A stretch of DNA of 46,567 bases from Lysobacterales bacterium (GTDB lineage Bacteria; Pseudomonadota; Gammaproteobacteria; Xanthomonadales; Rhodanobacteraceae): NCBI GenBank assembly GCA_017305055.1, contig JAFKMZ010000027.1, positions 1 through 46,567 of the forward strand, read 5' to 3'. The number at the start of each line of letters is the position of its first letter. Within the stretch, counting starts at the first letter, position 1. Below the pieces are notes generated by a model. That model was not told the origin of the DNA and searched no databases. It saw only the letters and a list, made by a program, of their open reading frames with translations. Below are positions 1-46,567 of the stretch, one piece after another. Both the position numbers and the translations under genes were made by a program.

Positions 1-1100
1 GAGCATCCCCGTTGCCGGCCGGCTTGAGGCCGGATGACTTCGATTACCTTCAGGCCAACAATCGCTATTGGTCGTACCTATGTGGGTTGGCCTCGGCAGA
101 GGCATTTCGGGGCAGCAAGGATAATTCGATCGCGTATCGCGACTCGAACACGGACGTGTTGGGCGATTCCGGGGGCTTTTCATACGGGTCTGGCAGCGGC
201 GAACCTGGCCAATGGCGGGGGTTAACGTGTGAGGCAGAAGTCGTGGCTGCCTGGCGCAACAGCGGCATTCTTGAGAAAACGGTCGACTGGATCGAGCGTT
301 ATGCTTCGGCTGGTTTGACCCTCGACCTGCCACTTTGGGCAGCACGACCGGTGAATTCGGAGTCACCATTCCACCTATGCTCCGCAATGACCCTGCTAGC
401 GTTGAGCATGGAACACGTCCAATACCTGCTCGATCGTAAGTCTGCGGGAAGACTCAAACGGAAATACCTCAACGTTCTGCAAGGCGATAAGGAGGCCGAC
501 GAAGAGGTTTGGTACCAGCAGGCGCGGCAGTATCGGCTAGACGGGTGGAGCTTCGCGGGTGGCGTCGGCACCGATGGCGGACCTTATAGAATTATTCGGC
601 GCCTGCTGACCCTCCGGGACGATGGTCTTCTCGGTTCGGGGTTGAACTGGGTGCATCTCCTCAAACAGACGCAGCTCCGCTGGGCCCCCGTCCTCACGGC
701 CATGCAGCGGGGCATCCAGCGCTCCATCGGTGCCGAGGACTTCAAGATTACCTATGACAGCAGCACCCCCTATCAGGAGGCCGGCAAGCGTGAGCGATTT
801 GTCGAAGCCCCCGCGCTCGGTCCGTCCCTCGTAGGCTGGCACTTCAAATATCATAAGTTCCCGACGACTTTTGGTGTGGCGACCGCTGCGGTGCCGCTAT
901 CCTTGGCCACTGCAACCTGCACGGCTCAGAAATGCACTATGTGCCAAAGTCAGGGCTCACATCTTGATGCTCCGCTGCTCAGCCCGATCGCGCAACTTTT
1001 GACCATTCAGGATTTGCTGGAGCGGAAGGGAAACCTCATTACCCGCCGGGGCAGTGTTCTGGCCGATGAGGTGCTGATCAACCACAACGTTTTTACGGTG
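1..1100 (+). other. dpdA: DpdA-like segment (7-deazaguanine DNA transglycosylase family), lower GC
   Basis: Translation shows TGT-superfamily landmarks: GDSGGF around Asp52, a second Asp in LTLDLPLW (D105), LNVLQG (153-158), the FAGG stretch (181-184) and KITYDSSTP with Asp249 at the place of the TGT nucleophile. A candidate zinc site follows (C303, C308, C311, H317). In bacteria and phages DpdA acts with the dpd cluster to place preQ0/ADG-type bases in DNA. A sampled line here (361-420) is about 55% GC, against about 80% in 1201-1260. The segment is cut at the left edge and joined in frame to HMG-CoA reductase at about 1085-1135. The family call is by motif recognition only. Confidence 0.65.
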
Positions 1101-2615
1101 GTGGAGGGCATCATCCGCGCCAACGACCTGGCCATCGTCGACCCCTACCGGGCGGCCACCCACAACAAGGGTGTGATGAACGGCGTGGATGCCGTGGCCC
1201 TGGCCACCGGCAACGACTGGCGCGCGCTGGAGGCCGCCGCCCATGCCTACGCCGCCCGGGGCACCAGCTACACGTCCTTGACCAGCTGGTCCAAGGATGC
1301 GGACGGCAACCTGGTCGGCAGCATCGAGATGCCGATGAAGGTCGGCATCGTCGGCGGTCCGCTGCAATCCAACCCAACGGTAGCGCTCAACCACCACCTG
1401 CTCGGAGCGAAGAGCGCCCGCGAGCTGGCCGAGGTGATGGGTGCAGTCGGCCTGGCGCAGAATTTTTCCGCCCTCCGCGCCCTCGTCACCGACGGCATCC
1501 AGCACGGCCACATGCACCTGCACGCGCGCAGCGTGGCGATTGCCGCCGGCGCCACGGCGGAGATCTTCGACGCCGTGGTCCGGCGCCTGCAGGAAGAGGG
1601 CGAGATCAAGATCTGGCGGGCGCAGCAGATCGTCGCCGAACTGCGTCAGGACAGCACGCCCAAGCCGGCGCGCCGCGCGCGACAGGCTGCCGCGGAGGAG
1701 TTCTCGGCCGGGCACGGCAAAGTCATCCTGCTCGGCGAGCACGCCGTGGTGTATGGCCGCCACGCCATTGCCGGGCCTGTGCCGCTGGCGATCCGCGCGC
1801 GCGTGCAGGCGGCGGAGCAGGGCATCCACCTGGTGATCCCGCGCTGGGGCATCGAGCAGCGACTGCAAAAGGGCGTGGCCAGTCCCGATTCATTCCAGCG
1901 TTCGCTGCTGATGATCCTGGAAACGCTGGGCATTGCCGACCGCGCCCTGCAGATCGAGGCCTATCCCTGCGTGCCGCGTGCGATGGGGTTGGGTGGCTCG
2001 GCGGCTCTGGCGGTGGCGGTGATCCGCGCGCTGGACAGTTTCTGCAAGCTCAACCTGGGCGACGAGCGGATTTGCGCGCTGGCTTTCCAATGCGAGCGCA
2101 TCGCGCATGGCACGCCTTCCGGCATAGACAATACGGTGGCCACGTTTGGACGCCCGCTGCTGTACCAGCGCGGCGATCCGCCGACGGTGCAGACCCTGAC
2201 GCTGCGCCAGCCTTTGCCGCTGGTCATCGGCATGAGTGGCACCGAGAGCCTGACCGCGCGCATGGTGGCGCGGGTGCACGAGGCCTGGGAGCGCAATCGC
2301 GCCCTGTACGAGCGCATCTTCGACGAGATCGATACCTTGACACTGCACGCGCTCGAGGCCCTGCGGGCCGGTGACACTGCCCAGCTGGGTGAATTGATGA
2401 ACATCTGCCAGGGCCAATTGAACGCGCTGCAGGTTTCCTGCTCGCAGATCGAGCAACTGGTGCAGCTGGCCCGCGACAACGGCGCAGCCGGCGCCAAGCT
2501 CACTGGCGGCGGTGGCGGCGGTTCGGTGATTGCGTTGTGCCCGGACGGCGGCCAGAAGGTCGTGCAGGCGATGCAGAACGCCGGCTACCAGGCGATGGAG
2601 GTGGCGTTTGGATAG
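12..2615 (+). CDS. Chimeric ORF: DpdA-like segment + C-terminal HMG-CoA reductase + mevalonate kinase (5' partial)
   Basis: A single 867-codon frame from a TTG start, still open to the left window edge, so the true start may lie outside. Residues 1 to about 355 resemble DpdA, the TGT-family enzyme that inserts 7-deazaguanine into DNA. Residues about 365-547 match the C-terminal half of class II HMG-CoA reductase, and residues about 562-867 are a GHMP-family mevalonate kinase. The reductase part keeps the equivalents of catalytic Lys267 (K386), Asp283 (D402) and His381 (H500) of the Pseudomonas mevalonii enzyme. It lacks about 245 N-terminal residues, including the catalytic Glu and the NAD-binding domain. 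The kinase has all three GHMP motifs: GKVILLGEHAVV (569-580), a GLGGSAA motif, and a Gly-rich GAKLTGGGGGGS near the C-terminus. The kinase is probably functional; the reductase as joined here cannot be. The idi gene overlaps the 3' end. Confidence 0.8.
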   Translation: MPAGLRPDDFDYLQANNRYWSYLCGLASAEAFRGSKDNSIAYRDSNTDVLGDSGGFSYGSGSGEPGQWRGLTCEAEVVAAWRNSGILEKTVDWIERYASAGLTLDLPLWAARPVNSESPFHLCSAMTLLALSMEHVQYLLDRKSAGRLKRKYLNVLQGDKEADEEVWYQQARQYRLDGWSFAGGVGTDGGPYRIIRRLLTLRDDGLLGSGLNWVHLLKQTQLRWAPVLTAMQRGIQRSIGAEDFKITYDSSTPYQEAGKRERFVEAPALGPSLVGWHFKYHKFPTTFGVATAAVPLSLATATCTAQKCTMCQSQGSHLDAPLLSPIAQLLTIQDLLERKGNLITRRGSVLADEVLINHNVFTVVEGIIRANDLAIVDPYRAATHNKGVMNGVDAVALATGNDWRALEAAAHAYAARGTSYTSLTSWSKDADGNLVGSIEMPMKVGIVGGPLQSNPTVALNHHLLGAKSARELAEVMGAVGLAQNFSALRALVTDGIQHGHMHLHARSVAIAAGATAEIFDAVVRRLQEEGEIKIWRAQQIVAELRQDSTPKPARRARQAAAEEFSAGHGKVILLGEHAVVYGRHAIAGPVPLAIRARVQAAEQGIHLVIPRWGIEQRLQKGVASPDSFQRSLLMILETLGIADRALQIEAYPCVPRAMGLGGSAALAVAVIRALDSFCKLNLGDERICALAFQCERIAHGTPSGIDNTVATFGRPLLYQRGDPPTVQTLTLRQPLPLVIGMSGTESLTARMVARVHEAWERNRALYERIFDEIDTLTLHALEALRAGDTAQLGELMNICQGQLNALQVSCSQIEQLVQLARDNGAAGAKLTGGGGGGSVIALCPDGGQKVVQAMQNAGYQAMEVAFG
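1101..1655 (+). pseudogene. C-terminal fragment of class II HMG-CoA reductase
   Basis: Residues about 365-547 of the long frame carry DPYRAATHNKG, ATGNDW, HAYAAR, SLTSW and GHMHLHAR. These are the hallmark motifs of NAD(H)-type class II HMG-CoA reductases, which interconvert HMG-CoA and mevalonate. The spacing from K386 to D402 (16) and to H500 (114) equals that of K267, D283 and H381 in the P. mevalonii enzyme. The N-terminal substrate-binding part with the catalytic Glu and the whole small NAD-binding domain are absent, replaced by DpdA-like sequence. No stop codon or in-frame ATG or GTG separates it from the mevalonate kinase, so the two are one polypeptide joined by a linker rich in Ala, Arg and Pro (about 547-563). 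Confidence 0.75.
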
Positions 2616-3186
2616 GCAACCGGCCGCCGGCGCCAGCGTCTCCTCGGAGGCCGAGGAATTGATCCTGGTCGATGCGCTGGACCGCGTCCTGGGCCATGCG
2701 AGCAAGGCGGATTGCCACGACGGAGACGGCATCCTGCATCGCGCCTTCTCGCTCTTCGTGTTCAACCCCGACGGCGCCCTGCTGCTGCAGCAGCGCAGCG
2801 CCGGCAAGCGCCTCTGGCCTGGCTACTGGGCCAACACCTGTTGCAGTCATCCGCGCCGCGGCGAGAGCCTGGATGAGGCGGCGCAGCGCCGCCTGGAGCA
2901 GGAATTGGGCATGCGCTGCGAGCTGCGCTACGTGTACAAGTTCCAGTACCAGGCGCGCTACGGCGAGCGGGGATCGGAGCATGAGCTGTGCTCGGTGTTC
3001 GTCGGTAGCACGGCGGCGGCGGTGCAGGCGAATCGGACCGAGGTCGCGGCCTGGCGTTTCGTCATGCCTGAAGTGCTCGACGCCGAAATGGCGACCACCC
3101 CCGAGCGGTTCACGCCGTGGCTGCGGTTGGAATGGCAGCGCCTGCGCGGTGATTTCCGGCACGAGCTGCCCACACCACTTGGCTGA
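2608..3186 (+). CDS. idi: Isopentenyl-diphosphate delta-isomerase, type 1
   Basis: 192-aa Nudix-fold enzyme that interconverts IPP and DMAPP, the last step shared by isoprenoid routes. Key residues are Cys79 in NTCCSHP (the E. coli Cys67 equivalent) and Glu126 in EHELCSVF (the Glu116 equivalent). The Nudix-like stretch RRGESLDEAAQRRLEQELG runs from about residue 83. I chose the TTG start at 2608 because GGAGGTG lies about 6 bases upstream and no ATG or GTG start fits. The start overlaps the stop of the mevalonate kinase frame, so translation is probably coupled. With mevalonate kinase next door it points to a mevalonate-pathway operon running in from the left. Confidence 0.9.
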   Translation: MDRQPAAGASVSSEAEELILVDALDRVLGHASKADCHDGDGILHRAFSLFVFNPDGALLLQQRSAGKRLWPGYWANTCCSHPRRGESLDEAAQRRLEQELGMRCELRYVYKFQYQARYGERGSEHELCSVFVGSTAAAVQANRTEVAAWRFVMPEVLDAEMATTPERFTPWLRLEWQRLRGDFRHELPTPLG

Positions 3187-3272
3187 GCCGGCCGCGCCGC
3201 GTCTGCAATCCGCGGGATGGGGTTGACCTGTCACCTGGTGCGACGCGGATCGCCGGCAGGTTGGCGCAGGCC

Positions 3273-3278
3273 TATACT
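3273..3278 (+). promoter_or_regulatory. Candidate -10 element (TATACT) ahead of the DUF1993 gene
   Basis: TATACT lies 32 bases before the ATG at 3310 in the 123-base gap after idi. No convincing -35 hexamer sits at 16-18 bases, so this is a weak sigma-70-type guess. The same TATACTCG string recurs in the psd/prmB intergenic region. Confidence 0.35.
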
Positions 3279-3309
3279 CGCGCAGGTTTTTCATCCGTGG
3301 AAGGAATTC

Positions 3310-3822
3310 ATGATGGGCACATGCATGTACGACGCGTCGGTCCCGGTACTGCGGCAGATGCTGGGCAGCCTCGATGCCATCCTTGAAAAAGCCGAAAGGC
3401 ATGCCGCGAAAAGGCACATCGAGCCGGCGGCGCTGCTCCAGTCGCGACTGTTTCCGGACATGTTCACCCTTTCCCGCCAGGTGGCCATCGCCTGCCATTT
3501 CGCGCGCAGCGTGGCGACCGAACTGGCGGTCGTGGATGCGCCGCAAGCCAAGCATGCCGGTGACAGCTTTGCCGACCTGCGGGCGCTGGTCGCCGAGGCG
3601 TTGCGCGTGGTTGCCGCGCTGACGCCTGCGCAGTTTGAAGGCAGCGAGCAGCGCGAGGTGACCGTCCATGCCGGTACACCGCACGAGGGCCGCTTCAGCG
3701 GCGAGAAGTACCTGCTGCACTACGCCATGCCGCAGTTCTTCTTCCATGTCACCACGGCCTATGCGCTGCTGCGCCACGCCGGGGTGGAGATCGGCAAGCG
3801 CGACTTCCTCGGCAAGTTCTGA
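3310..3822 (+). CDS. DUF1993 family protein (DinB-like fold)
   Basis: 170-aa soluble protein. The opening, with SVPVLRQMLGSLDAILEKAE, and the end, with SGEKYLLHYAMPQFFFHVTTAYALLRHAGVEIGK motifs, are typical of the DUF1993 family, which is predicted to form a DinB-like four-helix bundle. The HY-MPQFFFH stretch near residue 140 is the family signature. No reaction is established for the family. The ATG at 3310 follows GGAAGGAA at the right distance; ATG 3313 is an alternative. The gene stands alone between idi (same strand) and psd (opposite strand), and its 3' end converges with psd. Confidence 0.8.
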   Translation: MMGTCMYDASVPVLRQMLGSLDAILEKAERHAAKRHIEPAALLQSRLFPDMFTLSRQVAIACHFARSVATELAVVDAPQAKHAGDSFADLRALVAEALRVVAALTPAQFEGSEQREVTVHAGTPHEGRFSGEKYLLHYAMPQFFFHVTTAYALLRHAGVEIGKRDFLGKF

Positions 3823-3861
3823 GCGCGCCGGGCCGCGCGCCAGCGGCAGGCTGCGCGCGGT

Positions 3862-4722
3862 TCAACCGGGTGCCGATGCCGCCATGCAGCGGCCCAGGCG
3901 TTCGCCGACGCGCACCGGCTGTTCCGGCTGCCACGCGTCGAGCGTGGCGACGCCGCCGGGCAGCAGCACGATGACCGTGGACCCCATGTTGAAGCGCGCC
4001 ATCTCGGCAAAGCGCTCGAGCACGACCTGGCCGTCGGGGAATGCCTTGCGCCGGATGGAGCAGGCATACGGCGGGATCACCAGGCCGTCCCACACTGTGG
4101 CGATCGACGATACGAGCATGGCCCCGACCAGCACCACGGCAAACGGCCCGTGTGGCCCGTCGAAATGGCACACCAGGCGCTCGTTGCGGGCAAACAGGCG
4201 TGGAATCCCGGCCACCGCAAACGGGGCCACGCTGAAGATCCGCCCCGGCACGTGCACGGTTTCCCGCAGCGTGCCACCCAGCGGCATGTGCACGCGGTGG
4301 TAGTCGCGTGGCGACAGGTAGACGGTGACGAAGGTCCCGTCACGATAGGGTGCGGCTGCCACCTGGTCGCCACCCAGCAGCTCGACCACGCTGTAGTCCT
4401 GACCCTTGGCCTGGAACATGCGGCCGTCACTGATCGGTCCGGCCTGGCTGATGCGGCCGTCGGCCGGGGACAGCAGTGCCTGCGCATCGGCATCGGCCCG
4501 GCGCGCCTCCCGTCGCAGCCTGCGGGTGAAGAACGCATTGAAGTGCTGGTACGCCATCGCGTCGGGTTGCAGCGCCTCGCTCATGTCGACCTGGTAGCGG
4601 CGCAGCACCGTGCCGATCAGCCAGTTCTTCCACGGCGCGAAGGTCCAGCGCGTGGCATGGTAGACCAGCCGGGACAGGGCGCGATGGGGCAGGATGTATT
4701 GCAACAGCAGGCGGATGCTCAT
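3862..4722 (-). CDS. psd: Phosphatidylserine decarboxylase proenzyme
   Basis: 286 aa, the normal length for the short bacterial form. It decarboxylates phosphatidylserine to phosphatidylethanolamine at the inner membrane. Asp88 in SPADGR, His142 and His145 in YHRVHMP and the self-cleavage site MGST (Gly247-Ser248) are all present. E. coli has LGST, so Met replaces Leu at the first position, a variation that leaves the Gly-Ser cleavage intact. Ser248 becomes the pyruvoyl cofactor of the alpha chain. It is divergent from prmB across 80 bases that contain mirrored TATACT boxes. The minus-strand TATACT is only 6-11 bases from the start codon, which suggests a very short or leaderless mRNA or a later start. 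Confidence 0.95.
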   Translation of the reverse strand: MSIRLLLQYILPHRALSRLVYHATRWTFAPWKNWLIGTVLRRYQVDMSEALQPDAMAYQHFNAFFTRRLRREARRADADAQALLSPADGRISQAGPISDGRMFQAKGQDYSVVELLGGDQVAAAPYRDGTFVTVYLSPRDYHRVHMPLGGTLRETVHVPGRIFSVAPFAVAGIPRLFARNERLVCHFDGPHGPFAVVLVGAMLVSSIATVWDGLVIPPYACSIRRKAFPDGQVVLERFAEMARFNMGSTVIVLLPGGVATLDAWQPEQPVRVGERLGRCMAASAPG

Positions 4723-4727
4723 CGGCG

Positions 4728-4772
4728 GAGTATACGGAACGGCCGGGCGTGGCCGGTGCCGGTCGTATACTC
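4728..4772. promoter_or_regulatory. Mirror-image divergent promoter region between psd and prmB
   Basis: A perfect 9-base inverted repeat: GAGTATACG at 4728-4736 and CGTATACTC at 4764-4772, with a 27-base GC-rich spacer. Each arm contains TATACT reading outward: 4766-4771 on the plus strand toward prmB, 4733-4728 on the minus strand toward psd. They could be paired -10 elements, or a dimeric operator that covers both. Confidence 0.45.
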
Positions 4773-4802
4773 GGCGACCGCCTGCCTGCCACCGGAGTGA
4801 CC

Positions 4803-5729
4803 GTGACCGCAGAACTCGCCTCCATCATCGATTTCATCCGCTATGCGGCGAGCCGCTTCGCCGCGGCCGGCCTCACCTTCGGGCACAGCCACGACAACCC
4901 GATCGACGAGGCGGCGCATCTGGTCCTGGGCAGCCTGCACCTGCCGCCCGACCTGCCGCCTGCCTATGCTGCTGGCAAGCTGATCCAGGCCGAGCGCACC
5001 AGGATCCTCGAACTGATCGAGCGGCGTATCGCCGAACGCGTGCCGGTGGCCTATCTGGTCGGCGAAACCTGGTTTGCCGGGCTCAAGTTCAAGAGCGACC
5101 GCCGCGCATTGGTGCCGCGCTCGCCGATCGCCGAGTTGATCGAATCGGGCTTCGTGCCCTGGCTGGACGAGCGTCCGGTCGAGGCCGCGCTGGACCTGTG
5201 CACGGGCTCGGGATGCATCGGCATCGCGATGGCCGCATACAACCCCGACTGGCGTGTGGACCTGGCCGACATTGACGCCGATGCGCTCGCGCTGGCGGGC
5301 GAGAACATCGCACGGCACCAGCTTGGCGACCGGGTCGAGGCCATCCGCTCGGATTTGTTCGCCGGCCTGCACGGGCGCCGCTACGACCTGATCGTCAGCA
5401 ATCCACCATACGTCACCGGTGCTGAGTACGCGGCCTTGCCAGCGGAGTACGCGCACGAGCCCAGGCGCGGCCTGCTGGCAGGAGACGATGGCCTGGATCT
5501 GTGCCTGCGCATCCTGGATGGGGCCGCCGCGCACCTCAGCGAGGACGGCCTGCTGATCGTCGAGGTCGGCGAGAGCGAGCGGGCGCTCGCCGACCTGCTG
5601 CCCCAACTGCCGCTGGTGTGGCTCGAGTTCAAGGTCGGCGCCATGGGCGTGTTTGCCGTGGAGCGGGCGGATCTCGTTGCCCACGCCGAGGCGATCCGCA
5701 CCGCGGCGGCCGGACGTCCAAAACCATGA
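4803..5729 (+). CDS. prmB: Ribosomal protein uL3 N5-glutamine methyltransferase
   Basis: 308-aa SAM-dependent methyltransferase. It methylates a glutamine of ribosomal protein L3 before ribosome assembly. The SAM-binding motif [10 protein letters not shown] is at 131-140 and the catalytic NPPY at 200-203. [11 protein letters not shown] (about 104-114) separates PrmB from the release-factor enzyme PrmC. I chose GTG 4803 because GGAG lies 5 bases upstream; GTG 4797 is an alternative. The aroC gene follows 64 bases downstream on the same strand, an order conserved in Xanthomonadales. Confidence 0.93.
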
Positions 5730-5793
5730 CGAGGTTGTTGCCTGCGGCGGGTTGTCGCTAAGCTGTGCCGGTCATCCCGGGCGATCGCCATTC

Positions 5794-6897
5794 GTGTCCA
5801 GCAACTCCTTCGGCAAGCTGTTTACCGTCACCACGTTTGGCGAGAGCCACGGCCCAGCCATCGGTTGCGTGGTCGACGGCTGCCCACCCGGCCTGGCGCT
5901 GGCGTCGGAGGAGTTCAAGCCCGACCTGGTTCGCCGCTCCACGGGACGCAGCCGCTACTCCTCGCAGCGCCATGAGGCGGACGAGGTGGAGATCCTGTCC
6001 GGGGTCTACGAGGGCCATACCACCGGTACCCCGATCGCCCTGCTGATCCGCAACACCAACCAGCGCAGCCGCGACTACGAACGCATCGCGCAGACCTTCC
6101 GCCCGGGGCATGCCGACTACACCTACTGGCAGAAGTACGGCATCCGCGATCCGTGTGGCGGCGGGCGGGCGTCGGCACGTGAGACGACGATGCGCGTCGC
6201 GGCCGGGGTCATCGCCAAGAAATGGCTGGCCGAGCGCCACGGCGTGCGCGTGCGCGGCTACCTCGCCCAGCTTGGCGACATCACCCCGGACGGTTTCGAC
6301 TGGGACGCGGTCGAGGCCAATCCGTTTTTCTGGCCGCATGCGGCACAGGTGCCCGCGCTGGAGGCGCGCATCAACCAGTTGCGCAAGGCGGGCGATTCGG
6401 TCGGAGCGCGGGTCGATGTGGTGGCGGATGGCGTCCCACCCGGTTGGGGCGAGCCGGTCTACGGCAAGCTGGACGGAGAATTGGCCGCCGCGCTGATGTC
6501 GATCAATGCGGTGAAGGGCGTGGAGATCGGTGACGGCTTTGCGGTCGTGGCCCAGCAGGGGAGCCAGCACCGCGACGAGATGCTCGTGGATGGTTTTGCC
6601 TCCAATCATGCCGGAGGGATTCTCGGTGGCATCAGCAGCGGTCAAGAATTGCGCGCCTCGATTGCGCTGAAGCCGACCTCCAGCATCCTCATCCCGGGCC
6701 ACAGCGTGGACCTGGCCGGTGCGCCGGCCGAAGTGGTCACCAAGGGGCGGCACGATCCCTGCGTGGGCATCCGCGCCACGCCGATCGCCGAAGCCATGGT
6801 GGCTCTGGTATTGATCGACCAGGCCCTGCGCCATCGTGCGCAGTGCGGCGACGTTGGCGCGGTGAATCCACGCATTCCCTCCGGACCGGTGGCCTGA
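5794..6897 (+). CDS. aroC: Chorismate synthase
   Basis: 367 aa. It converts EPSP to chorismate using reduced FMN, the last shikimate-pathway step, and so feeds the tryptophan genes found further on. Signatures are GESHGPAIG (16-24), [14 protein letters not shown] (about residues 106-119) with the following [10 protein letters not shown], and GGISSGQ. GTG 5794 gives a start (residues [19 protein letters not shown]) and length that match the family; upstream residues are unlike AroC. The next gene starts 4 bases after the stop, so the two are probably cotranscribed. Confidence 0.95.
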
Positions 6898-6901
6898 CGC
6901 C

Positions 6902-7945
6902 GTGGCACGGCCGTTGCCGGACCAGCCGCGGGTGTGGATTTCCCGCCCAACCTACGGGGACCTGATCGAACCCCTGTACGCGCACTTCGCGGTTGAGGCC
7001 GAGTCTGAGGAAGTCGCGTTTTCATCCGCCCAGCTGGCGGCGAAGCTGGCGCCGGTGGATGCCGCGATCATCGGCATGAAGGAGCACGTGGGGGCCGCCG
7101 AAATCGCACACGCGCCACGCCTGCGCATGCTGGCGAACCTCAGCGTCGGCTACGACAACCTCGATCTCGAGGCGCTGACCGCGGCGCATATTGCCGCCAG
7201 CAATACGGCTGGCGCGCTCGATGACAGTGTTGCCGACTACACATGGGCGCTGCTGCTCGGCGCCGCCCGCCGTGTCGGTGCGGCCGAGCGCTGGGTGCGT
7301 GCCGGCGCGTGGAAGAAGAACGCCGGTTTCAAGGCGTGGCTGGGCGCCGATTTGCACGGGCGCGTGCTGGGCATACTCGGCATGGGGCGCATCGGCCGGG
7401 CAGTGGCAAGGCGAGCGGTCGGGTTCGGCATGCCGGTGCTGTACCACAACCGCTCGCCGCTCCCGACAGCCGTGGAACAGGCGTGCAACGCGCGCTATGT
7501 GACCAAGGCGGAATTGCTGCGCCAGGCGGATTTCCTGGTGCTGCTGGTGCCGTTGACCGTGGCCAGCCGGCATGCGATCGGGGCTGCCGAGCTGGCGCAG
7601 ATGAAACCGGGCGCGGTGCTGGTGAACGTGGCGCGGGGAGGGGTAGTCGACGACGCCGCCCTGGCCCAGGCGCTGACCGAGGGCGGGATTGCCGCCGCCG
7701 CGCTGGACGTGTTCGAAGGCGAACCCGCCATCAATCCGGCCCTGCTGGCGTGCGAGAATGCGCTGCTAAGCCCGCATATCGCCAGCGCGAGCCACGACGC
7801 GCGGCGGGCCATGACCGCGCTGGCAGTCGACAACGTGATGGCCTGTTTCGGTCATGGGCCGCATGCCGGCAAGCCGCCAAACATCCTCAATCCGGCCGTA
7901 CTGTCTGCCGATACCGGTAGTTCCCACCCACCTTCGAAACCGTAA
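6902..7945 (+). CDS. D-isomer-specific 2-hydroxyacid dehydrogenase (glyoxylate/hydroxypyruvate reductase type)
   Basis: 347-aa NAD(P)-dependent oxidoreductase. The Rossmann motif GILGMGRIG (157-165) and the catalytic residues Arg245 (VNVARGG), Glu274 (FEGEP) and His292 (SPHIAS) are all in place. NLSVGYDNLD (79-88) is typical of the GhrB/glycerate dehydrogenase branch. The arginine and serine after the Rossmann beta-2 strand (YHNRS, 181-185) suggest NADPH preference, though the substrate cannot be fixed from sequence. The GTG start lies 4 bases after aroC, and asd begins 7 bases after the stop, so it sits inside the operon. Confidence 0.85.
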   Translation: MARPLPDQPRVWISRPTYGDLIEPLYAHFAVEAESEEVAFSSAQLAAKLAPVDAAIIGMKEHVGAAEIAHAPRLRMLANLSVGYDNLDLEALTAAHIAASNTAGALDDSVADYTWALLLGAARRVGAAERWVRAGAWKKNAGFKAWLGADLHGRVLGILGMGRIGRAVARRAVGFGMPVLYHNRSPLPTAVEQACNARYVTKAELLRQADFLVLLVPLTVASRHAIGAAELAQMKPGAVLVNVARGGVVDDAALAQALTEGGIAAAALDVFEGEPAINPALLACENALLSPHIASASHDARRAMTALAVDNVMACFGHGPHAGKPPNILNPAVLSADTGSSHPPSKP

Positions 7946-7952
7946 TCAGTCC

Positions 7953-8984
7953 ATGAGCAAGAAGAGCAGCTACAAGGTGGCCATGGTCGGTGCCACCGGC
8001 GCGGTCGGCGAGACCCTGCTCGGCATCCTGGCCGAGCGCGGGTTCCCGGTGAGCGAACTCGTACCCCTGGCCAGCGAGCGCTCGGCCGGAGACACGGTGC
8101 GCTTCGGGCAGCGTGCCTTGACCGTCCGCGACCTGGCGGGCTACGACTTTGCCGGGGTGGATATCGCGTTTTTTTCCGCCGGCGGTGCGGTGAGCCGGGT
8201 GCATGCACCGCGGGCGGCTGCTGCGGGCGCGGTGGTGATCGACAACACCTCGGAGTTCCGCTATCAGGACGATATCCCGCTGGTGGTGAGCGAGGTGAAC
8301 CCGCATGCGCTGGCCGATTACGCCGCGCGTGGCATCGTCGCCAACCCGAATTGCTCGACCATGCAGATGCTGGTGGCGCTGGCGCCGATCCATCGTGCGG
8401 TCGGCATCGAACGCATCAATGTGGCGACCTATCAATCCGTATCCGGGGCGGGGCGCTCGGGCATGGAGGAATTGGGCAAGCAGACTGCGTCGCTGCTGAA
8501 TTTCCAGGGTGCGCAGCCGCGCACGAAATTCCCGGTGCAAATCGCCTTTAATGTCATCCCTCAAATTGATGATTTTGAAGCAAATGGTTACACGCGGGAA
8601 GAAATGAAGCTGGTGTGGGAAACGTGCAAGATCCTCGAGGATGACTCCATCCGGGTGAACCCGACGGCGGTGCGTGTGCCGGTGTTCTACGGCCACGCCG
8701 AAGCAGTGCACATCGAGACGCGGGACCCCATCAGCGTGGAGGCTGCGCGCGAACTGTTGCGTCAGGCACCAGGCGTGGTGTTGATGGACGAACGCAGGCC
8801 AGGTGGCTATCCGACCCCGGTCGGCGACGCGGCCGGGCATGACGCCGTGTTCGTGGGCCGCCTGCGTGCGGACATATCGCATGATCGCGGCCTGGATCTC
8901 TGGGTGGTGGCGGACAACATCCGCAAGGGCGCCGCGCTCAATGCCGTGCAGATCGCCGAATTGCTGATCGAGGACTACCTGTGA
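7953..8984 (+). CDS. asd: Aspartate-semialdehyde dehydrogenase
   Basis: 343 aa. It reduces aspartyl phosphate to aspartate semialdehyde, the branch point to lysine, diaminopimelate, threonine and methionine. The NADP-binding VGATGAVG (12-19) and the active-site Cys134 in NPNCSTMQ are present, followed by SVSGAGRSGMEEL and the GHAEAVHIE region holding the substrate-binding His. Codons about 8541-8590 are noticeably AT-richer than the rest of the gene. The stop overlaps the ATG of the next small gene by one base. Confidence 0.95.
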   Translation: MSKKSSYKVAMVGATGAVGETLLGILAERGFPVSELVPLASERSAGDTVRFGQRALTVRDLAGYDFAGVDIAFFSAGGAVSRVHAPRAAAAGAVVIDNTSEFRYQDDIPLVVSEVNPHALADYAARGIVANPNCSTMQMLVALAPIHRAVGIERINVATYQSVSGAGRSGMEELGKQTASLLNFQGAQPRTKFPVQIAFNVIPQIDDFEANGYTREEMKLVWETCKILEDDSIRVNPTAVRVPVFYGHAEAVHIETRDPISVEAARELLRQAPGVVLMDERRPGGYPTPVGDAAGHDAVFVGRLRADISHDRGLDLWVVADNIRKGAALNAVQIAELLIEDYL

Positions 8985-9283
8985 TGGGGGCACGCCTGGC
9001 GTCGGTCCTGGCTGGCCTGTTCCTGGCCACGGCCACGGCAGGTGCGGCAGCCCAGTCGCCAGACCGCGCCGCGACCGCCCCGCCAACTGTCAACGCGCCA
9101 GCTGCGGGACACAGCACACGCGCGCCGCAGGCTGCGATCGAGCAACTGCAGCAGGCGGTTTCGGCCGCGGAGGCCAGGCGCCAGGAAGTCCAGCGCCGAC
9201 TGGGCGAGCAGGACCGCGAAATCCAGGCCTTGCGCCGCCAGTTGCAGGGCACTGGTCAGCATGAATCCACACAGTCGCATTGA
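8984..9283 (+). CDS. Small exported coiled-coil protein, function unknown
   Basis: 99 aa. A likely Sec signal peptide (Arg at position 4, then SVLAGLFLATATAGAAA, cleavage near AAAQ) is followed by a Pro/Ala/Thr linker and a C-terminal coiled coil of about 45 residues rich in Gln, Glu, Arg and Leu (AAIEQLQQAV to LRRQLQG). The start overlaps the asd stop (ATGA); GTG 8981 is an alternative. A small periplasmic coiled-coil protein just ahead of FimV could be a partner of the cell-envelope machinery, but this is only position-based inference. Confidence 0.65.
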   Translation: MGARLASVLAGLFLATATAGAAAQSPDRAATAPPTVNAPAAGHSTRAPQAAIEQLQQAVSAAEARRQEVQRRLGEQDREIQALRRQLQGTGQHESTQSH

Positions 9284-9377
9284 ACTTGGACGCAAGTCCT
9301 CATACTGCACTTTATCTATTGGCTGCAGGTATTGTTGATTGGGGCACTTCTAATTAAAGTGGCCTCTCGATTGGGAC

Positions 9378-9398
9378 GGTTGCCGCACTGCGGCAACC
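9378..9398 (+). promoter_or_regulatory. Perfect 9-bp hairpin in the fimV leader
   Basis: GGTTGCCGC (9378-9386), loop ACT, GCGGCAACC (9390-9398). No T tract follows, so it is not a classical terminator. It lies 38 bases before the fimV ATG and may be an attenuator-like or stabilising leader structure. Confidence 0.4.
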
Positions 9399-9436
9399 CC
9401 ACGAATGGCGCCATGATGGCGTCCGGGGGATACACG

Positions 9437-11761
9437 ATGAATCGCTTCTTCAAGTTGCCGCTGGTGATTGCCTTGACGTTGGCCAGCACACAACTGCTGG
9501 CCGTGGATTTTGGCCAGGTTCGGGTCCTGTCCAATCTCGGCCAGCCGCTCCTGGCGGAAATTCCGTTGCATGGCGCGAGTCCAGCCGAATTGAAGGGCTT
9601 GACCGCAAGCCTGGCCTCGCCCGGTGAATACGAACGCGCCGGCATCAGCGGCGGTCGCACCACGGTACCCCTGAGCTTCAGCGTCGTTGCCGGTCAGGGC
9701 GGCGAGCACTTCATCCGTATTTCCAGCACCGCGCCGGTCGACGACCCTTACCTCGACCTGCTGCTGGACGTGAATACCGCCGCCGGAAAGAGCGTGCACG
9801 AATTTGCCATACTGCTCGATCCGCCCAGCGCGAACGAGGCGCCGATCGCACGCGCGCAGACCCCGGCGCGCGTCGCGCCAGGCAGCGCCCCCGCGATGCC
9901 CCAGGCTGCGGCCGCCACGCGGCCCGCCGCGCCCACGCCAGCGGCCGCTCCAGCGCCTGCAGGCAAGAGCTCCGGAGCCGTGGTGAAGGGTATGTATGGA
10001 CCGGTGGAGCCTGGCCAGACCCTGTCCGGGATCGCTCAGCAGACGCTGCCGGCAGGGGTGGACATCAACCAGATGCTGCTGGCGCTCAAGCAGGCCAACC
10101 CGGATGCGTTCTATCGCGACAACATCAATACCTTGAAGTCTGGCGTGGTGCTGCGCGTACCCAGCGCCGCCGACGCCGAGACCATGACCGCAGCTGCGGC
10201 GATCGCCGAAGTCCGTCGCCAGAATGGCGAATGGCGTACTGGCGACGTCGGTACACCGGCGGCCGTGGCCAACGCGGCAACACGCCCATCCACCTCGAAC
10301 GCTGCCGCGGCCAGCGACGCGAATAGAGGTGACCGGCTGGCCTTGCTGGCGGCGAAGGATACTGGCAAGTCCGGGGCCGACGGCACTCCTGCCGGCGGGT
10401 CGGCCGCTGAGCTGCGCAAGAGCCTGCTGCAGGCCCAGGAAGGGCTGGCCAGCGAGCGGCAGCAAGTGGCTGACCTGCAAGCGCACGTGAAGCAACTCGA
10501 TGACGTCAATCGCAAGAGCGAGCGCCTGCTGTCGCTGAAGGACAACGAGATTGCCGAACTGCAGGCAAAGCTGGCTGCGGCGCGCAAATCCGGCTTTGCG
10601 GCGCCGGCTTCGGCAGCCTCCAGCGCGCCAGCGTCGACTGCGGTCGTTGCCTTGGCCACGGCGCAATCGGCGGCACGCGCCCTGACTGCGGGGACACCGG
10701 CTGCTGCTGTTTCGAGCTCCGCAGCGGCGCTGGCCGCGGCCGGCAGTGCCGGCGTGGCCGCTTCGGCGTCGAGTGTCACCGCAGGTGCCAGCGCTTCGCC
10801 TGCAGCGGCCTCTGGGGTCAAGCCGGCACCGGCTGTGGCGAAACCGGCGTTGCCAGCCCAGCCCTGGTACATGCAAACCTGGGCCTGGATTGCGGGTGTC
10901 GGGGTCATCGTGCTGTTGATCCTGGGCGGCTTGCTTGGTCGCCAGCGCAAGCGTCCGGCCCCACCGGTGCAGAAGACCGCGCCGTCCCTTGCCGACAGTT
11001 TTGGTGCCGGGGCGGCGGTTGGCGAGCCCCCGGTGGACGATGTCGACCATGGTGATCTGCTCGACCAGCTCGCCGAGCATCCGGATGACCTCGGCCTGCA
11101 CCTGCAATTGGTGACGCTGTACTACTCGCGCCGTGACATCGAGCACTTCGAGGCGGCGGCAGAGGCGATGTATGCACACATCACCGATCCGGAGCAGGAC
11201 GAGTGGCAGGACGTGGTCCACATGGGGGAGGACCTTGTGCCCGGGCACCCGTTGTTCTCGCATCAGGGGCAGCCACCGGGCATGCCGTTGCATGCGCCGC
11301 TGGAAGATTTCAACATCGACGACTACGTGAACGACGATGCGACCGTGGAGACTCCGGTCACCGGATCGCCGGCAGCTGCCGAGGCCTCGACCGGCTATCC
11401 GACGGCTGCCGATGTGCCGCTGGAATTCGGTGACACGGATGCGCCTGCCGGCCTGCACGCTGTCTCGGACCGTCTCGACGTCAACCCGGATGAACTGGTT
11501 GACGGCACCGCGGCGTCAGGCAGCGGCCGAAGCCCGGTGGGTACCGTGGATATCGCGCCCGGGCAGGAAATCGACGGGGTGGACGACCAGCTCGGCGAGT
11601 TCAACGATGATCCGATCGACACCAAGCTCGACCTGGCCCGAGCCTATCTCGACATGGGCGACGAGGAGGGTGCGCGGGCCATGCTGGACGAGGTGCTGAA
11701 GGAAGGCAGCCAGATGCAGAAGGATGTCGCCACCGGACTGCTCGGCGGCCTGCAAACCTGA
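9437..11761 (+). CDS. fimV: FimV-like polar hub / pilus assembly protein
   Basis: 774 aa. A signal peptide (residues 1-23) precedes the FimV N-terminal domain (VDFGQVRVLSNLGQPL, about 23-130). An Ala/Pro-rich linker is followed by a LysM peptidoglycan-binding domain (about 185-240), a coiled coil (about 323-385), an Ala/Ser-rich linker, one membrane segment (about 481-501) and an acidic cytoplasmic tail. The tail ends in the FimV C-terminal helix pair (about 721-773, IDTKLDLARAYLDMGD). FimV organises the cell pole for type IV pili and twitching. I chose ATG 9437, after GGGGGA, because the signal peptide begins there. The asd-fimV-truA order is the Xanthomonadales arrangement. Confidence 0.9.
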   Translation: MNRFFKLPLVIALTLASTQLLAVDFGQVRVLSNLGQPLLAEIPLHGASPAELKGLTASLASPGEYERAGISGGRTTVPLSFSVVAGQGGEHFIRISSTAPVDDPYLDLLLDVNTAAGKSVHEFAILLDPPSANEAPIARAQTPARVAPGSAPAMPQAAAATRPAAPTPAAAPAPAGKSSGAVVKGMYGPVEPGQTLSGIAQQTLPAGVDINQMLLALKQANPDAFYRDNINTLKSGVVLRVPSAADAETMTAAAAIAEVRRQNGEWRTGDVGTPAAVANAATRPSTSNAAAASDANRGDRLALLAAKDTGKSGADGTPAGGSAAELRKSLLQAQEGLASERQQVADLQAHVKQLDDVNRKSERLLSLKDNEIAELQAKLAAARKSGFAAPASAASSAPASTAVVALATAQSAARALTAGTPAAAVSSSAAALAAAGSAGVAASASSVTAGASASPAAASGVKPAPAVAKPALPAQPWYMQTWAWIAGVGVIVLLILGGLLGRQRKRPAPPVQKTAPSLADSFGAGAAVGEPPVDDVDHGDLLDQLAEHPDDLGLHLQLVTLYYSRRDIEHFEAAAEAMYAHITDPEQDEWQDVVHMGEDLVPGHPLFSHQGQPPGMPLHAPLEDFNIDDYVNDDATVETPVTGSPAAAEASTGYPTAADVPLEFGDTDAPAGLHAVSDRLDVNPDELVDGTAASGSGRSPVGTVDIAPGQEIDGVDDQLGEFNDDPIDTKLDLARAYLDMGDEEGARAMLDEVLKEGSQMQKDVATGLLGGLQT

Positions 11762-11835
11762 GCGCCAGGCGTATCCGGCACGCAGGAGGAGGGCGGCACT
11801 GTTAAAGTTCCGGCTTTTGATTGCAGCGGCTTCGC

Positions 11836-12603
11836 ATGCGCATCGCCTTGGGTATTGAGTACGACGGCACCGACTACTTCGGCTGGCAGCGCCTGATCGA
11901 GGGGCCAAGCGTGCAGGCAGTGGTCGAGCGGGCCTTGTCCCGGGTGGCCGCGCACACCGTGGCCGTGCGTTGTGCCGGCCGCACCGACACCGGCGTACAT
12001 GCCCAGTGCCAGGTGGTGCATTTCGACACCGAGGCGCAGCGCGACATGTACGGCTGGGTGCTGGGCGCGTGTACCAACCTGCCGACCAGCGTCGCCGTAT
12101 TGTGGGCACAACCGGTGGCGGCGGAGTTCCACGCACGCTTTGCCGCCCGCAGCCGCCGCTACCGCTACCGTATCCTCAACCGACCGGTGCGTGCGGCGCT
12201 GGACGCGCGGTGGGTAACCTGGGAGCGCCTGCCGCTGGACGCGGCGGCGATGCACACGGCGTTGCAGGCACTGCGTGGCGCGCATGATTTCACCGCGTTC
12301 CGCGCGTTGTCGTGCCAGGCCAGGCACCCGCTGCGTACCGTGCTTGAGGCCAGCGTACGCCGCGAAGGCGACCAGGTGCTGGTGGACATCGAGGCCAATG
12401 GCTTCCTGCACCACATGGTGCGCAATATCGTTGGATCGTTGCTCCTGATTGGCCGTGGCGAGAAGCCGGTGCCCTGGCTTGCCGAATTACTGGCCGGCCG
12501 CGACCGCCAGGTGGCAGGGCCGACCGCGCCTTCCAGCGGACTGACCTTCATCGGTCCGCGCTACGAGCCGCGCTGGGGATTGCCCGCCGAGGTGACGGCG
12601 TGA
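11836..12603 (+). CDS. truA: tRNA pseudouridine synthase A
   Basis: 255 aa. It makes pseudouridine at positions 38-40 of tRNA anticodon arms. The start [18 protein letters not shown], the catalytic Asp51 in [11 protein letters not shown] and the C-terminal [13 protein letters not shown] segment are all family signatures. ATG 11836 gives the usual N-terminus, although no strong ribosome-binding site is visible. The stop overlaps the GTG start of trpF by 4 bases, so translation is coupled. Confidence 0.95.
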
Positions 12604-13223
12604 CCCGCATCAAGTGCTGTGGGGTGACCCGCAGCGAGGATGCCGTACTGGCCGCGAGCCTCGGTGTCGATGCGGTTGGGGTGGTATTTGCCGCGCGCAG
12701 CCCACGGCGGGTCAGCGTGGCCCGCGCGCGGAAGATCGTCGGGTCGTTGCCGCCATTCGTGGCCAGCGTCGCCCTGTTCATGGACGACACGGAGTCGCTG
12801 GTGCGGGAAGTACTGGATACCGTGCGGCCTTCGCTGCTGCAGTTCCATGGCCAGGAAGCGGACAGCTGGTGCGCGCAGTTTGGCCATCCGTTCGTGAAGG
12901 CTGTGGCCATGGGCGAGGGTGTGACGGCGCTTGGGCAGCTGGCGGCGTATCCACATGCTGCCGCACTGCTGCTGGACGGACACGGCCGCGATGAGCCAGG
13001 CGGGACCGGGCGACGCTTCAATTGGTCGTTGGTGCCACATGACGTGGACCAGCCGCTCATTCTCGCCGGCGGCCTGAATGCGGCCAACGTCGCGGCCGCG
13101 ATCCACACGCTGCACCCCTGGGCGGTCGATGTGTCGAGCGCGGTGGAACAGGCGCCGGGCATCAAGGATGCGGGCAAGCTGGCCGCCTTCGTGCAAGCGG
13201 TGTGCGCTGCCGATCAGGCCTGA
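12600..13223 (+). CDS. trpF: Phosphoribosylanthranilate isomerase
   Basis: 207-aa TIM barrel catalysing the Amadori rearrangement in tryptophan synthesis. The catalytic Cys7 (KCCGV) and Asp126 (LLLDG) are both present. LQFHG (80-84) and the phosphate-binding [11 protein letters not shown] and VDVSSAVE loops are intact. The GTG start overlaps the truA stop (GTGA). About 200 bases separate it from trpB. Confidence 0.95.
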
Positions 13224-13421
13224 ACACAGGTGCCTTGACCGTCGTGACCGGCACGCCAGCATCACTTTGGCAGGCCAGGGTGTCCCCAGTGTGCGTGCCG
13301 GTGGTCGCCGATGCCGCTAACATGGAGAGTCGCGCGCGGTGCGCGCATGAGGGTGCTTGCGGCCGGGAATGGCGTCGGCGTCCCGCAACGGGCTGCACGC
13401 TGGACTGGGTCGACCGATGAC

Positions 13422-14642
13422 ATGAGTGACATGAGCACGACAGTGGATTTCAACGCATATCCGGATTCGCATGGCCGCTTTGGCGCCTACGGTGGCAGCT
13501 ACGTCGCCGAGACGCTCATGGCGCCCCTGGCCGAGCTGACCGAGGCGTATCTGCGCTGTCGCCAGGATCCGGCCTTCATCGCTGAACTGGATCGCGACCT
13601 GAAGCATTACGTCGGCAGGCCCAGCCCGATCTATCACGCCGAGCGCCTGTCACGGCATGTGGGCGGAGCGCAGATCCTGTTCAAGCGCGAAGACCTGAAC
13701 CATACGGGCGCGCACAAGATCAACAACACCGTAGGCCAGGCGCTGGTGGCGAGGCGCATGGGCAAGCCGCGCATCATTGCCGAAACCGGCGCCGGCCAGC
13801 ACGGTGTGGCCAGCGCCACGGTGGCTGCCCGCCTGGGCCTCAAGTGCGCCGTATACATGGGCGAGGTGGACATCGAGCGGCAGAAGATGAATGTGTATCG
13901 GATGAAGCTGCTGGGCGCGGAAGTGATCCCGGTGTGCTCTGGTTCGCGCACGCTGAAGGATGCGCTCAATGAGGCCTTGCGGGATTGGGTCACCAATGTC
14001 GCCGACACGTTCTACATGATCGGTACGGTGGCCGGTCCGCACCCGTATCCGCTCATGGTGCGCGATTTCAACGCCGTGGTCGGGCGCGAGGCGCGGGCGC
14101 AGATGCTGGAGCAGTTCGGGCGCCTGCCGGACGTGCTGACCGCCTGCGTGGGTGGCGGGTCCAACGCCATTGGCCTGTTCCATGCGTTCCTCAACGATGC
14201 CGGAGTGCGCATGGTCGGCGCGGAGGCTGCCGGCGAGGGGCTGGCGACGGGCCACCATGCGGCATCGTTGGCCGCCGGGCGACCTGGCATCCTGCATGGC
14301 AACCGTACCTATGTGCTGTGCGACGACGACGGTCAGATCACCGAGACCCATTCGGTTTCCGCTGGCCTGGACTATCCGGGTGTGGGGCCGGAACATGCGT
14401 TCCTGAAGGACTTGGGCCGTGCCGAGTATGTCGGGGTGACGGACGAGGAAGCCTTGGCGGCGTTTCATTTGCTGTGCCGGCAGGAGGGCATTCTGGCGGC
14501 GCTGGAATCCAGTCACGCGGTGGCCCAGGCCATCAGGCTGGCACGGCAGTACCCGCGCGACGCGCTGGTCCTGTGCAACCTTTCCGGACGCGGCGACAAG
14601 GACGTGCATACCATCGCGGCCCGCGAGCAGGTTGCCGTATGA
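13422..14642 (+). CDS. trpB: Tryptophan synthase beta chain
   Basis: 406 aa. PLP enzyme that joins indole and serine to form tryptophan. Lys99 in [10 protein letters not shown] binds PLP, and [18 protein letters not shown] and GGGSNAIG are the family's substrate and phosphate loops. ATG 13422 and ATG 13431 are both possible; the second gives 403 residues. No good ribosome-binding site separates them. The stop overlaps the trpA ATG (ATGA), as expected for genes of the alpha2-beta2 complex. Confidence 0.95.
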
Positions 14643-15439
14643 GCCGCATCGACGACCGCTTTGCCGTTCTGGCAGCCGCATCGCGCACCGGCTTGATCCC
14701 GTTCGTCACCGCCGGCGATCCGGTGCCGGAACACACGGTGGCACTCATGCATGCCCTGGTCGACGCCGGTGCCGACCTGGTCGAGCTGGGCGTGCCTTTC
14801 TCCGACCCGATGGCGGACGGCGCCGTCATCCAGCACGCCAGCGAGCGCGCCATTGCCAAGGGTGTCGGCCTGGGCCAGGTACTGGGATGGGTCGAGGAGT
14901 TCCGGCGCCGCGACGCCGCCACCCCGGTCGTGCTGATGGGTTATCTGAATCCGCTGGAGATCCATGGCTACGCGCGGTTCGCGCGGGAGGCAGTGGCTGC
15001 CGGAGTGGACGGGGTATTGGTGGTCGATTGCCCGCTGGAGGAAGCGGCCGTGCTGCAGCCATTGCGTGCCGCAGGCTTGCAGCAGATCCTGCTGGCTGCC
15101 CCGACCACGGCTGCGGCACGCCTGGGTCCGCTGGGCAAGGCGGTCGAGGGATTCCTGTATTATGTCTCCGTCGCCGGCACCACCGGCAATCGGCATATGA
15201 GTGCGGATGATGTCGCCGTGCATGTCGCCCAGCTGCGGCAATACACGGACAAGCCGGTGGCCGTCGGCTTCGGCATCCGGGATGCGGCCGGGGCCAAGGC
15301 GCTGGCCCGCTTCGCCAATGCCGTGGTGATCGGCAGTGCGCTGGTGGATGCCCTGGATGGCGCCACCACTGCCGCGGCCATTGCCGCGCGTGCCCGGGAG
15401 TTCCTGGCGCCGATCCGCACGGCGCTCGATACGCCATGA
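14639..15439 (+). CDS. trpA: Tryptophan synthase alpha chain
   Basis: 266-aa TIM barrel that cleaves indole-3-glycerol phosphate to indole, which is channelled to TrpB. The catalytic Glu49 and Asp60 lie in [22 protein letters not shown] and the flexible loop region [11 protein letters not shown] are also present. The ATG overlaps the trpB stop by 4 bases, so the pair is translationally coupled. Confidence 0.95.
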
Positions 15440-15550
15440 CGCCGGCGTGTTGCGGCATGTTCCCGCGACCGATGCCGCGCACGGGCGCAAGCCGCGGGTT
15501 CGTCCACCGCAAGCCAGTCCGACAATTGTGTAGTTGAAGTGGAGCGCGAT

Positions 15551-16420
15551 GTGAACTGGTTGCAGAAAATCATGAGTCCGACGGGGCGCGTCCCGCAGTC
15601 GCACGTCAGCAAGGGTTCGGTGCCGGAAGGCGTGTGGGGCAAGTGCGATGGCTGTGCAGCCATGCTTTATCGGCCCGAACTCGAGCGCAATCTCATGGTC
15701 TGCCCGAAATGCGGCCACCATCATGCGCTGCCGGCCCGGGCCCGCCTGCGTGCGCTGCTCGACGAAGGCACGGACGAGGAATTGTGGGCCAGCATGGAGC
15801 CGGTGGATCCGCTCAGGTTCCGCGACAGCAAGAAGTACCGCGACCGCATCGTGGCGGCGCAGAAGAAGGCCGGAACCAAGGATGCGCTGGTGGTGATGGC
15901 TGGCCAGCTGAAGGGGCGCCCGCTGGTTGCCGCGGCGTTCGAGTTTGCCTATATGGGCGGCTCCATGGGCTCGGTGGTGGGCGAGAAATTCACGCGCGCC
16001 GCGGAACGCGCGCTGGCCGAGCACAGCGCACTGGTGTGTTTCTCCGCCACCGGCGGTGCCCGCATGCAGGAGGCACTGTTTTCGTTGATGCAGATGGCCA
16101 AGACCTCGGCTGCACTGGCGCGCCTGCGTGATGCAGGGGTGCCCTACATCAGTGTCCTGACCAATCCGACCACCGGCGGCGTCTCGGCCAGCCTGGCCAT
16201 GCTGGGAGACATCAACATTGGTGAGCCGCGGGCACTGATCGGCTTTGCCGGGCCGCGGGTCATCGAGCAGACCGTGCGCGAGACCCTGCCCGAAGGCTTC
16301 CAGCGCTCCGAGTTCCTGCTGGAGCATGGTGCGCTCGACCTCATCGTCGACCGCCGCGAGATGCGCGACAAGCTGGCCGAGCTGCTCGGTATCCTCATGC
16401 GTGAGCCGCGCGCCGCCTGA
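15551..16420 (+). CDS. accD: Acetyl-CoA carboxylase carboxyltransferase subunit beta
   Basis: 289 aa. With AccA it transfers the carboxyl group from biotin to acetyl-CoA, the first step of fatty-acid synthesis. A four-Cys zinc ribbon (C32, C35, C51, C54) precedes the carboxyltransferase domain with [12 protein letters not shown] and [13 protein letters not shown] chose GTG 15551, giving MNWLQKIM as in the family, with GGAG 6 bases upstream; GTG 15539 is an alternative. It follows trpA by 111 bases. In many relatives folC comes next, but here the strand switches instead. Confidence 0.95.
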
Positions 16421-16487
16421 TCGTCTGGGCTGGGACCGCGCACCGTCGTCCGGGCGTAGCCAGGTGGTGGCGGTCTACGCGCGGTCG

Positions 16488-16868
16488 TCAGCCCGCCACC
16501 AGGGTCCCTTGATGGTAGAGGGCCTGCCAACCCGCTTCGCTCCTGTGCCAAATGGTCGCACGCCGGCTGAGCCGGCCGGCCTGGTCCAGCAGGTAGGTGA
16601 CGAGGTAATGGTCGGCGGCCAGGTGCTGGCAGCGGAACTCCGCCACCTCCAACCGTTCGACGATCGCTTCGCGGTGGCGCCGCTCCAGCGTATCGAGTAC
16701 GAAGTCACGGCTGTAGACCGCGCCCGACGCCCCGGTTTCCCAGTAGTCCGCAGTGATCATGGCGGCGAAGTCCTCGCGCCGGGTGCCGAATTCCGCGCGA
16801 TGGAAAATGGGCTCGCGGGCAGCCAGCTCCCTGGTTGCGTCGCGCAGATCGCTGGCTTCGGTGTCCAT
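16488..16868 (-). CDS. Small NTF2-like (DUF4440-type) protein
   Basis: 126 aa. The pattern of an N-terminal helix with LAAREPIFHR, then FAAMITADYWETGASGAVYSRD, a Leu/Val-rich strand pair around HYLVTYLL and a final IWHRSEAGWQALYHQGT strand matches the cone-shaped NTF2-like/DUF4440 fold. Members are small-molecule binders or accessory enzymes and no specific role can be given. It is divergent from gltX across 67 bases and convergent with accD. Confidence 0.7.
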   Translation of the reverse strand: MDTEASDLRDATRELAAREPIFHRAEFGTRREDFAAMITADYWETGASGAVYSRDFVLDTLERRHREAIVERLEVAEFRCQHLAADHYLVTYLLDQAGRLSRRATIWHRSEAGWQALYHQGTLVAG

Positions 16869-16935
16869 GGGTTTGGTCCTGGCGATGACGGGTATCAGCT
16901 AAAATTAGCGTAATGACGATGCCGTTGAAGAACCG

Positions 16936-18339
16936 ATGACCGTACGCACGCGCTTTGCCCCCAGCCCAACTGGATTCCTGCACATTGGTGGCGCGCGCAC
17001 GGCGTTGTATTGCTGGCTCGAGGCCCGGCGCCGCGGCGGCGAATTCCTGCTGCGTATCGAGGATACCGACCGCGAGCGTTCCACCGATGCCGCCGTGCAG
17101 GCGATCCTCGACGCCATGCAATGGCTGGGACTGACCGCGGACCAGGCACCGACCTACCAGACCCGGCGCCTGGCCCGCTACCAGCAGGTGGCGAATGAGC
17201 TGGTGGCTGCCGGCAAGGCCTATTACGCCTACGAGAGCCGCGAGGAGATCGAGGCCATGCGCGAGGCGGCCATGGCCGTTGGCGAGAAGCCGCGCTACAA
17301 CGGCTATTACCGTGAGCGCAACGAGCCGTGGCGCGACGACCCCAACCGGGTCATCCGCTTCAAGACACCACACGCGGGCACGGTGGTCTTCGACGACCGT
17401 ATCAAGGGACGGGTCGAGTGGGCGAATGCCGAGCTGGACGACCTGGTGATCTTCCGTTCGGATGGTTGGCCCACCTACAACTTCGCCGTGGTCGTCGACG
17501 ACAGCGACATGGGCATCACCGAGGTCATCCGCGGCGATGACCACGTCAACAACACGCCACGCCAGATCAACATCTACGAAGCGCTCGGCGCCAGGGTTCC
17601 CGAGTTTGCGCACTTGCCGATGATTCTCGACAAGGACGGCAAGAAGCTGTCCAAGCGCACCAGTGCCGTGGGGGTGATGGAATACCGGGAGCAGGGCTTC
17701 CTGCCGCACGCATTGTTGAATTACCTGGTGCGTCTCGGCTGGTCGCATGGCGACCAGGAAATCTTCTCGCTGCGGGAAATGATCGCGCTGTTCGACATCG
17801 GCGACGTCAACAAGACCGCCTCGCGCTTCGACATCGAGAAGCTTGCCTGGATCAACCAGCATTACCTGAAGTCCGACGATCCGCAGACCCTGGTCCCCGA
17901 GTTCGAGTGGCACCTGCGGCGGGCAGGCGTGGACACCACGGGCGGCCCGGCACCGGTGGACGTGCTGGTCGCCCTGCGCGAGCGCGTACATACCTTCGTG
18001 GAGATGGTGGAGCGCGCCAGAGTCTGGTATGCGCCGATCACGCAGTGGGACGACAAGGCCGTTGCCAAGCACCTGCGCAACGCGCAGGCGGCGCCGATCC
18101 TGCGGGAACTGAAGGACCGTCTGGCGGCCCTGACCGCGTGGTCGCCTGCGGCCATCCATGAGGTGGTGGCGGAGGTGGCCACGAAGCTTGGCGTGGGCAT
18201 GGGCAAGGTGGCGCAGCCACTGCGCGTGGCCATGACCGGCACCCAGGTGTCGCCCTCGATCGAGGATACCGTCTACCTTGCCGGGCGGGACCGGGCCTTG
18301 CGGCGGATCGACGACGCCGTGGCGTTGGCCGGCGCGTGA
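16936..18339 (+). CDS. gltX: Glutamyl-tRNA synthetase
   Basis: 467-aa class I synthetase charging tRNA-Glu. HIGG (16-19) is the HIGH motif and KLSKR (237-241) the KMSKS motif. The sequence from TRFAPSPTG through IEDTDRERS is the GlxRS Rossmann core and the C-terminal alpha-helical domain is complete. The divergent intergenic region holds GCTAA-AA-TTAGC (16898-16909), whose TAAAAT could be the -10, 36 bases before the ATG. Confidence 0.96.
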
Positions 18340-18383
18340 CCGCCCGTTGATGGGTGGCATCCTGCCCGTTGGTGATACCTCCC

Positions 18384-18692
18384 ATGCATGAGTTGCTGGT
18401 ACGCGCCATGGCCGGCGTGGATCCCTCCGCGCCCGGTGCGTTCTGGCAGATATATGCCCATTTGCTAGCGCTCGTGCCGTGGCAGGCCCTGTGGTGGTGG
18501 AACCTCGCTTTTGCACTGGTCGGGGCATTGCTGGGGTACTGGCGTGGTGGCTGGCGTGGCGGCCTGGCCTGGGGCCTGGTACTGGGACCGATCGGCTGGT
18601 TGGTGACGATTTTCAGGTCGTCCGCGGCGCCTCGTCTGCCGCCGCCCTTGCCCGGCCGGGGACCAGGGAGACGAGGGCCGCGCGGTGTATAG
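18384..18692 (+). CDS. Small membrane protein, function unknown
   Basis: 102 aa. Two probable membrane helices: about residues 28-48 (ALLALVPWQALWWWNL-like) and 52-76 (GGLAWGLVLGPIGWLVTIF), followed by a Pro/Arg/Gly-rich basic tail. No family is recognised with certainty. The glycine-rich GGWRGGLAWGLVLGPIGW hairpin resembles small bacterial membrane proteins often found in Xanthomonadales. It sits directly upstream of zur; the predicted zur start is 20 bases past its stop. Confidence 0.55.
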   Translation: MHELLVRAMAGVDPSAPGAFWQIYAHLLALVPWQALWWWNLAFALVGALLGYWRGGWRGGLAWGLVLGPIGWLVTIFRSSAAPRLPPPLPGRGPGRRGPRGV

Positions 18693-18711
18693 TTGCGAAG
18701 AGGTGTATGCC

Positions 18712-19200
18712 GTGAGCCACGATATCGTTCCCATTCCGCCAGCGCACCGACCGCACCCACGCGACGCGCAAGGCTTCGTCCGCGTGGTCAAGCGGGTCAG
18801 CAAGGAGCGCGGCCTGCGCCTGACCCCGCTGCGTACCGAAGTCCTCAAGCTGGTGGCCGAGGCCGACAAGCCGGTCAAGGCCTACGACCTGCTCGACCTG
18901 CTGCGTGAGAAGCACGGCAACGCGGCGCCGCCCACCGTCTACCGGGCCCTGGACTTCCTGCTCGCGAACCACTTCATCCACAAGCTCGAGTCGATCAACG
19001 CGTTCGTGTCCTGCCATCACCCGGCCGAGGCGCACCAAGTCCCGTTCCTGATCTGCGACACCTGCTCCAGCGCGCAGGAAGTCTGCGACGACCGCGTGGC
19101 CGAGCTCATCGAGGCCCAGGCCATGGCGCTTGGCTTCCGCCCGCAAGTGCAGACCCTCGAAGTGCACGGCGTGTGCAAACGCTGCCTGCGGGCATCCTGA
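18712..19200 (+). CDS. zur: Zinc uptake regulator, Fur family
   Basis: 162 aa. A winged-helix domain (about 20-95, with GLRLTPLRTEVL and TVYRALDFL) is followed by the dimerisation domain with the structural zinc Cys pairs C115/C118 (CDTC) and C155/C158 (CKRC). A CHH at 101-103 is part of the metal-sensing region. The Cys and His pattern and the neighbours (MerC protein, CDF exporter) favour Zur over Fur. GTG 18712 is chosen because AGAGG lies 8 bases upstream; GTG 18685 is an alternative. A Zur-box-like operator lies just downstream at 19259-19271. Confidence 0.88.
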   Translation: MSHDIVPIPPAHRPHPRDAQGFVRVVKRVSKERGLRLTPLRTEVLKLVAEADKPVKAYDLLDLLREKHGNAAPPTVYRALDFLLANHFIHKLESINAFVSCHHPAEAHQVPFLICDTCSSAQEVCDDRVAELIEAQAMALGFRPQVQTLEVHGVCKRCLRAS

Positions 19201-19258
19201 TCCGCTTTACTGCGCCTCCGGTGGCGCTCTGGCCCGTGTCGTATGGTGGTCATCCCGT

Positions 19259-19271
19259 GTTATAATGTAAC
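19259..19271 (+). promoter_or_regulatory. Zur-box-like operator overlapping a consensus -10
   Basis: GTTATAATGTAAC closely resembles the GTTATAATATAAC core of proteobacterial Zur boxes and contains a perfect TATAAT (19261-19266). It lies 27 bases before the MerC-domain gene and 58 bases after the zur stop. Zinc-bound Zur sitting here would block the promoter. The -35 is weak. Confidence 0.6.
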
Positions 19272-19298
19272 GAAGGAACGGTTCGGAAACGACGCGCG

Positions 19299-19751
19299 AT
19301 GGCACAGGCTTGTTGTATGGACTCAGGAGAAAACCACCACTCCCACGCGTGGCAGATCGCGGACCGCGTCGGCACCGGTGCATCCCTGCTGTGCGCCATC
19401 CATTGCGCGGCGCTGCCCTTCGTGCTGGTGTTGCTGCCGGTCATTGGCCTGGGCTTCCTCGCCAATGACCGTTTCGAAATCGGCTTCGTCGTGGTGGCAT
19501 CGGTACTGGCCATGGTCGTGCTCACCAGGGGCTTTCGTCGTCATCAGCAACCCCTGCCGTTGACGCTGGCCGTGTTCGGCATCGCCTTGCTGGTGCTGGG
19601 AGTCAGCGATGTGGTCAGTCATTCGCTGCTTGTGCACAGTGTGCTGGTGACCGTCGGTGGGCTGTCATTGGCCAGTGCGCATTTCTGCAATTCGCGCAGC
19701 TGTCGGCGGGCGGCGGAGCCGCGTCTCCCGGCGGCACGATGTGTGCACTGA
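19299..19751 (+). CDS. MerC-domain integral membrane protein, probably Zur-regulated
   Basis: 150 aa with four probable membrane helices: about 25-50, 55-80, 85-105 and 108-125. MerC-type features are the LLCAIHCAALPF stretch in the first helix with a Cys-x-x-His-Cys motif and an N-terminal ACCMDSGENHHSH that may bind metal. MerC proteins carry mercury in mer operons; stand-alone MerC-domain proteins are often found next to zur and are thought to handle zinc. The Zur-box-like promoter upstream supports induction in zinc shortage. No merR, merA or merT is nearby, so a mercury role is unlikely. Confidence 0.7.
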   Translation: MAQACCMDSGENHHSHAWQIADRVGTGASLLCAIHCAALPFVLVLLPVIGLGFLANDRFEIGFVVVASVLAMVVLTRGFRRHQQPLPLTLAVFGIALLVLGVSDVVSHSLLVHSVLVTVGGLSLASAHFCNSRSCRRAAEPRLPAARCVH

Positions 19752-19805
19752 TACCAGTCGGGCTGGTGATTGTGTAACTCCGGCCAGCGTCCCTAGCATT
19801 CAGGC

Positions 19806-20753
19806 ATGAATACCACCCCGCTATCGCCAGCAGGCCACATGCACATGCATGGCCATGCAGCACATCCGGATGGCGCGCGCAGCCGCCGGCTGGCCTGGGC
19901 GTTTGTCCTGACCAGCGTGATGCTGGTGGTGGAGGCGGCCGGTGGAATCTGGTCAGGTTCACTGGCCTTGCTGGCCGATGCCGGCCATATGCTGGTCGAT
20001 GCCATGGCGCTGCTGCTGGCCTTTGTCGGTGCCTGGATCGCCATGCGTCCGGCCGATACCCGGCGCAGCTATGGCTACGGGCGCATGGAGGTGCTGGCCG
20101 GGTTCGTCAATGCACTGATCCAGCTGGCTCTGGTCGCCTGGATCATCTATGAGGCGGTGACCCGCCTGTGGCACCCGCATGCCATTCTGCCCGGGGTCAT
20201 GCTGGTGGTGGCCGCGATCGGTCTGCTGGTGAACATGTTCGTGTTGTGGATGCTGCATGGACATGCCGGGGACGACCTCAACATGGCTGGTGCCGTGCTG
20301 CATGTGGTGGGCGATTTGCTGGGGTCCCTGGCGGCCGTGCTCGCGGCGTTGGCGATTGCGCTGTTCGGCTGGTTGTGGGCGGACCCGGCGCTTTCCATCC
20401 TGGTGGCGCTGCTGATCGCCAACGGTGCCTGGCGCCTGCTGCGCCGCTCCGCCCACATCCTGCTTGAAGGTGTCCCCGAAGGCATGGACAGCACCGAAGT
20501 GGAACGTGCCCTGCGCGAGGCGGACACCGCCATCTGCGGCGTCCATCACCTGCATGTGTGGCAGCTCGCGTCCGGTTCGCGCATGGCGACGCTGCACCTG
20601 CAACTGACCCCCTCGGCCGAGCCGGAACGGGCCATGCTGCTCGTTCGGGAAACCCTGCAACAACGCTTCGATATACGGCATGTGACGGTGCAGATCGACG
20701 CCCAAGGCTGTCCAGATGAGGATCATGCCTGCGGCGGGGGGGGCATTCCCTAG
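19806..20753 (+). CDS. Cation diffusion facilitator, probable zinc exporter (CzcD/ZitB type)
   Basis: 315 aa with six membrane helices and a C-terminal cytoplasmic domain. The metal site is Asp58, His61, Asp65 (ADAGHMLVDA) in TM2 and His166/Asp170 (LHVVGDLLG) in TM5, the HD-HD set typical of zinc CDFs. The N-terminus is His-rich (HMHMHGHAAH). It exchanges zinc for protons at the inner membrane. Located 54 bases after the MerC gene. A sequence at 19766-19778 shares 10 of 13 bases with the Zur box upstream of MerC. A zinc exporter next to zur fits the dual repressor/activator Zur reported in Xanthomonas. Confidence 0.88.
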   Translation: MNTTPLSPAGHMHMHGHAAHPDGARSRRLAWAFVLTSVMLVVEAAGGIWSGSLALLADAGHMLVDAMALLLAFVGAWIAMRPADTRRSYGYGRMEVLAGFVNALIQLALVAWIIYEAVTRLWHPHAILPGVMLVVAAIGLLVNMFVLWMLHGHAGDDLNMAGAVLHVVGDLLGSLAAVLAALAIALFGWLWADPALSILVALLIANGAWRLLRRSAHILLEGVPEGMDSTEVERALREADTAICGVHHLHVWQLASGSRMATLHLQLTPSAEPERAMLLVRETLQQRFDIRHVTVQIDAQGCPDEDHACGGGGIP

Positions 20754-20835
20754 CCGGGCAATGGAGTGGGCATGGCGCTTTCGATGGCCGCTGTTATGAT
20801 CTGGAACTGTCACCTCAATACGTCAGGGAGTCTCC

Positions 20836-21156
20836 ATGGGCAAGGGCGATCGCAAGACCTTCCGCGGCAAGACCTATCGCGGCAGTTATGGCAAGACGCG
20901 GCTCCATACCGCCAGCCCGGCGACTGCCGGCGGCCGGCCTGCAGTGGCCAGGCCGGCGGTACGCAAGAGTGCAGTGGCCAAGCCGGCGGCACCGAAGTCG
21001 GCGGCCAAGCCGGTGACGCCGTCAGCCACAAGCGCCAAGAGCGCTGCCCCGAAGGTGGCTGCAGCCAAGGCCGCGAAGCCCAAGAGTACCGCCGCCAAGC
21101 CCGCGGCCACGCGTAGCACGACAAGGAAGCCAGCTGCCGAACCCGATCCGGAGTGA
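20836..21156 (+). CDS. 30S ribosomal protein bTHX with long basic tail
   Basis: 106 aa. The first 22 residues (MGKGDRKTFRGKTYRGSYGKTR) match the tiny bTHX ribosomal protein, which binds the top of the 30S head. Typical bTHX is only about 25-60 residues. Here about 80 more residues follow, made almost only of Ala, Lys, Pro, Ser and Thr with KPAA/KSAA-type repeats, like histone H1 or AlgP tails. The gene has its own strong terminator. The tail could bind rRNA or DNA. The repeats make this region liable to length change. Confidence 0.8.
   Translation: MGKGDRKTFRGKTYRGSYGKTRLHTASPATAGGRPAVARPAVRKSAVAKPAAPKSAAKPVTPSATSAKSAAPKVAAAKAAKPKSTAAKPAATRSTTRKPAAEPDPE
20935..21140 (+). repeat. Degenerate Ala-Lys-Pro repeat tract within the bTHX gene
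   Basis: Repeated GCAGTGGCCA-GGCCGGCGG and GCCAAGCCGG-type blocks (for example near 20941, 20971 and 21003) encode PAV(R/A)KSA and AKPAA units. Such imperfect direct repeats suggest expansion by slippage or unequal recombination. Confidence 0.55.
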
Positions 21157-21166
21157 GCTTCGGGAC

Positions 21167-21205
21167 GGACAAAAAAAGCCCCGTCATGCGGGGCTTTTTT
21201 TGTCC
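21167..21205. terminator. Bidirectional rho-independent terminator
   Basis: Perfect 17-bp stem (21167-21183 with 21189-21205), 5-base loop TCATG. It reads A7-GCCCCG / CGGGGC-T7, so each strand ends its hairpin in a T7 run. It serves both the bTHX gene (plus) and the amidohydrolase at 21238-23043 (minus). Confidence 0.93.
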
Positions 21206-21237
21206 GGCGCCTGCGCCGCAGGAGGTGGCAGGCGGGC

Positions 21238-23043
21238 TCAGTTGACATGGTTGAATTCGGGCATGGCCTCGAACAATTGCCCACTGCGCCAGCTGGCCGC
21301 CTTCGGGTGGGTGTATTCGACCTTGCCGCCAACGATGGTGTACAGCACCCGCGTGCGCAGGATGTGGTCGGCGGGCATGGTCAGCAGGTTGCCGGAAAAC
21401 ACGGTGAGATCGGCGAGCTTGCCTGGAGTCAGCGAGCCGAGTTCATGGTCCTCGAAGATCGCATAGGCGTTGTTCCAGGTGTATGAGCGCAGCTCCTCCT
21501 CGCGCGTCTTGACCTGGGCCGGGAAGAAGGTCTTGCCGTGGCCGTACGCGCGGGTCACGCCGCAGTAGAAGCTGGGGATCGGGTTGGTGTCCTCGACCGG
21601 CGTGTCGGTGCCGTCGAGCACCATCGCACCGCTCCCGATCAACGCGTGCCACATGTAGGCGCCGGTACGTGCCCGCTCCTCGCCCAGGCGCGGAACGACC
21701 ATCGGCGCGTCGGAGCAGGCATGGATCGATTGCATGGACGCGATCACGCCAAGCTGGGCCAGCCGGGGCAGGTCCTCAGGCAGCAGATGCTGGGCGTGCT
21801 CGATGCGCCAGCGCAGGGCGGGCGCCGCGGGGTCTTCGTCGAAGATCTGCTGGAAGAGGTCGAGGGTTTCATGGTTGGCGCGATCGCCAATCGCGTGCAC
21901 CGACACCTGGAAGCCGTCGCGGGCCGCGATCCGTGCCATCTGCGCGATATCGGTCATGGGCACGACATTCTTGCCGGTGATTTCCGGCGCGTCGCTGTAG
22001 GGCCTGGTGAACCAGGCACTGCGTGTGCCCAGCGCGCCGTCCGAGGTCACCTCGCCGATGCCGCGCACGGTAAAGTGGTTGTCGGCGTAGCCGATGGTGC
22101 GGTACTTGGCCAGGTTGGCATCGAGCGACGGTACCGATTCGCCGTCGACGTTGATGTACAGGCGCAGGGGAATGCCTTGGCCGGCCTGCTGCTTGAGCCA
22201 GTCGATGGTCTGGAAGTTCGCGCCCATGTCGACGAAGGTGGTGATGCCCTTGCTGAGTTCGTTCTGCATGGCCCGATCCAGCTGCTTGCGGCGCAGCGCA
22301 GCGTAATCGGCCGGGGGCAGCGCCTTGAGATAGTCGCTGTAGGCCTGGTACACCGGATCGGCGGCGGTGTCCCGCAGCATGCCGATCGGGTTGCCATGCG
22401 TATCGTGCACGATGCTGCCGCCTACCGGATCTGGCGTCTTCGCGGTGATGCCTGCCAATTTCAGGGCTGCGGCATTGGCATAGACGCCGTGGTAGCTGGC
22501 GGTGATCAGCAGCACGGGGTTGTTGGGCGATGCCGCATCCAGGCTGGCCGGCAGCGGCAGGCCGAGCACGTTGGGTTGCGGTACCCGGTCCCACTTGGTT
22601 TCCAGCCAGCCCTTGCCGACAATCCATTCGCCTGGCTTGGCCTTGGCCACGGCAGCCTTGACCATGGCCACGATGTCATCCCAGTTGGTGGCGGCGCCGA
22701 CGTTGAGCTGGGTGAGGGACTCGCCGGTCTGCATCAGATGCCCATGGCCCTCGATGAAGCCGGGGGTGACGAAGGCGCCGTGCAGGTCCAGCACCTTGGT
22801 GCCCTTGCCGATGTAGTGCCCGATCGCGGCGTTGCTGCCCACGGCCTCGATCTTGCCATCGCGCATGGCGATGGCCTGAGCCTGGGGCTGCAGGGGATCC
22901 AGCGTCACCACAACGGCGTCACGCAATACCAGGTCAGCCGCAGCAAGCTTGGGCGGGAATCCGGCAACGGATGCGGGCCCGGCTAGCGCTGCACTTGCAG
23001 CAGCCAGCAAGGTGATTGGAAACAACAGGCTGATGGCGCGCAT
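21238..23043 (-). CDS. Exported YtcJ-type amidohydrolase (amidohydrolase family 3), copy 1
   Basis: 601 aa. A signal peptide (residues 1-21, cleavage near ALAG) precedes a metal-dependent hydrolase. Metal ligands are visible: His100 and His102 (IEGHGHLM), His in TASYHGVYAN, HAIGDR, IEHAQHL and Asp in DGTDTPVED. It closely resembles the product of 25855-27663 along its whole length, down to the final MPEFNHVN. YtcJ-like enzymes cleave amide or carbamate bonds, often in N-substituted or aromatic compounds. The substrate is unknown. The ATG at 23043 follows GGAGAGG. It is divergent from the TonB receptor and its 3' end meets the bTHX terminator. Confidence 0.85.
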   Translation of the reverse strand: MRAISLLFPITLLAAASAALAGPASVAGFPPKLAAADLVLRDAVVVTLDPLQPQAQAIAMRDGKIEAVGSNAAIGHYIGKGTKVLDLHGAFVTPGFIEGHGHLMQTGESLTQLNVGAATNWDDIVAMVKAAVAKAKPGEWIVGKGWLETKWDRVPQPNVLGLPLPASLDAASPNNPVLLITASYHGVYANAAALKLAGITAKTPDPVGGSIVHDTHGNPIGMLRDTAADPVYQAYSDYLKALPPADYAALRRKQLDRAMQNELSKGITTFVDMGANFQTIDWLKQQAGQGIPLRLYINVDGESVPSLDANLAKYRTIGYADNHFTVRGIGEVTSDGALGTRSAWFTRPYSDAPEITGKNVVPMTDIAQMARIAARDGFQVSVHAIGDRANHETLDLFQQIFDEDPAAPALRWRIEHAQHLLPEDLPRLAQLGVIASMQSIHACSDAPMVVPRLGEERARTGAYMWHALIGSGAMVLDGTDTPVEDTNPIPSFYCGVTRAYGHGKTFFPAQVKTREEELRSYTWNNAYAIFEDHELGSLTPGKLADLTVFSGNLLTMPADHILRTRVLYTIVGGKVEYTHPKAASWRSGQLFEAMPEFNHVN

Positions 23044-23348
23044 GACCTCTCCATTCGCGAGGCAATTGCGCACTGTACTACGTGCGCGCGGAGTTGTGAC
23101 ATGCCGTTGGCAATGCTTGCGTGGTTGGTGTGGACGTCTAAAATGGCCCGCGGTACTCGCTCGTCCAACGCAACGCGGTCGCAATATCACCGACCGCGCC
23201 GTCGCCACGAACTGGCAACCCTCTGCGTCTGACCAGCCCTCTGTCCGTCCTGGCCGGTGCCGTCGAAGTACGGCTTCGATGCGCTGCGTGGCGTGGGGCA
23301 TTGCGCGTGCCACCGAAAATTCCCACTCGTCGCAACACGGAGTCATCC
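23044..23348. other. 305-base divergent intergenic region between amidohydrolase and TonB receptor
   Basis: No gene is visible. It holds a candidate plus-strand promoter (23117-23144) and the ribosome-binding site of the minus-strand amidohydrolase (GGAGAGG just left of the ATG). Nothing else stands out; there is no clear long inverted repeat. Confidence 0.6.
23117..23144 (+). promoter_or_regulatory. Candidate promoter of the TonB-dependent receptor
   Basis: TTGCGT (23117-23122), 16-base spacer, TAAAAT (23139-23144). About 200 bases separate it from the ATG at 23349, a long leader. Only the hexamer match supports it. Confidence 0.35.
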
Positions 23349-25784
23349 ATGCACTTGCACGCAACCGCCACACGAACCCTGCTTGCCGTCGCCATCTCGC
23401 TGGCCTGTGCCGGCGTCTCGGCACAGCAGGCCTCGCCCGGCAGTCCGGATGGCGATGCCGTCCCGCCTCCGGGCAAGCAGAACACGACCAACCTGAAGGC
23501 GGTGGTGGTAAGCACCGGCACGCGCTCGTTCAACCGTACCGAGGTCGATTCCCTGGCACCGATCGACGTGCTCACCCCCAAGGACCTCAAGGCCACCGGC
23601 GCCCCGAACCTGAGCATGGCCTTGCGTACCCTGCTGCCCTCGATCAACTTTGCGCAGCCCTCGAACGTGGACGCGACCGAGGCCGTGCGCCCGGTGCAGC
23701 TGCGCGGACTGTCGCCGGACGAGGTGCTGGTGCTGGTCAACGGCAAGCGCATGCACAGCACCTCGGTGCTGGGTGTCGACAGTGAGTCCTATGCCAGCGG
23801 CTCCTCCGGCGTCGACATGAACTCCATACCAGTGAACGCCATCGACCATATCGAGGTGCTGCGCGATGGGGCGGCTGCGCAATACGGCTCGGACGCGATC
23901 GCCGGCGTCATCAACATCATCCTCAAGGGTGGCGGCGACCACGGCTCGGTCAGCGTGACCCACGGCATGTACAGCGCCGGCGACGGCAGCACCTGGCAGG
24001 GCAGCGCCGACGGCGGCTTCGACCTGGGGCAAAAGGGCTGGGTGCACATGAGCGCCAACGTCCAGCACCAGGAGCCGACCAACCGGGCCGGGCCGGATGT
24101 CCGCTTTCCCGGCGATCCCACCTATGGCACGGTGACTTTCCATGACGGCCTGCCGCTGTCCCGGTCCAAGGCCGGCACGATCAATTTCCAGTACGACCTG
24201 ACGCCGCAGGCGCAGCTCTACGGATACTTCATGTTCAGCAAGCGCAACGTCAGCGGCCACGGCTACTTCCGCTCACTTTCGGCGTACAAGGACGACAACC
24301 CGGCGGCCGTGGCGGTCTATCCACGGGGCTACCTGCCCACCGAGAACAGCGCCCTGCGTGATGACTCGGAAGTCCTCGGCCTGCGCGGCACGACCATCGG
24401 CGATTGGCATTACGACATCAGCGCCAACAATGGCGGCAACCACTGGAAGCTGCACACCGCGGACACCTTCAATTATTCGCTGGGCGCGGCCTCGCCGACC
24501 GGCTTCTACATCGGCACCACGGCCACGCGCGACAAGATCCTGAATGCCGATTTCATCCGCGACTTCCGCCCGGGCTGGCTGCGCAATCCACTTACCGTGG
24601 CCTGGGGCCTGGAATACCGCGACGAGACCTATACGCTGAAGGAGGGCGATCCGGCCTCGTATTTCGGCGAGGGCGCGCAGGTGTTCCCGGGCTTCCAGCC
24701 CAGCGATGCCAGCTCGCATTCGCGGCAGAACAAGGCGGCCTATGTCGACCTGTCGACCGACCTGACCGACAAGCTGAGCGCCGACGTCGCCGCGCGCTAC
24801 GAGCACTACAGTGATTTCGGCAATGCCAAGCCGCTGAAGCTGTCCGGGCGCTATGCCTTCAGCGACACCGTGGCCTTGCGCGGTACGGTGGCCACCGGTT
24901 TCCGCGCGCCGTCGCTGGTGCAGTCCTGGTATTCCAGCACCTCGCTGAACTCGTTCAACGACCCGGTCACTGGCGCCCAGTACCTGGCGGCGGAGCACAC
25001 CTTCCCGGTGAACAACCCCGCCGCGATCGCGCTCGGGGCGCAGCCGCTGAAGGCCGAAAAGTCCCGCAACTACAGCCTGGGCCTGGTGCTTACTCCGGCG
25101 AGTGGACTCTATGCCACCGTCGACATCTACCAGATCAGCATCTCCGACCGCATCCGGCCCAGCAGCTTCCTGACCGGACCGGAAGTACAGGATTACCTGA
25201 CCTCGGTGGGCATCCCGTTCGTGGCCGGTGGCGCGTTCTTCACCAACGCGGTCAGCACCCGCACCCGCGGTGGCGATGTGGTGCTCAGCTACCCGTTCGA
25301 CCTGGGCCACGATGGCACGGTCAAACTGACGGGTGGCATCAACTACAACAAGACCGACGTCACCAAGATCAAGCCCAACCCACCGCAGCTCGGCCTGGCC
25401 GGACTGGTCCTGCCGGTGGTGGACAACTCCACCCTGTTGCTGCTCACCGACAGCACGCCGAAGACCAAGGCCTTCGTCGGTGCGACCTGGGATATCGGCA
25501 ACTGGACGGTCAACGGCACGCTCACACGCTACGGCACGTTCGTTGTTCCCGGGACCACGGCGATCAGCAACCAGTCGTTCCCGGCGCGCTATGTGCTCGA
25601 TGCGAGCGCCAGCTACGCATTGAACCGGTGGACCTTCACCCTGGGGGCCAACGACCTCAACGATGCCTATCCCGGCAAGAACGACGACAACAACAACTTC
25701 GCCGGCATCTTCGTCTACCCGCACCGCTCGCCGATGGGCGATGGCGGTGCCTACGTGTATGCCACGGCGGCGTACAGCTGGTAA
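23349..25784 (+). CDS. TonB-dependent outer-membrane receptor
   Basis: 811 aa. A signal peptide (1-25, AGVSAQ cleavage) is followed by a plug domain: VVVSTGTRSFNRTEV, the VQLRGLSPDEVLVLVNGKR motif, IEVLRDGAAAQYGSDAIAGVINI. A 22-strand-type beta barrel follows, ending in the aromatic C-terminus AAYSW needed for outer-membrane insertion. It imports a ligand across the outer membrane using TonB energy. No FecA-like N-terminal signalling domain is present. The two flanking amidohydrolases suggest the ligand is their substrate, an amide- or peptide-like molecule, but this is inference from position. Confidence 0.88.
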   Translation: MHLHATATRTLLAVAISLACAGVSAQQASPGSPDGDAVPPPGKQNTTNLKAVVVSTGTRSFNRTEVDSLAPIDVLTPKDLKATGAPNLSMALRTLLPSINFAQPSNVDATEAVRPVQLRGLSPDEVLVLVNGKRMHSTSVLGVDSESYASGSSGVDMNSIPVNAIDHIEVLRDGAAAQYGSDAIAGVINIILKGGGDHGSVSVTHGMYSAGDGSTWQGSADGGFDLGQKGWVHMSANVQHQEPTNRAGPDVRFPGDPTYGTVTFHDGLPLSRSKAGTINFQYDLTPQAQLYGYFMFSKRNVSGHGYFRSLSAYKDDNPAAVAVYPRGYLPTENSALRDDSEVLGLRGTTIGDWHYDISANNGGNHWKLHTADTFNYSLGAASPTGFYIGTTATRDKILNADFIRDFRPGWLRNPLTVAWGLEYRDETYTLKEGDPASYFGEGAQVFPGFQPSDASSHSRQNKAAYVDLSTDLTDKLSADVAARYEHYSDFGNAKPLKLSGRYAFSDTVALRGTVATGFRAPSLVQSWYSSTSLNSFNDPVTGAQYLAAEHTFPVNNPAAIALGAQPLKAEKSRNYSLGLVLTPASGLYATVDIYQISISDRIRPSSFLTGPEVQDYLTSVGIPFVAGGAFFTNAVSTRTRGGDVVLSYPFDLGHDGTVKLTGGINYNKTDVTKIKPNPPQLGLAGLVLPVVDNSTLLLLTDSTPKTKAFVGATWDIGNWTVNGTLTRYGTFVVPGTTAISNQSFPARYVLDASASYALNRWTFTLGANDLNDAYPGKNDDNNNFAGIFVYPHRSPMGDGGAYVYATAAYSW

Positions 25785-25854
25785 CCATGGGGGCACGCGC
25801 GGCGGCAGGGCTCCACGCCGCCGCGCGCCCCGATTTGCTTTCCCGAGGTGTGTC

Positions 25855-27663
25855 ATGCGTGCACTACGTGTCCTGCTTCCAGCCCTGATCCTGGCCCCGG
25901 TCATGACGGCCCTTGCGGCCAGCGCGCCCATCGCGGGCTTTCTCCCGAAGCTGCCTGTCGCGAATATGGTGCTGCGCAATGCCGTGATCGCCACGCTTGA
26001 CCCCCTGCAGCCGCAGGTGCAGGCGCTCGCCTTGCGCGACGGCAAGATCGAGGCCCTGGGCAGCAACGAGGCGATCGCGCACTACGTCGGGCCGGGTACC
26101 CGGGTGCTGGACCTGCATGGCGCATTCATCACTCCCGGTTTCATCGAAGGCCACGGGCACCTCATGGCTACCGGTCAGGCGCTGATGCAACTCAATCTCG
26201 GCGCCGCACCGGACTGGGATGGCGTGGTGGCCATGGTCAAGGCCGCGGTGGCCAAGGCCAAGCCGGGACAGTGGATCCTCGGCCAGGGCTGGCAACAGGC
26301 CAAGTGGGACAAGGCGCCTGCACCGAACGTCGACGGCCTGCCTCTGCCGGCCGGTCTGGACGCGGTGTCGCCGCACAATCCGGTGCTGCTTTCGCACGCC
26401 AGTGGCCACGCCATCTATGCCAACGCGGCGGCGCTGAAACTGGCCGGCATCACCGCAAGAACGCCTGATCCGGTCGGCGGCAGCATCGTCCACGACGCCC
26501 ATGGCAATCCGCTCGGCGTGCTGCGCGATACCGCGGGTGACGCCGTCTACCAGGCGTACCGCCGCCACCTGGCCAGCTTGCCCGCGGCTGACAATGCCGC
26601 GCGGCGCGAGAAGGCATTGCAGCTCTCGGAGCAAAACGCGATCAGCAAGGGCATCACCAGCTTCGTCGACCAGGGCGAGGACTTCGCGACCGTGGATTGG
26701 CTGAAGCAGCAGGCGGCCAAGGGTTTGCCGCTGCGCCTGTATGTCAACATCGGGGTGGAATCCATTCCGCAGCTCGAGCAGCATCTCGCTGCGGCACGCA
26801 CCATCGGCTATGCCGACAACCACTTCACCGTGCGCGGCGTGGGCGAGGACGTCTCCGACGGCGCACTGGGCACGCGCAGCGCGTGGTTCCTCAAGCCCTA
26901 CAGCGATGCGCCGCAGATCACCGGCAAGAACGTCGCGCCGATGGCCACACTGACACAGATCGCCGAGATTGCGGCGCGGGACGGGTTCCAGGTGTCGATC
27001 CATGCGATCGGCGATCGCGCCAACCGTGAAGTGCTGGACATGTACCAGAAGATCTTCACCCAGGACCCGGCGGCGCATGCCCTGCGCTGGCGCATCGAGC
27101 ATGCGCAGCACGTGACGCCGGTCGACCTGCCGCGCTTCGCCGGGCTCGGTGTCATCGCCTCGATGCAGTCCATCCACGCCTGCTCGGATGCGCCCATGGT
27201 GGTGGCGCGCCTCGGTGAGCAGCGCGCACGGGACGAGTCCTACCTGTGGCATTCGCTGATCGAGAGTGGTGCAATGGTGCTCGACGGTACCGACACTCCG
27301 GTCGAGGACATCGACCCCATCCCGGTGTTCTATTGCGGCGTGACCCGCGCCTACGACCACGGCAAGAAGACGTTTTTCCCGGAGCAGGCCAAGACCCGCC
27401 TGCAGGAGCTGCGCTCCTACACCTGGAACAACGCCTACGCGATCTTCGAGGACAATGAACTCGGCTCGCTGACCCCTGGCAAGCTCGCCGACATCGACGT
27501 GTTCTCGGGGAACCTGCTCACCATGCCGGCCGCCGACATCCTGCGTACGCGCGTGCTGTACACCATCATCGGAGGCAAGGTCGTGTACCAGCGACCGGAT
27601 GCGGAAAAGTGGCGGGCAGGGCAGCAGTTCCCGGCCATGCCCGAATTCAACCACGTGAACTGA
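25855..27663 (+). CDS. Exported YtcJ-type amidohydrolase (amidohydrolase family 3), copy 2
   Basis: 602 aa, paralogous along its whole length to the copy at 21238-23043 (same residue numbering for His100/His102 in IEGHGHLM, same HAIGDRAN, IEHAQH, DGTDTPVED and the same last eight residues MPEFNHVN). The signal peptide ends near residue 22. The ATG follows CGAGGTG. It is transcribed in the same direction as the TonB receptor, 70 bases downstream, and probably from the same promoter. The strongest differences are near the active-site rim, such as SHASGH replacing TASYHG around residues 180-190, so the two copies may take different substrates. Confidence 0.85.
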   Translation: MRALRVLLPALILAPVMTALAASAPIAGFLPKLPVANMVLRNAVIATLDPLQPQVQALALRDGKIEALGSNEAIAHYVGPGTRVLDLHGAFITPGFIEGHGHLMATGQALMQLNLGAAPDWDGVVAMVKAAVAKAKPGQWILGQGWQQAKWDKAPAPNVDGLPLPAGLDAVSPHNPVLLSHASGHAIYANAAALKLAGITARTPDPVGGSIVHDAHGNPLGVLRDTAGDAVYQAYRRHLASLPAADNAARREKALQLSEQNAISKGITSFVDQGEDFATVDWLKQQAAKGLPLRLYVNIGVESIPQLEQHLAAARTIGYADNHFTVRGVGEDVSDGALGTRSAWFLKPYSDAPQITGKNVAPMATLTQIAEIAARDGFQVSIHAIGDRANREVLDMYQKIFTQDPAAHALRWRIEHAQHVTPVDLPRFAGLGVIASMQSIHACSDAPMVVARLGEQRARDESYLWHSLIESGAMVLDGTDTPVEDIDPIPVFYCGVTRAYDHGKKTFFPEQAKTRLQELRSYTWNNAYAIFEDNELGSLTPGKLADIDVFSGNLLTMPAADILRTRVLYTIIGGKVVYQRPDAEKWRAGQQFPAMPEFNHVN

Positions 27664-27720
27664 GCGGTCACTGGTGGCGTTCCGCGCGATCCGGGCACGG
27701 CGGTGTGGTTCGGCGTCGTC

Positions 27721-28407
27721 CTAGACGGCGACGGCGTCGAAGTCGCGGCAGGCGGGGTGCGTCCCCGTGTCCGGCAACGGCAGCGGGGCACGGACGACCT
27801 GGGTGGTTTGCCAGCCCGCGCCGTGAGCCGCGTCGAGTTCCTGCACGACGTCGGAGAGGAACAGGATCCGTTCCGGTGCCACACCGATTGTCTCGCCGAT
27901 GCGCCGATAGGATTCGGGGTCGCGCTTGGCACCGGTCTGCGTGTCGAAGAACCCGTCGAACAGCGACGACAGGTCGCCAGCCTCGCTGTGCCGGAAAAAC
28001 AACTGCTGCGCGACGACCGAGCCCGAGGAATAGACATACAGCCGCAGTCCACGCGCATGCCAGCCGCGCAGTCTCGCCGCTACCTCGGGATAGACGTGGG
28101 CCCGATAGGCGCCGGACGCATAGCCAGCCTCCCAGATCATCCCCTCCAGCGCCTTGAGCGCGGTGGACTTGCGGTCTTCGTCGATCCAGCGCAGCAGCAG
28201 TTCAACCACCTCCTGGCGGCTGGCTTCGGCCAGGCCGGCCTCGCGCGCGGCCTCGTGCAGCCAATGCCGCACCTCGGGCCGATCGCCATGAGTCTCGACA
28301 AAGCCGGCCAGGTGCTGGCGTGCATAGGGGAACAGCACGTCGTGCACGAAGCTGATCGAGCTGGTCGTGCCCTCGATGTCGGTGACGATGGCGCGCACCT
28401 CTTGCAT
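27721..28407 (-). CDS. mtnC: Enolase-phosphatase E1 (methionine salvage)
   Basis: 228-aa HAD-family enzyme. It enolises and dephosphorylates 2,3-diketomethylthiopentyl-1-phosphate to acireductone. Asp10 and Glu12 of VTDIEGTTSS are the catalytic motif I; SSGSV and GAKRDPESY are motifs II and III. ATG 28407 is chosen as it directly precedes motif I. It lies downstream of mtnD and mtnB on the same strand, separated from mtnD by 96 bases, and converges with the amidohydrolase gene. Confidence 0.95.
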   Translation of the reverse strand: MQEVRAIVTDIEGTTSSISFVHDVLFPYARQHLAGFVETHGDRPEVRHWLHEAAREAGLAEASRQEVVELLLRWIDEDRKSTALKALEGMIWEAGYASGAYRAHVYPEVAARLRGWHARGLRLYVYSSGSVVAQQLFFRHSEAGDLSSLFDGFFDTQTGAKRDPESYRRIGETIGVAPERILFLSDVVQELDAAHGAGWQTTQVVRAPLPLPDTGTHPACRDFDAVAV

Positions 28408-28503
28408 GCGGGATCCTTGGCTGCTGGGCGGTGACTCTCGGCTGCCGATACACCAGGCGCGCGGCTGCGGCATCCAGGCACAGCGTGCTCGAAGAGAATG
28501 GGG

Positions 28504-29073
28504 CTAGGCAGTTTGCGCCGGCCCCGCCTGTGGCGCCATGCGTGGAAAGCGGGTTGCGATGTCCTCGCCGGTGAACTGGGCGACCCAGCCGTCCTTGTTG
28601 GTGAACAGGCGGATGGCGACGAAGTAGGGCGACTCGCTCATGTCGAACCAGTGGCGCGTGCCGGCCGGGACGCCAATCAGGTCACCCTGCTCGCACAGCA
28701 CGTCGTATACGCCACTGTCCAGGTGCAGGGTGAACTGGCCGGAGCCGGCCACGAAGAATCGCACCTCGTCCTCGCTGTGCCGATGCTCGCTCAGGAACTT
28801 CGCCCGCAGCGCAGCCCGGTCGGGATGATCGGGAGCGAGGCTGATGACGTCGACCGACTGATAACCTCCGGCGGCCATCAGGCGGTCGATGTCGGCGCGA
28901 TAGGCGGCGACCACTTCGTCCTGGCTTGCGCCCGGACTGATCGGCTGGCTGGCGGCCCAACGCTCGAAGCGTACGCCGACCTTGGCCAGAGCAGTGGATA
29001 TCGCAGCGTGGTCGGTCAAGGTCTCGGTCGGGGCTTCCGGCCAGGCTTCGTCGAAAATGCGCAGTCGGCTCAT
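28504..29073 (-). CDS. mtnD: Acireductone dioxygenase
   Basis: 189-aa cupin enzyme that uses the acireductone made by MtnC. With Fe it yields the keto acid precursor of methionine; with Ni it gives an off-pathway product plus CO. The metal ligands are His97, His99, Glu103 (EHRHSEDEVRF) and His141. The start overlaps the mtnB stop by 4 bases, so translation is coupled. Confidence 0.95.
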   Translation of the reverse strand: MSRLRIFDEAWPEAPTETLTDHAAISTALAKVGVRFERWAASQPISPGASQDEVVAAYRADIDRLMAAGGYQSVDVISLAPDHPDRAALRAKFLSEHRHSEDEVRFFVAGSGQFTLHLDSGVYDVLCEQGDLIGVPAGTRHWFDMSESPYFVAIRLFTNKDGWVAQFTGEDIATRFPRMAPQAGPAQTA

Positions 29074-29723
29074 GATGTCTGCAACCTCCTCAGGTCCATT
29101 TCGCAGCCCAGCAGGAACTCCAGGGCCTCCAGGTGGCGGCGTGCCTCGTCGACATCGCGCCCCCATGTGTACAGACCGTGTCCGGCGATCAGGTAGGCAC
29201 ATAGCGGCTTGCCGCTGTCCAGCCAAGCGTCGACGCAGGCGACGAGCTCCGGCATGTGCTGGGTGTTGGGGAATACCGGTATGTCCACCACGCCGTCATG
29301 CGTGGTATGGCCATCGAGCGCCTTTTGCAGTTCCCAGCCCTGCAGGCGTACCAGGCCACGTTCCGCATACAGGCGCGAGGCCACGCTTTGCACCTGGGAA
29401 TGCGTGTGCAAGACCATGTCAGTGATGGGAAAGCGCCGGTAAATCTGCAGGTGCAATGCGGTCTCGGCGCTCGGACGCGAAGTTCCAGACACCGCTTGCC
29501 CGTTGCCGTCCACCAGCATGATGTCGTCCACGCTTGCGTGACGCTTGTCGCAGCCGGAAATCGTGATGGCCGCGTACGGGGTGGCGCCGACCCGCATGGA
29601 AAAGTTGCCGCTGGTCGCCGGTGTCCAGCCCAGGGCGCCAAGCTCGCGCGCGGTACGCGCCACCACCGGCGCGCAGGTTGCGAATTCGTCTGCGGTGGGG
29701 CCAGCGGCGAATGCTTGCTTCAT
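29070..29723 (-). CDS. mtnB: Methylthioribulose-1-phosphate dehydratase
   Basis: 217-aa class II aldolase-fold enzyme that dehydrates methylthioribulose-1-phosphate ahead of MtnC. Zinc ligands are His106 and His108 (LHTHSQ) and His182 (AGHGLYTWG), with Glu87 as the likely base. It is the first gene of the mtnB-mtnD-mtnC operon. The gene for MtnA, which makes its substrate, is not in this window. A palindrome, TGGACGTCCA, sits 6 bases before the start. Confidence 0.95.
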   Translation of the reverse strand: MKQAFAAGPTADEFATCAPVVARTARELGALGWTPATSGNFSMRVGATPYAAITISGCDKRHASVDDIMLVDGNGQAVSGTSRPSAETALHLQIYRRFPITDMVLHTHSQVQSVASRLYAERGLVRLQGWELQKALDGHTTHDGVVDIPVFPNTQHMPELVACVDAWLDSGKPLCAYLIAGHGLYTWGRDVDEARRHLEALEFLLGCEMDLRRLQTS

Positions 29724-29729
29724 GGCTTC

Positions 29730-29739
29730 TGGACGTCCA
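29730..29739. promoter_or_regulatory. Palindrome TGGACGTCCA at the mtnB start
   Basis: A perfect 10-base palindrome 6 bases upstream of mtnB, resembling the MetJ core AGACGTCT in its central GACGTC. TATAGT (minus strand, 29756-29751) nearby could be the -10, and the palindrome would lie around the transcription start. A single box is weak evidence. Confidence 0.3.
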
Positions 29740-29889
29740 AATCGATCATGACTATAACATGCGGGGCTCCGGCCAATTGCGCAAATGAGAGTTATTCGCG
29801 GAAGTCAGGGAAGGTTTCCCGAGTAGAGTTACGATGCATGCGGCCCAGCGGCGCAGCTGTGGATGGGTCGACCAGATGGAGATTGCAGC

Positions 29890-30219
29890 ATGTCGAATGA
29901 AACAGATATCGAGTCACGCCGGCGCTTCCTCAAGCTGGCCGCGGGTACGACCGTCGCCGCTGCGGTGGTTGGTGGCTTGCCCCGTTTTGCCCACGCTGCC
30001 GACCTGCCGGCGCTGGCGGAATCCGACCCCATGGCCAAGGCCTTGCATTACGTCGAGGATGCGACCAAGTCGAAGGATCCCAAGTACAAGGCCGGCCAGG
30101 ACTGCACCAATTGCCAGTTCTATTCCGGCGGCGCAACGGGCCGTGGTCCGTGCCAGCTGTTCCCGGGCAAATCGGTCAATGCGAAAGGGTGGTGCGTTTC
30201 GCATACGCCGAAGGCTTGA
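29890..30219 (+). CDS. High-potential iron-sulfur protein (HiPIP), Tat-exported
   Basis: 109 aa. A twin-arginine signal (SRRRFLK at 9-15, hydrophobic to FAHA at 36) precedes a small domain with four Cys (C72, C75, C88, C102) in the HiPIP spacing CxxC...C...C, which holds one [4Fe-4S] cluster cycling 3+/2+. HiPIPs carry electrons in the periplasm, often to cytochrome oxidases or photosynthetic centres. Tat export fits folding with its cluster in the cytoplasm. The gene is divergent from the methionine-salvage operon and followed by a hairpin terminator. It appears monocistronic. Confidence 0.92.
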   Translation: MSNETDIESRRRFLKLAAGTTVAAAVVGGLPRFAHAADLPALAESDPMAKALHYVEDATKSKDPKYKAGQDCTNCQFYSGGATGRGPCQLFPGKSVNAKGWCVSHTPKA

Positions 30220-30243
30220 TATCACGCTTGCAGCAGGACGCAG

Positions 30244-30266
30244 GAAGGCCGGCATTGCCGGCCTTC
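30244..30266 (+). terminator. Hairpin terminator after the HiPIP gene
   Basis: Perfect 10-bp stem GAAGGCCGGC/GCCGGCCTTC with a 3-base loop ATT, followed by TTCGTTGTTG, a T-rich but interrupted tail. It lies 25 bases after the stop. Confidence 0.75.
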
Positions 30267-30493
30267 TTCGTTGTTGGGGTAGGCGTGGAGATGGCTGCGG
30301 ATCAAGATGGCGCTGGCTCGATGTCACCAAGGGCCGATACCGGACAAGTTGCTGCCCGGAACACGCCAGGCTGAGGAGCTGATTCGCCTGACGCGCCGGG
30401 CAGCGATCCCGGGGTCCACTGCCAAGTGATAATCCCACGGTCCGCTGATAGTACTCCGATAGTCGCAAAATGGGCGCGCCCGCCGTCGATTTC

Positions 30494-30591
30494 TTGCGGA
30501 AATAACTCGTTAAATAGTTATAAAACAATATGTTATGTAATATTTGTATTGTCGTGATGATGTATCGACGCGGAGCGGGTATCGCCCCGCT
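30494..30591 (+). promoter_or_regulatory. AT-rich segment with inverted repeats and possible plus-strand promoter
   Basis: TTGCGG (30494) and TTATAA (30518) could be -35 and -10 with an 18-base spacer. ATAACT/AGTTAT (30502-30507, 30516-30521) and ACAATA/TATTGT (30525-30530, 30547-30552) form inverted repeats. A hairpin AGCGGG/CCCGCT (30574-30591) then TTTC could end a very short RNA. No gene follows on the plus strand. Confidence 0.25.
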
Positions 30592-30670
30592 TTCATGCCA
30601 ATTCGACGACGTTTACCGATGCTTGTCGATGTTTGTAGCAAATTCTTGGGATTCAACGAAGTTACGCAAA

Positions 30671-32131
30671 TCAGCCTGTCTTGCGTACGGTGCTGTGCCG
30701 GTAGCCGTAGAGGAAGTAGATGGTCAAGCCGAGGGCAGTCCATATGATCATCAGCATCCAGTTGTACCAAGCCATGAACGACAGCAGGGCGACGCAACTC
30801 AGGATGCCCAATGAGCAAATCAGCGGCGCCCACGGTACGCGGAATGTCCGTGGCAGTTCCGGGTGCGTGTAGCGCAGGATCCAGACGCCGGCGCAGACCG
30901 CGATGAACGCGATCAAGGTACCCATGGAGACCAGTTCACCGAGTACATCCAGGGGGAAGATCGCGGCGAGCAGGGCGATGCCGGCGCCGGTCACCAGGGT
31001 GTTGAGGTGTGGTGTGCGATGGATCGGATGCACGCGCGTGAACAGCTTGGGCAACATCCCGTCGCGGGCCATGATCATGAAGATGCGCGGCTGCGCGATG
31101 ATCATCACCAGCACCACGGATGCCAGGCCGAGCATGGCCCCGACTTCCACCACCCAGCGCAGCCAGGACAGCTGCGGATGCCCCTGCAGCGCGGTCACTA
31201 CCGGTTCGTTCGTGCCCAGGATCGTGTACGAGTTGAGGCCGGTCATGACTGCGGCCATGGCGATGTAGAGCACGGTGCAGATGGCCAGTGAGCCAAGGAT
31301 CGCGATCGGCAGGTCACGCTGTGGGTTGCGCGACTCCTGCGCGGCCACCGAGGTGGCCTCGAAACCGATGTAGGCAAAGAACACCATCGCGGCCCCGCGC
31401 ATGACGCCGCCCCAGCCATAGCGGTCGTGACCTTCCGAGGGCGGTACGAAGGGTACCCAGTTCGAAGGGTCCACATACCGCCAGCCGACCACGATCACCA
31501 GCAGGACCAGGCCGACCTTGATCGCCACCATGATCGAGTTGACCAGGCTCGACTCACGGATACCGACATAGCAGACCCAGGTGAGCAGGGCGATCAGGGC
31601 GACGGCAGGCAGGTTCAGCAGCGCCCCGGTGGTGACCAGCTGATGGTCGGCGGTGAATGCCAGCGGGGCACTGGTGAGAGCCGCCGGCAAGCTCAAATCC
31701 ATGTTGAACACTGCGCCTACGTGGTTGAGAAGACTCAGGAAATAACCAGTCCAGCTCACCGCGACCGCCGATGCGGATACACCATACTCGAGTACCAGGT
31801 TCCAGCCGATGAACCAGGCCATGAGCTCGCCCAAGGTGGCGTAGGCATAGGAATAAGCGCTGCCGGAGAGTGGGATCAGCGTGGCGAATTCGGCGTAGCA
31901 CAAGGCGGTGAACGAGCTGCAGATTGCCGCCAGCAGGAACGACAGCACCACGGCGGGTCCGGCGTGATCCGCGGCCGCCACGCCGGTGATGACGAAGATG
32001 CCGGCGCCAATCACGGCGCCGATGCCGATCGCCGTCAGCCCCCAAGGACCCAAGGTGCGTCGCAGCGTAGGGCCATCGCCTTCCAGGTCTTCGCGGAAGT
32101 CGGTCTTGCGCGCGAGCAATTGCTTGAGCAT
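30671..32131 (-). CDS. APC-family amino-acid permease (cationic amino-acid transporter type), copy 1
   Basis: 486 aa with about 12-13 membrane helices. The first helix has GIGAVIGAGIFVITG, the substrate-binding Gly-rich stretch of the APC fold, and FFAYIGFEATSVAAQESRNPQRDLP is the helix-6 unwinding region with the conserved ESRNPQRD loop of the YfnA/CAT branch. It moves amino acids into the cell with ions. It is the downstream member of a pair of related permeases. Tail: GYRHSTVRKTG. Confidence 0.88.
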   Translation of the reverse strand: MLKQLLARKTDFREDLEGDGPTLRRTLGPWGLTAIGIGAVIGAGIFVITGVAAADHAGPAVVLSFLLAAICSSFTALCYAEFATLIPLSGSAYSYAYATLGELMAWFIGWNLVLEYGVSASAVAVSWTGYFLSLLNHVGAVFNMDLSLPAALTSAPLAFTADHQLVTTGALLNLPAVALIALLTWVCYVGIRESSLVNSIMVAIKVGLVLLVIVVGWRYVDPSNWVPFVPPSEGHDRYGWGGVMRGAAMVFFAYIGFEATSVAAQESRNPQRDLPIAILGSLAICTVLYIAMAAVMTGLNSYTILGTNEPVVTALQGHPQLSWLRWVVEVGAMLGLASVVLVMIIAQPRIFMIMARDGMLPKLFTRVHPIHRTPHLNTLVTGAGIALLAAIFPLDVLGELVSMGTLIAFIAVCAGVWILRYTHPELPRTFRVPWAPLICSLGILSCVALLSFMAWYNWMLMIIWTALGLTIYFLYGYRHSTVRKTG

Positions 32132-32240
32132 GGATTTGGATCTTCAGGTGGGGACGACGCGGCAGGGGTGTGGGCTCGACCGGCTTGCTGCCCTGCCCAG
32201 ACGATGCGGCCAGCGCCAGGGCGCCGGCCGCTGCATGGCC

Positions 32241-33764
32241 TTACGCTGGCTTGCGGCGCAGCCGGCTGTGCCGATAACCGTAAAAGCCATAGATGCAAAA
32301 ACCGAGGACAGTCCAGCCGATCAGCAGCGGCCACAAGGTCTTGAACGCCTGCCAGAACAGGAACAGGCAAATGGCGGCACCGAGCGGGCACACCAGCCAG
32401 TACATCGGAACCCGGAATGCACGGGGAATTTCCGGCCGCGTGCGGCGCAGGACTGCCACGCCGATGCATACCGTGCTGAACGCCAGGAGCGTCCCCATGG
32501 ATACCAGGTCGCCGAGCACGCCTACCGGGAACAGGCCGGCCAGGGTCGCCGCGATGAGGCCGACGATGATCGTGCCGACGTAGGGGGTGCGGTGTTTCGG
32601 GTGCAGCTTGCCAAACGGCTTTGGCATCAGCCCGTCATTGGACATGGTGTAGAAGATGCGCGGCTGACCCATCAGCATCACCAGCACCACCGAGCTCAAG
32701 CCGGCCAGGGCGGCAAACACCACCAGGATCTTCATTCCGCTCAGCACATAGCTGGCGGTACTCCCGGCGGCGACCGTGCCCAGCACGTAGTTGAGGGCGG
32801 TGGCGACCGGTTCGGGCGTGTTCAGTTCGCGGAACGGGGCAAGTCCGGTCAGGGCGGCGGCCATGGCGATGTACAGGATGGTGCAGATCGCCAGCGAGCC
32901 CAGGATACCGATCGGCATGTCGCGCTGCGGGTTCTTTGCTTCGCCCGCTGCAGTCGATACCGCGTCAAAGCCGATATAGGCGAAGAACACCAGGGTGGCG
33001 CCACGGACCACACCGGCCCAGCCAAACGCGTCCCCACCTTCGTTGGGCGGAATGTACGGGTGCCAGAAATCCGTATTGATGAACTTGAACGTGACCACCA
33101 GGAACAGGAGGATCACGATCACCTTGATCGCCACGATGACGGCGTTGACCGTTGCCGACTGCGTGATGCCGCAATAGCACAGGTAGCTGATCGCCGCGAT
33201 GATGACGATGGCTGGAATGTTGAGGAAGGCACCCGTGGCAACGATGTGGTGGTCCACATAGGTGAATGGCGCGGCGGCCAAGGCCGCCGGCAGGCTGAAG
33301 TTCCAGCCGGTCGCCGAAGTCAGCATGCTCAGGAGCTCGTTGAAGTAGCCCGACCAACCCACCGCCACCGTTGACGCCGCGAACAGATACTCGAGCACCA
33401 GGTTCCAGCCGACAAACCAGGCCACCACCTCGCCCAGCGTTGCGTATGAATATGAATAGGCGCTGCCGGATACCGGCAGCATCGCCGCGAACTCGGCGTA
33501 GCACAGCCCAGCCAACCCGCAGGCGACGCCCGCGAGGATGAAACTGATCGTGAGTGCGGGGCCGGCAAACTGGGCTGCGGCCGTTCCTGTCAGCACGAAG
33601 ATGCCGGCGCCGATGACGGCTCCGATCCCGAGCATGATGAGGTGCTTGGCTGTCAGGACCCGCTTCAGCGTGACCTCGCCACCAATGTCGCCCTCGACCG
33701 GTTCGCCGGCGTCTACGTGCGGCATGGCCTTGATGGGATGGGTGGCAAACAGGTTTTCGATCAT
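32241..33764 (-). CDS. APC-family amino-acid permease (cationic amino-acid transporter type), copy 2
   Basis: 507 aa, clearly paralogous to its downstream neighbour (same GIGAVIGAGIFV helix 1, GEAKNPQRDMPIGILGSLAICT region and GYRHS tail). It is about 20 residues longer at the N-terminus. The order, 109-base spacing and shared strand imply one transcript starting upstream of 33764, probably after a local duplication. The 263 bases to parE hold no gene. Substrate preference cannot be fixed. Confidence 0.88.
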   Translation of the reverse strand: MIENLFATHPIKAMPHVDAGEPVEGDIGGEVTLKRVLTAKHLIMLGIGAVIGAGIFVLTGTAAAQFAGPALTISFILAGVACGLAGLCYAEFAAMLPVSGSAYSYSYATLGEVVAWFVGWNLVLEYLFAASTVAVGWSGYFNELLSMLTSATGWNFSLPAALAAAPFTYVDHHIVATGAFLNIPAIVIIAAISYLCYCGITQSATVNAVIVAIKVIVILLFLVVTFKFINTDFWHPYIPPNEGGDAFGWAGVVRGATLVFFAYIGFDAVSTAAGEAKNPQRDMPIGILGSLAICTILYIAMAAALTGLAPFRELNTPEPVATALNYVLGTVAAGSTASYVLSGMKILVVFAALAGLSSVVLVMLMGQPRIFYTMSNDGLMPKPFGKLHPKHRTPYVGTIIVGLIAATLAGLFPVGVLGDLVSMGTLLAFSTVCIGVAVLRRTRPEIPRAFRVPMYWLVCPLGAAICLFLFWQAFKTLWPLLIGWTVLGFCIYGFYGYRHSRLRRKPA

Positions 33765-34027
33765 CGGGTTCCAGGCTCCCCTTCAGGTGATCCCGCTCGG
33801 GTCTGCGCCGCGGCGCAGAGACGTTGGCTCGCTGTCGCAATAGTTCGCGAACATAGCGTAGCGGCCGCGCCAGTACAAGTTTCGTTCAGCATGGCGTCGG
33901 TGCGCACCGAGGCTCTGCCGGCATGGGCAATACGGTCGCGGCGTGACTGGGATCGAGGGGCTGCCTGCGTTCGCGGCGGCGCACGCGATGCCTGCGCCGA
34001 GGTTGGCGTTGGCACAAGTCTGGCGGC

Positions 34028-35926
34028 TCACACTTCCAGCGTCGCCAAGTCGCCTTTCTCTTCCAACCAGGCCTTGCGGTCGGCAGCGCGCTTCTTGGAC
34101 AGCAGCATGTCCATGAGCTTTGCCGTACTGGTGTCGCCACGGTCACCCGGAACGGTGAGCTGCACCAGTCGTCGGGTATCCGGATGAATGGTGGATTCGC
34201 GCAACTGCGGGGGGTTCATTTCGCCCAGGCCCTTGAAGCGAGTGGTGCTGACCGCGCCCTTGAGCTTGTCCTTCTCGATCTTCTGCAGCACGGCCTGCTT
34301 CTCGCTTTCGTCGAGGCAGTAGAACACCTGCTTGCCGACGTCGACCCGGAACAGCGGCGGCATGGCGATGAACACGTGGCCCTCGGCCACCAGCCGTGGA
34401 AAGTGCCGCAGGAACAGTGCCGAGAGCAGGGTGGCGATGTGCAGGCCATCGGAGTCGGCGTCAGCCAGCACGATGACCTTGCCGTAACGCAGGCCCGAGA
34501 GATCTTCGGTGCCGGGATCGCAGCCGATGGCCACGGCCAGGTTGTGCACTTCCTCGGAGGCCAGGACCTGGGTGGATTCCACTTCCCAGGTATTCAGGAT
34601 CTTGCCGCGCAGCGGCAGGATGGCCTGGAACTCCCGGTCGCGCGCCTGCTTGGCGCTACCGCCGGCCGAATCGCCCTCGACGAGGAACAGCTCGGTACGG
34701 CTGAGGTCCGTGGCGGTGCAGTCGGCGAGCTTGCCGGGCAGGGCGGGGCCCTGCGCGATCTTCTTGCGTACGACCTGCTTGGAAGCCTTCAGGCGCAGCG
34801 CAGCGCGCTCGATCGCCAGCTGGGCGATGCGCTCGCCCACCTCGACATGCTGGTTGAGCCAGATGCTGAAGGCATCGTGGATGATGTTCTCCACCATGCC
34901 CGCGGCGCTGCGTGAGGACAGGCGCTCCTTGATCTGGCCGGCAAACTGCGGATCCTGCAGGCGGGTCGAAAGCACGAACGACAGGCGTTCCCACACGTCC
35001 TCCGGCGCCAGCTTGACGCCACGCGGCAACAGGTTGTGCAGGTCGCAAAACTCGCGGACGGTGCTGGTCAATCCACTGCGCAAGCCGTTGACGTGGGTGC
35101 CGCCCTGCAGGGTGGGGATCAGGTTGACGTAGCTTTCCTGCACCGGCTCGCCCTCGGGCAGCCAGGCCAGGGCGATTTCAAGGCCTTCGCTGTCGCGGGC
35201 GGTCTGGTGCACAAAGAGCTCGCCCGGCAGGGCTTCGACGCCATCGAGTTCGCCGCGCAGGTAGTCGCGCAGGCCATCCTCGTAATGCCAGCGGCAGGAT
35301 TCGCCGCTGGCCTCGTCGTGCAGTTCCACGGTCAAGCCTGCACACAGCACGGCCTTGGCGCGCAGCAGGTGCTTGAGCTTGCCGAGTGAAATCTTCGGCG
35401 AGTCGAAATAATGGGCCTCGGGCCAGAACTTCAGCGTGGTGCCGCTGTGGCTCTTGGGCACGCTGCCCACGGTTTCCAGTTCGCTGGCCTTGTCGCCGTG
35501 GGCAAACGCCATGCGGTATTCGCTCCCGTGCCGGCGCACGGTGACCTCGACGCGCTCGGACAAGGCATTGACCACGGACACGCCGACGCCGTGCAGGCCG
35601 CCGGAAAAGTTGTAGTTCTTGCCGCTGAATTTCCCGCCGGCATGTAGGCGGGTCATGATCAGCTCGACGCCGGAGACGTGTTCCTCCGGATGGATGTCCA
35701 CCGGCATGCCGCGCCCATCGTCGCTCACCTCCACCGAGCCATCGGCATGCACGGTGACATCGATGTGCTTGGCGTAGCCGGACAGCGCCTCGTCCACGGC
35801 GTTGTCGACCACTTCCTGCACCAGGTGGTTTGGTCTGGTGGTGTCGGTGTACATGCCGGGGCGGCGGCGGACTGGGTCCAGGCCAGACAGGACTTCGATG
35901 TCGGCGGCGTCGTAATGGCTGGTCAT
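34028..35926 (-). CDS. parE: DNA topoisomerase IV subunit B
   Basis: 632 aa, the normal length. ATP-dependent decatenation of daughter chromosomes with ParC. The GHKL ATPase (VVDNAVDEALSG, DDGRGMPVD, GGLHGVGVSVVNAL at 109-122) is followed by a transducer domain with the K of the TLQGGTH region. A Toprim domain follows with EGDSAGGSAKQARDR and LADADSDGLHIATLL. The last form is the ParE, not GyrB, variant. ATG 35926 gives MTSHYDAADIEVLSGLDPVRRRPGMY. The gene is separated by 75 bases from the ABC transporter on the same strand. parC is not in this window. Confidence 0.96.
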   Translation of the reverse strand: MTSHYDAADIEVLSGLDPVRRRPGMYTDTTRPNHLVQEVVDNAVDEALSGYAKHIDVTVHADGSVEVSDDGRGMPVDIHPEEHVSGVELIMTRLHAGGKFSGKNYNFSGGLHGVGVSVVNALSERVEVTVRRHGSEYRMAFAHGDKASELETVGSVPKSHSGTTLKFWPEAHYFDSPKISLGKLKHLLRAKAVLCAGLTVELHDEASGESCRWHYEDGLRDYLRGELDGVEALPGELFVHQTARDSEGLEIALAWLPEGEPVQESYVNLIPTLQGGTHVNGLRSGLTSTVREFCDLHNLLPRGVKLAPEDVWERLSFVLSTRLQDPQFAGQIKERLSSRSAAGMVENIIHDAFSIWLNQHVEVGERIAQLAIERAALRLKASKQVVRKKIAQGPALPGKLADCTATDLSRTELFLVEGDSAGGSAKQARDREFQAILPLRGKILNTWEVESTQVLASEEVHNLAVAIGCDPGTEDLSGLRYGKVIVLADADSDGLHIATLLSALFLRHFPRLVAEGHVFIAMPPLFRVDVGKQVFYCLDESEKQAVLQKIEKDKLKGAVSTTRFKGLGEMNPPQLRESTIHPDTRRLVQLTVPGDRGDTSTAKLMDMLLSKKRAADRKAWLEEKGDLATLEV

Positions 35927-36001
35927 GCAGGTATTTCGTGCGGACAAAGACGACGAAGCATGGAGCGCGCAGGCGATCCTGGTCAAGCTGGCGCACGTAA
36001 T

Positions 36002-37849
<1,848 letters not shown>

Positions 37850-38032
37850 GGCGTTCCTGGGGTTCGTGGCAGGCGGGTGCGGCCACACTGCCTGGTGGTA
37901 TGGGGGTGGCAGGGCATCGAGGCAAGCTGCCATGGCCGTCCGCGGTGCCAGCCCGGTGCCTCCGGGGAACGGCGGACGTGGCCAGGTGCGGCGCTTGCGC
38001 TTTCCTGGCCTGGGCCCCTAGTGTTGGCGCGC

Positions 38033-38848
38033 ATGTCCCCATCCATCGATTTATCAAGCTATGTACGGCGCATCGCCTATGCCTCGCCGCTGGCGCCAGA
38101 CCTCGTCACCCTGTGCGGTCTGGCAGCAGCCCATACGGCCGCGATCCCGTTCGAGAATCTCGACCCGCTGCTCGGCGTGCCGGTCGCGCTGACCCCGGAG
38201 TCGGTTGAGCGCAAACTGGTGCAGGCGCATCGCGGCGGCTACTGCTTCGAGCAGAACCTGTTGTTTGCCGAGGTGCTGCGGGGCATAGGATTCGAGGTAA
38301 GCGGCCTGCTTGCGCGCGTGCTGTGGAATCGCCCCGAGGATGCCATCACCCCGCACACGCACATGCTGTTGCGCGTGGAACTGGACGGGGAGAGCTGGTT
38401 GGTGGACGTGGGCTTCAGCAGCCAGGTACCCACCACCGCGCTGCGCCTGCGCCCGGGCGTGGAACAGCCGACCGGCCACGAGCCGTTCCGGCTGATGATG
38501 GTGGATGGCGACTGGCGCCTGCAATCCCTGGTGGCCGGGCAATGGCGTTCACTGTATCGCTTCGATTTGCGGCGCGCCTGGCCGGAGGACTATGTGCAGG
38601 CCAACTACTATGTATCCACCTGGCCACAGTCGTCCTTCGTGCACGACCTGATGGTGTCGCGGACCGACGCGGAGCGGCGCCTGAGTCTGCGCAACCGGGA
38701 TTTCACCGTGCGCCGCATGGGCCGCGAGCCGGAGCGCCAACACCTGAAAACCGCTGCCGACATCCGCCACGTGCTGGAAAGGGAATTCCTGCTGCGTCTG
38801 CCGGAGCATCCGCGGCTGGATGCCGTGCTGGATCGCTTGCCGGATTGA
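38033..38848 (+). CDS. nat: Arylamine N-acetyltransferase
   Basis: 271 aa. It moves acetyl groups from acetyl-CoA to aromatic amines, hydrazines or similar acceptors. The Cys71 (RGGYCFEQN), His110 (THTHMLL) and Asp125 (VDVGF) triad is intact, as is the IPFENLD segment (38-44). ATG 38033 is used; the C-terminal REFLLRLPE fits the family. It is divergent from the ABC transporter and converges with the S4 protein gene. NATs in proteobacteria can serve drug detoxification or natural-product chemistry. Confidence 0.93.
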   Translation: MSPSIDLSSYVRRIAYASPLAPDLVTLCGLAAAHTAAIPFENLDPLLGVPVALTPESVERKLVQAHRGGYCFEQNLLFAEVLRGIGFEVSGLLARVLWNRPEDAITPHTHMLLRVELDGESWLVDVGFSSQVPTTALRLRPGVEQPTGHEPFRLMMVDGDWRLQSLVAGQWRSLYRFDLRRAWPEDYVQANYYVSTWPQSSFVHDLMVSRTDAERRLSLRNRDFTVRRMGREPERQHLKTAADIRHVLEREFLLRLPEHPRLDAVLDRLPD

Positions 38849-38899
38849 AGCGGCGCGGTGGTTGCAGGACCGTCGACAATGCGGACCGCTACCATCGGG

Positions 38900-39136
38900 T
38901 CAGTCGGCGGCGAGTCCGGGAGCAGCGTGCACATGGATTTCCGTCGTGCCCAGCCGCACGACCTGCCCCGTGCGTATCTTGTGGGTCTTGCGCGACTCGG
39001 TGACGCCATCGACCTCCACGGCGCCGCTGGCCACCAGGTGCTTGCCCGCGCCGCCGCTGTCGCACAGGCCGACGAGCTTGAGCAGGAGGTTGAGCTCGAC
39101 GTAGTCGCCGTGCAGTTCGAAAGTCAAGGAGGTCAT
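38900..39136 (-). CDS. Small S4-domain RNA-binding protein (YbcJ type)
   Basis: 78 aa, essentially one S4 fold: a first helix with LNLLLKLVGLCDSGGAGKHLV, a turn and VEVDG, then KTHKIRTGQVVRLG. It matches stand-alone YbcJ-like proteins of gammaproteobacteria, which bind RNA and are linked to ribosome handling or assembly. A minus-strand GATAAT about 28-33 bases before the start could be the -10. It stands alone between two plus-strand genes. Confidence 0.85.
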   Translation of the reverse strand: MTSLTFELHGDYVELNLLLKLVGLCDSGGAGKHLVASGAVEVDGVTESRKTHKIRTGQVVRLGTTEIHVHAAPGLAAD

Positions 39137-39349
39137 GGCAGGCCGTCGCTGTGGTCACCGTCATTATCGATCGACAATGGATTTCCTGGCGTGACTTTTG
39201 GTGCATGCGACATGGAAATCGGGCGCCAGTCTGATAACGTCGGCGCTCGGGTGGCATTCGGCACTGGCTGGAACCGGCTCCAGATGCCTTGTTTGGCCGG
39301 GAGTGCCTGTCGCCATGCGCCGGTCCTGGGGTGAATCTGGAGAACATCC

Positions 39350-40996
39350 ATGTATCTACGTTGCTGTGTTGCCGCCTTGGTGCTTGCGGCGGGGTGTGTG
39401 GCCTGCACCCCGCAAGCCCCAACCGCGAATGTCGCCACGCATCAGTTTTTCCGGGTGCACCTCGGTCCGGCTTCCACCAAGCCTGAATCGGGACGGCTGC
39501 TGCTGTTTGCCATCAGCGCCAAGGATGCCCAGCCTGATTCCAAAGGCGTGGTCGAGTCGGTCGACGCCAATCCGTTCCGCGCCACGGAGTCGGCGGTTGC
39601 GGCGCAGGAAATCAGCTACCTGCCACCTGGCCAGAACCTCGACGTGGATGCCGACGAGCTCAGTGACCCCAAACCCTTTGCGCAACTGCCACCGGGCGAC
39701 TATTACGTGCAGGCCGTGCTGGATGTCGACCACAGCTACGCTTATTCCGGGCGTGGCGCCGGCGATCTGGTGAGCGACGTGCTGAAGATGCACCTGCCGA
39801 GCGACGGCATGCCGGAAATCGCGCTGACCAGAACGCTCCCGGCCAAGGATCCCTGGGAACTGCCAGCCAGTGCCCCGGCCAATGAGCGCGCGGCGCTGCC
39901 TGCCGCACGCGAGCATGCGTCCCTGATCGATTTCGTCAGTCCATCGCTGACCGCGTTCTGGGGCCGGCCAATCACCATACGCGGTCGCGTGCTGACGCCG
40001 CCGGATTACGATGCCAAGGCGGCCACGCGCTACCCGACGGTGTATTACACACAGGGTTTTGGCGGCAACAACGACCGCGTCGTCCCGGTCTTGCTCTACG
40101 TCTACGCCGCCATGGCGCGTGGCGAAATGCCTCCCATGATCTGGGTGTTCCTGGACGAGTCCAGCCCCACCGGTACGCATGAATTTGCCGACTCGGTGAA
40201 CAACGGCCCCTGGGGCAAGGCGCTGACCGCCGAGCTGATACCGGAGCTGGAGTCGAAATACCGCATGGACGGTCGCGTTGGCGGGCGCTTCCTCAATGGC
40301 CATTCCTCGGGTGGCTGGGCCACGCTGTGGCTGCAGACGCGTTATCCCCAGGTGTTCGGCGGCACCTGGTCGACCGCGCCCGACCCGAGCGATTTCCACG
40401 ACTTCACCGGGGTCGACATCTATGCACCGGATGCGAATGTCTATCACAAGCCCGATGGCTCGGCCTATCCACTGGTCCGCAACCACGGCAAGGTGCTGGC
40501 CACGTTCGAGCAGTTCGCGAAGCTCGAACGCGTGCTCGGCAGCTACGGCGGCCAGATGTCCTCGTTCGACTGGGTGTTCTCGCCGCGCGGCAAGGATGGC
40601 CGTCCCGAGCCGATGTTCAACCGCGACACCGGTGCGGTCGATCCGGATGTCGTGGCCTATTGGCGCGACCATTACGACATTGCCTATCGGCTGCAGCAGG
40701 ATTGGCCTCAGCTCAAGGCCGACCTCGACGGCAAGATCCATTTGATCGTCGGCACCGCCGACACGTTCTACCTGGACGGCGCCGCGCACAAGCTCAAGGC
40801 CGTACTCGACGGACTGCATGCCAGATCGGACTTCCGCTTCCTGCCGGACCGGACGCACGGCGACCTGTACACGATTGGCGACGACAAGCGCGGCCTGCTA
40901 AAGCAGATCAGCTGGGAAATGTACGCGCAGGCGCGTCCGGATTCGAAGTTGAAGGCGGCTGCGGCACCGGCACCGGCCGTGTCCGCGTCGCGGTGA
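39350..40996 (+). CDS. Exported alpha/beta-hydrolase (esterase-like) lipoprotein
   Basis: 548 aa. The signal peptide ends in a lipobox (LAAGC, Cys at about 16), so it is probably a lipoprotein. An N-terminal beta-rich domain of about 190 residues is followed by an esterase-D-like alpha/beta-hydrolase domain. The nucleophile elbow is GHSSGG (G317, Ser319), with the acid and His toward the end (GTADTFYLD and DRTHGDLYT). Such proteins resemble secreted esterases, enterochelin esterase-like or carbohydrate esterases; the substrate is unknown. ATG 39350 follows GGAGA. Monocistronic as far as can be seen. Confidence 0.75.
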   Translation: MYLRCCVAALVLAAGCVACTPQAPTANVATHQFFRVHLGPASTKPESGRLLLFAISAKDAQPDSKGVVESVDANPFRATESAVAAQEISYLPPGQNLDVDADELSDPKPFAQLPPGDYYVQAVLDVDHSYAYSGRGAGDLVSDVLKMHLPSDGMPEIALTRTLPAKDPWELPASAPANERAALPAAREHASLIDFVSPSLTAFWGRPITIRGRVLTPPDYDAKAATRYPTVYYTQGFGGNNDRVVPVLLYVYAAMARGEMPPMIWVFLDESSPTGTHEFADSVNNGPWGKALTAELIPELESKYRMDGRVGGRFLNGHSSGGWATLWLQTRYPQVFGGTWSTAPDPSDFHDFTGVDIYAPDANVYHKPDGSAYPLVRNHGKVLATFEQFAKLERVLGSYGGQMSSFDWVFSPRGKDGRPEPMFNRDTGAVDPDVVAYWRDHYDIAYRLQQDWPQLKADLDGKIHLIVGTADTFYLDGAAHKLKAVLDGLHARSDFRFLPDRTHGDLYTIGDDKRGLLKQISWEMYAQARPDSKLKAAAAPAPAVSASR

Positions 40997-41198
40997 GGTT
41001 GGCGGTGGCCCGTCCTGCCGGTCGTGGTGGACCGCCATGCACGCGCAGAATCGACTTGCGCGTGGTGGCGCGCGACGCGGTTCTGTTGTCCTGCGTCGCC
41101 GCCGTCTGGCCGGGCTGTGGGCGCAGGGATTTGCAAGCGCATGCGGCGCTGCGCATCATGCGAGCGGCCCTTGCGCCACGCGAGGTCACCTAGGCCAA

Positions 41199-41978
41199 AT
41201 GTCAATGCAGGCAAGCAATCCATCAGGAATTCCGTTGGTGCCGCGGGCAGCGTTCGAGCCCGCCGCCGTCACGACACCCAGGAAAGACGGGCGCGCACGG
41301 ATCCTGGTTGCCGAGGATGAGACCAAGGCTCGCCGCTACCTGGCTGAGGGCCTGCGGGAGCATGGCTTTGCCGTAGTGCTCGCCGCAGATGGCGACGAGG
41401 CCATGGCGCTGCTGCAGAGCCAGATATTCGATGCGGTGGTGCTCGACGTGATGCTGCCGGGCAGCGACGGTTGGACGATCATCCAGGCCATGCGGGCCGA
41501 TGCCATACGGACCCCGGTGCTCTTTCTCACGGCACTCGACAGGGTCGAGGACCGGGTGCGCGGATTCCAGTTGGGCGCCAACGACTATCTGGTCAAACCG
41601 TTCGCCTTTGCCGAGTTGGTCGCACGTTTGCGCAACCTTCTCCACCAGGTCGAACTCGCGCAGGAATCGAGTATCGTGAAGGTGGGCGACCTGGTCATCG
41701 ACCCGCTGCAGCAGCGCGTGTCGCGTGATGGACACCCCTTGTGGCTAGCTCCCAAGGAATATGCGCTGTTGCTGTTGCTTGCCCGTCACCGTGGCCGCGT
41801 CATGTCGCGGGCGCTGATTGCCGATGGCGTATGGGGTATCCGCTTCGACACCCAGACCAACCTGGTGGATGTGGTGGTGCGACGGTTGCGCAGCAAGCTG
41901 GACGAGCCGTTTGCCGCTCCCCCGATGTTGCGCACGGTGCGCGGCGCCGGCTACGTACTTGACGCCGATGCGGACTGA
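41199..41978 (+). CDS. Response regulator, OmpR/CusR family (metal-type)
   Basis: 259 aa. The receiver domain has Glu39/Asp40, the phosphoacceptor Asp83 (VVLDVMLPGSDG), Thr111 and Lys133 (LVKPF); a winged helix with the CusR-type RVMSRALIADGVWG and TNLVDVVVRRLRSKLDEPF follows. About 33 residues precede the usual RILVAEDE start, so the real start could be a little downstream, though no good alternative start is visible. It overlaps the kinase gene by 11 bases. The CusR-like DNA box at 43507-43532 is a likely target. Confidence 0.9.
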   Translation: MSMQASNPSGIPLVPRAAFEPAAVTTPRKDGRARILVAEDETKARRYLAEGLREHGFAVVLAADGDEAMALLQSQIFDAVVLDVMLPGSDGWTIIQAMRADAIRTPVLFLTALDRVEDRVRGFQLGANDYLVKPFAFAELVARLRNLLHQVELAQESSIVKVGDLVIDPLQQRVSRDGHPLWLAPKEYALLLLLARHRGRVMSRALIADGVWGIRFDTQTNLVDVVVRRLRSKLDEPFAAPPMLRTVRGAGYVLDADAD

Positions 41979-43425
41979 AGCGCCATTCCGCTCGCACTCG
42001 ATCGGTCGGCGATTGATCGCACTGAACGCCATGGTTGCCCTGGCGGCAATGATGTTGCTCGCCGGGATCGTCTACTGGCGGGTATCGGCCAACTTCAATG
42101 CCGAGCACCAGGATTTCCTGCGGGCAACGGTGGCGAGACTGCAGGCGGAACTGGACCAGGCCCACGGCGATGCGCACGCAGTCGTCGATGAAGTCATCCG
42201 CGAAACCGGAACCTCACCGTTGCGCGAATACCAGGCCCGAGTGCTTGCTGCCGACGGCGACACGCTTGGCGAATCGCCGGGCATGGACCTCGATTTGCCG
42301 CGATCTGCATTCCCTGCCGAGGCGGGTGGGGAGCATCCGGCACTGCTGGATCGACAAGTGGGGAGCCGCCGCTTTGCCTTGACCACCGTGGTGTTGCGCG
42401 GCCCCGACGGCGCCGGGACGCGTGTGCAATATGCCCTGGACGTCACGCGCGATGCCTCGCTGCAGGCGGACTTTCGCCGTGTGATTGCGCTCACGCTGGC
42501 CTTGCTGATCCCGCTGCTGGTACTGGCAGGGCGCTGGGTGACCTCACGAGGGCTTGCACCCCTGACCCACATCACCAATGCGGCGCAATCGATCACGCCG
42601 ACCGACCTGTCCTCGCGCCTGACCTCGACCGCGCCCTGGCCGCAGGAGCTGCGCGAACTGGTTGATGTCTTCAACGCCATGCTGGCGCGGCTCGAAGAGG
42701 CGTTTGCGCGACTGTCGCGTTTCTCCGCCGACATCGCACACGAGTTGCGCACGCCACTTGGACATCTGCGTGGCGAGTTAGAAGTCTGCCTGATGCGCCA
42801 GCGTTCGGTCGAGGACTATCGTGACGCCATGGAGTCTGCGCTGGACGAATGCAGCCGCCTGACGATGCTGATTGAAAACCTGTTGTTCACCGCTCGCGCC
42901 GAACGTGCCGGACAAGCCCTGCACCGTGAGTGCTTCGAGGCCACCCAGGCGTGTGCGTGGATCATCGAACAGCAGGCCGCACAGGCCACCAAACGGTCGC
43001 TGGTCGTCACGCTCCAGGGCGATGCGGTCGTTGACGCCGACCCGATCCTGTTCCGGCAGGCACTGATCAATGTGCTGACCAACGCGATCCGCCATGCGGC
43101 TGTCGGCAGCGAGATTGGCATTGGCTTGAAGGCGGCGCCGGACCACGTCGAGATACGCGTGCACAACGTGGGCGAGGCGATACCCGCCCAGCACCTGCCG
43201 TATCTGTTCGATCGCTTCTACCAGGCGGATGCCGCACGCCGTCGAGGTTCCGGCCAGGGTACCGGACTGGGATTGTCCATCGTTGCCGCCATCATGGAGA
43301 TGCACGGCGGCACTGTGCAGATTGCCAGCACACCTGCCGCCGGCACCACCGTGACGATGCGCTTTCCACGGCTAGCCAGTGCAGGCCGGGAAGTGCCCAC
43401 CGTCGTGGCATCGCACGCAGCCTGA
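41968..43425 (+). CDS. Sensor histidine kinase of the CusS/IrlS heavy-metal type
   Basis: 485 aa. Two membrane helices (about 15-37 and 171-190) frame a periplasmic sensor domain of about 130 residues, then HAMP (about 190-243). The HisKA motif SADIAHELRTPL follows with phospho-His258, then HATPase_c with the N box (Asn372, NVLTNAIRHA), HNVGEAIP and GQGTGLGLS (429-437). The family detects copper or silver in the periplasm in relatives; the sensor region here has few His or Met residues, so the metal is uncertain. The start overlaps the regulator gene, so the two are translated together. Confidence 0.9.
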   Translation: MRTEAPFRSHSIGRRLIALNAMVALAAMMLLAGIVYWRVSANFNAEHQDFLRATVARLQAELDQAHGDAHAVVDEVIRETGTSPLREYQARVLAADGDTLGESPGMDLDLPRSAFPAEAGGEHPALLDRQVGSRRFALTTVVLRGPDGAGTRVQYALDVTRDASLQADFRRVIALTLALLIPLLVLAGRWVTSRGLAPLTHITNAAQSITPTDLSSRLTSTAPWPQELRELVDVFNAMLARLEEAFARLSRFSADIAHELRTPLGHLRGELEVCLMRQRSVEDYRDAMESALDECSRLTMLIENLLFTARAERAGQALHRECFEATQACAWIIEQQAAQATKRSLVVTLQGDAVVDADPILFRQALINVLTNAIRHAAVGSEIGIGLKAAPDHVEIRVHNVGEAIPAQHLPYLFDRFYQADAARRRGSGQGTGLGLSIVAAIMEMHGGTVQIASTPAAGTTVTMRFPRLASAGREVPTVVASHAA

Positions 43426-43506
43426 CGCTGGTCGGGGCCCCGCGCATACGCATTGCGGCAGCACGCGGCGGCTGCAGCGGCAGCTGTGCGGCTCGCTGCC
43501 AACCCA

Positions 43507-43532
43507 CACAGATGACAGGATTGTCATCTGTG
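43507..43532. promoter_or_regulatory. CusR-box-like perfect palindrome upstream of the RcnB-like gene
   Basis: Arms CACAGATGACA (43507-43517) and TGTCATCTGTG (43522-43532) are exact inverse repeats around GGAT. The inner ATGACA-N4-TGTCAT matches the core of the CusR/CopR-type boxes (ATGACAANNTTGTCAT). It lies 41 bases before the RcnB-like ATG and 81 after the kinase stop, so the neighbouring regulator is the natural candidate to bind it. Confidence 0.7.
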
Positions 43533-43572
43533 CGGAAGGCTATTGATGCCAGCGCTCGGCTAACCTCAAGGC

Positions 43573-43926
43573 ATGAAAAAGCACTACGGTGTGTCCAAGC
43601 CCTACGATACGTCGTTGGCGCCCGGCGGTGCCATTTTCCCACCGCCCGATGGGTCGCCAGCAAGCCGCGGCCGAGCCAAGACCAAGCGCCACGACAGCAT
43701 CCAGCATCGCACGGGCATGTACGGGCAGGGCACTCGCCGCGGCTGGTACAGAAAAGGTGGTCGCATGCCATCGGCCTACCTTTGCCGGCGCTATGTGGTC
43801 ACGGACTGGCACGCAGCCAGCTTGCTTCCGCCGCCGTGTGGCTACCACTGGATTCGCAGCGACAACGGCGATTTCCTGCTGGTCTCCGCCAATACCGGCA
43901 TCATCGCCAGCATTCTCAGCCACTGA
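43573..43926 (+). CDS. RcnB-like protein lacking a recognisable signal peptide
   Basis: 117 aa. The C-terminal half carries the RcnB (nickel/cobalt homeostasis) pattern: YRKGGRMPSAYLCRRYVV, then DWHAASLLPPPCGYHWIRSDNGDFLLVSANTGIIASIL. Normal RcnB proteins are periplasmic with a cleaved signal; here the first 40 residues are polar and Pro/Gly-rich (KKHYGVSKPYDTSLAPGGAIFP) with no hydrophobic stretch. It could be a shifted or decayed gene whose signal lies in another frame, or a cytoplasmic variant. A CusR-like operator directly upstream suggests metal control. Family assignment is fair, function uncertain. Confidence 0.65.
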   Translation: MKKHYGVSKPYDTSLAPGGAIFPPPDGSPASRGRAKTKRHDSIQHRTGMYGQGTRRGWYRKGGRMPSAYLCRRYVVTDWHAASLLPPPCGYHWIRSDNGDFLLVSANTGIIASILSH

Positions 43927-44009
43927 GCCGCACTGGCGCCGCGACGCAGTCCGCCGCAGAAGCCTTGCCAACCGGTCCCACGCCCGCGCGGTCGCGGGGC
44001 CGCCACGGC

Positions 44010-45128
44010 TCAGGCTGACCGGGCTTCGCGCATATAGGCTTCGAGTCGGTGCAGGGCCGCGGGGAGGTTCTTGCGTCCGAAGCCGATGCGGAAGCAGTTC
44101 AAGTCGGGACCATACAGCGTGCCCGGCAGCAACAGCACGCCGGCATCGCGGATGAGCTTGGCGCAAAACACCTCGACGTTGCCGCGTCGCAAGGCCGGGA
44201 ATGCGACTGATCCAGCCTTCGGGCGGTGCCATGCGAAGACATCCATGTGCGCCGCGAAGAAGCCGTCCAATCGATCGAGGTTGTCCTGGATGATCTGCTG
44301 GTTCCTGGCGGCGAGCGTTTCCGCATGCCGCAGCGCCAGGGTTGCCAGAAACTCGCTCGGGGCGCTGTTGCAGATCGTGGTGTAGTCCTTGAAGGCGGCC
44401 ATCCGGCGATACAACTCGCGGTCATGCGTGGCGATCCAGCCGATGCGCAAACCGGGCAGGCCATAAGTCTTGGACAGCACTCCGAGCGAAACGGCGCGCT
44501 CGTTCACATCGGCGAAGGCCGGCAGGCGGTCCGTGCGCTCGGCTTCCAGACCGCGGTAGACCTCGTCGGAGAAGACGATGAATCCGCGTTGTTCGGCCAG
44601 CGCCGACAACTCGCGCACGAACTCCCCTGTTGGGAGGAACCCGGTCGGATTGTGCGGAAAATTGACCACGACCACGCGCGTGCGAGGGGTCAGCTGTTGC
44701 CGCAGCGCCGCCAGATCGAGTGCCCAGCCGTGCTCCGGGTCGCCGCGCCATTCCGCCACCTCGGCCCCGAGTGTCCGCGCCACCTCGCCGAGCGACTGGT
44801 AATACGGACTGTGCACGATCACCTGGTCACCCGCTTCCAGGGCGACGTGCATGAAATTGAAGATGGCTTCTTCGGCCCCGGCGTGCACCAGCACCTCGTC
44901 CGCGGCGATGCCGGCGTACAGGGCGGTGATGGCGCGCCGCAGGTCGGGGCTGCCCAGCGACTCGGTGTATCCCAGTCGCAGCCGCAGGAAGTCGTCGTGC
45001 GCCTGCGGCTCGAGCGCCAGCAACTCGCGGATGTCCACGCTCTCGCAATCCGAGGAGCACAAGAGGTAGGGGGCGGAGAACTCGTGTGCCGCAAAGTAGC
45101 GTTCGAGCCTGAATGGAGCCGGTTTCAT
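44010..45128 (-). CDS. PLP-dependent aminotransferase, class I/II
   Basis: 372 aa. The fold-type I set is clear: YTESLGSPDLRRAI, Asn160 (FPHNPTGF), Asp188 and Tyr191 (FSDEVYRG), Lys220 (LSKTYGLPGLRIG) and Arg in CFRIGFGR. It transfers amino groups between an amino acid and a keto acid. It differs from aspartate and aromatic aminotransferases of E. coli and looks like the wider MalY/PatB-like or capreomycidine-synthase-like group; the donor is unknown. It stands alone, divergent from the IS3 remnant. Confidence 0.85.
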   Translation of the reverse strand: MKPAPFRLERYFAAHEFSAPYLLCSSDCESVDIRELLALEPQAHDDFLRLRLGYTESLGSPDLRRAITALYAGIAADEVLVHAGAEEAIFNFMHVALEAGDQVIVHSPYYQSLGEVARTLGAEVAEWRGDPEHGWALDLAALRQQLTPRTRVVVVNFPHNPTGFLPTGEFVRELSALAEQRGFIVFSDEVYRGLEAERTDRLPAFADVNERAVSLGVLSKTYGLPGLRIGWIATHDRELYRRMAAFKDYTTICNSAPSEFLATLALRHAETLAARNQQIIQDNLDRLDGFFAAHMDVFAWHRPKAGSVAFPALRRGNVEVFCAKLIRDAGVLLLPGTLYGPDLNCFRIGFGRKNLPAALHRLEAYMREARSA

Positions 45129-45251
45129 GACCTGTCCTGGGCCGGGCGGGGCAATCGCCGCCCCATCCTACGCGCAGACGGCAGCCTCGGGTTCTACCCC
45201 GATACCGTGGACATTTCCAGCTAAGCTCACCGGAGCGGGAGGAGTGTCGTG

Positions 45252-45461
45252 ATGAAACGTCGGAAGTTCAGTGCAGAGTTCAGGCGGGAGGCAATTGGGT
45301 TGACACGCCGGCCGCAGGCATCGGCAAGCCAGATGGCGCAGGGATTGGGTGTCAACGCCAACCTCCTGGGTCGTTGGCGGCATGGGCAGGTCGAGCCGGG
45401 CATGGGCGATGGCAAGGCCGATGGGCAGTTTCAGTGCGCGACGGAACAGGCACGTGCATGA
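45252..45461 (+). pseudogene. Remnant of IS3-family transposase OrfA
   Basis: 69 codons. The first about 50 residues (MMKRRKFSAEFRREAIGL..., ASQMAQGLGVNANLLGRWRHGQ) match the N-terminal helix-turn-helix of IS3 OrfA proteins. The rest is unrelated, so the element is broken near 45400. No orfB, no clear inverted repeats and no frame continuing are seen. Its end overlaps the N-terminal region of the TonB receptor gene, so the insertion scar lies in the receptor's upstream region. Confidence 0.75.
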
Positions 45462-46567
45462 CGTGAGATGGCGCGTCCTGGCGCGAGCGCATCCATGGTA
45501 TTTGCTGCCGGCGGCATCGCTGGGCCTGGCCTTGTTCGCCCCACCGGCGGCCCAGGCCCAGGCAGCCGTGCCGGCTGATTCCGGGCAGCAGACCCTGCCC
45601 ACGATCGTGGTCACCGCGACGCGCCTGCGGCAGCCGGATTTCGACGTGCCCGCAGCTGTCGGCGTCGTCACCCGGGACCAGATCGTCGACGCCGCGCCGG
45701 CTGTCAGCCTGGTGCAATCGCTCGCCCGAGTACCTGGGGTGGTCGCGCAGGATCGCCAGAGCTACGCGCAGGACGCGCAGATTTCCATCCGCGGCTTCGG
45801 CTCGCGCGCGTCCTTTGGTGTGCGCGGCATCCGCTTGCTGGTGGATGGCATTCCAGTCTCCAGACCTGACGGGCAGGGCCAGACCGATGCCTTCGACCTG
45901 GCCACGGCCGAGCGCATCGAGATCTTGCGTGGGCCATTTTCCGCGCTGTACGGCAATGCCGCCGGTGGCGTGATCCAGATCTTCACCCGGGACGGGCCGC
46001 CACGGCCGACGTTCGGCGTGTCCATGCTTGTGGGCAGTTACGGCACCGTGACCCAGCGGCTGGACGCCGGCGGCACCGTGGGCGACGTAAACTACGTCGT
46101 GGACGGCACGCATTTCCGTACCGACGGCTATCGCCGGCACAGCGCGGCCGAGCGCAACAACCTGCGCGCGAAGTTCCGTTACGACCTGGGCAAGGATGCT
46201 TCCCTGACCGTGCTGTTCAACGGTGAGAACCAGCCCCATGCCGAGGATCCCTCGGGCCTCACCAGGCAACAGGCCAGGGACGATCCGCGGTTCGCGGTGC
46301 CCGGTGTGTACACCTTTGGTGCCGGTGAAAGCCACCGCGACCGCCAGCTCGGACTGGTGTACGAGCAACAGCTCGGCCAGGACGATCAGGTGCACGTCAC
46401 CGGCTATGGGGGTACCCGGCGTGTGGTCCAGTTCCTGCGTTTCTCGGGCAGTTCCGCCAACGGTGGTGGTGCGGTGGTGGATCTCGACGACGACTCGCGG
46501 GGCGGCGTTCCGCGGCGTGGAAGCCCGGGGAGTGAGAAGGCTGAGAGCGCCCAGCGTGACGAGGAAC
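45454..46567 (+). CDS. TonB-dependent receptor, 5' part (cut by window edge)
   Basis: 371 or more residues in this window. The signal peptide (to AAQAQ) is followed by a plug domain with TIVVTATR, QISIRGFGSRASFGVRGIRLLVDGIP and IEILRGPFSALYGNAAGGVIQIFTRDG. The barrel begins around residue 200. This is the FecA/PupB-like type without the N-terminal signalling domain. Several starts are possible: GTG 45454 (GGA 8 bases upstream), GTG 45463, ATG 45421 and ATG 45409. From about 46485 the reading loses barrel character (many Arg, Ser and Gly with charged residues), which may be sequencing error or a chimeric end. Confidence 0.8.
   Translation, partial: MHDVRWRVLARAHPWYLLPAASLGLALFAPPAAQAQAAVPADSGQQTLPTIVVTATRLRQPDFDVPAAVGVVTRDQIVDAAPAVSLVQSLARVPGVVAQDRQSYAQDAQISIRGFGSRASFGVRGIRLLVDGIPVSRPDGQGQTDAFDLATAERIEILRGPFSALYGNAAGGVIQIFTRDGPPRPTFGVSMLVGSYGTVTQRLDAGGTVGDVNYVVDGTHFRTDGYRRHSAAERNNLRAKFRYDLGKDASLTVLFNGENQPHAEDPSGLTRQQARDDPRFAVPGVYTFGAGESHRDRQLGLVYEQQLGQDDQVHVTGYGGTRRVVQFLRFSGSSANGGGAVVDLDDDSRGGVPRRGSPGSEKAESAQRDEE

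Follow-up and report, generated by a model that had tools for sequence, protein, structure and literature searches.

An apparent fusion of a DpdA2-like protein with HMG-CoA reductase and mevalonate kinase at a contig end: very probably a chimeric assembly join

Chimeric contigs that combine different species are a known kind of artefact of short-read metagenome assemblies. They are relevant to the ORF described here, in which a DpdA-like part seems to be fused to enzymes of the mevalonate pathway. The naming of DpdA2 from Vibrio phage nt-1 is reportedly the work of Hutinet and colleagues. In the accessible part of PMC6884629, the name DpdA2 is indeed derived from phage nt-1. For a fusion of HMG-CoA reductase with mevalonate kinase, nothing was found in the literature by a strict term search, and in the accessible part of PMC13001223 the word 'fusion' occurs once, about IspDF.

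The ORF at the left end of the contig

The window, i.e. the whole stretch of 46,567 bp analysed here, is the complete contig C95 of the draft genome of a Lysobacterales bacterium (the host), which consists of 108 contigs and 3.50 Mb and is scored as 97.34% complete and 0.33% contaminated. According to the ORF list, a frame of 870 aa at 3..2615 is open at the left contig end and passes from a DpdA-like part across a joint into the C-terminal half of a class II HMG-CoA reductase with no intervening stop codon, as had been claimed in an earlier annotation made from the letters only (the sequence-only reading). A mevalonate kinase, absent from that reading, completes the ORF. The features at this end are as follows:

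1..1126, + strand: foreign stretch, part of a DpdA2-like (predicted TGT fold) gene of Rhizobiales bacterium 64-17; 100.0% identity to MKWA01000024.1 (locus L017)
1104..1126 (23 bp), + strand: zone fitting both sources, likely a false overlap; homology to five relatives and 100% Rhizobiales identity
1127..1670, + strand: C-terminal half of class II HMG-CoA reductase, host gene; PF00368 and TIGR00532, 67-78% protein identity to relatives
1713..2615, + strand: mevalonate kinase domain fused to the reductase; TIGR00549, same order in loci L003 and L004
2530..3186, + strand: isopentenyl-diphosphate isomerase-like ORF, next in the host cluster; name from reading the sequence

Within the ORF, PF00368 is matched with an E-value of 4.9e-47 at profile positions 202-368 of 368 and TIGR00532 at positions 254-395 of 395. 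Therefore, the N-terminal half of the reductase is missing from this frame, in agreement with the sequence-only reading, and the Pfam and NCBIfam profiles did not find this half, with its catalytic Glu and NAD-binding domain, in the window frame. The Lys, Asp and His positions described earlier as conserved could be matched to K267, D283 and H381 of the P. mevalonii reductase (1qax), which we take to be catalytic residues. When counted by hand along the alignment, these correspond to window codons 1167-1169, 1215-1217 and 1509-1511, respectively. The mevalonate kinase profile TIGR00549 is matched nearly from end to end (E 5.6e-73; positions 2-276 of 276, approximately 1713-2537).

Two other observations concern the rest of the window. 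At its right end (46490-46567), the last ~25 codons of the terminal ORF, a TonB-type receptor by reading, are unlike a continuation of that protein, and in the last 3 kb the DNA matches of relatives reach 46143 at most; 46490-46567 is possibly a second small end artefact. In addition, a local dip in GC to 54% is present at 30501-31000.

Two probable sources of one reading frame

The sequence-only reading had advised a search for the missing reductase half elsewhere. With the N-terminal half (274 residues) of the same-genus L003 protein as a query against the host genome, this half was retrieved on the minus strand of another contig (C44:2-661), being 75% identical to residues 8-226 of the L003 protein, with a frame that runs off the contig end. 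To judge by eye from their sequences, the adjoining ORFs on C44 would encode phosphomevalonate kinase and mevalonate diphosphate decarboxylase. Loss of the N-terminal half by the host was rejected, since the half is found on C44. In all five same-genus genomes compared (G006, G019, G024, G030 and G064, out of nine non-host genomes with strong DNA matches), the end of C44 is collinear with window position 1104 and lies exactly 77 bp from it. These five have a DNA identity of 77-78%, none of them being the same strain as the host, and they are collinear with the window DNA up to 3147-3162. A reference strain with an uninterrupted mvaA had been named beforehand as a sign of a chimeric assembly; the intact gene is present in genomes of the host genus, none of which is the host strain itself.

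The reductase part was matched in 15 of 60 genomes, i.e. the host itself, 12 strong matches and two weak ones among the relatives (E 4e-19 and 6.5e-5), and had no match in the other 45; therefore, the gene is patchy. The 12 strong matches lie in open frames of 750-1026 aa, and their C-terminal reductase halves are 67-78% identical at the protein level; the intact reductase-kinase frames of L003 and L004 measure 762 and 795 aa (by first start codon). The fused reductase-kinase is also patchy within the genus of the host, occurring in seven of the 35 other same-genus genomes of the first relatives search, and the genus search gave a strong DNA match in 9/44 other genomes. The reductase gene of the host itself is probably whole, with its two parts on separate contigs.

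The left part has a different source. Window 1-1126 is 100.0% identical, without gaps, to scaffold MKWA01000024.1 of Rhizobiales bacterium 64-17, with mismatches from 1127, and from there on the window and the scaffold are unrelated at the DNA level. The record of the scaffold is titled SCNpilot_cont_500, and 64-17 is a MAG. A pattern-based scan of genome contigs, which covers close relatives only and possibly excludes the window's own genome, found 15 stretches with the pattern, one of which encodes a relative; this is the 64-17 scaffold, where the protein of the left part is identical in 365/365 residues. By comparison, the protein of 3-1097 had no match in 196/196 other genomes in a relatives search around the host. 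The only other match of window 1-6000 in the 64-17 genome is 194 bp long at 71%. GC is lower in the left part, as stated in the sequence-only reading, with 58.8% (1-1103) versus 68.3% to the right of the joint (1127-2615), 66.0% in the rest of the window and 66.8% in C44; the Rhizobiales locus has a similar value of 57.8%. At third codon positions, GC is 68% in the left part versus 87% right of the joint. From the 6 kb around the DpdA-like gene (L017:8001-14000), only 1126 bp are present in the host genome (G000). A dpd-type island inserted in mvaA and ending inside this isoprenoid gene, the other option of the sequence-only reading, was rejected because of this restriction to 1126 bp of the 6 kb compared.

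The foreign identity ends at 1126 and, based on an alignment to the five same-genus genomes, the host homology begins at 1104; therefore, 23 bp fit both sources. Bases 1104-1126 are identical to each of the five relatives at 20/23 positions, compared to merely 14-15/42 for bases 1062-1103 and 27-29/35 for bases 1127-1161. The boundary, previously described as blurred to about 1085-1135, is in fact sharper. C44 itself stops before the bases of this zone. Some weak reductase likeness also appears upstream of 1104, where PF00368 is matched from residue 43 of window:900-2615, and the N-terminal half of L003 has a weak second match over the joint (C95:1059-1169; 46% over 37 residues, E 4.7e-4). The likeness upstream of 1104 was set aside, because the DNA there is 100% Rhizobiales and matches the relatives at just those 14-15 of 42 positions, and the C95:1059-1169 match is attributed to the short overlap together with genuine reductase sequence past the joint. 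By a naive equal-base estimate, two genomes with sizes of 3.5 and 4.6 Mb share ~29 20-mers by chance, with ~29,000-41,000 shared 20-mers or 450-650 shared 23-mers for an assembly of 179-213 Mb. The assembler idba_ud starts from k-mers near 20. According to the accessible part of PMC5458468, which is not tied here to 64-17 or the host, idba_ud was used, after trimming to 150 bp, to assemble two SCNpilot 'solids' datasets.

With a probability of about 97%, we consider the apparent fusion gene to be an artefact, a chimeric join made in the assembly of a mixed community. The possibility of two wrongly joined contigs, raised in the sequence-only reading, is thereby supported. The organism switches abruptly, from Rhizobiales 64-17 (1-1126) to same-genus DNA (1104 onward), and the true partner lies at another contig end (C44:2-661, with the 77-bp gap in 5/5 genomes), both being marks of a chimera. 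Most likely, the host has an ordinary fused HMG-CoA reductase and mevalonate kinase gene in a mevalonate-pathway cluster. The assembly would have broken inside the reductase gene, one side becoming the end of C44 with the upstream genes and the N-terminal half, and the other side being erroneously lengthened to the left with 1.1 kb from the Rhizobiales bacterium, which gave the present left end of C95. A chance overlap of ~20 bases within 1104-1126 probably caused this join. Going by the relatives, the host gene would be continuous over 77 unassembled bases, and both bacteria were presumably sequenced from one community. The frame would then have stayed open across the joint by coincidence, with a chance of very roughly one third, which was counted against the chimera.

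The open frame would suit a very recent horizontal transfer, in which a mobile DpdA-bearing piece identical to that of 64-17 recombined into the host reductase and formed an in-frame fusion; a phage-type integrase is located near the Rhizobiales copy and the region could therefore be mobile. However, out of the 6 kb around the Rhizobiales copy the host has no more than 1126 bp, starting at a contig end, and the other reductase half ends C44 77 bp short of the joint, as measured in 5/5 relatives. Such a transfer would also need 1126 bp of identity between genomes that otherwise share the one 194-bp match at 71% (window 1-6000), and it would break a pathway gene and come without the DpdA C-terminus, making it very improbable. 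Even less probable is that a mobile DpdA2-like base-exchange enzyme was truly fused in frame, very recently, to a truncated HMG-CoA reductase-mevalonate kinase via 23-bp microhomology recombination between distantly related bacteria of one community.

The DpdA2-like gene of Rhizobiales bacterium 64-17

With a chimeric join as the preferred explanation, the left part is a fragment of a gene that is complete in 64-17 (L017 ORF 9893-11287, 464 aa). Relatives of its protein were matched in 5/298 genomes, 64-17 itself included, the best other one being G275 with 35% identity over residues 2-457 of the L017 protein. Past the joint, the L017 tail aligns to the G275 tail with a score of 54, which was reached by 0/2000 shuffles, versus a score of 17 for the window tail (1890/2000 shuffles). 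The opposite is seen with the L003 reductase-kinase, where the window tail scores 242 (0/2000 shuffles) and the L017 tail 25 (1606/2000 shuffles). Next, an alignment was made with 51 of the 77 complete viral ORFs of 380-620 aa, from 80 loci kept out of at least 578; the remaining 26 ORFs were left out by eye for redundancy, with no measured threshold. In the column of residue 410, the site of the joint, Asn is found in 52/52 proteins, all 51 viral relatives included, with at least 20 residues beyond. On these comparisons, the Rhizobiales version is a natural gene. A misassembled Rhizobiales scaffold, with the DpdA-like DNA belonging to the host, would fit the presence of the same sequence in both drafts and the fact that 64-17 is itself a MAG, but was rejected as the least probable reading, given that the ORF is complete with a tail homologous to the G275 protein, that the 51 aligned viral relatives all continue past the Asn, and that the GC of 1-1103 is like that of the Rhizobiales locus and unlike the 66-68% of the host.

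The description of the left part as DpdA-like held for the predicted fold of its intact version, and no curated sequence model matches it. Searches of the left part up to E 1 gave no Pfam, NCBIfam or PADLOC model, and no more than two PHROGs (E 0.2). Similarly, the six bacterial and phage members of the DpdA2-like family that were scanned matched neither a Pfam family nor a PHROGs model, and within the host genome the sole match of PF01702 (TGT) is an ordinary tgt on C77, outside the window. A single-sequence PDB search gave no matches. With a six-member profile searched up to E 10, 26 of the 27 PDB sequences retrieved were TGT (E ~2), nearly all being variants of the same enzyme, and a 52-member profile retrieved no TGT and two unrelated weak matches. 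An AlphaFold2 model of the intact 464-aa L017 protein (mean pLDDT 80.8, pTM 0.86) matched 140 PDB entries at E <= 0.001. The best 50 of these 140 are all TGT, with a best E-value of 1.6e-7, TM-scores of 0.41-0.46 by query length, rmsd of 7.4-8.8 and 11-14% identity. Among viral models, the L017 model matched the 464-aa Vibrio phage nt-1 protein R9TGF0 (E 4.2e-10), presumably nt-1 DpdA2 (YP_008125322), and some annotated phage TGTs. Based on this model, 'DpdA2-like, TGT fold' seems a fair label for the intact version.

At the sequence level, one weak match was observed on plasmids (Azospirillum, 24%, E 3e-3). Two scans against phages each gave 13 records, all with less than 60% identity and all annotated as 'hypothetical protein', and a viral scan with the single protein as query gave no relative. 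With the family alignment, at least 578 candidate loci encoding relatives were found on viral contigs (80 kept, L046-L125), and the DpdA2-like family looks widespread in these contigs. The phage-type integrase upstream in L017 is matched by PF13356 and PF22022 above the cut-off and by PF00589 below it. A search for tRNAs at the island found none. The DpdA2-like gene is directly preceded by a gene of unknown family in L017 (8144-9889 before 9893-11287) and in L040 (110-1510 before 1486-2868). The partners encoded in L017 and L040 are homologous (27% over 165 aa, E 2e-19), and the L017 partner had no Pfam or NCBIfam match up to E 5. The DpdA2-like gene and its partner may form a small mobile DNA-modification module.

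Comparison with known systems

At the contig end of a high-scoring draft, a chance overlap of ~20 bases can thus create a convincing in-frame 'fusion protein'. When drafts are mined for new fusions or islands, contig ends need to be tested first.

The L017 protein resembles DpdA2 of Vibrio phage nt-1 and the TGT family in its predicted TGT-like fold, but differs from the latter in having no Pfam TGT match, and its role in DNA modification is putative. The domain order of the host part is the same as in the fused reductase-kinase of L003 and L004, whereas C95 has foreign DNA in place of the N-terminal half and the host's own half is located on C44. As in known inter-species chimeric contigs, unrelated genomes appear to be joined at a short shared sequence close to a contig end, with the true half at the end of another contig; unlike in those, the join in C95 keeps the reading frame and reads as a fusion protein.
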